Assembly: GCA_020692205.1 (NCBI GenBank)
Contig: JAIMKV010000028.1
Span: forward strand, 1 to 52,487
DNA: 52,487 nt
DNA from: Myxosarcina sp. GA_180221_E-2-1-MAG-40_15
GTDB taxonomy: Bacteria; Cyanobacteriota; Cyanobacteriia; Cyanobacteriales; Xenococcaceae
Direction of reading: 5' to 3'
The notes under the pieces are model-generated. The model saw only the letters and a list, made by a program, of their open reading frames with translations, did no database searches and had not been told where the DNA came from. The position numbers and the translations under genes are program-made. Positions 1 to 52,487 of this stretch are shown here, one piece after another (position 1 is the first letter of the stretch; the number at the start of each line of letters is the position of its first letter).

Positions 1-1221
1 CTTGATCCTGGGATTACCACAGATACACTAGGTAAAGATCAAAAACCTATTTATGCAGGGGGAAGTTTTTCCACTACTACTAAAGAAAATTTTGATCAGT
101 GGTATCGTGATGTCTCTGGCGTTAACCAAAGTAAGTCTTACCCAATAGTATTAACCAAAAAACCTAATACAAAAATTTATAGTTTTGACAATAACGGACA
201 GGAATTCTTTCCCCTAGACGGACAATTAATGGGTAATGAAGGTCGTAATCACAACTTCCATTTTACCTATGAACTTAATACCAGATTTACTTATCAAGGT
301 GGTGAAACTTTTAAATTCAGTGGTGATGATGACGTTTGGGTTTATATCAACGGGAAAAAAGTTATTGACATTGGTGGTGTTCACAGCAAGACTGACACAA
401 GTGTAACTTTGGATTCTCTGGGACTAGTACCAGGGAAAACTTATGACTTAAATTTCTTTTTTGCCGAAAGACATACCACCCAATCTAATTTCAAAATTGA
501 AACTACTCTGGAATTAGAAACAGCACCAGATCCCAATGCCGATGACGATCAAGATGGTATTCCCAACATTTTAGAAGGTTCTGAAACACAACTTGATAGT
601 GATCAAGACGGAACTCCAGATTATTTAGATAAAGATAGTGATAATAATGGTATTGAGGATAAGATAGAGGTAGGAATTCCAGCTAGTCCTTCAGACAGCG
701 ATAATGATAAAATTCCTAACTTCCAGGATTCTGACGACGACAATAATGGAAAGCTGGATCAAGACGAAATTGGCAGTGATGTTAAGAATCCGATTAATAC
801 TGATGGAGTAGATTTGCCTGATTATCAGGATCTTGACGATGACAATGATGGAATAGTCGATGTTGTTGATGGGCTGGGAGATTCGGATAATGATGGAACT
901 CCAAACTATCATGATAATGATAGTGATGGCGATGGTATTCTTGATTCAGTTGAAGGTACTGAAGATGCTGATGATGATCAAATTCCTAATTTCTTAGATC
1001 CTGATAGTGATGGCGACGGTATTCTTGATCTACAAGAGAATAAAGCTGATTCCAATAATAATGATCAATCAGATATTGACCAAAGCAAGTTACCAAAAGA
1101 CGCAACTATTCAAGATGTAGATGGCGATCAAATTGACAACTATTTAGATCTTGATAGTGACAACGATGGTATCAAAGACAAAGACGATCCTAATCCCTAT
1201 GTTGTAAACCATTCCGACTAA
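1..1221 (+). CDS. Fibro-slime / thrombospondin type 3 repeat protein, 3' part
   Basis: The reading frame is open from base 1, so the N-terminus lies outside the window; the first internal ATG at 229 is not a credible start because homologous-looking sequence precedes it. Residues about 30-175 of the visible part match the fibro-slime (PA14-like) domain pattern: a FSGDDDVWVYINGK block, then DIGGVHS, then FFFAERHTTQSNF. The remaining about 230 residues are acidic calcium-binding thrombospondin type 3 repeats, with many DSDxDGI and DxDNDGI units followed by PNxxD. Such proteins are usually secreted or surface-attached and bind Ca2+ along the repeats. The C-terminus ends in the repeats with no visible anchor. 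The family call is good; an adhesive or matrix role is inference. A hairpin terminator follows the stop. Confidence 0.8.
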   Translation, partial: LDPGITTDTLGKDQKPIYAGGSFSTTTKENFDQWYRDVSGVNQSKSYPIVLTKKPNTKIYSFDNNGQEFFPLDGQLMGNEGRNHNFHFTYELNTRFTYQGGETFKFSGDDDVWVYINGKKVIDIGGVHSKTDTSVTLDSLGLVPGKTYDLNFFFAERHTTQSNFKIETTLELETAPDPNADDDQDGIPNILEGSETQLDSDQDGTPDYLDKDSDNNGIEDKIEVGIPASPSDSDNDKIPNFQDSDDDNNGKLDQDEIGSDVKNPINTDGVDLPDYQDLDDDNDGIVDVVDGLGDSDNDGTPNYHDNDSDGDGILDSVEGTEDADDDQIPNFLDPDSDGDGILDLQENKADSNNNDQSDIDQSKLPKDATIQDVDGDQIDNYLDLDSDNDGIKDKDDPNPYVVNHSD

Positions 1222-1240
1222 AATATTATTATAACTATCA

Positions 1241-1269
1241 AGCGATCGCACCTACTAGGTGCGATCGCT
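1241..1269 (+). terminator. HIP1-containing hairpin terminator
   Basis: A perfect inverted repeat (arms of 14 nt, AGCGATCGCACCTA and its complement around one base) begins 19 nt after the stop of the preceding gene and is followed by a T-rich stretch (TTTCTTTATT). Both arms carry the HIP1 octamer. It probably ends the fibro-slime transcript. Confidence 0.6.
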
Positions 1270-1293
1270 TTCTTTATTGCTTCTGGTTGAGTT

Positions 1294-1442
1294 ATGATTG
1301 ATGATACTTGTACAATGAATCAGACATGTTGTAACAATGAAAATTGGCAGTATCAGGATAAAAAGACCCTTAAGAGAATTAATCAGCTAATTAAAGCAGC
1401 GAAAAGTACTCCGTTTCAAGGAATTGGTAAGCCCGAACCTTT
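1294..1442 (+). pseudogene. Remnant of a YoeB/Txe-type mRNA interferase toxin
   Basis: The translated frame contains QDKKTLKRINQLIKAAK followed by TPFQGIGKPEPL, the central block of YoeB-family toxins (family pattern: lysine-rich helix, then PFEGxGKPEPL). The usual N-terminal strand (WxxYLYW region) is shortened to ENWQYQ, and the catalytic C-terminal half (SRRI...HRLVY...CRYHY) is missing. Sequence identity switches at about 1443 to an unrelated gene fragment in another frame. No antitoxin gene is next to it. It is therefore a dead fragment and not a working toxin. The match rests on remembered family motifs, but the KPEPL block is distinctive. Confidence 0.7.
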
Positions 1443-1574
1443 GCAGCAACCGCTTTACCGCTCGTTTTACCCGTATCTGGGGCTGTCAGTGTGTTAATTA
1501 TGACAATTATGATGTGTGTAATTTCAGGCGCGATCGCAACTCGTAAATTACAATCAGCCGAGCCTGCGGATATA
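1443..1574 (+). pseudogene. Remnant of a DevC-type ABC exporter permease (C-terminus)
   Basis: Reading from 1443 (AATALPL) to 1574 gives about 44 residues including VLIMTIMMCVISGAIATRK and SAEPADI. This aligns almost position by position with the last residues of the intact DevC at 43998-45146 in this window (ATALPLAM..., VLILTVIMCCISGSIAIRK, SAADPADIF). No start or upstream DevC sequence is present, so it is a broken 3' end joined directly to the toxin remnant. It shows that a second devBCA-like copy once existed here or that a fragment was moved here by recombination. Confidence 0.75.
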
Positions 1575-1598
1575 TGTTGGGTTAATTTGGCTTTTAAA

Positions 1599-2120
1599 TT
1601 ATCGACTAAGATAGCGGGATGCCATGTTCATCATGTCGTTTAAATCGACATCTCCATCACCATCAGAATCTAAGAAGCTATTTAAAACAGGATTAGTTCC
1701 CTGAATATTTTTTTGGTTATTGCCTGTTCTTAAAAAGTTTAAGACTAAGGGAACTAAAATTGGCAGCATTGCCTGAATGGTGCGAGAATCTAGACCAGTA
1801 CGACGGCTAATTTGCAAAATCATGTCCTGTAGCTGAGAACTACCAAACAGGGTAGATAAAACTTGGGGACTAGCCTGAGTACCGCCAAACCGTTCGAGTA
1901 GTTGATTTACCTGAGCTGTACCACCTTGGCGACGCTGTTGTTGTAGTGCCGATTTAGTATAGCTACCCACAATGGTCATGGCTGACTGGACAGCGCTAGG
2001 ATTAGCCTGATAATTTCCGCTTAACTGCTGTACCGCATCGAAGATCGAACCTAGTTGGTTAGTGCTGGCTTCTTGTTCGGGGTTGTTGATCGCACTTAAA
2101 ATTTGCTTAAAAATACTCAT
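1599..2120 (-). CDS. DUF937 family protein with C-terminal EF-hand-like loop
   Basis: A 173-residue protein starting at the ATG of MSIFKQIL; an upstream in-frame start at 2153 would add 11 residues of low-complexity sequence and is less likely. The body (residues about 15-140) has the helical DUF937/YidB-like pattern, with repeated small hydrophobic helices and the block RTIQAMLPILVPLVLNFL. The last 25 residues contain DSDGDGDVDLND, which satisfies the 12-position EF-hand/dockerin calcium loop (D at 1, 3, 5, G at 6, D at 12). The family has no settled function. It lies 60 bp downstream of a small glycine-zipper gene on the same strand, and the two may be cotranscribed. Confidence 0.7.
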   Translation of the reverse strand: MSIFKQILSAINNPEQEASTNQLGSIFDAVQQLSGNYQANPSAVQSAMTIVGSYTKSALQQQRRQGGTAQVNQLLERFGGTQASPQVLSTLFGSSQLQDMILQISRRTGLDSRTIQAMLPILVPLVLNFLRTGNNQKNIQGTNPVLNSFLDSDGDGDVDLNDMMNMASRYLSR

Positions 2121-2180
2121 GTTTGTCGTAGATTTAGTGTTTCTTTGATTCAAAACTATATCTGCTCTAGAAAATTAGAA

Positions 2181-2468
2181 TTACTCTTGTTCTAAAGAAT
2201 TCGCTTTGACTGTTCCTAACTGCTGTCTTACGTCATCAATTGCTAAGTTTAACTGGGCAATTTTGTCTTCCAAGCCATGACGAGCTAGTTCAATACTTTC
2301 TTCACTACCAAACGAAATTTCACTGCCGTCTTGTAAACTAGAATTCTGCTGACCAGCAATTTGCTTTTCGTTGCGGGTAGCCAGTACTGTTCCGATCAGA
2401 CCTCCTACCACGCCACCAATTACAGAACCTAAAACAAATCCACTACCAAAACCATTTTGTTGACTCAT
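2181..2468 (-). CDS. Small glycine-zipper membrane protein
   Basis: A 95-residue protein. Residues about 8-29 are glycine-rich and hydrophobic (SGFVLGSVIGGVVGGLIG), a single membrane segment with the GxxxG pattern of YtxH-like and glycine-zipper proteins. The second half (residues about 55-90) is charged and predicted helical or coiled coil, ending in LEQE. It probably sits in the membrane with a cytoplasmic or thylakoid-facing helix. It is upstream of the DUF937 gene and downstream of upp on the same strand. The function is unknown; similar small proteins are common in cyanobacteria. Confidence 0.6.
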   Translation of the reverse strand: MSQQNGFGSGFVLGSVIGGVVGGLIGTVLATRNEKQIAGQQNSSLQDGSEISFGSEESIELARHGLEDKIAQLNLAIDDVRQQLGTVKANSLEQE

Positions 2469-2524
2469 AGTGATTAAGTAATTAAATTATCAAATGAATG
2501 CTTACTTTAAGGTTAGCTGATTAT

Positions 2525-3175
2525 TTAAGTGCCAAAAGCGCGATCGCCTGCATCTCCTAAACCTGGAACGATATATCCTTTGCTGTTAAGTCCTTCATCG
2601 ATAATCGCCGTATAAATCTCTAGCCCAGGATAGTTTTCGCTTAACTGTCTTAAGGCAGGAGGGGCAGCAACCACAGATACAATACGTACTAAATCAGGCT
2701 GAACGCCTCGATTGGTAACTTCCTTCATTGCCATCATAATCGATCCTCCCGTAGCCAGCATCGGTTCTAAAATCATAATCCTTGTCTGAGGGTCAAAGCT
2801 TTCGGGTAACTTATTTAAATAACAGCTAGGTTTAAGAGATGACTCATTACGAGCCAGACCTAGATGGTAAACTGCTGCGATCGGCAAGACTTTTTGTACT
2901 TCCTCCAAAAGAACTAAACCAGCGCGTAGAATTGGCACAATGCCAATGGGCATTTCGGGATTAACAAAAGTTCCAGGACATTGAGTCAAAGGCGTCTGAA
3001 CCATTGTATCTACTGTAGGTAGCCAATTTCTCGTCGCTTCATAAGCCAACCATCGTCCCAATTGAGCCATAGCACTTTTAAATAATACCGATGGAGTATT
3101 GACATCACGAGCAACCGAAAGCCAATGTTTGATTAAAGGATGTTCTGGAACATAAACGCGCAGTTGTAGAGTCAT
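2525..3175 (-). CDS. upp: Uracil phosphoribosyltransferase
   Basis: This enzyme converts uracil and PRPP to UMP in pyrimidine salvage in the cytoplasm. The 216-residue length is normal for the family. Visible signatures are the GIVPILRAGLVLLE segment near residue 80, the PRPP loop LEPMLATGGSIMMAM around residue 130 (family DPMLATGGS; the first acidic residue is Glu here), and the uracil-binding C-terminus YIVPGLGDAGDRAFGT. The ATG at 3175 gives the expected N-terminus, MTLQLRVYVPEHPLIKHWL. A HIP1 site overlaps the 3' end. Confidence 0.95.
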   Translation of the reverse strand: MTLQLRVYVPEHPLIKHWLSVARDVNTPSVLFKSAMAQLGRWLAYEATRNWLPTVDTMVQTPLTQCPGTFVNPEMPIGIVPILRAGLVLLEEVQKVLPIAAVYHLGLARNESSLKPSCYLNKLPESFDPQTRIMILEPMLATGGSIMMAMKEVTNRGVQPDLVRIVSVVAAPPALRQLSENYPGLEIYTAIIDEGLNSKGYIVPGLGDAGDRAFGT

Positions 3176-3369
3176 ATTTGCCAGATAGCTGTGCCGATTG
3201 GCAGCAAGGGAATGTAACGGTGACTGTTGATTTATATTACACGATCGCCGTCACCAAACTAACCTCAGCTAAAAAATTAATTCAGATCCAAGAATGACTG
3301 CCCAAGGCAGCAAGCGCGATCGCTCAAAACGTGGCTACACTGCGAAATAGCTACTTAATATCTCAGTAA

Positions 3370-5652
3370 TTATAGCTTGGCTCTGCTAACGTTCCCCTTA
3401 GAGTTGTTCCCTTCTGAAATGTTGGATAAGTTTTGGTTTTTCTGAAGATTGTTTGAGCCTTTTTGCTGGGCATTGCCTTGGCTAAAATATTTTTTACCGT
3501 ATCGACCATGATAAGAATAACGATCAAAGTCATCAGACTTGACTCCATTAACCACCATCCCTAAGACTTTTTGTCCCGTGGTTGCTAAAACTTCCTGAGC
3601 TAAATCGGCACTTTCTTGTTCTACTACTCCTGGTCTAGTAACAAATAAAATACCATCAACTAACTTACTTAAAGTCAGTACATCTGCGGTAACTGGCAAA
3701 GGTGGCGCATCAATCAAGATCAGATCATATTCTCGGCGCGAGCGACCCATGAAATCGCTCATTTCAGGAGAGTCTAAAAGAGCCAAGGGATTAGACTCAA
3801 CCCTACCGCTAGTCAATAGACTTAGTTTAGGCATAGGTTGCTTAATAACAGCTATCGGGCTTTGATTATTAGTAAGAATGTCTTTTAATCCTTGAGTATT
3901 ATCAACTCCCCAGAGAATGTGTTGACAAGAACGGCGTAAATCCCCGTCCACCAATAAAACATTACGACCTAGTTGAGAAATCGCCGCAGCTAGGTTAGCC
4001 ACAACCGTAGATTTTCCTTCTTCGGGAACCGAACTAGTAACTAAAATGACTCTAGGAGGCTTGTCGCTAGTTAAAAATTTTAGGTTGGCCTGAATCATCC
4101 GATAGACTTCACTAGAGAAAGAATCAGGTTCATCCCTAGTGACGATTCTGCCTTGATAGCTTGGTGGCTCAAGCGGGGTTATACCAACAGTTTTATAAGG
4201 AAATTTCTTTTTGATTTCCGCCAAAGACTGTATGGAGCGATCCTGCATTTCTAAGAGAATAATTGACAAATTCGCCAATAATGCTCCCAGTAACAGACCC
4301 ATACCGAGTAATGGGGTTCTGCCAGAGCGACCTTTTTCAGGTACAGAAGCATATTCAACTACGTCTGCATTACCACTTTGATTATTCTCAGCTAATTGTG
4401 CTTCCTGCAAACTATTTAGTAGCGTTTCATAGGTTTTTCCCGCCGCTTCTGCGGTGCGAACTAATTCTCGCTCTTGCTTTTCTAGTTGGGGTAAGTTTTT
4501 AGCTCGTTGTAAATACTTTTGCTGAGACTCATATAAAGAAGCTACCTGTCTTTGAAGACTAAGCTCTTCAATTTTCAAACTAATAAATTTTTCTAGCTGA
4601 TTTTCCTTATTGCCATTATCGTTTTGCAGCAAACCTTGAGATACGTTGACACCTTCACCTACATTCGCAGCAATCAAGCCTCGTAACTGTTGGGTTAAAT
4701 CGTTTTTCTTTTCATTGAGACTAATCACAGAAGGATGTTGTTCATTAAACCTTTGACGCTCTTTTGACAAGTCAGATTCAGTCTGGGTTAGCTGTTCTAA
4801 AATACTTTGAACTTCAGGATAAGAACCAAGTTGATTTGCTGCTACTGCCTGGTTTAAGCTCAACCCTAATTGGCTCTGTAGAGCAGCACCTTGAGCCTGC
4901 ATTCCTTGTAGCTCAGCGCCTGTAGTCGAAATTTGCTGATTTAATTCTCCCAAGTTAGCAACTAAACCTTTTTTTTCTTCGGCAAGATCGACAATGCCGT
5001 TTTCGGTTCTAAAAGCGGAAATTTCTAACTCTGCGTTCTTAACTTTTGCTTCGACGGTAGGCAACTCCCGATCCAGAAATTCTCTAGCAGCAGCGGGTTC
5101 GGACTGATTGCCTCTAATTTGCGTTTGGATATATACATCCATTAATGTATTGACTATCTCCGCAGCAGCCTTGGGATTGGGATGTTTATAAGCAATTTCT
5201 ACTACGTCTGTTCCACCTACAACTCCTGTCGTTAGTTTCTGTCTAAAGTCTTCAGGCGATATTGGTTCACCTTCTTCATCCGTTAGTTTTTGGCGATCAA
5301 TTACCTGTTGAATAACTGGCTCTGATTCTAAGACTTGGATTTGAGTGCTAAGAGGAGTTTGATCGTTTAAAATCGTCTGTAAAGTTCCTGCCTGTTCGCC
5401 AATATCTCCGATGGCTCCTGCGCTTCTTTGCCTAAACAGCAGTTTTCCTTGTGCCTGATATGTTTCTTGCTGTAATAAACTTAGACCTCCAGTGACTCCT
5501 AAAGTCAAGAGAAATACTGCTAAAGCTGGTTTCCAGCGTCTTTTAACTTTGACAAAGTATTCGCTTAAATTGACATCTAAGGAATCTCTTGAAGTAGCTC
5601 CTAGTGGATGGGAATTACTTGCATTTTGAACATTAGAGTTATTGCTCAACAT
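3370..5652 (-). CDS. Wzc-like polysaccharide co-polymerase / BY-kinase
   Basis: A 760-residue fusion of a Wzz/GumC chain-length determinant and a bacterial tyrosine kinase. Membrane segment 1 is at residues about 41-60, a long coiled-coil periplasmic region follows (about 180-430), and membrane segment 2 is at about 446-468. The cytoplasmic kinase has the Walker A SSVPEEGKST at about 535-548, the A' motif LLVDGDLRRS, and LILIDAPPLP (Walker B). The C-terminus carries the tyrosine cluster DRYSYHGRYGKKYF that such kinases autophosphorylate. It controls length and export of capsular or extracellular polysaccharide. It stands alone here, with no glycosyltransferase operon next to it. The 177 bp between it and the divergent sirB probably hold both promoters. 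Confidence 0.92.
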   Translation of the reverse strand: MLSNNSNVQNASNSHPLGATSRDSLDVNLSEYFVKVKRRWKPALAVFLLTLGVTGGLSLLQQETYQAQGKLLFRQRSAGAIGDIGEQAGTLQTILNDQTPLSTQIQVLESEPVIQQVIDRQKLTDEEGEPISPEDFRQKLTTGVVGGTDVVEIAYKHPNPKAAAEIVNTLMDVYIQTQIRGNQSEPAAAREFLDRELPTVEAKVKNAELEISAFRTENGIVDLAEEKKGLVANLGELNQQISTTGAELQGMQAQGAALQSQLGLSLNQAVAANQLGSYPEVQSILEQLTQTESDLSKERQRFNEQHPSVISLNEKKNDLTQQLRGLIAANVGEGVNVSQGLLQNDNGNKENQLEKFISLKIEELSLQRQVASLYESQQKYLQRAKNLPQLEKQERELVRTAEAAGKTYETLLNSLQEAQLAENNQSGNADVVEYASVPEKGRSGRTPLLGMGLLLGALLANLSIILLEMQDRSIQSLAEIKKKFPYKTVGITPLEPPSYQGRIVTRDEPDSFSSEVYRMIQANLKFLTSDKPPRVILVTSSVPEEGKSTVVANLAAAISQLGRNVLLVDGDLRRSCQHILWGVDNTQGLKDILTNNQSPIAVIKQPMPKLSLLTSGRVESNPLALLDSPEMSDFMGRSRREYDLILIDAPPLPVTADVLTLSKLVDGILFVTRPGVVEQESADLAQEVLATTGQKVLGMVVNGVKSDDFDRYSYHGRYGKKYFSQGNAQQKGSNNLQKNQNLSNISEGNNSKGNVSRAKL

Positions 5653-5829
5653 ATTTCAGTTTAAGAAGTTTTAATTTTTATGGTGATACTTAGATTTTTA
5701 ATTTATTTTGACAGTTATATCAGTACTTATACTAATACTTACACTTAAGATATATCATCTACTACAGAATAAACTGTTTCAATCGCTATAATTTTAGAGT
5801 TAACTGTCCAAGTTTATCCCGCTAATTCA

Positions 5830-6648
5830 TTGACGCTTTCGGTAACTTATTTGATTTTATCTTACGCTTATTTATTGGTTTTTCACGGTAGTAGAGATTG
5901 TCGAACTCAAACAGGTGCTTCTGACCTCAGACAATTATTAGTAACGAAATATAAATATAAACATATACTAGCTCAGCCGAATTGCCATGAAACAAGTTTG
6001 CCCAATTGCGAACTTAAAACCTTCATCAACGCAGATTTGCTGACCAATCCTTTGATCGAGGTAGCTGCATTGGAATTGGCTCCTATCTCTTTAAACGAAA
6101 GCTTAGTTAACTTCGCTCACCAAGCCAAACAGCAAGGATTCAAGCAGATTAAAGTTATACCGTTATTTTTAGCTCCTGGAGTTCATGTTCGGCAAGATAT
6201 TCCAGCTGAGATTGCTTTAGCCATAAAACAAATTAATCAGCAAGTTACTATCGAATTATCTCCTTATCTAGGTAAATATTCGGGAATTGTTCCACTACTA
6301 GCACGTAAATTTGCGAAATTATCGGCTCAAACGCGCATTTTAATCGCTCACGGAAGTCGTTTATCGGGAGTAAATAATTACTATCAAAACTTGGCTAGCC
6401 AGTTGAACGCAACGATCGCCTATTGGTCAGTTCCTCCTAAATTGGCGCAACAAATTGACTTACAAATAGCATCTGGCACTAAAAAGATTGCCATCTTGCC
6501 CTATTTTTTGTTTCCTGGCAAAATTACCGAAGCGATCGCTCAAGAAATTGCCCTCATCCAACAAAAATATACTCAAGTGGAATTAGTTTTAGGACAGCCA
6601 TTAGGCGCAAGCGAAGCGTTAGCGGAATTAATTGCCCAGGAAGCTTAA
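5830..6648 (+). CDS. sirB: Sirohydrochlorin ferrochelatase (CbiX/SirB type)
   Basis: A two-half CbiX-fold chelatase that inserts Fe2+ into sirohydrochlorin to make siroheme (some relatives insert Co2+). At 272 residues it has the long, duplicated form. The N-terminal half begins with LLVFHGSRD and the second half repeats the pattern with ILIAHGSRLSG near residue 170; the His of each HGSR is the metal-handling position. The segment VIPLFLAPGVHVRQDIP fits the family, and its histidine is the likely second ligand. The start is a TTG at 5830; a slightly later start would also keep the domain intact. It is 3 bp upstream of cobA, so the two form an operon for siroheme synthesis. Confidence 0.85.
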   Translation: MTLSVTYLILSYAYLLVFHGSRDCRTQTGASDLRQLLVTKYKYKHILAQPNCHETSLPNCELKTFINADLLTNPLIEVAALELAPISLNESLVNFAHQAKQQGFKQIKVIPLFLAPGVHVRQDIPAEIALAIKQINQQVTIELSPYLGKYSGIVPLLARKFAKLSAQTRILIAHGSRLSGVNNYYQNLASQLNATIAYWSVPPKLAQQIDLQIASGTKKIAILPYFLFPGKITEAIAQEIALIQQKYTQVELVLGQPLGASEALAELIAQEA

Positions 6649-6651
6649 ACT

Positions 6652-7428
6652 ATGAAGCAACAGAAATATCTAGGTAAGGTTTATTTGGTGGGAGCAGGAC
6701 CAGGAGATCCTGGATTGCTGACTGTAAAAGGCAAAACTCTGCTGCAACACGCTGACGTGGTTATTTATGATGCCTTAGTGAGTGACGAAATATTAGCCAT
6801 GATCGACCCCCAAGCCGAAAAAATTAACGCAGGCAAGCGCAAAGATCGCCATTCTTTACCGCAAGCTCAAACAACTGATTTATTGCGAGTAAAAGCTGAA
6901 ACCAACGCCATTGTGGTACGTCTCAAAGGGGGTGATCCTTTTGTTTTTGGTAGAGGTGGGGAAGAAATGGCCGATTTGGTCAAGGCAGGGGTAGAGGTAG
7001 AGGTCGTCCCAGGAATTACTTCAGGAATTGCTGCTCCTGCCTATGCAGGTATTCCCGTTACCCATCGTCACTATAATTCATCGGTTACTTTTGTGACTGG
7101 ACATGAAGCCACCGAAAAATATCGCCCAGAAGTGAACTGGCAAGCGATCGCTCAAGGCTCGGAAACGATTGTAATCTATATGGGAGTACACAATTTACCG
7201 CGGATTATTCCTTTACTATTAGCCGGAGGTATGACCCCTCAAACCCCCATTGCGTTAATTCGTTGGGGAACCAGACCAGACCAAACTCAGCTAATAGGAA
7301 CTTTAGCTACCATCGTCGAACAGATTGCAGCTACAGAATTTCAAGCACCAGCGATCGCCGTAATTGGTCAAGTAGTAGACTTGCGTTCTTTGTTGTTGCC
7401 TGAGCCGACTTGCCCAGCTAACAGCTAA
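6652..7428 (+). CDS. cobA: Uroporphyrinogen-III C-methyltransferase
   Basis: This enzyme methylates uroporphyrinogen III twice with S-adenosylmethionine to make precorrin-2, the branch point to siroheme and cobalamin. The 258-residue length is typical. Motifs visible are VYLVGAGPGDPGLLTVKG at the N-terminus, VVRLKGGDPFVFGRGGEE around residue 85, and VVPGITSGIAAPAYAGIPVT around residue 115. There is no fused CysG oxidase/chelatase domain, so a separate oxidase must exist elsewhere; the chelatase is the gene just upstream. Tight spacing indicates cotranscription. Confidence 0.93.
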   Translation: MKQQKYLGKVYLVGAGPGDPGLLTVKGKTLLQHADVVIYDALVSDEILAMIDPQAEKINAGKRKDRHSLPQAQTTDLLRVKAETNAIVVRLKGGDPFVFGRGGEEMADLVKAGVEVEVVPGITSGIAAPAYAGIPVTHRHYNSSVTFVTGHEATEKYRPEVNWQAIAQGSETIVIYMGVHNLPRIIPLLLAGGMTPQTPIALIRWGTRPDQTQLIGTLATIVEQIAATEFQAPAIAVIGQVVDLRSLLLPEPTCPANS

Positions 7429-7668
7429 CTTAACCAAATCGCTCTTTTTTAGCTGAACCGACATTCCTTATCAAGTTCAGCAAATTTTTGCAGCAATTGG
7501 TTCTATTAAATGAGATGATATCTAATAATATTTGGGAGCAAACAGTTGTGCTGAGTATTATTGCTTATCTCGACCTAGACGAAATCCTAGTATAATACAT
7601 AATTACTGAATTTTGACCATTTATTAATCATTTAGTCTTCATTAATAAGATTTAGCTAGACCGTACTT

Positions 7669-7857
7669 ATGGGCTTTGCAGAACTATCAATTGCTGATAT
7701 TGCAGCAGAATATAACCTTGACGAACAAGCCGTATTCAAGCTTTGCGATCGCTTTAAAATCAACTATAAAAACGAACGCACCTGTTTAGCATTAGAAGAT
7801 GCCAAAACAATAATCATGGAAATTTTGGCTGTTAAGACCAATTCAGAAGCTAAGTAA
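7669..7857 (+). CDS. Short conserved cyanobacterial helical protein, unknown
   Basis: A 62-residue acidic protein (MGFAELSIADIAAEYNLDEQ start). Residues about 6-30 (LSIADIAAEYNLDEQAVFKL) read like a helix-turn-helix of the excisionase/IF2-N type, followed by a short strand and a final helix. There is no membrane segment. It lies about 170 bp upstream of psbV and on the same strand, with its own promoter-like AT-rich upstream sequence. I do not recognise a function; the HTH look is suggestive only. Its clean coding composition and start context support a real gene. Confidence 0.6.
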   Translation: MGFAELSIADIAAEYNLDEQAVFKLCDRFKINYKNERTCLALEDAKTIIMEILAVKTNSEAK

Positions 7858-7970
7858 AAGCAGTTGATTTTAGTGACCATAGTTTCTCTATCGGTTCACA
7901 GCACTAAGATTGGTTACTGTTTTTATGAACCATATAAGTATTCTGTCAAGATAAGTAACTGAAGATTATG

Positions 7971-8020
7971 TATACTGGTGCATCACAAATAGCACCTTGA
8001 TCGAATTAGAACTTTGAGGA
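7971..8020 (+). promoter_or_regulatory. Probable psbV promoter -10 and ribosome binding site
   Basis: TATACT preceded directly by TG (7969-7976) is a good -10 candidate; no strong -35 is seen at 17 nt. The transcript would have a leader of about 45 nt with GAGGA at 8016-8020, 5 nt before the ATG at 8026. This Shine-Dalgarno places the start at MLKRFLF and not at the TTG four codons upstream. Confidence 0.45.
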
Positions 8021-8025
8021 AAACA

Positions 8026-8517
8026 ATGTTGAAGCGATTTTTATTTGCTGCTATAGCTGCTTTATTTTTGGCAATTCAATTTAATATTGGTAGCGTCAAT
8101 GCGGTTGAACTAGACGAAAGTATTCGTACTGTTCCCCTTAATGACAAAGGTGATACCATCACTTTGAGTCTAAAACAAGTTAAACAAGGACAAAAAGTAT
8201 TTGTTGATAGCTGTACTTACTGTCATAAAGGTGGTGTGACCAAAACTAATCCTAACGTAAACTTGGGTTTGACTGCTTTGGCTAATGCCTATCCTGCTAG
8301 AGATAATATCGAGGGAATTGTGGATTATCTTAAACATCCTACAACCTATGATGGTGAAAAAGATATTTATGAATTTCACCCCAATACTACCCGCTCGGAT
8401 CTTTATCCTATCATGCGTAATTTGACTGATGAGGATTTAGAAGCTGTTGCCGGACACATTTTGATTCAACCTGAAATTCGTGGCGTTCTTTGGGGTGGAG
8501 GCAAGGTTTACAACTAA
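8026..8517 (+). CDS. psbV: Photosystem II cytochrome c550 precursor
   Basis: PsbV is an extrinsic lumenal subunit of photosystem II that stabilises the Mn4CaO5 cluster and the chloride site. The precursor is 163 residues. Residues 1-26 form a signal peptide (MLKRF, hydrophobic core, cleavage after SVNA), leaving a 137-residue mature protein, the family's normal size. The haem motif CTYCH is at precursor 63-67 (mature Cys37, Cys40, His41), and the distal axial ligand His is at precursor 118 (mature His92, in EFHPNT). The C-terminus GGGKVYN matches cyanobacterial PsbV. A hairpin terminator follows about 55 bp downstream. Confidence 0.97.
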   Translation: MLKRFLFAAIAALFLAIQFNIGSVNAVELDESIRTVPLNDKGDTITLSLKQVKQGQKVFVDSCTYCHKGGVTKTNPNVNLGLTALANAYPARDNIEGIVDYLKHPTTYDGEKDIYEFHPNTTRSDLYPIMRNLTDEDLEAVAGHILIQPEIRGVLWGGGKVYN

Positions 8518-8571
8518 AATTTGAAGCTGTTAGCTGGTAGCTATTGACTCAATTTTGATCCAGATAGCTTG

Positions 8572-8617
8572 AGGATAAGAGACTATGATTAGCGTCTTTA
8601 GTTTCTTATCCTTTTTT
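8572..8617 (+). terminator. psbV intrinsic terminator
   Basis: AGGATAAGAGAC (8572-8583) pairs with GTTTCTTATCCT (8601-8612), giving a 12-bp stem with one G-T pair and a 17-nt loop, immediately followed by a run of T. It is placed to end psbV transcription. Confidence 0.75.
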
Positions 8618-8680
8618 ACTGCGCTTTTGGGTTAAGTAGAATACATGATGAGTTGAAATGACCATAAAAGCTAATTATTT

Positions 8681-9553
8681 CTATTGTTGTTTCATCCAAC
8701 TAATACACAGCTGCATTTGCTGTTTAACAGTAGCAACATCACCTTGATAGCGACGACCATGACCAGGTAAAACCCATTCAAAAGTATAATTAGCTAATTT
8801 TTCCATTGATTTGAGTTGTTCTGACCAGGAATACCAGCAAAAACGACGGAAAGCATAAAGTTGCTCTAGATAGGGTGACCAAGCTAGATGATCTCCAGTA
8901 AACAAGAACTTATGTTGATAGAGTAAGACGGTATGACCTTTGCTATGACCAGGTACGGGAATGATTTGAATATCTGGAGTTAGTTCTACAGGTTCGTACC
9001 CCGTTAGCTTAATTTCAACTGCTTCGGTAGCTGGCTGGATGTCGTCTTGATGTAAGATGCGATCGCAATTGAAATGCTGCTGAAACTTCTGATGGTCGGC
9101 AACATCATCCTGATGGGTAAGATACATATATTTAATTCCACCCATTTTTTCGATTTGCTTAACTAATGGCGCAGCGAATCGAGGTGAATCAATTAAGATA
9201 TTGCCTTCGGTTCGTTGGATCAAATAGCTAGCCGCACCATAAGAGGCCGCTGAATGATAGCCACAGTAATAAACATTGTCTTCTAACAACAGGGGAAAAG
9301 TTTGTTGCGCTTGCTTGATTTTTGTTGGTTTATCTACTGTCCCAATCGAAGCAGTCGGGCAAGCCAAAAGAGCCTGCATTGCCCGCAACTCTTCTTTCTC
9401 TGTAGCTGGTTGATGATATACAGCTGATTGGTCAGCTTGACGATTATATACTTCGGGAGCGACCCAACGGCAGGTATCGCAGTCGATACAGCTTGAGTCA
9501 ACATAAAAATTACCCTCGATATTCTCTGGTCTTTTTTGTAATAAGGTAGCCAT
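8681..9553 (-). CDS. Ferredoxin-metallo-beta-lactamase fusion protein
   Basis: A 290-residue fusion. Residues 15-70 form a single-cluster ferredoxin domain with Cys22, Cys25, Cys28 and Cys65-Pro, a likely [4Fe-4S] site. Residues about 85-285 are a metallo-beta-lactamase hydrolase with THQDDVADH (the HxxxDH metal motif), PGHSKGH, FTGDH and LPGHG. Related stand-alone MBL proteins are hydrolases or glyoxalase II-like enzymes; the substrate cannot be read from sequence. Fusion to an iron-sulfur domain suggests redox sensing or electron transfer, which is inference. The gene is convergent with psbV and separated by its terminator. The start at 9553 follows an AT-rich upstream region. Confidence 0.85.
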   Translation of the reverse strand: MATLLQKRPENIEGNFYVDSSCIDCDTCRWVAPEVYNRQADQSAVYHQPATEKEELRAMQALLACPTASIGTVDKPTKIKQAQQTFPLLLEDNVYYCGYHSAASYGAASYLIQRTEGNILIDSPRFAAPLVKQIEKMGGIKYMYLTHQDDVADHQKFQQHFNCDRILHQDDIQPATEAVEIKLTGYEPVELTPDIQIIPVPGHSKGHTVLLYQHKFLFTGDHLAWSPYLEQLYAFRRFCWYSWSEQLKSMEKLANYTFEWVLPGHGRRYQGDVATVKQQMQLCISWMKQQ

Positions 9554-9711
9554 TTTTTTACTAATTTTCCAATTGGTTTTATTGGATGATATTCTCGTTT
9601 TAATTGCAACTATCTAATGAAAGAGAATTTGCCAATGAACTTAAACGTTTCTTAAAGCTATTTTTTGCTATGGTTTGTAGCAATGATTAATTTCAACCGA
9701 GCGAATGATTG

Positions 9712-10527
9712 ATGAGCAATATTTTAATTAGCAACGATGATGGTATTTTTGCTTTAGGCGTGCGTACTCTAGCTAATACTCTTGCCCAAGCTGGTCATCA
9801 AGTGACGGTGGTTTGCCCTGATCGCGAGCGTTCTGCCACTGGACACGGTTTGACCCTACATCGGCCAATTAGAGCCAATGAAGTTGATTCTATCTTTGAT
9901 CCTAACGTAGTTGCTTGGTCTTGTTCTGGTACTCCCGCCGACTGTGTTAAGTTTGCTCTCAATGCTGTATTAAAAACCCGTCCTGATTTTGTTTATTCAG
10001 GGATTAATCATGGTCCAAATTTAGGTACTGATGTTTTATACTCTGGTACGGTATCGGCGGCAATGGAAGGAGCATTAGAAGGTATTCCCAGCGTGGCGTT
10101 TAGTTTAGCCAGCTTTTCAGCTTCTGAGTTTCAACCTGCCGCTAATTTTGCCCTCAAACTGTTACAAGAATTAGCCAATAAAGATTATCCGAAACCACCT
10201 TTACTTAGTGTTAATATCCCCGCTGTAGAAGCTTCAGCAATAGCGGGGGTGTTAATGACTCGTCAGGGTTTACGACGCTATATTGAAAAGTTTGCCAAAA
10301 GACTCGACCCCCGTGGCAAAAGTTACTATTGGCTCGAAGGAGAAATTGTCGAAGATATTGAGCAGCCAGAAGATATTAATCTACCGCCTCATATTTTGAC
10401 TGATGTTCAAGCAATTCGCGATCGCTATATCACTATTACCCCTCTGCAATACAACCTGACTGATACAGTCATAGTCAAACATCTTTATCAACAGGATTTT
10501 TTTGCTTTAGACCTGTCTGGAAACTAG
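9712..10527 (+). CDS. surE: 5'/3'-nucleotidase SurE
   Basis: A metal-dependent nucleoside 5'/3'-monophosphatase that also trims short polyphosphate; cytoplasmic. It is 271 residues from the ATG at 9712; a TTG lies just before it. The N-terminus [11 protein letters not shown] carries the invariant metal-binding [35 protein letters not shown] and [20 protein letters not shown] are all family blocks. After the TAG the same frame stays open for 59 more codons (see findings). It is transcribed towards marR, which lies on the opposite strand. Confidence 0.95.
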
Positions 10528-10625
10528 AAGCCAAAACAAGGTGAATTCGTAGAGGTACAAGTAGAGTTAGTTAAGCTACTCCGCTCCAAACAAGAAGCTG
10601 AACATCATCTGGCAAAAGCATTAAG

Positions 10626-11174
10626 TCAGGGATTTTTAGCGCGATCGCCACTATCTGTTTCAGAAGATATTATACCTTCTAGCAAGAGCAAAGCTTCGAT
10701 AATCTGACTATTCTGCTGGTCAGACAGGGAATTGAGCTTTTCCTCAATGCAAGCTAAAAGAGCTTGATACACTTGCTGCTGATATTTACTACCTGCTGAG
10801 GTGAGAGACAAAAGTATTTGCCTCCGTTCTTGAGGATCGTTGACGCGAAGCACCAAACCATTTTGTACTAAACGTTCAATCGCTTCAGACATAGTAGGCC
10901 GTGTTACATCTAAATTCTTGGCAACTTCCGATAAAGAAGATTCTGGATGACGAGCCAAAAAATACAAAATTCGCAGTTGGGATAAGGACAATCGAGGCTG
11001 GCGAGCGGTATCAGTCCCCGAATTTGATTTGGGAGTCGCACTCTCACCATACTGTCGTACTTCATCGCGCAAAAAGTGAGTTATCTCAGGAATAATTTGC
11101 AAAATCTTGTCAGCACATTGTTGGGAAAGTGCTGTGGTTTGAGCCGACGGTAAGGAAGAATTATTTTTTACCAT
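10626..11174 (-). CDS. MarR family transcriptional regulator
   Basis: A 182-residue winged-helix regulator. The DNA-binding core is at residues about 65-140: LSQLRILYFLARHPESSLSE, VAKNLDVTRPTMSEAIERL (recognition helix), then the wing DPQERRQILLSLTSAG, which carries the usual D-x-R-R. The C-terminal helices form the dimer interface. It is transcribed divergently from the RND adaptor 200 bp away, the classic arrangement for a local repressor of an efflux system that is released by a small ligand. The regulatory link is inferred from position. Confidence 0.88.
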   Translation of the reverse strand: MVKNNSSLPSAQTTALSQQCADKILQIIPEITHFLRDEVRQYGESATPKSNSGTDTARQPRLSLSQLRILYFLARHPESSLSEVAKNLDVTRPTMSEAIERLVQNGLVLRVNDPQERRQILLSLTSAGSKYQQQVYQALLACIEEKLNSLSDQQNSQIIEALLLLEGIISSETDSGDRAKNP

Positions 11175-11288
11175 AACGTTTTAATTTAACATCTTGCTTG
11201 GCTGGAATCTTCCCAAATCTAACTATTGATTGATTTTTACTTCCAATTAGTTTGTAAAGATTTTTATTGTTTATTATGGTAGATATAG

Positions 11289-11311
11289 TTAGGTAAGCAA
11301 ATGGTTAGGTG
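11289..11311. promoter_or_regulatory. Direct repeat between marR and the RND operon
   Basis: GTTAGGT occurs at 11289-11295 and 11305-11311, a 16-bp period, in the 200-bp divergent promoter region. It could be part of the MarR-family operator, but MarR sites are normally palindromic, so this is weak. Confidence 0.2.
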
Positions 11312-11374
11312 TCCAAAGCAATTAAATTGTGGCATATCTAAATTTCTGCCTAGCCAACTCTATTCGTTTATTCG

Positions 11375-12841
11375 TTGAGCCTAATCTCAGTCTCGAATCC
11401 AGCCAACAACCGATTTCAACCAATGCAGTCAAACTCCTCCCGCTATTCGCCAAAATCTGAAGAGACGCTTGAATCTACAGTTGCCGCAGAACAGGCAAAA
11501 CTAGATCATTCGGTTCAAAATGGTAAAACTTCTACTTCTCCCAAGCCCAAGCAACCCTGGCAGATAGTACTAGGATTGATTCTGTTGTTATTGCTGGGAT
11601 ATGGAGGCTGGCGCTGGTGGCAAAGTAGTCAAAGCGATTCTGCGCCTCAAGCACCCCAAGCTCAAGCTGCCCCTGTAGGGATAAAAACACTACAATCCTC
11701 TACTGTACAGGAAACCTCTCAGTTTATTGGCAGTTTGACTTCGCCTCAGTCGGTTAACATTAGCCCAGAAATTCAGGGCAGGGTCAGCAGCATTTATGTC
11801 TCAGAAGGGGACGAGGTACAGGCAGGAGAGCCTTTAATCCAACTTCGACCAGATCGGCAAACGGCAGAGTTAAGTAGTTTACAAGCAGCCCTCAGTTCTG
11901 CCCAGGCTGCAAGAGCTAACGCCCAAGCACAACTACAATCAGTGCAATCAGAGCGAGCGGCAGCAGCAGCAAATGTAGAACTACAAAACGAGCAATATCA
12001 ACGTCGCCAATTTTTGGCCGAAGAAGGAGCATTAGCGCAAGAACAAGTAGATTTAGTCCAACGCGATCGCCTTAATGCTGTGGCTCAACTCAACTCCCTA
12101 GATGACCAAATTCAAGCAGCCCGCGCCAATCTCAACCAAGCCGAGGCAGCAGTAGCCGAAGCTGAAGCTAATGTGGCAATCTCCCAAGATCAGCTGCAAG
12201 ACACCAATATAGTTGCCCCGTTTGCTGGCGAGGTAGGGAATATTATCGTCAGACAGGGACAATACGTTGCTCCTGGTGATTCTTTAACTAGCGTCACTCA
12301 AAACGACCCCTTAGAGCTAGAATTGGCAATTCCCACTCAACGTCGCGCCGATATCAGTACAGGCTTACGAGTCCAGCTTGAAGATACCCAAGGAACTTTA
12401 CTGGGAGAAGGACGCATCGCTTTTGTATCACCTCAGGTAAATGCCAATAGCCAAACAATCTTAACCCAGGCTCGATTTCCCAATCCCGACGGACAGCTGC
12501 GCGACAGTCAGAATGTGCGCGCTCGGGTAATTTGGTCTGAACGAGCAGGAGTTTTAGTGCCAACAACCGCCGTTACTCGTGTAGGAGGACAAGCCTTTGT
12601 ATATGTAGCCAGACAAGAAGCTTCAGAGTCAGAAACTCCAGACCAAACTCAGAACCAACCTCAATTAATTGCCCGACAAATTCCCGTGGAATTAGGAGAA
12701 ATTCAAAATAATAGCTATCCAGTTTTAGCAGGACTTCAGCCAGGCGATCGCATTGTCGTCACGGGAATTCTCAATTTAGCTGATGGTGTGCCAATTCAAC
12801 CCCAAGCTGAAGATCGTCCGCCGATTCAGCAAGGTAGTTAG
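11375..12841 (+). CDS. RND efflux periplasmic adaptor (AcrA/HlyD family)
   Basis: A 488-residue membrane fusion protein that links an inner-membrane RND pump to an outer-membrane channel. One N-terminal membrane anchor is at residues about 62-79 (WQIVLGLILLLLLGYGGW). The lipoyl half-motif VNISPEIQGRVSSIYV is followed by a long Ala/Gln-rich coiled-coil hairpin (about 160-270), then the second lipoyl half DTNIVAPFAGEVGNIIV and beta-barrel and membrane-proximal domains. The given start is TTG; an ATG at 11423 (MQSNSSR) is an alternative. It is 56 bp upstream of the pump gene and should be in the same operon. Confidence 0.9.
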   Translation: MSLISVSNPANNRFQPMQSNSSRYSPKSEETLESTVAAEQAKLDHSVQNGKTSTSPKPKQPWQIVLGLILLLLLGYGGWRWWQSSQSDSAPQAPQAQAAPVGIKTLQSSTVQETSQFIGSLTSPQSVNISPEIQGRVSSIYVSEGDEVQAGEPLIQLRPDRQTAELSSLQAALSSAQAARANAQAQLQSVQSERAAAAANVELQNEQYQRRQFLAEEGALAQEQVDLVQRDRLNAVAQLNSLDDQIQAARANLNQAEAAVAEAEANVAISQDQLQDTNIVAPFAGEVGNIIVRQGQYVAPGDSLTSVTQNDPLELELAIPTQRRADISTGLRVQLEDTQGTLLGEGRIAFVSPQVNANSQTILTQARFPNPDGQLRDSQNVRARVIWSERAGVLVPTTAVTRVGGQAFVYVARQEASESETPDQTQNQPQLIARQIPVELGEIQNNSYPVLAGLQPGDRIVVTGILNLADGVPIQPQAEDRPPIQQGS

Positions 12842-12861
12842 ATCCAGTACAACAATTGAAA

Positions 12862-12889
12862 CTGACTCCTGACTCCTGACTTCTGACTT
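12862..12889 (+). repeat. Heptanucleotide short tandem repeat (STRR type)
   Basis: Four tandem heptamers: CTGACTC twice and then CTGACTT twice. They lie in the 56-bp gap between the adaptor and pump genes. Short heptanucleotide tandem repeats of this composition are a known cyanobacterial feature. Copy number may vary between strains without touching the coding sequence. Confidence 0.75.
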
Positions 12890-12897
12890 CTACCTAT

Positions 12898-15800
12898 ATG
12901 TTTTCATCTTTCTTTATTAAGCGACCTATTTTTGCCAGTGTTTGTGCCTTGCTAATTCTGTTGTTGGGGGCGGTTAGCATTCCTACTCTGCCGATCGCCC
13001 AGTATCCAGAGATCGCTCCTCCCCAAGTGACGGTTACGGCTAATTACGTCGGGGCTAGTGCCAGCGTCGTCGAAAATACAGTTACTAATATATTAGAACG
13101 AGAAATTAACGGAGTTGAGGCATCGCAATACATTTCCTCAACCAGTAGTAGTGGTAGCAGCACGATTAATATTACCTTCGAGCCTTCTAGAGATGCGGAC
13201 TTGGCAGCGGTTGATGTCCAAAATCGCGTTTCGATCGCTGAGGCACGCCTACCCGAGGCAGTTCAGCGTACTGGGGTAACGGTACAGCGCGAGAGTGCTG
13301 GTTTTTTAATGGCGATCGGCATTTATGCCGAAGACGAGCGCTATGACCCCATCTTTCTGAGTAACTACGCTGATATTTCAATGGCAGAGGCACTGCAACG
13401 AGTCAATGGGGTAGGAAATGTGCAAATCTTTGGCGAACGTCGTTACGCAATGCGTCTTTGGTTGAACCCCAATCTACTAGCAGCTCGCAATCTAACGCCT
13501 CAAGATGTGGTGGATGCCATTAACGAACAGAATTTGCAAGCAGCAATCGGAGGATTAGGACAACAGCCTTCTTCTGAGGACTTGCTTTATCAAATTGAGC
13601 TAGAAGCCAATACTCGCCTATCCAGCGTCGAAGAATTTGAAAATATTGTAGTTAGCTCTGGCGAAAATAACGCGCTGATTCAGGTCAGAGATATTGGGCG
13701 GGTGGAATTGGGCGCACAAGACTACAGCACCTTTTTAAGATTTAATGGACAGGAAGCTGTTGGTTTGGGCATTACCCAATTGCCTGGGAGTAATGCCTTA
13801 GAAGTTGCCAGTGCAGTTAAAGCAGAATTAGTTCGTTTAGCCGAAAGTTTTCCTCCTGGAATCAACTACCAGATTGCTTTTGATTCGACTGATTTTGTGA
13901 ATGAATCTCTTTCAGAGGTAGTTTTTACCTTAATTCAGGCGATTGTGCTGGTAATTTTAATCATTTTTATCTTCTTGCAAGATTGGCGCACCACGATTAT
14001 TCCCGTCCTGACTATTCCTACTTCTTTAATCGGCACTTTTATCTTCGTGAGGGCATTTGGCTTTTCGCTCAATACCCTGACTTTGTTCGGACTAACCCTG
14101 GCAACGGGAATGGTAGTAGATGATGCGATTATTGTGGTCGAAAACATCAGCCGACTGATTGAAGAAGGTCAGAGTCCTGGCAAAGCAGCGATCGCCTCCA
14201 TGAAGGAACTTTCTGGTGCTGTCATCGCTACTTCTTTAGTATTAATGGCGGTATTTCTGCCTGTAGCTTTTTTTCCTGGGTCAACAGGAGCAATATATCG
14301 TCAATTCGCCCTAACTCTCGCTTTTTCGATCGCTGTTTCTACTTTTCTAGCACTTACTCTCGCTCCTGCTGTTTCGGCACTGTTGCTGCGCCGAGAAAAC
14401 CAGCCTCCTCGTTGGCTTAATTGGTTTTTTACTCGGGTCAACCGCTTTTTGGACTGGGTACGACGCAAGTATCGCGGTTTATTAGAGAAAATAACTCATC
14501 TTAAAGGCGTTGTTATTGGTCTATTTATCCTTTCGTTAGGATTTACTGCTTACCTATATACCCAAGTTCCTGGCGGATTTCTGCCTGAAGAAGACCAAGG
14601 ATATTTTATTACCATCGCTCAAGGACCTCCAGGAGTATCTCTCGACTATACCAGAGAGGTATTAAAGCAAGCTGAAGCGGATATGTTGGCACTGCCAGAA
14701 GTTGAGGCTGTTTTTACCATTGGTGGTTTTAGTTTTGGGGGCGGTGGTGCTAATAGCGGCTTGATGTTTACCAATCTTAAGCCCTGGTCGCAACGCACCC
14801 AAGCCAACCAGTCAGCCCAGGCAATTATTAGCAACTTGAGTCAGCAGTTTGCGGCAATCCCCGAAGCCAGAATCTTACCCAACAATCCGCCAGCAATTCA
14901 AGGGCTTGGCTCTTTTGGTGGATTTACTTTACATCTCCAAGAACTGACCTCGGGAGGAGATATTAGTAATCTTTTCCAAGTGTCTAATCAATTTCTACAG
15001 CAAGCAAATCAGCGATCGCAACTAGATGCGGTCTATACTACTTTTACTGCTGATAGTCCTCGCTATCAGGTAAGTATCAATCGCGATGCAGCTAAAGCTC
15101 TGCAAGTGAATATTGACGATATTCTCTCTACCTTAGGCATTGCTTTAGGTTCACAATACGTTAACGACTTTACTCTACAGCAGCGTAATTATCGAGTTTA
15201 TGTCCAGGCAGACCAAGAATTTCGCGCTCAGCCAGATGATGTTAGACAGCTATACGTCCGTTCTGCCAACGATGAGATGATTTCTCTGGCTAATTTAGTT
15301 ACCCTGACTCCCGACTCTGGCCCTTCTACCATTCCTCACTTTAATTTGTTCCGAGCGATTGAAATCACGGGTTCGGCAGCCGACGGCTATAGTTCGGGAG
15401 AAGCAATTTCTACCATTGAAGAGGTGGCGCAAGCCAATTTGCCATCGGGTTATGACTATGCCTGGTCAGGAACAGCATTAGAAGAAATTAGCGCTGGTAA
15501 CCAAGCGCCAATAATTTTTGGCTTGGGGTTAGTGATGGTATTTCTAGTGTTAGCTGCCCAGTACGAAAATTATTTCGATCCGCTAATTATTCTGATGGCT
15601 GTACCTTTAGCGGTGATGGGGGCATTACTTGCCTTATCTCTAAGAGGATTGGATAATGATGTCTATGGTCAGATTGGTCTGGTGATGTTAATCGGTTTGG
15701 CAAGTAAAAATGCCATTCTGATTGTCGAATTTGCCAACCAACTGCGAGAGCAAGGTTATTCAATTGTTAAAGCTGCCGTCGAAGCTTCCGAACAACGCCT

Positions 15801-16086
15801 ACGTCCGATTCTGATGACGGCATTTTCCACCATTGTCGGTCTATTTCCTCTAGCGATCGCCAGCGGGGCGGGGGCTGCTTCCCGTCAATCTTTGGGAACA
15901 GTGGTAATTGGAGGGATGATTGTCTCTACTTTTCTGACTTTAATTATCGTTCCCGTACTGTATATTGTCATTTCAGGTTTTAGCGATCGCGTTGCTAAAC
16001 ATCTTCCTTCTCCTCCTACTGATCAAGAAACACAAAACGGTAAACGAGATCCAGCTCTTACTGGTTCTGTAGAAGCAAATAGATAA
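12898..16086 (+). CDS. RND multidrug efflux pump, inner-membrane subunit (HAE1/AcrB-like)
   Basis: A 1062-residue proton-driven efflux transporter, full length for the family, with 12 membrane segments and two large periplasmic loops. It begins FFIKRPIFASVCALLILLLG, the RND N-terminal signature. TM4 carries the paired proton-relay aspartates (GMVVDDAIIVVENI, about residue 407). PGGFLPEEDQGYF opens the second half and TAFSTIVGLFPLAIASG is the C-terminal TM block. It acts with the adaptor just upstream and a TolC-like channel encoded elsewhere. Substrates are probably hydrophobic or amphiphilic compounds. Confidence 0.95.
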   Translation: MFSSFFIKRPIFASVCALLILLLGAVSIPTLPIAQYPEIAPPQVTVTANYVGASASVVENTVTNILEREINGVEASQYISSTSSSGSSTINITFEPSRDADLAAVDVQNRVSIAEARLPEAVQRTGVTVQRESAGFLMAIGIYAEDERYDPIFLSNYADISMAEALQRVNGVGNVQIFGERRYAMRLWLNPNLLAARNLTPQDVVDAINEQNLQAAIGGLGQQPSSEDLLYQIELEANTRLSSVEEFENIVVSSGENNALIQVRDIGRVELGAQDYSTFLRFNGQEAVGLGITQLPGSNALEVASAVKAELVRLAESFPPGINYQIAFDSTDFVNESLSEVVFTLIQAIVLVILIIFIFLQDWRTTIIPVLTIPTSLIGTFIFVRAFGFSLNTLTLFGLTLATGMVVDDAIIVVENISRLIEEGQSPGKAAIASMKELSGAVIATSLVLMAVFLPVAFFPGSTGAIYRQFALTLAFSIAVSTFLALTLAPAVSALLLRRENQPPRWLNWFFTRVNRFLDWVRRKYRGLLEKITHLKGVVIGLFILSLGFTAYLYTQVPGGFLPEEDQGYFITIAQGPPGVSLDYTREVLKQAEADMLALPEVEAVFTIGGFSFGGGGANSGLMFTNLKPWSQRTQANQSAQAIISNLSQQFAAIPEARILPNNPPAIQGLGSFGGFTLHLQELTSGGDISNLFQVSNQFLQQANQRSQLDAVYTTFTADSPRYQVSINRDAAKALQVNIDDILSTLGIALGSQYVNDFTLQQRNYRVYVQADQEFRAQPDDVRQLYVRSANDEMISLANLVTLTPDSGPSTIPHFNLFRAIEITGSAADGYSSGEAISTIEEVAQANLPSGYDYAWSGTALEEISAGNQAPIIFGLGLVMVFLVLAAQYENYFDPLIILMAVPLAVMGALLALSLRGLDNDVYGQIGLVMLIGLASKNAILIVEFANQLREQGYSIVKAAVEASEQRLRPILMTAFSTIVGLFPLAIASGAGAASRQSLGTVVIGGMIVSTFLTLIIVPVLYIVISGFSDRVAKHLPSPPTDQETQNGKRDPALTGSVEANR

Positions 16087-16886
16087 ATTTCTCCGGTCAG
16101 CCGCAGACATCGCCATACCTCATACTTCATCTTAAAGGTCGAGCAGTAGTATCTAGTAGCGCAATAGTCCTGCTGAAGCAAACATTAGCTGTTTTTGTTG
16201 CCTTGATTACAATTAACTAAATTAATCAACATATCGAAAAAATAACATTTTGCCGTAAATCTTGATACCAAAATGTTATTTTTTCTCCGATTAATGCTAT
16301 AAGAAAAGCATATTTCCTTATTGTTGAGGTGACAGGTACACCAGAAAAATTTCATTGACAAGTCGCTTGGCGAATGTTTAGTTTATTTTTTACTAATAAA
16401 AAAGATGAGATTAATACAAATAAACTATAATTATCTTCACAAAAATCTCACAATTAAATTCTATTTTAAACTTGAAAATTGAACAAAGCTATACCAAAAC
16501 GTAGCATCTAGTATATTTAAAAGGTTTGGCTTTCGATGTAAAATAGATAACATTTGACAAATATTCATTTTATAAAATGATAAAAAAAATTAATATATAG
16601 TGTTAAGATGTAGCCATTGCAACACAGATAAGTTAAAAAATATTACACGGTTGATAATTTAATTAGGTTACGTCAAATTCTCTTATAGAGTAATAGTTGA
16701 AAATAAATTTTGTTGTGCTGGGATTAAGTGTCCAATTTTATTTTGAGCTGTTTAATAGTTGTGCTACGTGTAAAATAAAATAAATAAAGTATTTACACTT
16801 TAAGTTGCTCATAATAGATTGCTTTTCGTATAAAACAATAGTTTTATTGTTCAAATACCAAGATACTTCTTATCAGCGTTAAAGTC
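16087..16886. other. Long AT-rich intergenic region
   Basis: About 800 bp without a credible gene; the longest forward ORFs are under 20 codons. It contains a strong 17-bp inverted repeat (listed separately). The last 350 bp are strongly A+T-rich with many TATAAT-like words, suggesting one or more promoters and possible regulator sites for the secretion operon that starts at 16887. I see no peptide precursor or tRNA in it. Confidence 0.5.
16236..16285. terminator. Perfect 17-bp inverted repeat, likely bidirectional terminator
   Basis: GAAAAAATAACATTTTG (16236-16252) and its exact complement (16269-16285) flank a 16-nt loop. The A-run on one arm and T-run on the other suit an intrinsic terminator working in both directions. 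It lies 150 bp after the RND pump. Confidence 0.55.
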
Positions 16887-18494
16887 ATGAAAATACTACC
16901 TAAGGTAACTAATTTTAAACGGTATTTACCAGCTAAATACCATAATAAAAGCTCTTTAAGTTCAAATTCAAAATTGTTAGTTGGACAAACAGTAGAAATT
17001 GAAACAGCCTCAGCTAACACATCGCATCTCCCAACCAATCAGCCAGGAGAGATGGTCAAATGGTCTCCAACGATGCAATCTTTGTTGGACGAGCCTCCGT
17101 CCAATCTACCGCTACAGTTAATTGTTGGCGGAATCATATTTTGCCTAGCTTTTGCCCTCTGGGCATGGTTTGGTGAAATTGACAAAGTAGGCAAGGCGCA
17201 AGGAAAGCTAGTTCCAAAAGGAGAAACCTACAAAATTGAGTCTTTAGAATCTGCCAGGGTAAGCCAGATTGCCGTCAAAGAAGGACAAGAAGTTAAGGCA
17301 GGTCAATTAATTGCCAGGTTAGATTCAGAGCAACAGATTAGAGAAGTTGAACGGCTACAAAACCTGCGGGACTCTTATCAACTAGAGCTAAATCAAAAAC
17401 GCCAGCTGTTAGCAAAAGTTGAAGTAGAAACCAAAACTCATCAATTAATTGCTCAAGCTGAAGTACAAGGTCAACAATCAGCCATTGATTCGGCGATCGC
17501 GGAAGCGAAAGTTGCCAACCAATTGCTTGCTCAACGACAGTCTGAATTAACGGCTTATTCAAGCAGAAAAAAGCGCGTTCAGGATCTGTCGGCATTAGAG
17601 CAAGAAAAACTTGACCAAATGAACTCAGAACTAAAAGAGCATCAACAGCGGCTAGCGAGACTTAAACCTTTGGCGAAAGCAGGAGCAATATCCCAAGAAG
17701 CTATGTTTCAGGCTCAGCAGGCTCAACGTCAGAGTCAACAACAATTAACCGACAATAAACTGCAAGGAATTAGTAATATCAGCGAACAGATATTTCAATC
17801 TGAACAGGCTCTAAGGGAAATGGAAGCCCAGATTACTCAAAGTCAAGGCAACTTGGTTTCTGGTCAAAAAGAAGTTGAGCGACTCCAAGCAGAATTAGCG
17901 TTAAAAAAAGCTGAGCGGCAGAGAATTGAGCTTGAGGCGCAACAGAAAGTGGCGCAGCTCAAGCTGGAAATTGGTCAAACTGAAACCAAAATAGCTGAAA
18001 CTAAAAATCAGCTCGCTGCCGCCGAGAATCTGCTCGAAAAAAGATCTTTGAGATCTCCCGTGGCTGGAACTGTTTTAGCTTTTAATGTTAGCAACACAGG
18101 GAAAGTGATTCAGTCAGGAGAAACTGTGGCTGAAATCGCCCCGCAAGGCTCTCCGTTAGTCCTTTCGGCTGTCTTACCCAATAGCGAAGCAGGCTTTATT
18201 GAGCCAGGTATGACGGCACAGATTAAGTTGGATGCCTACTCATATCAAGATTATGGAGTAATTCCTGGTGAGGTAATTTCCGTCTCAGCAGACACGAAAA
18301 CCGATGAAAAATTGGGTGCAGTCTACCAAGTGAAAATAGCACTCGAACGGAACTATGTTACTGAAGATCTTCAGAAAATCTTGTTTAAACCAGGACAAAC
18401 AGCTACTGCTGATATCGTGATTCGACAACAGCGAATCATCGATGTTTTGCTCGATCCGATTAAAAAACTTGAACAAGACGGCATTAATTTATAG
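16887..18494 (+). CDS. HlyD-family membrane fusion protein of an ABC peptide exporter
   Basis: A 535-residue type I secretion adaptor. A cytoplasmic N-terminal tail of about 70 residues precedes one membrane segment (about 75-96, LIVGGIIFCLAFALWAWFGE). Then comes a lipoyl half (VSQIAVKEGQEVKAGQLIARL), a very long Gln/Glu-rich coiled coil (about 150-385), a second lipoyl half (RSPVAGTVLAFNVSNTGKVI) and a beta-barrel domain ending near the C-terminus. It would bridge the inner-membrane peptidase-ABC exporter to an outer-membrane channel. It is 32 bp upstream of the HetP-like gene and about 600 bp upstream of the exporter on the same strand, which suggests one operon. Confidence 0.9.
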   Translation: MKILPKVTNFKRYLPAKYHNKSSLSSNSKLLVGQTVEIETASANTSHLPTNQPGEMVKWSPTMQSLLDEPPSNLPLQLIVGGIIFCLAFALWAWFGEIDKVGKAQGKLVPKGETYKIESLESARVSQIAVKEGQEVKAGQLIARLDSEQQIREVERLQNLRDSYQLELNQKRQLLAKVEVETKTHQLIAQAEVQGQQSAIDSAIAEAKVANQLLAQRQSELTAYSSRKKRVQDLSALEQEKLDQMNSELKEHQQRLARLKPLAKAGAISQEAMFQAQQAQRQSQQQLTDNKLQGISNISEQIFQSEQALREMEAQITQSQGNLVSGQKEVERLQAELALKKAERQRIELEAQQKVAQLKLEIGQTETKIAETKNQLAAAENLLEKRSLRSPVAGTVLAFNVSNTGKVIQSGETVAEIAPQGSPLVLSAVLPNSEAGFIEPGMTAQIKLDAYSYQDYGVIPGEVISVSADTKTDEKLGAVYQVKIALERNYVTEDLQKILFKPGQTATADIVIRQQRIIDVLLDPIKKLEQDGINL

Positions 18495-18526
18495 AACCAC
18501 AATCGAGATTTATTTAAGAAAAAATT

Positions 18527-18910
18527 ATGTATCATAATCTTAATTCTGCCAATTCCCAGCTAGACAGGGTGATGAGCGACGACCAGTTTAATCAAATAGT
18601 TGAAGCGATTATCTCGGGAAAATATTCTTGGGCGTGTCTATTGATTCTGCGCTTTTCAGGATACAATCCGCTACACTATATTCCCTATCGAACCTACAAT
18701 CGCTTGATGAAAGTCAATCAAGAGCCAAAACCTCAGTTAGTCAGCCAGTCGCGATCGCTTCAATCAACTCACCAATCTCCAACCAAGTTTCACGATTTAT
18801 GTTGTTTGGAAGAAGTTGATCGCCAGTCTCAGAAGATTAAAGGTGGTCAGAGGATATTTTCGCTTCAGGCAATGTCTAATGTGATCTGGCATAAATTTAG
18901 CAACAACTAA
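18527..18910 (+). CDS. HetP-family protein
   Basis: A 127-residue protein whose residues about 16-65 match the HetP domain: FNQIVEAIISGKYSWACLLI, then LRFSGYNPLHYIPYRTYNRL. In Nostoc/Anabaena, HetP family proteins act in commitment to heterocyst development, and hetP lies next to hetC. Here it lies between an HlyD adaptor and a HetC-like exporter, so the hetC-hetP association is kept but in a different order. The C-terminal half is unconserved and polar, with no membrane segment. The function here is unknown; a regulatory role over the secretion genes is inference. Confidence 0.82.
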   Translation: MYHNLNSANSQLDRVMSDDQFNQIVEAIISGKYSWACLLILRFSGYNPLHYIPYRTYNRLMKVNQEPKPQLVSQSRSLQSTHQSPTKFHDLCCLEEVDRQSQKIKGGQRIFSLQAMSNVIWHKFSNN

Positions 18911-18960
18911 ATAAAAGATAAGACGTTGGTGATTTGAGCTATGACTTTTCTTAGCTTTTA

Positions 18961-19055
18961 GCTGCGCAAAGCTCGGCTTTGCCAGTCGTCGAAGACGACG
19001 ATCTGCCCTAAAGGACTCGCTTCGCATCGCGCGTACGCGCTGCGCTTTTAGCTCT
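18961..19055. repeat. Dispersed palindromic repeat cluster
   Basis: A run of nested palindromes: AAAGCTCGGCTTT, GTCGTCGAAGACGAC, CCTAAAGGACTCGCTTCGC and GCGCGTACGCGC, ending in a T-run. This style of GC-rich interspersed repeat is common in cyanobacterial gaps. The AGTCCTTTAGGG word recurs in the repeat cluster at 24.6 kb. It could attenuate transcription between the HetP-like gene and the exporter gene. Confidence 0.65.
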
Positions 19056-19095
19056 TAGCTTTTTTAAGTCAACGTTTTTTACGGAGTAAGAGCAA

Positions 19096-22000
19096 GTGGA
19101 TATTACAGCAATAAAATCCCCGCCTTCTGAGGGGGGTTCAGAAAATCGGCTCACAGTTTTATCGTGGCTATTGAAGCAGGGTCAATTTGACCCAAACAAA
19201 ACCGAGTTAATTAAACATCTGAGTCAACAATTTGAAATTATTGATTTTCAATTGGGCGACAATTTGATGGTTCACTCAGGTTCTTCAACTTATTTAAACC
19301 AACCAAAACCAGGCTCGCAATATTTCTTTCTTATCTGTGAAGGGCGATCGCGATTGTTGGGCTTTGATGCCGATAAACAAAGAGAAGTTTCCACTAATCT
19401 CATGGCAGAAGGGGCAACCTTTGGTGGCGAATCTCTCTGGTGTCAGATTTTCCTGCCTTACAGGGTAGTAGCTGCTAGTCAAGTTAAAGTTGCCAGAATT
19501 TCTTTAGCCAAGCTAGCTGTTTATCGCCAAAAACTGCCAGAACTTGACACGAAATGGCGGCATATGGCTCAGCAACAGCAAAAACTCATCTTTTTAAAGA
19601 CGCTGACGCAATTACGCTCTCTATCTAGCCATCAAATTAAAAAATTGCTGCCTTATCTAGTAGCAACCAAGATTAAGGCTGGAGAATCTTTGAAATCAAA
19701 AGGGCAGACGGCTCGCTTTTGGTTACGGCATGGTCAAATTAAAGACCAGACGCTCAAAATAGGAGATTCGTGGGGATATTTAGAGTCGGCAAATCATCAT
19801 TGGATAGCTCAAAGCGATCTGCTAGTCTACCAATTGCCTCAAAAAAATTGGCAAATTTTCTCAGAACTTGCTCCTGAACTGGTAACTGCTTGGTCGAAAA
19901 ACCCTGAAGCTCAATTCAGCCAAACACCATTAGCTAAAACCAAAACTACTTCTAGCGTCAACGCTCTAGTTAATCTCAAAACTCCTAACTTAAGTATTAC
20001 CCATGTAGCTAGACCCGCTCCAGAGACTTCCTCTCAGCCTCCAGGCAGAGACGATGAGGTTCAAGAAATCGATTATCCCAGGCCGATCAAGCGTCGTAGT
20101 CGATGGAAAACCTATCCGTTTATCGAACAGCAAAGTTCCTCTGATTGTGGTGCAGCTTGTCTGGCAATGATTAGCCGATACTGGGGCAAGCGTTTGAGCC
20201 TCAACTTCTTACGGGAGAAAATCGGCATTGGACGTTCTGGGGCATCCCTCAAAAGTCTAGCCACGGCAGCAGAAAGCATCGGTTATCATGCTCGACCTGT
20301 CAGAGCTAGTCTAAGTCGTGTTGCCGAGCAAAACAAGCCTTGGATTGCCCATTGGCAGGGAGATCATTATGTAGTTGTTTACCGGGTCAAAGAAAATAAA
20401 ATTCTGGTTGCTGATCCAGGGAAAGGCAAGTTTGAGCTTTCAGGCTCAGAGTTTGCTAATAATTGGACAGGATACGCTCTGTTATTAGAGCCAACCGAAA
20501 ATTTAGCTGATGCACCAGAAGAAAAACGCTCTTTGAGTCGATTTTTTAAGCTGTTGTTGCCTTATCGTTCCATCGGCATCACGGTAATTATTGCCTCTTT
20601 ATTGATTCAACTTCTGGGTCTGATTTCCCCTTTGTTTACCCAGATAATTCTCGATCAAGTAGTAGCTAACAAAAGCCAGTCAACTTTAAATGTTCTAGTA
20701 ATTGGGCTTTTGATGTTTGGCGCTCTGGGCATTGGCTTGTCTTCGATCCGTAACTATCTACTGAGCTATTTAGCCAACCGTCTGGATCTAACCATGATTG
20801 GTGGGTTTATTAACCACGCTTTGAAGCTGCCGCTCAAGTTTTTTGAATCGCGCCGCGTGGGGGATATTATCACTCGTGTTCAGGAAAATCAAAAAATTCA
20901 ACAGTTTTTAATTCAAAATCTGCTGCTGTCTTGGTTGGATTTCTTGACGGGATTTGTCTATCTGGGGTTGATGCTCTACTATAACTGGCAGCTTACAGCT
21001 TTAATTTTGCTGTTAATTCCGCCAATTGTGCTTTTGACCCTAGCTGCTACTCCTTTACTCAGGAAGGTTTCACGGGATCGGTTTAACGCTACTGCGGATC
21101 AAAATTCTTCCCTGGTGGAAATGATGACTGGAATATCTACAGTCAAATCCGTAGCAGCGGAGCAAGATTTACGCTGGCGTTGGGAAGATCTGTTAACTCG
21201 TGAGCTAAATGTGCGCTTCAAAGGTCAAAAACTAGCGATTAATTTAGGACTGCTTAGCGGACTGATTAATTCAATTGGTGGAGCTTTGCTCCTGTGGTAC
21301 GGTGCAACCCTCGTGATCCAGGATCAATTGACTATTGGTCAGTATGTCGCTTTTAACATGATGAAGGACTATATCATTAGCCCCGTGATGGTTTTGGTGG
21401 AAATGTGGGATGAATTACAAGAAGTATTAATTTCTGTCGAACGTCTCAACGATGTCTTTGAAACTAAATCGGAAGAATCTCAGCGAGACTCGAAAATAAT
21501 TTTACCCAAGCTACAGGGAAATATATTATTGGATAATGTGACTTTTCGCTATGAAAATGAAGAAGAAGCCAACATTCTGCAAAATATTTCCTTGGAGGTG
21601 AAAGCAGGGCAGACTTTAGCGATTGTGGGGCGCAGCGGTTCGGGAAAAAGCACCTTAGTCAAGCTTATTCAAGGTTTGTACCATCCTCTTAGCGGTCAAG
21701 TTTCCATCGATGGACATAACCTGAAGCACGTTTCTCTTCAATCTTTGCGATCGCAAATGGGAGTTGTGCCACAAGACTGTTTTTTATTTTCAGGAACGAT
21801 CCTGGAAAATATTACTTTATATCGGGCTGAATTTTCTTTAGAACAAGCGATCGCTAGTGCTAAACTAGCAGAGGCTCATGCTTTTATCCAGGCTCTACCT
21901 TTGGGATATAACACTAAGGTGGGCGAACGGGGTGATAGTCTTTCTGGTGGGCAACGACAGCGAATTGCGATCGCTCGTGCTTTTTTGGGCGATCCACCAA

Positions 22001-22248
22001 TCTTGATTTTAGACGAAGCAACTAGTTCCCTCGATACGGAGTCGGAACAGCGTTTCCAGGACAATCTAACTCGTCTGTCCCGGCAGCGTACTACCTTGAT
22101 TATTGCCCATCGTCTTTCGACGGTGCGTAACGCAGACTGCATTATCGTCTTGGATCGAGGTTTGATCGTTGAGCAGGGAACTCACACTGAATTAATCGCC
22201 GAAAAGGGACTTTACTATCAGTTAGCAAAACAGCAATTGAGTCTCTAA
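19096..22248 (+). CDS. Peptidase-domain ABC exporter (HetC-like PCAT) with CNB-like N-terminus
   Basis: A 1050-residue exporter that should cut double-glycine leaders and export the mature peptide. Residues about 40-290 contain two cyclic-nucleotide-binding-like units (the first has FGGESL...YRVVA in the phosphate-cassette position). The C39 peptidase domain is at about 340-455 with the oxyanion Gln, catalytic Cys in SSDCGAACLAM (about 349), His in GDHYVVVY and Asp in ADPGKG. Six membrane segments follow (about 485-760). The nucleotide-binding domain has GRSGSGKST (about 843), LSGGQRQR, ILILDEATSSLD and AHRLSTV. The architecture and HetP neighbour match HetC. The GTG start at 19096 is supported by ACGGAG 8 nt upstream. 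All catalytic residues seem intact. Confidence 0.92.
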   Translation: MDITAIKSPPSEGGSENRLTVLSWLLKQGQFDPNKTELIKHLSQQFEIIDFQLGDNLMVHSGSSTYLNQPKPGSQYFFLICEGRSRLLGFDADKQREVSTNLMAEGATFGGESLWCQIFLPYRVVAASQVKVARISLAKLAVYRQKLPELDTKWRHMAQQQQKLIFLKTLTQLRSLSSHQIKKLLPYLVATKIKAGESLKSKGQTARFWLRHGQIKDQTLKIGDSWGYLESANHHWIAQSDLLVYQLPQKNWQIFSELAPELVTAWSKNPEAQFSQTPLAKTKTTSSVNALVNLKTPNLSITHVARPAPETSSQPPGRDDEVQEIDYPRPIKRRSRWKTYPFIEQQSSSDCGAACLAMISRYWGKRLSLNFLREKIGIGRSGASLKSLATAAESIGYHARPVRASLSRVAEQNKPWIAHWQGDHYVVVYRVKENKILVADPGKGKFELSGSEFANNWTGYALLLEPTENLADAPEEKRSLSRFFKLLLPYRSIGITVIIASLLIQLLGLISPLFTQIILDQVVANKSQSTLNVLVIGLLMFGALGIGLSSIRNYLLSYLANRLDLTMIGGFINHALKLPLKFFESRRVGDIITRVQENQKIQQFLIQNLLLSWLDFLTGFVYLGLMLYYNWQLTALILLLIPPIVLLTLAATPLLRKVSRDRFNATADQNSSLVEMMTGISTVKSVAAEQDLRWRWEDLLTRELNVRFKGQKLAINLGLLSGLINSIGGALLLWYGATLVIQDQLTIGQYVAFNMMKDYIISPVMVLVEMWDELQEVLISVERLNDVFETKSEESQRDSKIILPKLQGNILLDNVTFRYENEEEANILQNISLEVKAGQTLAIVGRSGSGKSTLVKLIQGLYHPLSGQVSIDGHNLKHVSLQSLRSQMGVVPQDCFLFSGTILENITLYRAEFSLEQAIASAKLAEAHAFIQALPLGYNTKVGERGDSLSGGQRQRIAIARAFLGDPPILILDEATSSLDTESEQRFQDNLTRLSRQRTTLIIAHRLSTVRNADCIIVLDRGLIVEQGTHTELIAEKGLYYQLAKQQLSL

Positions 22249-22251
22249 AAG

Positions 22252-23049
22252 TTAAGATGACACGCGATCGCTATGTATCATGTAGTTTAGTTCACTATCT
22301 AGCCACTGTTTAAAAATGCGATTGATAATCTCTTGACGTATTTTAGGAGTTAATTGAGCGGGAATAAATTCCTCAATCTTAAACAAATGATATCCTAGCT
22401 CTGATTTGAGCGGGCCAATTATTTCGCCGACGGCAACTGGAGTTTTAAATATGGCGGCAGCTATGTCTGGGGGATAATCCCAGCGATGTACTTTTCCCTC
22501 ATACCCACACACATAGCGGCGTTGTTCATTGATGTCGTAAAGGTGAGCCGCTTGATAAAAACTAATCTCTTCTTCTTCGATTTGGTAAAAAAGTTCTTGA
22601 GCCAGTTTTTCATAAGGGACTACCAGCTGATAAAGCACACATCGGTCAAAATTTAGGCGATTTTGGGCAAAATAAGCCTCTACTTGGGAATCAAACAGGC
22701 TTTTAGCCAGTTTATCCGCCATAAGATGTTTATTGATGGCAATTTCCCATTGATCAGGGTCAAGCAGATTGTCTGCCAACCAAGCCATAGTATCAGCTGC
22801 TTTTTCTAAACGCAGCGAACAGCGAATTTGGTTGGCTTCAGTCTCAATTTCCGCTTCGGTAACGGTAATGTTTCTGGAAGAGGCAGCTTCGGCAATAATC
22901 TTTTGATAGAGAAGTTCGCAACATATTTGCTTGAGCTTTAGCTCTTGTTTGAGATGTTCTTCAATTTCAGCCGTTTCAATTTCAATACTCTTGAATTTGA
23001 CCATTTTACGCTTACCAAGACATTCATTTACAATATTGGAGTTTTTCAT
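22252..23049 (-). CDS. Parvulin-type peptidyl-prolyl isomerase (SurA/PpiC-like)
   Basis: A 265-residue protein with an N-terminal helical chaperone-like part (residues about 20-130, AEIEEHLKQELKLKQICCEL) and a PpiC/rotamase-like part (about 132-232, FDRCVLYQLVVPYEKLAQ ... VGEIIGPLKSELGYHLFKIEEF). No signal peptide is visible, so a periplasmic site is doubtful unless it is co-secreted. An internal start at 23004 (MVKFKSIEI) is possible and gives the more typical N-terminus. Such SurA-like proteins recur next to HlyD and C39-ABC genes in cyanobacterial peptide-export clusters. It is convergent with the exporter, 3 bp apart. A substrate-folding role is inference. Confidence 0.78.
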   Translation of the reverse strand: MKNSNIVNECLGKRKMVKFKSIEIETAEIEEHLKQELKLKQICCELLYQKIIAEAASSRNITVTEAEIETEANQIRCSLRLEKAADTMAWLADNLLDPDQWEIAINKHLMADKLAKSLFDSQVEAYFAQNRLNFDRCVLYQLVVPYEKLAQELFYQIEEEEISFYQAAHLYDINEQRRYVCGYEGKVHRWDYPPDIAAAIFKTPVAVGEIIGPLKSELGYHLFKIEEFIPAQLTPKIRQEIINRIFKQWLDSELNYMIHSDRVSS

Positions 23050-23330
23050 AGTAGAACTGTTTAATTGAGAAATTGGTCGTAAAGATATGTTTAATAGATT
23101 TATTAAGAATCTATTAACCTTGCTGATATAGCCTATGCTATCTACCGCTTTCTGTATTTAATGCTCTATATAAACATAATTATTGGTTCAAGCAAAATAT
23201 AAATGCCAAATTGGCAACATCTAAAAATTTGTTCGGGTTATCTTATGTACATAGAAACGAAACATAGTTTTAACTAGTTTTAACTAATTAGTTTCTTACC
23301 AAAAACTAAACAAACACGAGGTAAAACATT

Positions 23331-23576
23331 ATGATTATTTCTGATCTTCAGTACATCGAATCAGTTGACACTTCCGAAATCCAAGGTGGTAGCGGTTACT
23401 ATAAAAAACCTGACTATAAAAAAGGTGGCAAGGCTCAGGCAGATGCTTATGCTGACGCTAGTGCTTATGGAAAATATACTTACGCTTACACTAATACCTA
23501 CGCAGTAGCAGATGCAGGTAAATATAGCGGTGCCAGCTCTAGCTCTAGTGCTTATGCTAGTAATAAGTGGTATTAA
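23331..23576 (+). CDS. Double-glycine leader peptide precursor 1 (Ala/Tyr/Ser-rich)
   Basis: An 81-residue precursor. Residues 1-20 (MIISDLQYIE... to Gly19-Gly20) form an acidic double-glycine leader, the substrate signature of C39 peptidases, here with an exporter 1.1 kb upstream. The 61-residue core has no cysteine, so it is not a lanthipeptide or disulfide bacteriocin. It is made of Ala/Tyr/Ser with Lys and Gly, in alternating patterns such as AQADAYADASAYGKYTYAY, ending in a Ser run and KWY. A strong Shine-Dalgarno (GAGGT, from 23318) precedes the ATG by 8 nt. The core resembles fibrous low-complexity proteins. The leader call is strong; the role of the product is unknown. Confidence 0.82.
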   Translation: MIISDLQYIESVDTSEIQGGSGYYKKPDYKKGGKAQADAYADASAYGKYTYAYTNTYAVADAGKYSGASSSSSAYASNKWY

Positions 23577-23969
23577 ATAGATACCAAACTAGGCTAATAA
23601 TTAAACGGGAATGTTCACGGCTTAATCATAATTTAGCTAAAAAAGCTAAGCGTATTTAGCAGATTTTTACTAAGTATCGCGATGATTATCAGAACATTCC
23701 CTAAACTCTTACTACAGAAAATAAAAATCGATTTTTTTAATGGAAGTAAAAGAGTTGTTGCTGTTAGCCACCGTATCTAAAATTAATCAAAATATTTTGG
23801 TGTTGTTGAGTGGGAATTAGGCTTATTTAAGCTAAGCCGATTTTCGGACTTATTGTGGTGTGACGAGTCATATTATAGTAAGTTCATGCCATTCGGCAAC
23901 GCCCATTTGTTGATTTTGGATTGATGACAATTTGAAGCAATCACAAGTTTTTCATGAGGCTATTTAGCT
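23577..23969. other. Intergenic region between the two leader-peptide genes
   Basis: About 390 bp. No further double-glycine precursor is seen; the longest forward ORF (starting near 23681) codes for about 32 residues without a leader. AT-rich sequence before 23970 is probably the promoter and leader of the second precursor gene. Confidence 0.4.
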
Positions 23970-24290
23970 ATGTTTATTCATGATTTAGAATTCATCAACC
24001 CTTTTGATCGAGATTATTCGCCAGATAATTTGGGAATCGGGGGAGGGGCATCAGCTTCGACAAGCGCCAATACCAGTGCCAGTAATGGTGCAGTTTCCGC
24101 CTTGGCATCGGCATCAGCATCAGGCGTTTATAGCCGCGCCCTAGCCAAAACCAGGGTCAAGTTACTCACCAAAAGTTCTCCTTATGGTGGCTATACTGCT
24201 GGTTACGCCACAGGGTATGGAGCAGCATACGGTGCAGAGCGGTACGGCACTTTAGCTGTAGATCGAAGTGTTAGCACTTCAGTACTTTAG
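23970..24290 (+). CDS. Double-glycine leader peptide precursor 2 (Ala/Ser-rich)
   Basis: A 106-residue precursor. Its first nine residues MFIHDLEFI match those of precursor 1 (MIISDLQYI) under the pattern M-[IF]-I-x-D-L-x-[YF]-I. The leader ends at a Gly run (Gly24-Gly26, LGIGGG). The core starts ASASTSANTSASNGAVSALA, then a basic patch (SRALAKTRVKLLTKS), then a Gly/Tyr/Ala segment (GGYTAGYATGYGAAYGAERY). No cysteine is present. It looks like a paralog of precursor 1 with a diverged core, exported by the same peptidase-ABC transporter. The product's function is unknown. Confidence 0.78.
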   Translation: MFIHDLEFINPFDRDYSPDNLGIGGGASASTSANTSASNGAVSALASASASGVYSRALAKTRVKLLTKSSPYGGYTAGYATGYGAAYGAERYGTLAVDRSVSTSVL

Positions 24291-24524
24291 ATAGTACTGT
24301 TCATCAATACTCATTTATTCATTCTGGTATCAGAATGTCAAATCTAATTCAGCACAATTTAATCAAATTTATTTAGGGCTTGCTCAAAATTCCCACTATG
24401 TAGGTAATTTACTCGGATGAAGTCATGATGTTTTGGAGACTTCTCGATCCAGGGGCTTTTTGGCAATTGCCCTGATTTTCTCATATTTGACCAAAATAGA
24501 TCGTAGGGACAAACGGTGAAGCAA

Positions 24525-24690
24525 TGCGCGATGAGCGACACGCGACACGCGACGCGAAGCGCAAAAGTGCGGTCTTGGGGGTTTCCCCCATGAGCAACTT
24601 TTGTAAGAAGCTAGTCCTTTAGGGAAGCTAGTCCTTTAGGGAACTTAGTACCACAAGGGTATAACATCCTTTAAAAAAGCTAGTCCTTTT
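24525..24690. repeat. Dispersed repeat cluster with 17-bp tandem units
   Basis: It contains a hairpin TGGGGGTTTCCCCCA (24575-24589) nested in an outer imperfect stem, then AAGCTAGTCCTTTAGGG twice in tandem (24608-24624, 24625-24641) and a third partial copy at 24677-24689. The unit shares the AGTCCTTTAGGG word with the cluster at 18961-19055 (there in complement). It fills most of the 418-bp gap between the second precursor and the Ser-rich small gene. This is typical cyanobacterial interspersed repeat, not CRISPR: units lack unique spacers. Confidence 0.7.
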
Positions 24691-24708
24691 ATTATTAACC
24701 AATGAACC

Positions 24709-24909
24709 ATGACTAAATATAGATACAGGGTTGAGCGGCAAAAAATTGTCTCACCTGATGGCAAAGCTGTTGCCGAAGCAACCAGCAGCGTTTTCACTTC
24801 TGCCGATAACCAAACTGAGATTGAGCAAAATGTTTCAGTAAACGTGACTCAGAGCAATAGTAGTAGTAGTAGTAGCTCAACATCAAGTTCTAGTATTAGG
24901 GCTAACTAG
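24709..24909 (+). CDS. Ser-rich small protein, unknown
   Basis: A 66-residue protein: a basic start (MTKYRYRVERQKIVSPDG), a middle AVAEATSSVFTSADN, and a C-terminus that is a near-pure serine run (SSSSSSSTSSSS). There is no double-glycine leader, no cysteine and no membrane segment. It follows the two precursor genes on the same strand and shares their low-complexity character, so it may belong to the same locus, but nothing proves that. Similar KYxYRVE...SPDGK proteins seem to occur in other cyanobacteria; I do not know a function. Confidence 0.5.
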   Translation: MTKYRYRVERQKIVSPDGKAVAEATSSVFTSADNQTEIEQNVSVNVTQSNSSSSSSSTSSSSIRAN

Positions 24910-25023
24910 CAGCAATTAGTTCAAGAATTTGATTATCTATCTTCTAGATTCAGCCTCTTAGATTCAACTTCAGCACATGTTTTCTAAGAGGCTAAATTTT
25001 GTAGAGGATTTTAACTTAATTAC

Positions 25024-26745
25024 CTAAGCAAAGTCATTAAAACTATAGACGCGATCGCTATTGCCAAAATAGAATGCTTCGATATTTTCAACTATCAACA
25101 TCGAATCTGCATCTTCAATAGTAAGAGCCTGATTACGAGATGAGCCGAGGCTAATTTTGTAATCGTCTATATTGCCCCACAGCTTGAGAACATCATAATC
25201 TCTACCGCCATCAATCGCTACGATACCTGCAAAACCGCCGATCTCAAAGGTATCATTACCGCGATCGCCAAAAACTGCTGCATTTTTAATCGAGCCAGAC
25301 TGATCCTCGGGAAAATCAACTTCTCTAGTGAATGGATTAAAATCGACTATCGCTGCTTGGAAATAGTCATTACCTTGACCTAATTTAATTTCACTGTCTT
25401 CAACGCCAATATTGCTACCATAGGCAATAATTCGATCGTTACCCTTTCCTGTGTCGATGTTACCGCCTTTAATGCCGACTACGCCGTAGCCAATAATTTG
25501 ATCGTCTCCCTCAGATGTTTCAATTACTCCCGAGGTATTATCAATGCCAATGGCGATCGCTCTTGAGGTGTCGGCGATTGAGTTAGTATCAGTTTGGGAA
25601 TTTGAATCATCAGCAATACTGACTGCATTGGCGCTGGCATCTGCCATAGCAGTAGCATTGTTAACTGCGATACCGATAATCATGTCATTACCTCTGCCGG
25701 TAGCGATCGCGCCAGTATTTACAATTCCGACAGTATCACTTTCGCCAATCGCCATAGATTCAGCATCTGCTGCTGCAATAGCTAGATCACGAGCCACAGA
25801 TTCGGCATTAGCGATCGCCTGAGAATTACTCAAAATTCGAGTATTAGCTACACCAAAAATTAGATCATCGCCTTGTCCCGTATGGATTTGACCAGAGTTA
25901 AAAATTCCGAAGGTACTGGTTTTACTATTAGTTATAGTTGCAGATGTGCTGCTAGAAATAGCTGTCTCAATTTGATTGACAACTTCAAAATCACAATCTG
26001 TAGATCCAGCAGCAATATTGCTGGCTAAGGCAGTAGCTTCCGCCTGACTATCTGCCCAGGTATTAGCTACACCAATGATCATGTCATTACCTTTGCCAGT
26101 TGCGATCTCACCTATATTACCAATTCCAATCGCTAGAATATTTGCAGACGCAATCGACTTACTATTAGCAGTGGCAGAAGACTTATTACCAAAAATTGCT
26201 TCAGCTTGGGAGACAGTTTTGGCGCTAGCAGCCGCCGAAGCATTAGCTACACCGATGAGCGTATCATTACCATTACCAGTGATGATCTTACCTAGATTAT
26301 CAATTCCGATCGCCAGTGCATCGGCTACGGCGATCGCTTCACTCTCAGCCTTGGCAGGCAACTCATTACCCAAAATTACTGCAAGAGCGATCGCTATAGA
26401 TTCACTGACAGCAGAGGCATTAGCTACACCCAAAATAGTGTCATTATCTCTACCAAGAGCAATTTTATCGATAATTTCTGTACCGATAGCAATAGCATTA
26501 GCTTGGCTATTGGCGATCGTCAAAAATACATTCTCACCAACAGATTGAGATTCTATTTGAGAATTATCGGCTAGATCTCCATTATGCCAAAATGAGTTCT
26601 TTCTGCCTTCAAAGCTATATTCTTCAATCTTAATAACCTTGGATAAAGAAATCAATACATCATCAATAACTAGCTTATTTGCTAATGATATATTTTGAAA
26701 AACCTGATTGAGTTTATTTACTTTAGTCAAAATATTTAGCCACAT
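25024..26745 (-). CDS. Ala/Ser-rich repeat protein with RTX-like beta-roll rungs
   Basis: A 573-residue protein with nine rungs of the form I-x-TGxGNDxIIGVAN (for example GNGNDTLIGVANASA, GKGNDMIIGVANTWA), an RTX-like calcium-binding or beta-solenoid pattern. After each of the first five rungs comes an Ala/Ser-rich insert of roughly 35-60 residues (such as ASAVSESIAIALAVI). The C-terminal block (LIVENIEAFYFGNSDRVYSF) is conserved with the repeat protein at 47922-49265. No N-terminal signal peptide is seen; RTX-type proteins are usually exported by type I systems through a C-terminal signal. It lies at the end of the peptide-export locus, on the opposite strand, and shares the A/S-rich composition of the precursors. 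Function is unknown. Confidence 0.75.
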   Translation of the reverse strand: MWLNILTKVNKLNQVFQNISLANKLVIDDVLISLSKVIKIEEYSFEGRKNSFWHNGDLADNSQIESQSVGENVFLTIANSQANAIAIGTEIIDKIALGRDNDTILGVANASAVSESIAIALAVILGNELPAKAESEAIAVADALAIGIDNLGKIITGNGNDTLIGVANASAAASAKTVSQAEAIFGNKSSATANSKSIASANILAIGIGNIGEIATGKGNDMIIGVANTWADSQAEATALASNIAAGSTDCDFEVVNQIETAISSSTSATITNSKTSTFGIFNSGQIHTGQGDDLIFGVANTRILSNSQAIANAESVARDLAIAAADAESMAIGESDTVGIVNTGAIATGRGNDMIIGIAVNNATAMADASANAVSIADDSNSQTDTNSIADTSRAIAIGIDNTSGVIETSEGDDQIIGYGVVGIKGGNIDTGKGNDRIIAYGSNIGVEDSEIKLGQGNDYFQAAIVDFNPFTREVDFPEDQSGSIKNAAVFGDRGNDTFEIGGFAGIVAIDGGRDYDVLKLWGNIDDYKISLGSSRNQALTIEDADSMLIVENIEAFYFGNSDRVYSFNDFA

Positions 26746-27033
26746 ATTTAATCGTTTTACTCAATTAATTATGTAGGCTATTGCAGATTACTTTTATCAA
26801 GATCTGATGAGCAATTAGCTAGATAGATCAATAAACTATTAATTTTTCATGTTGTTTTCATCAAGCAATTAATATTTTTTGATTAAGAAACCCCAATTAA
26901 TCAAATGCTGTGTTAATAAGACTTCTACCAATTCAAATATTTTTAACCATACTTTGTAGATTGGCAAATATGCGCTAACTTGCCAACCCTTAGTTCACTA
27001 AGTAGGGATAGGTTGATTAATTATGATTATGTA

Positions 27034-27091
27034 CGGAGAGGGTGGGATTCGAACCCACGTTTCCTTGCGGAAAACTCGATTTCAAGTCGAA
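27034..27091 (-). pseudogene. 3' half of tRNA-Ser(UGA), integration-site remnant
   Basis: On the minus strand this reads anticodon stem and loop (CTTGAAA, anticodon TGA), a long class II variable arm (TTTTCCGCAAGGAAA), the T arm (GTGGGTTCGAATCCCAC) and the acceptor 3' strand CCTCTCC with discriminator G. The 5' half (GGAGAGG and D arm) is absent: sequence identity stops just past the anticodon stem at 27091. Tyrosine recombinases often integrate at exactly this part of a tRNA gene and leave such a duplicate 3' half at one element end. The integrase gene begins 120 bp away. Confidence 0.85.
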
Positions 27092-27152
27092 AGCAGTTAG
27101 AAGCTGAAATGTTTACAGTAAAGCAATTTTAGCTTTTCATATACTTTATCTA

Positions 27153-27180
27153 TTGACATTTGGCGTACATTTGGCGTACA
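27153..27180 (+). promoter_or_regulatory. Integrase promoter embedded in tandem 11-mers
   Basis: ACATTTGGCGT occurs twice in direct tandem (27156-27166, 27167-27177). A perfect -35 TTGACA (27153-27158) overlaps the first copy, and a -10-like TACATT (27175-27180) 16 nt later overlaps the second. A protein binding the repeats would block RNA polymerase, so this is a good candidate operator for integrase control or an arm-type recombinase site. Confidence 0.5.
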
Positions 27181-27211
27181 TTAGCTTAGTTACTCAACTC
27201 GAATACTTAAT

Positions 27212-28405
27212 ATGTACGCTCATAAAACTCGACAAGGACAGGCGAACCTCAACAGAACAGATAAAAATACTTATGTCGTAAATCTTCCCGTAAACGTAGC
27301 TAAAAGTATTTACAAGAAAAGCAGAAAAAGAATTGCCTTATATCTAAACGCAGACAGCAAGGAAACTATGGCTGCTGCTCTTTGCCGTCTCGACAAAATA
27401 CAGGCTTTGCTAGATGCCGAAGACTGGCAAGGACTGCTTGATTATGAAGAGTCTTTAAAGCCTAAAGTTGTACAAGGAATTTTTGCTAGACAGTCGCTTA
27501 AATGGCTTTGGGATGAATATGTAAAAGCCAAGCAGGATAGCTGGGAGGTTTCTTACATAGAGAATGATGTCAAACAAGCAACCAGAATAATTAATAAATG
27601 TCCAAAAATTAGCTTGACTGATGATGGCGCGAACGAACTATACAACTACATGATGGAGACTACCACGCCTCAGCAAACCAAGCGTTATTTAAAGCAATTT
27701 TCAGCTTGTATTACATGGGCAAAGAGAAGAAGAATTGTCAAAGATAATCCTTATCCAGACCTTATCAAAACAATCTCAACTAGGCGGAAGAATGAAGACG
27801 AACGCGATATTAATCCTTTTACCAAGGAAGAAAGAGATTTAATTATTGAAGCTTTTCGCTCTGGAAGGCTTGAAAGATACAAAGGAAGCCATACAAAATA
27901 TGCAGATTACATAGAATTTACTTTTCTTACAGGGGCAAGGAGCAGTGAATCTCTTGGCTTGAAGTGGGGGCATATTGACTTTGAGAATAATAAAATTAAC
28001 TTTCAAGAGGGTAGGGTTCTAGCTACTAATGGTAGTTATGGCAAAGGGGTTCAGAAAAAAGGATTAAAAACACAGAAGAAAAGAGTTTTCCCTATGAACC
28101 CTCGCCTCAAAAAATTATTATTAAATCGTAAAGCAAACTTGTGTCCTGGCAGTTTAGAAGATAATGTTTTTGTCGATATGAATCATTCTTCTTTCAGAGG
28201 CAATCAATACACGAAAGTCTTGAAAGAGCTTGAAATTGATTATCGCAGACCTTATTGTATGCGCCATACCTTTATTACTTTGATGGCTAACGAAACTGAT
28301 TTGAAACTGCATCAAATATCACAAATTTGCGGTACTTCCATTGATGTCATCGAGAGACACTATTTATCTAAAGCCTCATGTATCGAGAACTTACCTGATG
28401 TTTAA
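27212..28405 (+). CDS. Tyrosine recombinase / integrase
   Basis: A 397-residue site-specific recombinase. An N-terminal arm-binding region is followed by a SAM-like core-binding domain (about 85-180) and the catalytic domain (about 195-390). Visible catalytic features: Arg in LTGARSSESLGLKW, the basic hairpin GLKTQKKRVFPM with the likely Lys, Arg in YCMRHTFITLMA, and the nucleophilic Tyr in IERHYLS. The usual His of HxxR is Tyr here (RPYCMRHT), a tolerated variant in this family. It lies beside the tRNA-Ser remnant, so it probably recombines at that tRNA's 3' half. Low HIP1 content and AT-rich coding fit a transferred element. Confidence 0.92.
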   Translation: MYAHKTRQGQANLNRTDKNTYVVNLPVNVAKSIYKKSRKRIALYLNADSKETMAAALCRLDKIQALLDAEDWQGLLDYEESLKPKVVQGIFARQSLKWLWDEYVKAKQDSWEVSYIENDVKQATRIINKCPKISLTDDGANELYNYMMETTTPQQTKRYLKQFSACITWAKRRRIVKDNPYPDLIKTISTRRKNEDERDINPFTKEERDLIIEAFRSGRLERYKGSHTKYADYIEFTFLTGARSSESLGLKWGHIDFENNKINFQEGRVLATNGSYGKGVQKKGLKTQKKRVFPMNPRLKKLLLNRKANLCPGSLEDNVFVDMNHSSFRGNQYTKVLKELEIDYRRPYCMRHTFITLMANETDLKLHQISQICGTSIDVIERHYLSKASCIENLPDV

Positions 28406-28634
28406 ATTTAATTGAAAATGTCTGCTTAGATTCTGCTAACCAATGGTTTTATTGATATTAATTATTCAGATAAAACTAACTAAAAACTGCAAAATTTGGT
28501 TTATGTCTAGTAACTCTAACCAAGCTACAGCTAAACGAAACTTACAGAGAAAGTAAGAATCAAAAATAGTTAGCGTTAACCCAACTTATAGGTTAAGTTT
28601 CGGTTAGAATCTTTTACTCATAGTTCCTATACAT

Positions 28635-28658
28635 AACGCCTCCCGTGGGGCGTTTTTT
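28635..28658 (+). terminator. Intrinsic terminator downstream of the integrase
   Basis: AACGCCTC (28635-28642) pairs with GGGGCGTT (28647-28654) around a CCGT loop, then a T-run. It lies 230 bp after the integrase stop. Confidence 0.75.
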
Positions 28659-28829
28659 GTTTGCCCTAACTAACCCCTATCGTATTCTTCTAATATTACC
28701 CAACGAATTATAAATCATAGCAACTTATACCTATCTTCAGAAACAGACCCCTAAAATCGGCTAGAAGCGATCGCTGGTTGAACGCTAACAACAAAGGCAT
28801 TAACTGCCCCTTAACTCAAGTTACATCCT

Positions 28830-28964
28830 ATGGGGTGCATATCAACTCCGTTAAGATATTCCTCCGAGGCGGAACAAGCAAAAAAGCTAGCTGAAGCCGA
28901 AGAATGTCCACCGCTTGTCCGTAGGATTTTTCGCAGCAGAAAAACGGTTGACGTTCGGAGGTGA
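28830..28964 (+). CDS. Candidate 44-residue basic protein
   Basis: An ATG at 28830 opens 44 codons: MGCISTPLRYSSEAEQ, then a helical stretch (AKKLAEAEE), then CPPLVRRIFRSRKTVDVRR. The composition (amphipathic helix plus basic tail) looks coding and not random, but there is no good Shine-Dalgarno. It lies between the integrase and the replication initiator, where small control proteins such as excisionases or copy-number regulators are often found. Function is unknown. Confidence 0.35.
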   Translation: MGCISTPLRYSSEAEQAKKLAEAEECPPLVRRIFRSRKTVDVRR

Positions 28965-29082
28965 AAGCGTAAAATCTCGTTTAACCGCCTAAGAAGGATA
29001 TCTGCGATAGCTACTGCTACTCTACCGCTACCAGAGTAAAATCACTTCAGTTAACCCTAGACACTGAGGGCATATTTCTAGA

Positions 29083-29122
29083 GAGTGACATACTTTGTGT
29101 CACTCATTTCAGATACCCACCC
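29083..29122. repeat. Hairpin plus repeat copy 1 of the element
   Basis: GAGTGACA (29083-29090) pairs with TGTCACTC (29098-29105). The overlapping 33-nt repeat copy 1 runs 29090-29122 (ATACTTTGTG...TTTCAGATACCCACCC). Confidence 0.6.
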
Positions 29123-29224
29123 AACCTAAGCTAATTATCTTCACCCAAAGTTAACTCTAGAAATTTCTATTACTTCATCTGTACTTCAGAAGAAATTTAG
29201 CTAAGCATTTTCCTAAATCGTTGA

Positions 29225-29257
29225 ATACTTTGTGACACACTTTTCAGATACCCACCC
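29225..29257. repeat. 33-nt direct repeat copy 2 of the element
   Basis: This is ungapped against copy 1 at 29090-29122 with few mismatches, 135 bp downstream. It ends in TTTCAGATACCCACCC and contains the small palindrome TGTGACACA. It lies about 170 bp upstream of the initiator gene. Confidence 0.65.
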
Positions 29258-29423
29258 CTACAGCCAAAAAAGACTAACTAAGTAAGGTAGTTGTAACTAC
29301 CTATGTTCTATTTGCACTATTTTTGAAGCTTCAGGTACAACAGTACAAGCAAACTAGTTCAGCTTTTATAGACAAAAAAAAAGAAGCTCTGACAAGCAGA
29401 ACTAACTTTCCTTACTAAACGAA

Positions 29424-30629
29424 ATGATAAATCCAAACGCTCAAAATAGCAACTATCAAATAGCACCCTTGGGGGGAATAGCTAGTAAGACCCGATCAAT
29501 CCCCCCAAACACTACACTTACTACAAACAATAAAACTCTTGAAGCTATTGCTAATAAACAGTTGCAGAAAAACAACTCTTCAGAAGAATCTTTAGCTGTA
29601 CTTCATAGCCATTCAGACTGGTTAACTATCAATTTTACTAAGCTTACTGAAGAGAAATTTAATCAGTTACTTCAGCTTACAGATAGGGGATTGATCGTAC
29701 ACGAAAAAAACAAATCTTGGTCTAGTGGTGAAAAAGCTAAAAGCTATCAAAACACTATAAGTTCTCCTATCGGTTTAAAAGGGGCTTATAGCTACTACCA
29801 AATAGAAAACAGCACAGACACCTTTTACGATGTAACTATTGCTTTATCAGGCGAATACTTCGCACCTCTAAGCACAATAGAACAATGGGAACTATACAGA
29901 GATTTATATTTCAAGTACTCTGCTACCTGTTCTCGAACAGATGCTTCAATTGATGACTACAGCTTTAAAATCATCCCTCTAGACGAGATGATAGAAGCCT
30001 ACAAAAACGGTGATTACTTTTACTTCAAGGAACTTATGAAGAAGGAAGAATACACTAGCCCAGATAATCTAACTACCACTCATTATTTTGGCGGTGAAGG
30101 CTCTAAAAAGTTGGTTAGGGTATATAACCACAAAAACGAATCTTTACGCCTAGAAGCGCAATTTAGAGGCAAATACGCTCAAGCAGCTTTTGAAGCTATA
30201 GCTACTTTAGAAAGAGTCAACGAATCAGACGAGGAATGGTCAAAGATTATTCAGAAAACTATTGGCGGTATAGCCGTTGGTATTATAGACTTTCGAGACA
30301 AAAGTAAACTTAAAAATCAAAAGAAAGCTGACAAGAGTAAAACTAAAAGATTAGCTTTTTGGCAAGACGTGATTGACAAGGTAGGAGCGATTCATCTAAT
30401 CAAAGTAATTAAAAAGAAGCCTGACTTAACTATGTATCAAGATAAATTCAACTGGGTAGAGAAATTTACCTCTAAAACATTTGCCATCATCTTTAACTTA
30501 TTAGGTGAAGAGCGATTTATTAACTACGTTTTCAAGCTAGTTAGACATGGTGAAAGCAAACTCACTCCATCAGATAAAAAGCAAATTGAGTACCTACGAA
30601 ACAACCTTGAGTATTTAGACTTAGGCTAG
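29424..30629 (+). CDS. Rep_trans-like rolling-circle replication initiator
   Basis: A 401-residue protein. The first about 55 residues are polar and low complexity. Residues about 58-250 follow the layout of the replication initiation factor (Rep_trans) family of filamentous-phage and plasmid initiators: HSDWLTINF, then CSRTDASIDDYSF (family xRIDxAxD), then HYFGGEGSKKLVRVYNH (family YLGSRxSxxxxRxYDK, holding the nicking Tyr/Lys area), then LRLEAQFRGKYA (family RxExxxRg). The C-terminal 130 residues are helical. It should nick and replicate the excised element as a circle. The exact catalytic tyrosine cannot be fixed by eye. Confidence 0.7.
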   Translation: MINPNAQNSNYQIAPLGGIASKTRSIPPNTTLTTNNKTLEAIANKQLQKNNSSEESLAVLHSHSDWLTINFTKLTEEKFNQLLQLTDRGLIVHEKNKSWSSGEKAKSYQNTISSPIGLKGAYSYYQIENSTDTFYDVTIALSGEYFAPLSTIEQWELYRDLYFKYSATCSRTDASIDDYSFKIIPLDEMIEAYKNGDYFYFKELMKKEEYTSPDNLTTTHYFGGEGSKKLVRVYNHKNESLRLEAQFRGKYAQAAFEAIATLERVNESDEEWSKIIQKTIGGIAVGIIDFRDKSKLKNQKKADKSKTKRLAFWQDVIDKVGAIHLIKVIKKKPDLTMYQDKFNWVEKFTSKTFAIIFNLLGEERFINYVFKLVRHGESKLTPSDKKQIEYLRNNLEYLDLG

Positions 30630-31141
30630 CTACCCCTGACGCTGAAAAGCCTACAGTTCTTAAAGAAATTACTACTGAGTAAGTGAGTCTTTAGAAAGTG
30701 TTGTACACAACGTACAACACTTTTCAGATACGCCCTCTACTAACTGCTTTCTTACTTTTTAAAATCTATTTACTTTATTCCCTGCTGCTTCCAGATAACC
30801 CTATACAAGGGGAAGTACTCACAGACATACAAATCTACAGAAAATCAGCTAGAGCTACCTTAAATCAAATTATACAGCTACATGGCTTTACAATTTCTAG
30901 GGTGATTTTAACTCTCAAAATACAAAACTAGACGCTTAAAAAGAAACTGAAGACCTACTGATTTGAGCTAAAGCTAACTTTCTCTCTCTAACCACTGCCT
31001 AAGCTCAAATTGAACTAGTTCATTTGTACTATCTTTCAAGGAAAAACTAAGGATTCAAAGTGGATACTAAACCGCTCAATTTGTCAAGTTTAGGGGTAGT
31101 AATAAGGAAAAGCTAAGGAAAATAGCTGTTCTTAAAATTCT
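30630..31141. other. Right flank of the initiator, no clear gene
   Basis: About 510 bp. It contains a strong hairpin and repeat (30695-30735). A 77-codon frame at 30698 starts inside that hairpin and is not convincing. No intact tRNA-Ser and no copy of the 27034-27091 att sequence is visible, so the element's right end is not defined here. Confidence 0.45.
30695..30735. repeat. Hairpin plus TTTCAGATAC repeat copy 3
   Basis: AAAGTGTTGTAC (30695-30706) pairs with its complement (30712-30723) around a 5-nt loop. TTTCAGATAC (30722-30731) then follows, as in the two copies upstream of the initiator gene. Confidence 0.6.
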
Positions 31142-33112
31142 TTAATCGCTGAAAACCTTATTATTTAAAGGATAAATATAAATATTGCAATCTCGCACAT
31201 AGCGATCGCATTCTGTTTTAGCTTCACTAATCAAAGCATGAATTAATCTGGCTTCTAATTCGTCAATCTGGTTTAAAATACCAGTATCTTCACCCAATAA
31301 GCGATCTAAGGTGCGGTAATATTCTTGTTGTTTAAAGCGATCGCGCAAACGCTGACAAAAGTTTTTTACTAGTACTTCTGATGCAGCAACTAAAGTAACT
31401 TCTAATTCATTAGCTAGGTGATACAAAGCCTCTACCAAGACAGCAATTAAAGGTGCGGTTACATTACGAGGATGAGATAAAGTAGCGCGACTATAGGCAT
31501 CCTGTACGGAAAAAGTTTGTAGCAGTTCATCAAGATGGCTTACCATTTGGGCTTTAAGCTTCTGGAAGTCTGATTCAAATTCAGAATCTTGATTAGTTAC
31601 CACCGAATTGATTTCTTGTTCTAAATGCTGTGAGAATTCTTTGCCTATTGTCTGCAACTTCTGATTGAGTAGCGTCAATTCCTGAGTTTTCATCGCCTCA
31701 ATCTCCAAAGGTTGATTATCTAACTCTTGAAGTTGCTTTAAATAATGCTGTTTGAGATCGCTACAGATAGGCTTGAGATCTTCAGCTAAGTTGGCAAATA
31801 GCTGAGGGCGTTTTTCCTCGGTTAGATAGCGGGTAATAGCACTACGAAATTCTTCAATGCCACTATCGGCAATTAACTGTTGAATTAACGGCGTACCAAA
31901 TTCACTGAGAATGCGGGTATAATTTTCATTCGGTGTTTCGTAACTATTGACGGATACTTTAAAGTTAGTCCGAGTCAGTTTACCAGCGTTAGCACAGTAG
32001 TTATTAAACTCACTCACAAACTGAGGTGTTTCTTCCTCTCCACCTAATCCTTTGACACTTTCGGCAAAGATAGAATTCAAACCAAAGCGGTCGCTAATAT
32101 TGGTAGATTTAATTTGACTACCGTAAAATCCTAATAAGCCACTGGTTTTATATACCCGTTGGTTATCTTTAAACTGAGTTGTAATTAAATCATCTAAACG
32201 CTGTCTTAATTGCACGTTATACCAAGTCTGATCGATGCGATTAAAAACATAAAAAACGCGATCGCGTATTCCCATATTGGACTTCATCTTTTCCAGCAAC
32301 TCGGTTTCTTCTGAAGTCATTTCTCCTGCTGATGCAGCCTTGAGTACACAAATTACCGCAGAGGTATCGGGATGTTCAATTTTACTATAGGTAAGTTCGG
32401 CATCTTTTTTGACAGGTGCATCAATACCTGGCATATCGACTAGCACGTTACCATCTTGCAAGAGGGGATGATGACAGTAATACTCAACTTTAGTTAGTAC
32501 GGCACTATTGCTACCCCGTCGGGCATAAGTCGCTGCTTGGGATAAATTAGAGAAATTAAATTCCTCCATTGAATAAGTATTATTTTTATTAGCATCAAGG
32601 CGATCGCGATTTTCTTGATATCCTTGTAATAACAAAGCTAAAGCATTAGCCTTTTTTGCCCGATCAGACTTACTTGCACCACCTTCTTGTTCGATAATTG
32701 CCGCGCAGGCTTGATGAAGCAGATCGATGATTTCTGCTTGACTAATATAATCTTTGGCTGATAATCCTAAATGCTTGCATAAACTAGCAGCCTGTTGTTT
32801 AATCTCTGCTTCACTGAGGAAAGTTAAAACCACTCTTTCGGCTTCTGGTTCAGCATATTCAATGTAGCATTCTGTTCCCGTAGCGTGTCCTTCCGCACTG
32901 TAAAGCAATTCCCGTTCCAATAGTGCATTAATCAACATCGATTTTCCCGCACTAAATGCCCCTGCAAAAACTATTTCAAACTTTGGGGCGATCGCTTTTG
33001 CTAAAGATGCTTCGACAACTCGAACATTTTGCCGATCTATATTTGATTCTGGTACTAAATCTAAGATGGCGTTGACGTTGTTTGATAATTCAGAACATTG
33101 AGCAGGAATCAT
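31142..33112 (-). CDS. Dynamin-like GTPase
   Basis: A 656-residue bacterial dynamin-like protein that probably binds and remodels membranes through GTP hydrolysis. The GTPase domain is N-terminal: P-loop FAGAFSAGKSMLINALL at about 49-65 (GxxxxGKS), switch threonine in HATGTECYI, G3 VDMPGIDAP at about 227, and G4 FNRID near 290. The rest is long and helical (stalk), with a short hydrophobic patch near 565-585 (TAPLIAVLVEALYHLA) that may insert in membrane. It resembles the cyanobacterial BDLP family in layout. It stands alone next to the putative element's right side and reads towards it. Confidence 0.85.
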   Translation of the reverse strand: MIPAQCSELSNNVNAILDLVPESNIDRQNVRVVEASLAKAIAPKFEIVFAGAFSAGKSMLINALLERELLYSAEGHATGTECYIEYAEPEAERVVLTFLSEAEIKQQAASLCKHLGLSAKDYISQAEIIDLLHQACAAIIEQEGGASKSDRAKKANALALLLQGYQENRDRLDANKNNTYSMEEFNFSNLSQAATYARRGSNSAVLTKVEYYCHHPLLQDGNVLVDMPGIDAPVKKDAELTYSKIEHPDTSAVICVLKAASAGEMTSEETELLEKMKSNMGIRDRVFYVFNRIDQTWYNVQLRQRLDDLITTQFKDNQRVYKTSGLLGFYGSQIKSTNISDRFGLNSIFAESVKGLGGEEETPQFVSEFNNYCANAGKLTRTNFKVSVNSYETPNENYTRILSEFGTPLIQQLIADSGIEEFRSAITRYLTEEKRPQLFANLAEDLKPICSDLKQHYLKQLQELDNQPLEIEAMKTQELTLLNQKLQTIGKEFSQHLEQEINSVVTNQDSEFESDFQKLKAQMVSHLDELLQTFSVQDAYSRATLSHPRNVTAPLIAVLVEALYHLANELEVTLVAASEVLVKNFCQRLRDRFKQQEYYRTLDRLLGEDTGILNQIDELEARLIHALISEAKTECDRYVRDCNIYIYPLNNKVFSD

Positions 33113-33238
33113 ACAGCTAGATTAGTTAAACTACTATATTTAGAGTTCCCTGGTATTGATTTAAATTATCAATTGAATCGCTTATTTTGTTTGATTACGC
33201 GATTAATTTACTATTATTCCTGGTAATTTAAGGTCAAT

Positions 33239-34147
33239 CTACGTTGAATCTTTTTCATTCCTCATCTCGTTCCAAACTAGTTTTGCCGCGCCTAACATTC
33301 CTGCTTGATTACCTAGTTCAGCGGTGAGTAACTGTAAACTTGAGCGAGAAGGCAATACAACTCTTCGTTCAATTTCTTTTAAGGTACTTGGCAAAAAAAA
33401 CTCGGAACTAGCACTAATTCCCCCGCCAATAATGACAGCTTCAGGGGTTAGTACATAAATTAAGCTAGCAAGTCCTGCACCGAGAGTTCTACCGTAATCC
33501 TGCCAGAATTTTAGAGCTACAGGATCTTTGGCTTGAGCCAACTTACCCATTGCTGCTGGTTCTTTGCCCATACTACGCTGAATCGAACCAATGGAGACAT
33601 ATTGCTCTAGTGAACCCTGATTACCGCTACGACAAGGATGACCATTAAAATTGAGGGTAATCAAACCTAGCTCTCCCGCTGCCCCATAACGACCAGTAAA
33701 TAATTTACCATCGAGAAATATTCCTCCTCCCACACCAGTACCTAAAGTCAACAAAATAAAATCCTGGAATTTTCTGCCCGCACCCAACCAGGCTTCCCCA
33801 ATAGCAGCACAGTTAGCATCATTTTCTAAAATAGTAGGTAATCCAGTTTGAGACTCCAACCAGTCGGCAACAGGAACATCGTCCCAGCCTGGAAGATTGA
33901 TCGACTTTTTGGCAATGCGTCTGGCTTTATCTGTTGGGCCTGGCATACCTAGACCGATCGCACTACAGGTATGATCTAGATTAAGCTGGTTGACTCCTTG
34001 AGCGATCGCCTCGACCACTGGCTTGGGGTTAGCAGGTTGAGGAGTAGCCAGAGAAATAGTCTTTAAGCAAGTCCCATCTTGGCAAAACTGCCCCATCTTA
34101 ATCGCTGTTCCACCCAAATCTACCCCAACTACTCGGTCGATTATCAT
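33239..34147 (-). CDS. ROK-family sugar kinase (probable glucokinase)
   Basis: A 302-residue ROK-family kinase, likely phosphorylating glucose with ATP or polyphosphate. The N-terminal VVGVDLGGTAIKMGQF is the phosphate-binding motif. LENDANCAAIGEAWLGAG holds the catalytic Asp and LTLGTGVGGGIFLDGKL is the second ATP motif. In the ROK zinc site the usual CxCGxxGCxE reads CRSGNQGSLEQ, so two of three cysteines are replaced and zinc is probably not bound; cyanobacterial members often show this. It lies 127 bp upstream (in transcription order) of the dynamin-like gene. Confidence 0.85.
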   Translation of the reverse strand: MIIDRVVGVDLGGTAIKMGQFCQDGTCLKTISLATPQPANPKPVVEAIAQGVNQLNLDHTCSAIGLGMPGPTDKARRIAKKSINLPGWDDVPVADWLESQTGLPTILENDANCAAIGEAWLGAGRKFQDFILLTLGTGVGGGIFLDGKLFTGRYGAAGELGLITLNFNGHPCRSGNQGSLEQYVSIGSIQRSMGKEPAAMGKLAQAKDPVALKFWQDYGRTLGAGLASLIYVLTPEAVIIGGGISASSEFFLPSTLKEIERRVVLPSRSSLQLLTAELGNQAGMLGAAKLVWNEMRNEKDST

Positions 34148-34390
34148 TGTTATTCGGCTTGATATTAGTTTGCTTAATAGGTAGTTTTTATTGCTTTTTT
34201 AATCAGTATACCGATCGCTCTGGTGATCAATATCTCAAGTGTGATCATACAATTGATTATTGGTACTGGATTAGAGACTTCCACTAATATCAGCGGGCTA
34301 GAAATTATTGGAATTTTAATTTATTACGATCTGCGCGTGGGACGTGAGGGAATGGACATAGACTTGAGAAAGTAAATTGCTCTTGAGCGA

Positions 34391-36433
34391 TTAATTATCA
34401 TCATTATCCCGTTCTTTTCTGAGCTTATCTAGCTTGAAAGTAGGAGGTAGGGCTTCTGGCTGAGGAGGATTAAGCTGTATTTGCCAGACCTTAATTTCTT
34501 TTTGAGCAGGAGTAAAGCTACTAGTGCCAGAAGGAACTTGCTCAGCAATCGCGATCGCCCTTTCGAGAGAACTATTAGAAGCCTGTTTAGCTATAGCCAA
34601 GATTTGTGCTGCCCAGTCATTGACATCTTGCACTACCTGAAAGCGAACCGAACTACTACCAGCAGCTTGTCTGGCAGTAGAAATTGCCCTGGCCAGAGCT
34701 TCAGGCGTACCCTGTTGGGCTAAATTAGAAGCTTCGCGATAATATCTTTGTCCATCTATTTCTTGTTGCCATAGGTCAATTTTGCTTTGCGCTTCTGAGT
34801 ATAGAGATCTGCCTGAGTTTATTTGTTGAGCGGTTTCAATGGCAGCAGCATAATTATTCGTATTGGCGAAAGATTCTGCTTCATCGAGAATTGGTTGGTC
34901 TTGAACTCGTTGAATATTGGCACGCCAACTGCTAACTTCTTCTTGGGCTTCACGATAAAGTGGGCTGTTAGGCGAGATTAAATTAGCCTCCGCGATCGCT
35001 CTTTGCCAAGCATTGACGCTGTTACCGTAGGATAATTCTCTAGCGCGACTTAAGACAGGTTGGTCTTCAATGGTCTGAATCTGTCCTCGCCACGCGGCTA
35101 TTTCTTGACGAGCCTGACTATAGCGAGGATTACCATTGGGAATCAAATCCGCCTGGCTAATAGCTTTTCTTAAATTAGCGATTGTGCCAACTCTGGCAAG
35201 ATCTCTGGCTTTTGACAAATTAGCGACATCATCAATTTCTAATTCCCAACGACTAATGAGCTGTTGTCCCAATCTATAGTATTCGCTACCTCTGTTTAGC
35301 TTTTTAGCTTCTTCAATTGCTTCTTCGATGCCAAACACCGTATCTAACTGGGCACTAGATCCCGCATTTGCCAAAATCCGCCAATCTCGATTCCGTTTTT
35401 GCAGTTTTAGGCTGCTGGGAATACGGCTAGTGACCTGGAGTAATTCGCGCCACTCCTGTTGTTCAACTAATTGCTCGATATTAGCAACCAGCTTAGCTTT
35501 TGCTTGAGTAATAATTTCCTGAGCCTGCTCGTAAGCGTAGCTCTTGCGATCAATATCATCCGCTTTTTCAATTGCCAAAATCAGCTCATCTATGTTGCCA
35601 TTAGTAACTTGAATTTGAGCTTTATTAAGGCTGGCATTTTCTTCTTGAGCAACATTGATATTGTTAATGCTTTCCTCATATTTAGTAGTCGCCCAATACT
35701 GATTTGAGCTATCCGTCAGACGCACTGCCCAAGTGAATGCACCGTTCCAATCCGCCTCCCGGAGTTTGTTTTCTATTTGCTCGTAAATTTCTTCTCCCTC
35801 TGACCAAATAGTTTCCCAGTTATTAATTTTTTGCTCGACTAACTCTTTAGCAGAAACATTGGCAGGAATTCTTTTCGCCGTAGCGATCGCCTGGTTTAAA
35901 TTGCCTGACTGAAACTCCTCTTCGCCAATGTCCAGAATTGATGTTGCCCAGCGGTCAATATTGCGGTCAATTTCTGGTCTTAAAGGATGATTTTTAGGCA
36001 ATACGGCAACTAAGTTGATGGCAGATAATAAACCCTCAACGTTTCTCTCTTCAGCAGCAGTTTGAGCGCAATAAAGGCGAATTGAGGCAGAAGCGACTGG
36101 CCAAAATACCTTAGAGCAGCTTTGAGTTTTGGGCAGCTTCAACAGCATTGTAGTTGCACCATAACCGATTCCACCAGAACACAATACCAGCAATATTCCC
36201 CAAATCTGCCATCTTTGCCACCAAGATATTTTCTTTGACTGAGCGGTAGTGTTTGCTGGGTTAACCATCGGAGAAGACACTTGAGGAGTTACAGGTACTA
36301 AAATATTATGCTCTGGGAAATCTTGACGGTTAAAGCCTAAATCTGAATGCTGTGGTTTGGCACCATTTATTTTAGCATCAGTCTTGCTTGTTGCATCTGA
36401 GCCAGAGTTTCGTGGTTCTTGATTTATCGCCAT
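34391..36433 (-). CDS. Membrane-anchored repeat protein, conserved in cyanobacteria
   Basis: A 680-residue protein. A Ser/Asn-rich N-terminal tail (about 75 residues) precedes one membrane segment (IWGILLVLCSGGIGYGATTM, about 78-98). The rest, presumably outside the cytoplasm, is an array of helical repeats of roughly 50-65 residues with the consensus A-x2-AI-x-A-x2-I-x-P-x3-Y-x-EAQ-x3-W (clear at LISPNSPLYREAQEEVSSW). The pattern recalls TPR-like scaffolds. The function is unknown; a protein-interaction or envelope role is inference. It is a single gene with 200-bp flanks. Confidence 0.7.
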   Translation of the reverse strand: MAINQEPRNSGSDATSKTDAKINGAKPQHSDLGFNRQDFPEHNILVPVTPQVSSPMVNPANTTAQSKKISWWQRWQIWGILLVLCSGGIGYGATTMLLKLPKTQSCSKVFWPVASASIRLYCAQTAAEERNVEGLLSAINLVAVLPKNHPLRPEIDRNIDRWATSILDIGEEEFQSGNLNQAIATAKRIPANVSAKELVEQKINNWETIWSEGEEIYEQIENKLREADWNGAFTWAVRLTDSSNQYWATTKYEESINNINVAQEENASLNKAQIQVTNGNIDELILAIEKADDIDRKSYAYEQAQEIITQAKAKLVANIEQLVEQQEWRELLQVTSRIPSSLKLQKRNRDWRILANAGSSAQLDTVFGIEEAIEEAKKLNRGSEYYRLGQQLISRWELEIDDVANLSKARDLARVGTIANLRKAISQADLIPNGNPRYSQARQEIAAWRGQIQTIEDQPVLSRARELSYGNSVNAWQRAIAEANLISPNSPLYREAQEEVSSWRANIQRVQDQPILDEAESFANTNNYAAAIETAQQINSGRSLYSEAQSKIDLWQQEIDGQRYYREASNLAQQGTPEALARAISTARQAAGSSSVRFQVVQDVNDWAAQILAIAKQASNSSLERAIAIAEQVPSGTSSFTPAQKEIKVWQIQLNPPQPEALPPTFKLDKLRKERDNDDN

Positions 36434-36635
36434 AAATTATCTGATATGATGCCAGTAACTTTTTCAATTTGCCTCTGGTGGAGGTTAAATTGTATCCCAT
36501 CTTATCACTTGATTTTATTGTGTATATATTGCTAGTGTGTCAACCTGGTAAAGTTTTAATTTAGATTCAAATTTGGCTGCTATTTAGCATCAATTTTAGC
36601 TAGTTCCACATTCTAATTAGAAGTTTGGCCATGTT

Positions 36636-37529
36636 TTACTCCCTTCTCAAATCAGCGATTAACTGAGTTAGCTGGGTTTCATCTGCTTGATAAACTTCGC
36701 CACAAAATTGACAGATTGCTTCTGCTCCTTCATCTTTTTCGATCATGTCCTGTAATTCTGCTTCGCCCAACATTTTCAGTGCGCCCAGAACTCTAGGGAA
36801 AGAACAGCCACAATTAAAACGGACTTGATGAAACTCGGGAAAAATAAACAGATCTAAATCTCCTAATAATTGTCCCATAATCTCTTTGAGAGTTTTGCCT
36901 TCTCGCAATAGAGGCGTAAAGCCAGATAATTGAGATACGCGGGACTCTAATAAATCAACCAAAGATTGATCTCGTGATGCTTTGGGCATAATTTGTAATA
37001 AAATTCCTCCCGCTGCGGTAACTCCCATTTCCCCGACAAAAACTCCTACTAATAAAGCCGAAGGCGTTTGTTCGGAAGTAACCAAATAACTAGCAACATC
37101 TTCTCCTACTTCTCCTGAAACTAACTCGACCGTACTAGAATAAGGTTGTCCATAGCCAACGTCTCGAACTACGTGCAGGTAACCATTATGACCTACCGCT
37201 CTGCCTACATCTAGCTTACCCAAATCATTAGGCGGAAGTTCAATATTAGGGTTTTGGACATAGCCTCTGACCGTACCATCTAGTCCAGCATCAGCTAGAA
37301 TCGCTCCCAAAGGACCATCTCCCTTAACGTGAATGTTAACCCGAGAACCTTCCTTCTTCATGCTAGAGGCTAGTAGCAATCCCGAAGCCATTGACCGACC
37401 CAAAGCTGCCGTAGCTACATAAGAGAGTTTATGTCTGCGTCTTGCTTCCTCCGTCAAGTCGGTAGTAACAACACCGACAGCTTTAATTCCACCGTCTGCT
37501 GCTATGGCTCTAATTAATTTATCTGTCAT
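36636..37529 (-). CDS. hslO: Redox-regulated chaperone Hsp33
   Basis: Hsp33 is a cytoplasmic holdase activated by oxidation. It is 297 residues, the usual length. The N-terminal domain starts DKLIRAIAADGGIKAVGVVT. The zinc/redox switch is C-terminal with CGCSF (CxC) and, 30 residues later, CQFCGEVY (CxxC), so all four cysteines are present. VKGDGPLGAILADAG is another family block. The start at 37529 is the expected MTDKLIR. Confidence 0.95.
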   Translation of the reverse strand: MTDKLIRAIAADGGIKAVGVVTTDLTEEARRRHKLSYVATAALGRSMASGLLLASSMKKEGSRVNIHVKGDGPLGAILADAGLDGTVRGYVQNPNIELPPNDLGKLDVGRAVGHNGYLHVVRDVGYGQPYSSTVELVSGEVGEDVASYLVTSEQTPSALLVGVFVGEMGVTAAGGILLQIMPKASRDQSLVDLLESRVSQLSGFTPLLREGKTLKEIMGQLLGDLDLFIFPEFHQVRFNCGCSFPRVLGALKMLGEAELQDMIEKDEGAEAICQFCGEVYQADETQLTQLIADLRRE

Positions 37530-37979
37530 TAGTATTTGATATTTATAGTGTGTATGTGTGTTATTTGGATGTAGATGGATTTATGGTTAAATCCAAGATT
37601 TCATTAGCAAAGAAAAGTTTCCGTTATCGGTTGCTGGACTTGGCAGAGATGAACAGCAACTATTGAGAAGACAAAACTGTAATTTGCTTGGTTAATTTTC
37701 GGGCTGATTTTGATGCCACATAAGCTGAAATTATAATTATGCTAGCGTGGGAGAGCGATTTTTTCCAAATTGTTTCAATTACATCAGTTTTAAACTGGAA
37801 AAAATTATGCTTCTTGGTTAAACACAATTAAATCAAATTTAGCTATCCTGGGTTTGATTGTTGTTCTCGTTTCAATGCTACGATCTGATAAATTTTGGCT
37901 CGTGGCTAATTGCTGTTGGTGACTAGAGGGCAGTAGTCTTTAAACTTGACCAAAATTATTTTTTAATAACCATATCTTT
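37530..37979. other. Intergenic region, nothing clear
   Basis: About 450 bp between two divergent genes (hslO and the HEAT-repeat gene). AT-rich, probably with both promoters. No small gene, RNA or strong repeat is seen. Confidence 0.4.
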
Positions 37980-39176
37980 ATGATATACGAGCGTTTTGTT
38001 GTTATTTTTATCTGTTCTGCATTATCTAGTTTAGCCACTAACAGCAGCAGGGCAACAGAACTAAATGTCCGCCTGCTCAATTCTAACGATCTAGCCACAT
38101 CTCAACTAAATAATCATCCAGCGATCGCCGAGGCTAGAACTGAGACAGAACATCAACATAAATATAATTTTCAAAATTATCATCGGACTACTAATTTAGC
38201 AGAAAATCAAAATTATTTAGTAGCGCAGAAAAGGCAACAACAGCCTGAGCAACAGACAGAGACACCCAATAATTTAATTAATTCCGAACCGCTGCCAACA
38301 AATCGGCGTTTATTATTGGCTGCCATGGCAATTACATCAGCAATGTTTATCTATTTAGTGTGGCTACTGTTTAGAAAACCACTAAACCATAAGTCAGCTG
38401 CCAAATTAACTATCGTCAATGAACCCGAAGTTTATAATTTAAAAAATCAAAGTCAAGACGATCAAGGGAAAATCGTTACCCCAACCTATTCTAGGTTGGA
38501 TACAGCAGCAACAGAAAAGCCAATCAATCACGATAGTGAGCAGATTCCCCCAATTTTAGCTGTTTTTAACCAGGAAAATTTTCAGCTCGATCAACCTGGG
38601 GCTAAACATCAGCCAGCTTCTAATCTGGTTGATCATGCAGTAGCATCTAATAGTTTAATTAAAATCAATTCTGATTATATTGATGTTGTTGTGGAATTGA
38701 TTCAAGATTTGCAACATAGCGATCGCAATTTAAAGCGTAAAGCAATCTGGGAGTTGGCTAAAATAGGAGACTCTAGAAGCATCGAGCCATTAGCCAAAAT
38801 TATACCCCAAGCAGGTTTGGTCGATAAAAGTTTAATTTTAAAAGCCATGACTCAAATTACCAATCGGCATTTCCAGCCGATTAATGATGAATTGTTTGCG
38901 TTACTCAAAGATCAAAATCCTGAGATTAGAACTAACGCGATTCGCGATTTAACCGTCTTATATAAATTTGTTGTCCCAGTGACTAAACAACTAGCACAAA
39001 TGCAGCAAGATTCAGATCGACGAGTTCGGTATGCAGCAACACAAGCGTTGCAGCAATTAAATTCAGGTTTTTCGTCTGGGTTAGATAACTATCCTAACCA
39101 TGGAAAAAAGCATAATCTAGCTTTAGGGGAACAGGATAAGAGTGTAACTAACCACATTAAGCCGTCACGAAACTAG
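37980..39176 (+). CDS. Membrane-anchored HEAT-repeat protein
   Basis: A 398-residue protein. Residues 1-26 look like a signal peptide (MIYERFVVIFICSALSSLAT). A Gln-rich linker leads to one membrane segment (RLLLAAMAITSAMFIYLVWLLF, about 109-131). Residues about 235-365 are HEAT-like helical repeats: DLQHSDRNLKRKAIWELAKI, LLKDQNPEIRTNAIRDLTVL and DSDRRVRYAATQALQQL. HEAT repeats bind protein partners. It may be cotranscribed with the glycosyltransferase 26 bp downstream. The specific function is unknown. Confidence 0.72.
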   Translation: MIYERFVVIFICSALSSLATNSSRATELNVRLLNSNDLATSQLNNHPAIAEARTETEHQHKYNFQNYHRTTNLAENQNYLVAQKRQQQPEQQTETPNNLINSEPLPTNRRLLLAAMAITSAMFIYLVWLLFRKPLNHKSAAKLTIVNEPEVYNLKNQSQDDQGKIVTPTYSRLDTAATEKPINHDSEQIPPILAVFNQENFQLDQPGAKHQPASNLVDHAVASNSLIKINSDYIDVVVELIQDLQHSDRNLKRKAIWELAKIGDSRSIEPLAKIIPQAGLVDKSLILKAMTQITNRHFQPINDELFALLKDQNPEIRTNAIRDLTVLYKFVVPVTKQLAQMQQDSDRRVRYAATQALQQLNSGFSSGLDNYPNHGKKHNLALGEQDKSVTNHIKPSRN

Positions 39177-39202
39177 TCGCCATCGATTTAAAGCAAAATA
39201 AA

Positions 39203-40264
39203 ATGTTAAAAATTCTTTTTTTATCTACTTCTGTAGGTTCTCTGGGTTCTGGACAGGGAGGAGGAGTAGAATTAACCGTGCAAAATGTAGCCCAAGAATT
39301 GCTGCGTCGGGGACACCAGCTAGAAATAGTCGCTCCTGAAGGCTCTTGGTTGACTGATATTCCTGTGACTACAATCGCGGGAAAGTTACAAGTTCCAGTC
39401 CAAACTCTCCGCCGTGATCAGTCGATTTGTCTGCCTGATAATTCAGTATTAGCTAAGATGTGGGACTATGCTCGGCAAGTACAGCAGCACTATGATTTGA
39501 TTGTTAACTTTGCTTTTGATTGGCTACCTTTTTATTTAACTCCTTTTTTTGAGACAACGATCGCTCACTTTATCAGTATGGGTTCAATGACTGATGCCAG
39601 CGATCGCATCATGCATCAAATAATTCAACAATATCCTGGTACTTTTGGGGTATACACTCAATCTCAGGCTGATACTTTTTCCTTTGCCCAAGACTGTAAA
39701 ATTTTAGGTAGTGGGATTGATTTATCTCTCTATCAGCTTAATCCTTACCCCGAAGCAAGTTTAGCCTGGTTGGGACGAATTGCCCCCGAAAAAGCTTTAG
39801 AAGATGCCGTGGCAGCCGTCAACATTACGGGTATGCCTTTAAAGATCTTTGGTAAAATGCAAGACCAAAATTATTGGTCAAAAATTTGTCATGATTACCC
39901 GGAAGCACCCATAGAATATTTAGGATTTCTAGATACTGAAAAGCTACAGCAGGAATTAGGCAAGTGTCGCGCTTTGTTAATGACACCCCGCTGGATTGAA
40001 GCTTTTGGCAATGTAGCGATTGAGGCTTTAGCCTGTGGTGTGCCGATTATTGCTTATCGTCGTGGTGGTCCTGCGGAAATTGTTCGCGATGGTGAAACAG
40101 GTTTTCTAGTTGAACCAGACAGTATTGCGGGACTAGCAGCAGCAATTAACCAAATTGAGCAAATTAACCGCCTAACTTGTCGTCAACAGGCAGAAGCAGA
40201 ATATTCTCTAGTCGCTTTAGGCGATCGCTTTGAAGCCTGGTTTAATCAATTAGTTAATAATTAG
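39203..40264 (+). CDS. Family 4 glycosyltransferase
   Basis: A 353-residue GT-B fold enzyme. The acceptor-side N-terminus has LGSGQGGGVELTVQNVAQEL, and the nucleotide-sugar side has the retaining GT4 motif EAFGNVAIEALACGVPIIAY (E-x7-E) followed by RRGGPAEIVRDGETGFLV. The opening block STSVGSLGSGQGGGVELT resembles cyanobacterial UDP-glucose:tetrahydrobiopterin glucosyltransferases as I remember them, so a pterin acceptor is possible, but an envelope or metabolite acceptor cannot be excluded. It is convergent with the short tatA-type gene 14 bp away. Confidence 0.8.
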   Translation: MLKILFLSTSVGSLGSGQGGGVELTVQNVAQELLRRGHQLEIVAPEGSWLTDIPVTTIAGKLQVPVQTLRRDQSICLPDNSVLAKMWDYARQVQQHYDLIVNFAFDWLPFYLTPFFETTIAHFISMGSMTDASDRIMHQIIQQYPGTFGVYTQSQADTFSFAQDCKILGSGIDLSLYQLNPYPEASLAWLGRIAPEKALEDAVAAVNITGMPLKIFGKMQDQNYWSKICHDYPEAPIEYLGFLDTEKLQQELGKCRALLMTPRWIEAFGNVAIEALACGVPIIAYRRGGPAEIVRDGETGFLVEPDSIAGLAAAINQIEQINRLTCRQQAEAEYSLVALGDRFEAWFNQLVNN

Positions 40265-40278
40265 GAATATTATCAGGT

Positions 40279-40452
40279 TTATTCTCGCTCTTGTTCTGGA
40301 CTATCATCTAAGCGAGGATTATCCATTTCTTCTTTAAAACCCTTGATCGTTTTGCCTAAGGCACTGCCAATTTCAGGAATTTTTTTAGGACCAAAAATAA
40401 GTACTGCAACTAAGCCAATGACAGCGATTTCAGGAATGCCTAAACCAAACAT
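40279..40452 (-). CDS. tatA: Sec-independent translocase subunit TatA/TatE
   Basis: A short 57-residue gene. The protein starts MFGLGIPEIAVIGLVAVLIF (membrane segment), continues with the hinge FGPKKIPEIGSALG and the amphipathic helix KTIKGFKEEM, and ends in an acidic tail. This is the complete TatA/E signature: TM helix, FGPxKxPE hinge and amphipathic helix. TatA oligomers form the pore for folded proteins carrying twin-arginine signals in thylakoid and plasma membranes. No tatC is nearby. The forward frame over the same DNA is a shadow. Confidence 0.92.
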   Translation of the reverse strand: MFGLGIPEIAVIGLVAVLIFGPKKIPEIGSALGKTIKGFKEEMDNPRLDDSPEQERE

Positions 40453-40592
40453 AATCAAATCTCCCGCACTAAAATCTATTACGATTAATAGCTATATATA
40501 TCTATCAAGTCTGTCTCAGTATATCGTTAAATTTATCGACATCTGTGGCTACCATTATTTAACTGCCTAGATTAAGCGTTTTAATAACTGTA

Positions 40593-41372
40593 ATGTTAGA
40601 AACTTCTCAACCCTCCCTGCGTCAAGAACAACATCCTTTAATCCATCGACTGGCAGAAAGAATTCTCAACTATTGGCAAAAATATTTATCGCTCTCAGCC
40701 TATAGTTTGCCTGAAGGATTAGGTTATGTCGAAGGCAAATTGGAAGGGGAAAGATTGCGGATTGAAAATCGCTGTTATCAAACTCCTCAGTTTCGGAAAA
40801 TGCACCTGGAGTTAGCTAAGGTTGGCAATAATCTAGATATTCTTCACTGCGTGATGTTTCCTCATACAGCATACCCTTTACCGATCTTTGGCTGTGATAT
40901 CGTGGCGGGTAGGGGCGGAATCAGTGCAGCGATCGCCGATTTGTCTCCCAGCAATCCTGAAAAAACTTTATCTTCTGGTTATATTAAGTCACTTTCAGCT
41001 TTACCAAAAGTAAGCTTTGCCGAAGTTAGAGACTTACCCGCTTGGGCTGATATTTTTTCTGATTTCTGTCTGTTTGTGCGTCCTCGCGATGCAGCAGAAG
41101 AACAAGATTTTTTAGATATGGCTTCTAACTATTTGCGGATTCATTGTCAACAAGCAGTAACGTCAAATCCTGTCTCGCCCCAACAGCAAAAATTATATTC
41201 GGCTGGGCAAAAGTATTACTGCACTAAGCAACAGCAAAATGACAAAACCCGCCGCGTTTTAGAAAAGGCTTTTGGTAAGGAATGGGCAGAAAACTATATG
41301 ACGACTGTATTATTTGATGTTCCTCAAGTAGAAACCAATCCAGCTGCGCTCAAAGAAAAAACTAGTCTTTAA
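40593..41372 (+). CDS. pcyA: Phycocyanobilin:ferredoxin oxidoreductase
   Basis: PcyA reduces biliverdin IXalpha by four electrons from ferredoxin to phycocyanobilin, the chromophore of phycobilisomes and cyanobacterial phytochromes. It is 259 residues, slightly over the family length. Active-site residues are in place: Glu in RKMHLELAKVG, His in CVMFPHTAYPLPIFG, and Asp in IFGCDIVAGRGG. The C-terminal YCTKQQQNDKTRRVLEKAFG and ENYMTTVLFDV blocks are diagnostic. Confidence 0.96.
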   Translation: MLETSQPSLRQEQHPLIHRLAERILNYWQKYLSLSAYSLPEGLGYVEGKLEGERLRIENRCYQTPQFRKMHLELAKVGNNLDILHCVMFPHTAYPLPIFGCDIVAGRGGISAAIADLSPSNPEKTLSSGYIKSLSALPKVSFAEVRDLPAWADIFSDFCLFVRPRDAAEEQDFLDMASNYLRIHCQQAVTSNPVSPQQQKLYSAGQKYYCTKQQQNDKTRRVLEKAFGKEWAENYMTTVLFDVPQVETNPAALKEKTSL

Positions 41373-41522
41373 ATTTATTTCTGCTTGGTTTTGATATAGG
41401 CTTGACCGCATTCTACGGTCAATAGTTAATATTACTGTTTGAGTATTTACAGTTATTTACTTGACAAATAGCTGCGCTTGCCAATTTATTTGACTTGATC
41501 GAGCCTTATAGCCTAATATAAT

Positions 41523-41822
41523 ATTAGTAACTAAACTGTAAATCAAATTACAGTTTCTCACAGAGAAGAGTTCAGCTTAATATGGAAATATTGTCTCTTT
41601 CTCTAGTACTAGTGTTAGTTACAGTCTATGATTTAGCTGTTAATACATAATGCTAAGTAAGGCTTAACGACATACAAGTATTTTGAAGCTATCAAAAATC
41701 AAATCGGGAAAAGAAGAGAGATCTAAATTGTGCTTCAATATAAATCTTTTCCTTAGTCCACTTTAATTCAAATAATTAGTAATTCAAACTGCGCTGTCTT
41801 CAACTGAGACAGTGCTTTTTTT
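41523..41822 (+). ncRNA. Candidate structured small RNA (promoter-hairpins-terminator)
   Basis: A 5' hairpin AAACTGTAA/TTACAGTTT (41533-41541, 41548-41556), a middle stem GGAAAAGA/TCTTTTCC (41707-41714, 41745-41752) and an intrinsic terminator (41791-41822) lie downstream of TTGACT (41490-41495) and TATAAT-like sequence (41514-41522). The only ORF is 22 codons (41582-41650, MEILSLSLVLVLVTVYDLAV), a possible single-span micropeptide. No known RNA family was recognised. It could be a sRNA, a small membrane peptide gene, or the leader of something lost. Confidence 0.35.
41791..41822 (+). terminator. Intrinsic terminator
   Basis: GCGCTGTCT (41791-41799) pairs with AGACAGTGC (41807-41815) with one G-T pair and a 7-nt loop, followed by seven T. 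It lies 420 bp after pcyA, too far to be its obvious terminator, which is why a separate transcript is suspected. Confidence 0.75.
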
Positions 41823-41890
41823 GCCTGTCAGATCAATATTTTAAATATTTGAGGTTGCTTCTTAGTAAAATAAGCAAATAAAATTAGAAC

Positions 41891-41909
41891 ATACGCTAGC
41901 GTATTGACA
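41891..41909 (+). promoter_or_regulatory. TetR operator 1 overlapping the tetR promoter
   Basis: A perfect 14-bp palindrome ATACGCTAGCGTAT (41891-41904) runs into a perfect -35 TTGACA (41904-41909); a -10-like TAAACT lies 17 nt later (41927-41932). Binding here would block the -35. Confidence 0.75.
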
Positions 41910-41938
41910 AAAGAAATCTGATTGATTAAACTACAAAC

Positions 41939-41952
41939 ATACGTTAGCGTAT
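41939..41952 (+). promoter_or_regulatory. TetR operator 2
   Basis: ATACGTTAGCGTAT differs from operator 1 by one base and keeps the ATACG/CGTAT arms. It lies 48 bp downstream of operator 1 (centre to centre) and 9 bp before the tetR start codon. The paired sites indicate autoregulation. Confidence 0.75.
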
Positions 41953-41961
41953 GGAAACAAA

Positions 41962-42531
41962 TTGGCATTGCAAAAAGCAGACTGGATAGACGCAGGATGG
42001 TTGCTGATGACGACCAAGGGAGTTGCAGCAGTGAAGATAGAAGTATTAGCTCGTCAGCTCAAGGTAAGTAAAGGCAGTTTTTATTGGCATTTTAAAAATC
42101 GTCAGGAACTATTAGAAGCAATTTTACAGCGTTGGGAAAATGAAACCATGTGGCTAATCGAAGAATCGAAAAAAGCAGCTACCCCAAAGGAAAGACTGAT
42201 CAAACTCTTTACCTTAACTGAAGAAATCTGCAACCAGCCTGATCCAGAAGCAGCTATTTTTCTTTGGGCAAATCAAGATCCGGCGGTACAAGAGCGAGTA
42301 CGTATTGTAGAAACCCAACGAGTTAGCTATCTCACAAAAATACTGCAAGATTATGGCTTTGATGAAATCGAAGCCAGACAGAAAGCAGAGGTGGGTTACT
42401 TTGCTGCTATCGGTTTTTGGGAACGCACTGAAAGAGATAAACAATACGATCGCAGTATGAAAGAGTTCAATAATTTTCTGCTGGCGTTACTTTTATCTCC
42501 AGTTATTGGCAGAATAAGGCATGAGAAATGA
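41962..42531 (+). CDS. TetR family transcriptional regulator
   Basis: A 189-residue repressor. The N-terminal DNA-binding domain is at residues about 8-55, with the helix-turn-helix VEIARQLKVSKGSFYWHF-like pattern seen as VLARQLKVSKGSFYWHFKNR. The rest is the ligand-binding helical domain. The start is a TTG at 41962; no ATG in frame fits, and the ATG at 41951 reaches a stop quickly. Two ATACGYTAGCGTAT operators precede it. It is 84 bp upstream of devB on the same strand, so it probably controls itself and the exporter operon. Confidence 0.88.
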   Translation: MALQKADWIDAGWLLMTTKGVAAVKIEVLARQLKVSKGSFYWHFKNRQELLEAILQRWENETMWLIEESKKAATPKERLIKLFTLTEEICNQPDPEAAIFLWANQDPAVQERVRIVETQRVSYLTKILQDYGFDEIEARQKAEVGYFAAIGFWERTERDKQYDRSMKEFNNFLLALLLSPVIGRIRHEK

Positions 42532-42615
42532 GAAACAGTTATTGGCTAATTTCTCCTGATCTATTGTTATTTTTTTTAGTTAAAAAGCTTAATTCATCAG
42601 CGAACATTCAACAAC

Positions 42616-43917
42616 ATGAGTAAGCCAAGATTAATGGATAAACTGCAAAAGTTACAGCCAAATAACAAGTTAATCATGGCGCTATGTTTGGCTGGATTAG
42701 CATTTGTCAGTGCAACAACTATCTATAGCGTCAATCAAAATACGGTTCAAGAAGAAACTAGAGAAATCAAACCACAACCGATCACAGCAGTTACGGCTTT
42801 AGGTAGAATTGAACCCCAAGGACAGCTGATTCAACTGGCACCAGCACCAGATTTGGGGGGAACTAAAATCGCTCAGTTACTTGTAGAAGAAGGCGATCGC
42901 GTTTCTGCGGGACAAATTATTGCTAGATTAGACAACTATCGGCGTGCTAATGCTGCTGTGGCAGTCGCTTACCAGGAAATCAAAATAGCCCAGGCGGATC
43001 TAGCTACAGTCAAAGCAGGAGCAAAACAGGGAGATATTAAAGCTCAAGCAGCTAATCTAAAGCGGATTCAGGCGCAGCTAGAAGGTGAAATTGTGGCTAA
43101 CGAAGCAGAGGTAGCACGTTTAAAGGCGCAACTCGAAACCGAGCAAGCTGAGAAACAGGCGGTAATTAATAGTCGCCAGGCAGAATTACGTAACGCGCAA
43201 AGTGAATTCCAACGCTATCAACAATTAGCGCAAGCTGGCGCCATATCTGACTCTGACTTAGATTCTCGTCGATTAATGCTCAGTACGGCACAAAACGCTC
43301 TTCTAGAGGCTCAATCTAGCTATAATCTCACCAACCGCACTCTGCAACAACAGATTAACCAGGCTCAAGCGATCGCCAGACAGAATAAAGATACTCTACA
43401 AGAACAAGTTATGGAGGCAGAAGCTACTTTAGATAGTGTTGGTGAAGTTAGAGAAGTAGATTTAGTTAAGGCGCAAGCAGGAGTAGACAGAGCGATCGCC
43501 GCTTGGCGACAAGCAGAAGAAGATTTGGAGCTAACTAACGTCAAAGCACCTACTGATGGACAAATCATCAAAATTAACGCTTATCCTGGAGAAATAGTAG
43601 GTGATGATGGAGTAGTAGAATTTGCCAACACTAATAACATGCTAGTAGTTGCTGAAGTATACGAAAGCGATATCGGCATGGTAAAAGTCGGACAAACCGC
43701 CACAATCAGTAGTGAAACAGGAGCTTTTGAGGGAGAAACTACGGGAAGAGTTCAGCAAATCGGTTTAAAAATTGGCAAACAGGATGTGCTGAATACCGAT
43801 CCTGCGGCGGATGTTGATAGCAGAGTCGTGGAAGTCAAAATATACCTTGATCGGGAGAATAGCGATCGCGTGGCTCATTTGACTAATTCCAAGGCGATCG
43901 TCAAAATTCATTTGTAA
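42616..43917 (+). CDS. devB: DevB-type ABC exporter membrane fusion protein
   Basis: A 433-residue HlyD-family adaptor. One membrane segment lies near the N-terminus (LIMALCLAGLAFVSATTIYS, about 19-38). ALGRIEPQGQLIQLAPAP is the DevB opening, followed by the lipoyl half IAQLLVEEGDRVSAGQIIARL, a long coiled coil (about 120-290), the second lipoyl half NVKAPTDGQIIKINAYPG, and the barrel with ETTGRVQQIGLKIGKQDV. DevB joins DevC/DevA to a TolC-like channel; in Nostoc the DevBCA pump exports heterocyst glycolipid, while homologs export other lipids or stress compounds. Here the substrate is unknown. Confidence 0.9.
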   Translation: MSKPRLMDKLQKLQPNNKLIMALCLAGLAFVSATTIYSVNQNTVQEETREIKPQPITAVTALGRIEPQGQLIQLAPAPDLGGTKIAQLLVEEGDRVSAGQIIARLDNYRRANAAVAVAYQEIKIAQADLATVKAGAKQGDIKAQAANLKRIQAQLEGEIVANEAEVARLKAQLETEQAEKQAVINSRQAELRNAQSEFQRYQQLAQAGAISDSDLDSRRLMLSTAQNALLEAQSSYNLTNRTLQQQINQAQAIARQNKDTLQEQVMEAEATLDSVGEVREVDLVKAQAGVDRAIAAWRQAEEDLELTNVKAPTDGQIIKINAYPGEIVGDDGVVEFANTNNMLVVAEVYESDIGMVKVGQTATISSETGAFEGETTGRVQQIGLKIGKQDVLNTDPAADVDSRVVEVKIYLDRENSDRVAHLTNSKAIVKIHL

Positions 43918-43997
43918 ATATTGCTGCTACAAAAAAGATTTTCCCAAGCCATATTTACCTGATCTCTAAGCAAACAACTAACAACTAACCAAATGTC

Positions 43998-45146
43998 ATG
44001 AAAACTCCGTTATCTTGGTTGCAGTTAACTCACGAAAAAGCTCGTTTAATCGTTGCTTTAGCTGGTATTGGGTTTGCAGACATACTAATGTTTATTCAGT
44101 TGGGGTTTCAAGCAGCTTTATTTGATAGTAGCGTTACTTTACATAGAGCCTTGGAAGGTGATGTATTTTTAATGAGTCCCCAGTCTGATGCTCTAGGTTT
44201 TACCGAACCCTTTTCACAACGGCGTTTATATGAATCGGCAGCAGTTGAACAAGTAGAGTCCATCGTCCCAATTTATCTTAATTTTGGCTCGTGGAAAAAT
44301 CCTGTCGAACGTAACACCAGAACAATTTTAACTATTGGCTTTAATCCTGCCAAAAACACGTTGAATTTATCAGGAATTAAGGAAAATATCGATCAAGTCA
44401 AGCTGCCTGATGTAGTGTTGTTTGACGCTCAATCACGGACAGAATTTGGGCCAATTCCTGATTTACTGCAACAGAATAAAACAGTGAAAACGGAAGTATC
44501 TTCACGTCAAGTTACTGTGGTTGGATTGTTTTCTTTGGGCGCGTCTTTTGCCGCCGACGGCAATATTATTACCAGTGATACTAATTTTTTGAGGCTATTT
44601 CCTGATCGCCAAAAAGGATTAATCGATCTAGGGATTATTAATTTGAAACCCGGAGCCAATTTGGAGTTAGCTTTAGTAAATCTTAGAGCCAAACTGCCTG
44701 AAGATGTGCAGGTTTTTTCTAAAGCAGAATTTATTCAAGCAGAAATAGCTTATTGGCAAAATGCTACCGCCATCGGGTTTATTTTTACTTTGGGTACGGC
44801 AATTGGTTTTGTTGTTGGTACAGTAATTGTTTATCAGATTCTTTATACTGATGTCGCCAACCATCTATCAGAATATGCCACGCTTAAGGCGATGGGTTAT
44901 CAAGATAGCTATTTTGTCATGGTGGTGTTTCAAGAAGCCATCATTTTAGCGGTGTTAGGCTTTCTGCCTGGTTATGCGATCGCCACAGGTTTATATACTT
45001 TAGCAGCAGGAGCAACCGCTCTACCTTTAGCAATGACTGCAAATCGGGCAACCACTGTCTTAATTCTAACTGTGATTATGTGTTGTATTTCAGGCAGTAT
45101 TGCCATCAGAAAATTAAGCGCAGCCGATCCCGCCGATATTTTTTAG
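43998..45146 (+). CDS. devC: DevC-type ABC exporter permease
   Basis: A 382-residue permease with the MacB/FtsX-like fold: an N-terminal membrane segment (LIVALAGIGFADILMFIQLG), a large periplasmic domain (about 45-255), and three C-terminal membrane segments (about 258-285, 308-335, 345-368). The ending RKLSAADPADIF is the DevC family signature. It partners with DevB (80 bp upstream) and DevA (48 bp downstream). A truncated relative of its C-terminus is at 1443-1574. Confidence 0.92.
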   Translation: MKTPLSWLQLTHEKARLIVALAGIGFADILMFIQLGFQAALFDSSVTLHRALEGDVFLMSPQSDALGFTEPFSQRRLYESAAVEQVESIVPIYLNFGSWKNPVERNTRTILTIGFNPAKNTLNLSGIKENIDQVKLPDVVLFDAQSRTEFGPIPDLLQQNKTVKTEVSSRQVTVVGLFSLGASFAADGNIITSDTNFLRLFPDRQKGLIDLGIINLKPGANLELALVNLRAKLPEDVQVFSKAEFIQAEIAYWQNATAIGFIFTLGTAIGFVVGTVIVYQILYTDVANHLSEYATLKAMGYQDSYFVMVVFQEAIILAVLGFLPGYAIATGLYTLAAGATALPLAMTANRATTVLILTVIMCCISGSIAIRKLSAADPADIF

Positions 45147-45194
45147 TAAGCAATCAAGCTAGGTCAAAGAGAAATTCGATCTATTGAATTAATC

Positions 45195-45923
45195 ATGAGC
45201 AATACCCAGTCAACAATTAACCATCAACAATCAATCAATAACCAAGTTGTAAATATCCACAACTTAGATCATTTTTTTGGTGAAGGAAAGTTAAAAAAAC
45301 AGATTTTATTTGATATAGATTTGACTCTTAATGCAGGGGAGGTAATTATCTTAAAAGGGCCTTCTGGATCGGGAAAAACTACTTTATTAACCTTGATGGG
45401 GGGACTGCGATCGCCTCAGTCAGGAAGCCTACGAGTATTTGGTGAAGAATTAGTTGGAGCAAAAAAAAACAAGCTGGTGCAAACGAGGCGCAACATTGGC
45501 TATATTTTTCAGGCTAACAATCTTTTGGCATCTTTAACCGCTAAACAAAATGTGCAGATGTCTTTAGAGTTACACGACAACATTAAACCCGCCGAGGTAG
45601 CACAAAGAGCGATCGCTCTATTGGAATCAGTCGGCTTGGGAGAACATATCAACTATTATCCTCAAAACCTTTCTGGGGGACAAAAACAACGGGTAGCGAT
45701 CGCCCGCGCCTTAGTTTCGCATCCGAAGATCGTCCTAGCAGATGAACCCACCGCAGCATTAGACAGCAAATCGGGTCGGGATGTAGTCGAGTTGATGCAG
45801 CAGTTAGCTAGAGAACAAGGCTGTACTATCCTGATTGTGACCCATGATAATCGTATTCTGGATGTAGCCGATCGCCTCGTCGAGTTAGAAGACGGCAGAA
45901 TTACTTTAGATAGCAAACAATAA
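45195..45923 (+). CDS. devA: DevA-type ABC exporter ATPase
   Basis: A 242-residue ATP-binding subunit: Walker A LKGPSGSGKTTLLTL (about 58), Q-loop IFQANNLLASLT, signature NLSGGQKQRVAIARAL, Walker B IVLADEPTAALD, and H-loop IVTHDNRILD. The N-terminal about 15 residues are Asn/Gln-rich and variable. The family is LolD/MacB-like. The operon ends here; the next gene is convergent with a 1-bp gap between stop codons. Confidence 0.94.
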   Translation: MSNTQSTINHQQSINNQVVNIHNLDHFFGEGKLKKQILFDIDLTLNAGEVIILKGPSGSGKTTLLTLMGGLRSPQSGSLRVFGEELVGAKKNKLVQTRRNIGYIFQANNLLASLTAKQNVQMSLELHDNIKPAEVAQRAIALLESVGLGEHINYYPQNLSGGQKQRVAIARALVSHPKIVLADEPTAALDSKSGRDVVELMQQLAREQGCTILIVTHDNRILDVADRLVELEDGRITLDSKQ

Positions 45924-45924
45924 G

Positions 45925-47643
45925 CTAATTTCTTAAACTATCTTCTAAGCGATCGAGCATCGAGTCATCTGAGTTAGGTGTACGCCATAATTGGTCTAAA
46001 CCACTAGCAGGCATAGTTAAATACAAAACATCTTGAGGTTGTAAACAAGTTTCTAGTAATTGCCAACCATGTAAGGTTTGATTTTTTCGCTCCAGATATA
46101 AAGGAACAAAATCGCTTTTGATTGCTGCATCCTGAACAGTTTGAGCGCAAAAAGGATGCTTCGGGGTAATCATCGTTCCCAAGGCTACCCACAGTAAGTC
46201 TTGGGTCATGCCATTGCCCAAAATTCTGCCTCCTAAGGCTGCGGCGGCAAATGAATAGGTGGCTAACTCTACAGGAGACAAGACATGGTCAAACTCAAAT
46301 ACTTCCTGCATTGAGCGGGCAAATTGAGGATCGCCGCTACGAACTACGGTTTTTAGATAAGGTGCTAAAGCTTTAGCGGTCAGGCTGATTTCTAAGTTGG
46401 TTGTATCACGACTAGTAACAGCAATTAAACTGATCGCTCGTTTAATATTAACCGCCTTAAGGCTAGAGGTCATACTGGCATCTTCAATAATGACGGGGAT
46501 GCCATGCGAACGAGCCGAATGAATAAACCGGTTGTTAGGATCCGATTCAATTACCACTACTTCATGACCTTGAGCATGAAGTTGACGAGCAACATGAATT
46601 CCTACTCCACCCAGACCACAGACTATGTGATGGTTATGTCTGGGAATTCTCGCCGCATCTATAGTTTGTCTAAAACGACTCCCTAAAACAAAATCATTAA
46701 TTAGAGCATAACAAATACCGATCACCCCAGCACCAACAATCATCATGATGGCAGTAAAAACTTTGATATAATCGGAGCCAGCTTCGGCAACTTCTTCTTT
46801 TCCTCCTGCACCGGTAATCATGCCCACTGAAAAATACAAAGCATCAGCGATGGAAGTTTGCAGATTGACGCTGACATAAATCAGGGTGGCGACACAGATT
46901 ACGCCCAATAAAGCCAGGCTGACTAAAGTAACAGGACGAGCATAACGCTGATAACGAGGAATATTTAAAATTGCTTTAAATACCTTCTTTTGCCAGGAGC
47001 GACGTTTGGTCAAAACCTTGGGTTTAGTACCGACAATTAAGCGATCGCCAATTTCTAGACATTTATCTTGTTTAATCGCCGAAACTAAATCTATTTCTCC
47101 TTTGGTAGGCAAATAGTAGATCAGCATGCGGTTAGGATCGACCCACAGTTCGCTTAATTCTTTGCCTAACCAGGGATGGTCTAGATCGATAATTTCTTCC
47201 TGTATTGGCCAAGTACGGTTAAACAACTGTAGTTGACCGATCGCTTTATTACCCAAGGCGGCAAAAGTAAATAGGGGAGAAGAAAGAGCCGCTACGCTCA
47301 TCGTAAAATGATCGGGTAAAGTTAGATCGAGGCGATCGCCTAAAGTGTGGTTGAATAAACGATTGATAATTCTAATTTGCGGATTAAGCACCCTCGCTTG
47401 AGTCAGAATTGCTAAATTTAGCGCGTCATCATCATGAACTAAAACTAAGGTCTTCGCCTGCCTAATTCCTGCCTTAATTAAAGTAACGTTGTCTCGTGGA
47501 TCGCCAACGATAATTTGGTTGCTTGCTGCGGTATTTATGGAACTATCGCTGATTGCTACTACCTTTGCTCCCTGCTGCTTCAATAGGCTGTAGATTCTAG
47601 AGCCTGTGCGTCCTAAGCCACAAATAATTATTTTGGGTTGCAT
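45925..47643 (-). CDS. Two-RCK ion channel-like protein
   Basis: A 572-residue protein with the order RCK - channel - RCK. Residues 1-115 are an NAD-binding RCK_N domain (IIICGLGRTGSRIYSLLKQQ), followed by an RCK_C-like part (to about 205). A two-helix channel core lies at about 236-330 with the pore region ADALYFSVGMITGAGG. A second RCK_N domain begins HHIVCGLGGVGIHVARQLHA (about 338) and an RCK_C tail follows. The K+ filter TVGYG reads TGAGG here, so selectivity is doubtful. It may conduct another ion, or act as a regulatory subunit. It is convergent with devA. Confidence 0.8.
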   Translation of the reverse strand: MQPKIIICGLGRTGSRIYSLLKQQGAKVVAISDSSINTAASNQIIVGDPRDNVTLIKAGIRQAKTLVLVHDDDALNLAILTQARVLNPQIRIINRLFNHTLGDRLDLTLPDHFTMSVAALSSPLFTFAALGNKAIGQLQLFNRTWPIQEEIIDLDHPWLGKELSELWVDPNRMLIYYLPTKGEIDLVSAIKQDKCLEIGDRLIVGTKPKVLTKRRSWQKKVFKAILNIPRYQRYARPVTLVSLALLGVICVATLIYVSVNLQTSIADALYFSVGMITGAGGKEEVAEAGSDYIKVFTAIMMIVGAGVIGICYALINDFVLGSRFRQTIDAARIPRHNHHIVCGLGGVGIHVARQLHAQGHEVVVIESDPNNRFIHSARSHGIPVIIEDASMTSSLKAVNIKRAISLIAVTSRDTTNLEISLTAKALAPYLKTVVRSGDPQFARSMQEVFEFDHVLSPVELATYSFAAAALGGRILGNGMTQDLLWVALGTMITPKHPFCAQTVQDAAIKSDFVPLYLERKNQTLHGWQLLETCLQPQDVLYLTMPASGLDQLWRTPNSDDSMLDRLEDSLRN

Positions 47644-47921
47644 AAATTCTCATTGAGGTGCAAAGAGACACTGATCACACCTACATATAAATGATTGTGC
47701 GTAATCGATGTCTTATTTACTGTATATGTAAACACTTTTTCCTGGAGAGAGATAAATTACGAAAATTGAGGAAAAGCTCTGCCAAGATTAATCAATATAG
47801 GTTGATGCTCATAATTATTACATATTACTATCATACTTAAGCCTAGACTTTAGACCGATTCAACCCTGAAATATGTATGATGACATTGCTAAAATAAATA
47901 TTTAAATTGAGCGAAAACTTG

Positions 47922-49265
47922 ATGACTAATTTTGATGAAGGCAATCAATCTGCGGAAACTAGTTCTACAGATCCTCTCGGAGCAACCCAACTTACCAACA
48001 TAGGCTGGGAGCAAAACGGACAACAGCTCGGTATGTGGACTAATCAAAGTAACGTTGTTCTAGACTTAGTTTCGGGAATTGAAGTTGCTGATAACGTAAC
48101 AGTTAATACTTTGGCGGGAAATGACCTAATTAAAGGTTTAGTTAGCAGCGGGATAGGTTTGCTCAACCAGGGAACAATCATCACTGGCAGCGGTAACGAC
48201 TCTCTGCAAGGAAGAATAATAGGAGAGGGAAATGACAATATCGGCATTTTTAATGATTTTCAAAATGACGAAGACGTTTTTGAGATTATTAACACTATTG
48301 GAACAGATGAGGCGCAACAAATTATCAAGACTGAAGTAGGTGCAGATCAAATTATCGGTACTGTTAAAATCAAGGGAGACGGAAGTTTTAACAATGGCAT
48401 TCTTAGTGGCTTTTTCGGCAGCATAGATACGGGAGAAGATAACGACTCAATTATCGGTACTGTTGCAGTGGCTGGAAACGGCGACTTTAATCAGGGTGTA
48501 CTTTTTGGTGATGGTTTTGAATTACGCACTAGTTCGGTCAATACGAGCGGGGGTGAAGACCAAATTATTGGTGCTGTTGAAGTTGCTGGAGTCGGCAATA
48601 GCAACACCGGCTTAACAAATGTCAGCTTTAGTACTGTCGATACAGGAACGGGTGATGACCGACTTATTGGTACTGCTGTAATTCGAGGAAATGGAGACGG
48701 TAACACGGGTATTGTTAATGCAGAGGGGTCTATTAACACAGGAAATGACGAAGATAAAATTATCGGTACTGTTAAAATCAAAGGAAATGGAGACTTAAAC
48801 AGAGGTATTGTTAGTGGTTTGGGCGGTATCGATCTGGGTACTGGCGATGACTATCTTTACGGTGCGGTTGAAGTCCAAAGAGAGGGAAGCGATAACAATA
48901 TCGGTATCTATAATGATTTTGCTAACATCATCAGAATGGGTGCAGGTGATGACCTAATTGTTGGGGTAGGAGGAGATGCTTATACTGGTTTTGGTGCCGA
49001 TTTTGATGATTATGGCTCAATTGATTTGGGCGAAGGCAACGATCGCCTCGTCGGTTTTGGTGCTAATCAATTTGTCGATGGTGGTAGTGGTAAAGATCTA
49101 GCTAAATTTGAATTTAATTTAGACGAATCGGTTACTTTAGGCAGCGACGATGCCAACTCCATCGATATCACTGCTAACGAGAAAACTATGTCATTTACCA
49201 ACGTGGAGGAATTTGCCTTTGCTAATGATTCTTTTACCTTTGATGAGCTGATTGATTTTGTCTAG
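47922..49265 (+). CDS. RTX-like repeat protein, paralog of the 25-kb protein
   Basis: A 447-residue protein from the ATG at 47922 (an upstream TTG at 47907 would add five residues). It has about eleven rungs of a GxGxDxIIGTVxIxGxGDxNxGI type, for example GTGDDRLIGTAVIRGNGDGN and DEDKIIGTVKIKGNGDLNRG, giving a regular 40-50 residue beta-solenoid repeat. The C-terminal tail (MSFTNVEEFAFANDSFTF) matches that of the 25024-26745 protein, which suggests a common export or folding signal. It lacks the Ala/Ser inserts. It is very acidic and probably binds Ca2+. It stands alone; the location outside the cell is inferred. Confidence 0.75.
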   Translation: MTNFDEGNQSAETSSTDPLGATQLTNIGWEQNGQQLGMWTNQSNVVLDLVSGIEVADNVTVNTLAGNDLIKGLVSSGIGLLNQGTIITGSGNDSLQGRIIGEGNDNIGIFNDFQNDEDVFEIINTIGTDEAQQIIKTEVGADQIIGTVKIKGDGSFNNGILSGFFGSIDTGEDNDSIIGTVAVAGNGDFNQGVLFGDGFELRTSSVNTSGGEDQIIGAVEVAGVGNSNTGLTNVSFSTVDTGTGDDRLIGTAVIRGNGDGNTGIVNAEGSINTGNDEDKIIGTVKIKGNGDLNRGIVSGLGGIDLGTGDDYLYGAVEVQREGSDNNIGIYNDFANIIRMGAGDDLIVGVGGDAYTGFGADFDDYGSIDLGEGNDRLVGFGANQFVDGGSGKDLAKFEFNLDESVTLGSDDANSIDITANEKTMSFTNVEEFAFANDSFTFDELIDFV

Positions 49266-49342
49266 TTAATTTATTGCCGCAGTTAGAATTATGATGTTGT
49301 GCATATACATCTCATTCTTACCGCGATCGCTGGGATGACTAC

Positions 49343-49786
49343 TTATACCTCATCCCTTTTTTTGATTGCATATTCCTTAAATCGCTCTAGATCCGCCATT
49401 ACGGTAGACTCTACTACGTCTCCGATTAATTTATCCATCAGCTTGCCAATAATGCCTGGTACGGCATAAGCAAAGGTCATTTTGACAATAGTGTTATCGG
49501 TGCGATCGTAAAAGCGAATTGCTCCCTTGTTGGGTAAGCCATCTACAGATTGCCACTCAATTATTTGTTCTGGAACAATCTGGACAATACGGGATAACCA
49601 GGTAAAGTTAAAACCGCCACTAGCCAATTTCCAACGGGATAGTTCGGGATTATCTTCTAAAATTTTGACAGACTCAATCCATTTCATCCAAATAGTCATC
49701 TGTTCGAGATCTGACCAGAGACTCCATGCCAATTCAATTGGTACAGGTACTTCAATTTGTACTGAATGTTCTAGCCAGTCTGTCAT
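49343..49786 (-). CDS. SRPBCC (START-like) family protein
   Basis: A 147-residue protein of the polyketide cyclase/dehydrase START-like fold: VQIEVPVPIELAWSLWSDLE opening, WKLASGGFNFTWLSRIVQIV, and a C-terminal helix AVPGIIGKLMDKLIGDVVES. The fold makes a hydrophobic pocket for lipids or isoprenoids. It lies 111 bp downstream of zds on the same strand, a neighbourhood often seen in cyanobacteria, so a role in binding or processing carotenoid intermediates is plausible but not shown. Confidence 0.82.
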   Translation of the reverse strand: MTDWLEHSVQIEVPVPIELAWSLWSDLEQMTIWMKWIESVKILEDNPELSRWKLASGGFNFTWLSRIVQIVPEQIIEWQSVDGLPNKGAIRFYDRTDNTIVKMTFAYAVPGIIGKLMDKLIGDVVESTVMADLERFKEYAIKKRDEV

Positions 49787-49897
49787 TATTGTTGCAAATT
49801 ATATTTTGTCAAATTATCCCATAAAAACAAAGTAGCAAATTGTGGTACAACAGTTGTGTGGCTTGGCGAACTGTTATCCTACAGGGCTTGGCGATCG

Positions 49898-51355
49898 CTA
49901 TACCGCTACCGCCTTAAGCTGTTCCGCATTGGCTAAGATCGCTTTAGCTGCTTGTTTCCCAGACAGGGTTGCCCCTTCCATACTGTCGATATAGTCCTGT
50001 TGAGTATAGCTACCAGCCAAAAAGAAATTACCTACGGGAGTTTGCTGGGGTGGACGATAAGGATCCATTCCTGGTGCTTCACGATATAGCGATTGAGCTA
50101 GTTTAACTACGCTATACCAAGTCATATTTAGTTCTCTTGCAGCAGGAAATAACTGACGTACCTGTTCTAAAACATGGTTAGCAATATCCTCGTTTTTTTC
50201 TTTGATAAAAGGATCGCCTGGAGTTAAAACTAGCTGGAGTAACGAACCTTCTCCTGGCTTGTAATAATTTCCTGGGCTAGCCAAGGCTAGATCGGCAAAA
50301 CAAGAAAAATCTGCATCAGGAGTATAAAGCAGGTTATCAATGCCAGCAGCCTGTTCTAATTGTTGGCGGTTATGGGCATCATTTAGTTCAGTTACCCAAC
50401 CGTCAAATCGTAGCTGTACCGTAGCCACAGGAACTGCATCCAACTTATATATGTTGTCGAATTCAGACCATTTGCGCCACTGTTGAGGAATTACTTTTTT
50501 GATCCCTGGAACATCGCAAGCACAAACATAGGCATCAGCTCTAATAGTTGCTTCTGTTTCTCCGTTAGCCACCACAATTCCTGTAACTTTGGTGGTGTCT
50601 TCACAGTCTTCAAATAAAATTTCTTTCACTCGTCGACGAGTATGAATTTTGGTGCCACGTGCTGTTAAATAATCAATAATCGGCTGATGCAGATATTCAC
50701 TAGGTGAGCCTTCTAACATCCGTAAAACGGAAGCTTCAGTTTTGGTTGCGAAAAGCTGAAAAATAGTTAACATACAGCGCGCCGAAATATTTTCGGTGTC
50801 AATAAACCCCAAAGCATAAGCAATCGGATCCCACATCTTTCTGAGACTACCGTTGTTTCCGCCATGACTACGAAACCAATCAGCAAAGCTAATCGAATCT
50901 AAACAACGAATGGTTTTCATTGCTCCTTCAGAGTCGATTAAAGCCCTGACAATCGGACTTGTACCCAAAGCTAGAGAGTTTGCTGCTTTGTCAACTGCTG
51001 AAAGCTGAGAAGTGGTAAAAAATGCTTTTAATCCGTTGAAGGGCGCGCCAGTAAGAAAGCGAAAATCTAGCTCTCCAACTCGACCACCCTGGTTAATAAA
51101 AGTATGAGTATGTTGTTTCAGACGGAGATTATTGATCGCCCCTACCTTTCTCATCAACTCAAATAAATTGTAGTAGCAGCCAAAAAAAACATGCAGTCCC
51201 ATTTCTAGGTGATTACCGTCGTTATCGATCCAACTACCTACTTTTCCACCCACAAAAGGACGAGATTCAAATATTTCTACTTCAGCACCTGCATCAACTA
51301 AATCAATAGCTGTTGCCATGCCTGCTAATCCTGCACCAACAATTGCTACACGCAT
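49898..51355 (-). CDS. crtQ: 9,9'-di-cis-zeta-carotene desaturase
   Basis: This plant-type desaturase (ZDS) takes zeta-carotene through neurosporene to lycopene with plastoquinone as acceptor, on the membrane. From the ATG at 51355 it is 485 residues; the TTG one codon earlier is less likely. The FAD-binding N-terminus reads [20 protein letters not shown] then [34 protein letters not shown] is a family block, and the C-terminal [20 protein letters not shown] is the FAD-binding carotenoid desaturase signature. Confidence 0.95.
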
Positions 51356-51419
51356 CAAATTTATAATTCCCGAAAAGCAGTATCTTTACAGATTGTAATA
51401 TATATCACTGCCCTTCTTA

Positions 51420-52055
51420 CTATTCTTCGCCAAATGTTTTGAGCTTATGAAAAAAGGATGATACATCTGGTAGAGGAATAAACTGGTGAATCGTCTTGCT
51501 TCCTCGTGTCAAATCTGACCAGTTGGGTTGATCAGGCAGTCCGAAAGCTGAAATTAAGGACATATTATTCTCAGCGGAATTATTGGTATTTTTCAAAACT
51601 TTTTCTAAGTTCAATACATCTTTTTCAGCTATGACAAAAGTTTGTTTGGCTGGAGTTTTTACTCGTCTTGGCTTACTCAAAGTTGCTGATTCAGCTTCTG
51701 ACAGTTCTGGCTCATGAAAAGCTACTGTTGTCTTAGTCGCGCTAGCTGTTAAATCTGATAAATTGTTCAGGTGCTTAGGCAATTTGCGACAGATTAACCG
51801 TTCAAACTCATAGGTAAAATGAGGGTTAGGATTGCCAATACGCAGCCAGACACTGAGAATATGTTCGATAGAAATAGCTTTATAGCGTCCTAGATACAGG
51901 GCTTCAATAGTTGCTAATCTAATCCAGCTAGCGTGATAGAGGTCTAGCCAACACTTTAAGAGTTTTTCGGCATCATCACGCCCTAAATCGAAAGCATAAC
52001 TATCAATCAAAGAACGAGCTTGAGCCAAGGAGATGTCTTGAGTTAGTTCAGTCAT
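51420..52055 (-). CDS. Conserved cyanobacterial protein, unknown
   Basis: A 211-residue protein. Residues 1-100 are a conserved helical region rich in Leu and aromatic residues (SYAFDLGRDDAEKLLKCWLD, then LYHASWIRLATIEALYLGRY); the second half is Ser/Thr/Asn-rich and variable, ending SSFFHKLKTFGEE. There is no signal or membrane segment. It lies 64 bp upstream of zds on the same strand and could share its transcript. I do not recognise a function. Confidence 0.6.
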   Translation of the reverse strand: MTELTQDISLAQARSLIDSYAFDLGRDDAEKLLKCWLDLYHASWIRLATIEALYLGRYKAISIEHILSVWLRIGNPNPHFTYEFERLICRKLPKHLNNLSDLTASATKTTVAFHEPELSEAESATLSKPRRVKTPAKQTFVIAEKDVLNLEKVLKNTNNSAENNMSLISAFGLPDQPNWSDLTRGSKTIHQFIPLPDVSSFFHKLKTFGEE

Positions 52056-52444
52056 TGACTTTAGTTAGTAAAGATCGCTTAAAAATACAAGTGTTTGTGG
52101 TTTAGTTAGATTATTGATTATGTGAACCTTAAAGTTATCGCATGACGATGGATTACTAATGTATTGTTCATCAAAAATCAAATATTCAGTCCATTCTAGC
52201 GATTAAATTTAGCTGAATCGATAATTTTGTCCTCGCATTGCATCCAGATAAAAATTAAAAATCGCTGTGGATTAATTAAATTAGCCATAAATTTACTTTT
52301 AACAGAGCAAACCTTGGCTAATCTTTGACCGTTGGCTAAAACAGTTAGTATTTAACTTAAACGATTTATTTCAGCCTTAGCATACCCAGAAACTTTCCTA
52401 AAATTAGCATTACTAATATTTTTTTTAAGCAGTTATTTCAGACA
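52056..52444. other. AT-rich intergenic region
   Basis: About 390 bp, presumably with divergent promoters for the unknown gene on the left and a possible gene starting at 52445. No small ORF, RNA gene or repeat is evident. Confidence 0.4.
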
Positions 52445-52487
52445 ATGGTTCGGACAATTTTTGAAAAACCAGGAAAAAAGCTATCCA
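52445..52487 (+). CDS. Possible start of a gene cut by the window edge
   Basis: An ATG at 52445 opens MVRTIFEKPGKKLS to the last base. The codons look natural and the frame has no stop, but only 14 residues are visible and there is no clear Shine-Dalgarno. It cannot be assigned. Confidence 0.3.
   Translation, partial: MVRTIFEKPGKKLS

Follow-up and report, generated by a model that had tools for sequence, protein, structure and literature searches.

What HetC exports has long been an open question: some cyanobacteria need this exporter to form nitrogen-fixing cells, and its neighbour, HetP, carries a double-glycine (GG) leader internally. The question is raised again by a locus at 16887-24290 of the window (the whole stretch of DNA that was analysed, 52,487 nucleotides), where HlyD, HetP, a C39 ABC exporter, PpiC and two Cys-free GG precursors are found together, with the following features:

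16887..18494, plus strand: HlyD-family type I secretion adaptor, 535 aa (TIGR01843, PF13437)
18527..18910, plus strand: HetP-family protein, 127 aa (NF037966)
18539..18718, plus strand: HetP domain, residues 5-64, predicted three-helix unit (AlphaFold2)
18785..18847, plus strand: putative internal GG leader of HetP, residues 87-107, KFHDLCCLEEVDRQSQKIKGG (leader matrix)
18848..18907, plus strand: HetP C-terminal tail after GG, 20 aa, QRIFSLQAMSNVIWHKFSNN, proposed released peptide (translation)
19096..22248, plus strand: long-type peptidase-containing ABC exporter, 1050 aa, with N-terminal cNMP-like region (PF03412, PF00664, PF00005)
20113..20499, plus strand: C39 peptidase domain with Cys/His/Asp motifs (aligned motifs)
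22252..23049, minus strand: PpiC/SurA-type peptidyl-prolyl isomerase, 265 aa (PF00639)
23331..23576, plus strand: precursor A, 81 aa, predicted leader 1-20 MIISDLQYIESVDTSEIQGG, Tyr/Ala/Ser-rich core (leader model)
23970..24290, plus strand: precursor B, 106 aa, predicted leader to Gly25/26, Ala/Ser/Gly-rich core (leader model)
24709..24909, plus strand: Ser-rich ORF, 66 aa, without GG leader (translation)

A sequence-only reading of the window had proposed an HlyD adaptor, HetP, a C39 exporter, PpiC and two leader precursors; all six genes were found where it had placed them. The last ORF of the list, at 24709-24909, has no GG leader, which corrects that reading. HlyD matched TIGR01843 with 237.7 bits (cut-off 208.65), HetP matched NF037966 with 115.4 bits (E 6.4e-34, cut-off 45) as the single match in its own genome, and PpiC matched the Rotamase model PF00639 with 36.1 bits (E 1.3e-8, cut-off 21.7) while being 71-76% identical to counterparts in loci L006, L007 and L015. 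No outer-membrane channel gene was found within the window.

In the exporter, the matches to PF03412, ABC_membrane and ABC_tran were all above cut-off; the C39 domain occupies residues 340-468, and the ∼340 residues that precede it make the exporter one of the long type. The match of an N-terminal cyclic-nucleotide domain (21.7 bits, E 2e-4) stayed below the gathering cut-off of 27.5. The catalytic residues had been read as intact, and the alignment bears this out: the motifs DCGAAC, GDHYVVV and ADPG contain what we take to be the catalytic Cys, His and Asp. Residues 333-1046 matched Protein Data Bank entry 4ry2 and others (E 1.1e-141). We take 4ry2 to be the structure of PCAT1, likewise a peptidase-containing ABC exporter; PCAT1 is, however, Gram-positive and works without HlyD, and the match leaves the N-terminal 330 residues of the window exporter uncovered.

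The nearest exporters are found in Pleurocapsa/Xenococcus-type records. In a tree, four HetC-type and 24 HlyD-HetP-linked exporters formed one clade with 100/100 support, which includes the window exporter, separate from seven other C39 exporters; here, HetC stands for a long exporter that immediately precedes hetP and lacks an HlyD, assigned by place, length and clade rather than by comparison with the HetC sequence of PCC 7120. The HetC-type exporters made a 100/100 sub-clade of their own that does not include the window exporter. A quick tree made nesting of HetC among the HlyD-HetP exporters seem likely; the careful tree and the AU test (p 0.424) favoured neither a nested nor a sister position.

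A leader model trained without window sequences ranked precursors A and B first and second among 666 window starts (scores 36.8 and 20.6; the next start scored 9.6). The leader of A ends at Gly20 (IQGG) and that of B at Gly24-26; neither protein has Cys, as had been claimed. A leader with conserved positions ending in GG/GA is present in both precursors and, more weakly, in the HetP tail. Homologues of A occur in L015 and L007, adjoining close relatives of the window exporter, and one of B occurs in L015 (40% over 100 aa); in a profile search, A had one match in its own genome. Among all distinct free cores found, eight of 122 contain Cys. No family model reached its cut-off over the precursor cores, and no solved fold matched core A convincingly (best E 0.2); the prediction of three beta-strands for core A (block-mean pLDDT 65-79) is a weak structural hint. 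The window exporter probably exports the adjoining free peptides.

The internal GG leader of HetP had gone unmentioned in the sequence-only reading, and it is the stronger point.

We scored HetP tails with a position matrix built from 107 free-precursor leaders, using shuffles as control. The window HetP appears to be a weak instance of the motif: when its tail was shuffled 5000 times, four shuffles reached its score of 12.0 (11.7 if window sequences are left out of the matrix), the best of them at 16.1. The HetP domain is predicted with helices at residues 18-29, 33-43 and 54-64 (AlphaFold2; block-mean pLDDT >90 over residues 21-60), and no solved fold matched it convincingly (best E 4.5); the leader sits beyond it, in a stretch predicted, at low confidence, to be unstructured. 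In a class-wide draw, we saw the motif in 42 of 45 exporter-linked HetPs outside the presumably heterocyst-forming family (f6, see below), in five of eight contig-edge or partial cases, and in none of seven unlinked HetPs. The tails after GG run from 7 aa upward (median 17). In 77 of them, W, F and Y make up 16.9% of residues, versus 1.9% in the linker before the leader; for Trp alone the values are 5.8% and 0.0%.

The motif as such (KIxDLxYLEx10GG) was already noted in HetP by Wang et al. in 2011 (PMC3140520) and again in PMC4558948; in the available part of the former it is interpreted as marking a bacteriocin precursor that an M16 peptidase might cut, with no connection drawn to HetC. The layout of the locus is not new either, since it fits the group II ‘bacteriocin’ clusters published there: according to the same part of that paper, these clusters have HlyD, a long-type C39 ABC exporter with CAP_ED, SurA/rotamase and, frequently if not universally, a HetP-like ORF and several GG precursors. 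The window has the long-type exporter, HlyD, the rotamase, the HetP-like ORF and nearby GG precursors; its order, HlyD-HetP-ABC, differs from that of group II as far as described there. No M16 peptidase or other modification gene was recognized among 30 window ORFs scanned with Pfam.

The earlier proposal that a HetC-type exporter and its GG substrates share this locus is supported. An absence of precursors beside orthologous exporters, named as the outcome that would speak against it, is not what we observed: where HetP has both exporter and HlyD as neighbours (46 loci), at least one free GG ORF was present within 9 kb in 31 and none in 15, uncorrected for contig ends. The gene order recommended for such a search was, on the other hand, rare: HlyD-HetP-ABC was seen in 3/46 loci and ABC-HlyD-HetP in 43/46.

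The hetC-hetP loci of heterocyst-formers share with the window an exporter of the same clade with a cNMP-like region and C39 motifs, and an adjacent GG-leader HetP (PMC4133259, and PMC10986499 as far as available). Kin of the window PpiC comes after hetP in two of them (L109 and L116; 49% and 51%). In four hetC-hetP loci, unlike in the window, neither an HlyD match up to 7 kb from hetP nor a free GG ORF was seen. The available part of a 2024 paper on HetC likewise reports no gene found near hetC for a protein with the characteristic leader (PMC10986499). Since no free precursors were seen near hetC-hetP, HetP itself becomes, on sequence grounds, the prime candidate substrate of HetC.

We considered family f6, presumably heterocyst-forming because its genomes have one to four HetPs together with HetC-type genes, and because its other C39 exporters group with those of records named Nostoc, Calothrix and Iningainema. 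Of 119 f6 genomes, 64 gave a HetC call. Among the genomes read, HetP had an intact leader followed by 12 aa or more of tail in 39/47 HetC-positive versus 5/55 HetC-negative ones by the first HetC call (Fisher 7e-15). All 55 first-negative genomes were read for HetP; four had a HetC N-domain and all four had intact tails (three with a C39 domain beside HetP, G350 without). After adding these four, in a rescue that covered the HetC-negative set only, the counts became 43/51 versus 1/51, and 25/29 versus 1/27 at genus level. With a slightly wider pattern, and with two catalytically dead HetCs and one remnant counted as absent, leader and tail were intact in 44/48 genomes with HetC not known dead versus 4/54 without; definitions of both ‘intact’ and HetC differ between this count and 43/51 versus 1/51. 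Thus, the GG and tail of HetP are mostly retained where HetC is retained and mostly lost where HetC is absent.

Thirty of the HetP loci had been selected for matching an intact HetP best, which biases this sample towards intact tails; another 20 HetC-positive genomes were picked by hand. The counts leave out 15 HetC-positive genomes, none of which has an in-frame stop in the HetP match table and 14 of which align past GG in the best HetP match. HetC without an intact tail was seen in G373 and in three genomes of genus g178, where RGRG replaces RGG and C39 motifs are present in both HetCs read; conversely, the tail is intact in G113 and G350 although neither has a HetC with its C39 domain. Two more genomes (G379 and G409) are intact only via an NGA site, and only in the 44/48 versus 4/54 count. 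Five HetC matches contained in-frame stops (G360, G384, G370, G358 and G426); HetP is intact in G384 and G358, while GA replaces GG in G360. In five HetC-less loci (L105, L106, L110, L112 and L113), a C39 exporter of the other clade lies within 5 kb of hetP and GG is lost, so the link is with HetC and not with any C39 exporter.

From gene content, leader similarity, linkage, exporter clade and co-loss, we consider it fairly probable that the window contains a peptide export locus from the same clade as HetC, with two kinds of client: the free precursors and HetP itself. The C39 domain would recognize the leader I-x-D-L-x-Y-L/I-E ... x-GG and cut after GG; the ABC exporter, HlyD and an outer-membrane channel would secrete the core. 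The Cys-free, Ala/Ser/Tyr-rich cores of A and B probably have a surface or matrix role, and PpiC may aid folding of the free precursors. HetP would be docked on the exporter by its C-terminus, a leader followed by a short, often Trp-containing tail, which the exporter probably cuts off and exports, thereby altering HetP. The hetC-hetP version of heterocyst-formers would lack this HlyD, and no free precursors were seen near it. More tentatively, at a little short of an even chance, HetP could be the physiological HetC substrate, a precursor that bears a leader and is cut after GG with export of a short aromatic peptide; heterocyst commitment would then have been built from such an export locus, and lineages that lost HetC would live with a naturally trimmed, exporter-independent HetP. 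It was shown that a hetC peptidase mutant is fully complemented by moderate over-expression of hetP, and that HetC and HetP both gather near the heterocyst poles (PMC4133259).

One could argue that the HetP leader serves for docking alone, HetP being a regulator or anchor on the exporter that is neither cut nor exported. In many HetC-less HetPs only GG and tail are gone while the leader helix remains, which may mean that this helix serves some other purpose; besides, a C-terminal HetP-GFP fusion is functional and polar, for which reason obligatory removal of the tail fits poorly (PMC4133259). Still, it is the GG and the tail, beyond the helix, that track HetC, and the tails have an aromatic composition of their own. 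Moreover, among 24 HetC-type exporters C39 motifs were read, and the two HetCs with Ser at the catalytic Cys (G370 and G404) are paired with HetPs that stop four residues after the GG position. We therefore regard docking alone as unlikely.

The match in gene content and leader class to group II, as described in the available part of PMC3140520, suggests another reading, an antimicrobial cluster with HetP and the small ORFs as bacteriocin precursors. We find it improbable: the free cores are Ala/Ser/Thr-rich and mostly Cys-free, and EbfG1-4, the GG proteins of cyanobacteria that we found to have been tested for a role, serve biofilms according to the available parts of PMC4997328 and PMC9981879. 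That no immunity gene was recognized among the 30 window ORFs scanned argues weakly in the same direction. By the same sources, the EbfG1-4/PteB system of Synechococcus elongatus likewise exports small GG-leader proteins with help of a C39 peptidase and has a surface and matrix role; the likeness to A and B is at leader level. A matrix or fibre function of the free cores is plausible by analogy with EbfG1-3, an amyloid precedent among GG proteins (PMC9981879, as far as available), and from the predicted beta-strands. The same two points would also suit free precursors that are matrix peptides beside a HetP that is an unrelated regulator sharing the locus, which we judge equally improbable, as it leaves the leader of HetP and its linkage to the exporter unexplained.

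Least probable is shared ancestry alone, with one or few lineages having lost HetC and tail by drift: supported branches offered only five independent pairs (on average 3.7 agree and none oppose; sign test not significant) and many HetC-less genomes share a REKKSA-like HetP ending, but the lesions vary (stops at different codons, VVGK*, VVGKK* and KDIA*, GG substitutions, deletions), and genera g162 and g174, in each of which both states occur, agree (g8 disagrees, g192 shows no difference).

For the favoured reading, a peptide export locus with two kinds of client, the substrate question of HetC is reduced to a simple cleavage test, and Cys-poor, matrix-like peptides would be a second client class of the same exporters. 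The pairing of exporter and leader-bearing HetP is present in many cyanobacteria outside the heterocyst-forming family; this suggests a possible origin of the heterocyst commitment step.

The export locus falls within 8 kb of the window; four genes were named from family models, and two small precursors were recognized by their double-glycine (GG) leaders:

16887-18494, + strand, HlyD adaptor (family models)
18527-18910, + strand, HetP (family models)
19096-22248, + strand, C39 ABC exporter, 1050 aa, GTG start (family models)
22252-23049, - strand, PpiC foldase (family models)
23331-23576, + strand, precursor A (GG leader)
23970-24290, + strand, precursor B (GG leader)

Aligned motifs showed the C39 active-site motifs to be present in the exporter. 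Among named records its best-matching exporters, at 84 to 62% identity, belong to Pleurocapsa, Xenococcaceae and Hyellaceae; the host is thus of this affinity and, by kinship, no heterocyst-former. Its genome (4.87 Mb, 131 contigs) has three C39 places, one match to the precursor-A profile and a single HetP match, the window HetP itself.

Short repeats of AGTCCTTTAGGG type lie in the HetP-ABC gap (18997-19023) and after precursor B (24607-24689). A leaderless 66-aa Ser-rich ORF (24709-24909, +) is weakly matched by a homologue just after the PpiC gene of locus L012 (40% over 42 aa). A 573-aa Ala/Ile/Gly-rich repeat protein (25024-26745, -) carries A-x-A runs and G-x-G-N-D-x-I-x-G units, which we take to be RTX-like; it had no Pfam match at 0.1, its homologues were found in L006 near the same kind of exporter (46%) and in L034 (28%), and it is possibly another exported protein. 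Tyrosine integrase-like and Rep_trans replication-initiation genes adjoin the export locus (27212-30629), probably as a mobile element. Farther out are an AcrB-type RND pump with HlyD-like adaptor upstream (11375-16086) and an HlyD-like adaptor with FtsX-like permease, presumably DevB/DevC-like, downstream (42616-45146).

The sequence-only reading had placed candidate substrates beside the exporter, and the leader scores bear this out: with a matrix from free precursors of other loci, the window left out, precursor A came first with 36.8 and precursor B second with 20.6, ahead of a third-placed 9.6, among the window's 666 ATG, GTG or TTG starts that open frames of 35-220 aa. Homologues of A occur twice in locus L015, five times in L007 (once truncated at the locus end) and in L023, and one homologue of B lies in L015. 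Close relatives of the window exporter are found in L015 and L007, and that of L023 belongs to the 43% group. The leader pattern was found in 160 ORFs in 3.15 Mb (180 sequences, some genomes twice) versus 2 in the same sequences reversed. Among the 122 distinct free precursors (ATG-started pattern ORFs outside HetP), 8 have Cys in the core, the part after GG; Ala makes up 13.2%, Ser 13.1% and Thr 10.0%. No Pfam or NCBIfam model covers the precursors at cut-off. An alignment of core A with 18 chosen relatives, spanning Pleurocapsa to Nostoc, shows alternating A-x-A; AlphaFold2 predicted three strands, moderately confident at a mean pLDDT of 61. That GG proteins of cyanobacteria can serve as matrix and amyloid proteins is described for EbfG1-4, which are secreted with a C39 protein (PMC4997328, PMC9981879).

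In a class-wide draw of 290 genomes, 72 had a HetP match. Loci were fetched around most HetP places, 60 (L040-L099) outside f6, a family inferred to be heterocyst-forming, and 40 (L100-L139) within it; some further places in f6 and one in genome G100 were left out. Exporter and HlyD stood beside HetP in 46 of the 60 loci, all three genes on the same strand in each, with PpiC also nearby in 35. This layout is of a known kind, group II of the published cyanobacterial ‘bacteriocin’ clusters. The proposed order HlyD-HetP-ABC, as in the window, did not prove general (3 of 46 loci, versus 43 with ABC-HlyD-HetP), and the expected GG precursors beside orthologous exporters were seen in part: a free GG ORF lay within 9 kb in 31 loci and none in 15. 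In L086, L087 and L088, HetP has no exporter beside it; its neighbours there are a PpiC of 39-40% identity and a fragment that matches the exporter N-terminus at 28-30%.

HetP carries such a leader as well. Towards its C-terminus the window HetP has KFHDLCCLEEVDRQSQKIKGG and then 20 further residues; its leader scores 12.0 (matrix from 107 free-precursor leaders), a value reached by 4 of 5000 shuffles of its own tail. In the loci scored with this matrix, the 99.9% shuffle level was exceeded by 77 of 94 HetPs that have an ABC or HlyD match nearby and by 8 of 41 others (six f6 hetP orthologues, contig-end case L072 and chance-like GG-less tail L135). In the class draw outside f6, the leader was present in 42 of 45 exporter-linked HetPs, in 5 of 8 whose locus was partial or at a contig edge, and in none of 7 unlinked ones; within f6, it was present in 4 of 4 beside HetC and in 10 of 36 others. 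Aromatic residues make up 16.9% of HetP tails after GG versus 1.9% before the leader; in loci outside L100-L139, 52 of 70 tails contain Trp, the median tail length being 17 aa and the shortest 7 (GIAAWFR, FRELPWF, AKNWWYF). AlphaFold2 predicted three helices in residues 18-64 of the window HetP and, with low confidence, an unstructured tail, which should leave the leader exposed. Such a motif was noted in HetP by Wang et al. in 2011 (PMC3140520) and again in 2015 (PMC4558948); both papers treat HetP as a bacteriocin precursor.

HetC was named by its position directly upstream of hetP, its length of 1042-1058 aa, its clade and the absence of HlyD. A careful tree of 35 exporters united the 24 HlyD-HetP-linked and four HetC-type ones in one clade (100/100), apart from seven other C39 exporters; HetC may be either nested in the HlyD-HetP-linked exporters or sister to them (AU p 0.424). 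Loci L109 and L116 have PpiC (49% and 51% identity) after hetP.

Among 119 f6 genomes, 64 had HetC (called at E at most 1e-260) and 117 had HetP. HetP was read in 102, all 55 HetC-negative genomes and 47 of the 62 HetC-positive ones having HetP; leader and tail (at least 12 aa) were intact in 39 of 47 positives versus 5 of 55 negatives at first call. A HetC N-domain search of all 55 negatives gave four matches (G350, G363, G372, G436), precisely four of the five with intact tail, the fifth being G113. With these four counted positive, the ratio became 43/51 versus 1/51 (Fisher 4e-19), or 25/29 versus 1/27 at genus level. A HetC-type C39 domain lies beside HetP in G363, G372 and G436; G350 has none there, its HetC being a remnant.

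The HetC C39 domain was sought in 22 genomes, including all eight HetC-positive exceptions; in HetC of G370 and G404 the catalytic Cys is Ser, and HetP of both genomes stops four residues past the GG position. Of these two exporters (loci L280 and L281, genus g192), that of G370 also has Asp at the active-site His position. In a wider count that scored dead and remnant HetC as absent and accepted GA sites as well as an R in the YLE box, leader and tail were intact in 44 of 48 genomes with HetC versus 4 of 54 without. The exceptions were G356, G434, G419 (one genus, RGRG) and G373, with HetC and no intact tail, and G350, G113, G379 and G409, with a tail and no active HetC. Five HetC matches have in-frame stops (G360, G384, G370, G358, G426); G384 and G358 have an intact HetP tail.

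Stops within aligned HetP, scored by eye, occurred in 24 of 55 first-called negatives versus 4 of 62 positives, one of the four (G430) in a HetP copy not beside HetC. The HetP lesions vary (VVGK*, VVGKK*, KDIA*, RGS, RNS, RAN, deletions). In HetC-less loci L105, L106, L110, L112 and L113, an other-clade C39 exporter lies within 5 kb of hetP, yet GG is lost. In these loci and in L101, also HetC-less, a C39 exporter other than HetC lies, with HlyD, 2-9 kb from hetP. Relatedness may still account for the association between HetC and HetP tail, since the HetP-DNA tree yielded only five supported independent pairs, of which on average 3.7 agree and none oppose.

Published genetics fits a link between HetP and HetC. 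In PCC 7120 a hetC peptidase mutant is described as fully complemented by hetP over-expression, and both proteins as located near heterocyst poles (PMC4133259); peptidase and ATPase residues of HetC are needed, and the same account, which raises the question of exported HetP-derived peptides, reports no gene found near hetC for a GG-leader protein (PMC10986499). Nodularia spumigena is described as having HetP and lacking HetC (PMC3610870), like the HetC-less f6 genomes. In the open-licence literature we found no paper tying the HetP leader to HetC.

Active-site motifs in the exporter, adaptor, foldase, leaders, linkage, exporter clade and co-loss can all be read from the sequences. The C39 domain would bind the leader and cut after GG; cores A and B would exit via the channel formed by ABC and HlyD, to act at the cell surface. 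The same leader would hold HetP, which would then be trimmed and its tail released from the cell or into the periplasm; for HetC lineages that lack HlyD, the periplasm would be the destination, and in lineages without HetC, HetP would work untrimmed. Which of trimming, tail export and mere docking is the important event is the weakest point of this scheme. The notable variant, as far as sequence indicates, would be an exporter of the HetC clade that serves two classes of client, HetP forming one of them; the association of HetC with the HetP tail makes HetP directly testable as a HetC substrate.
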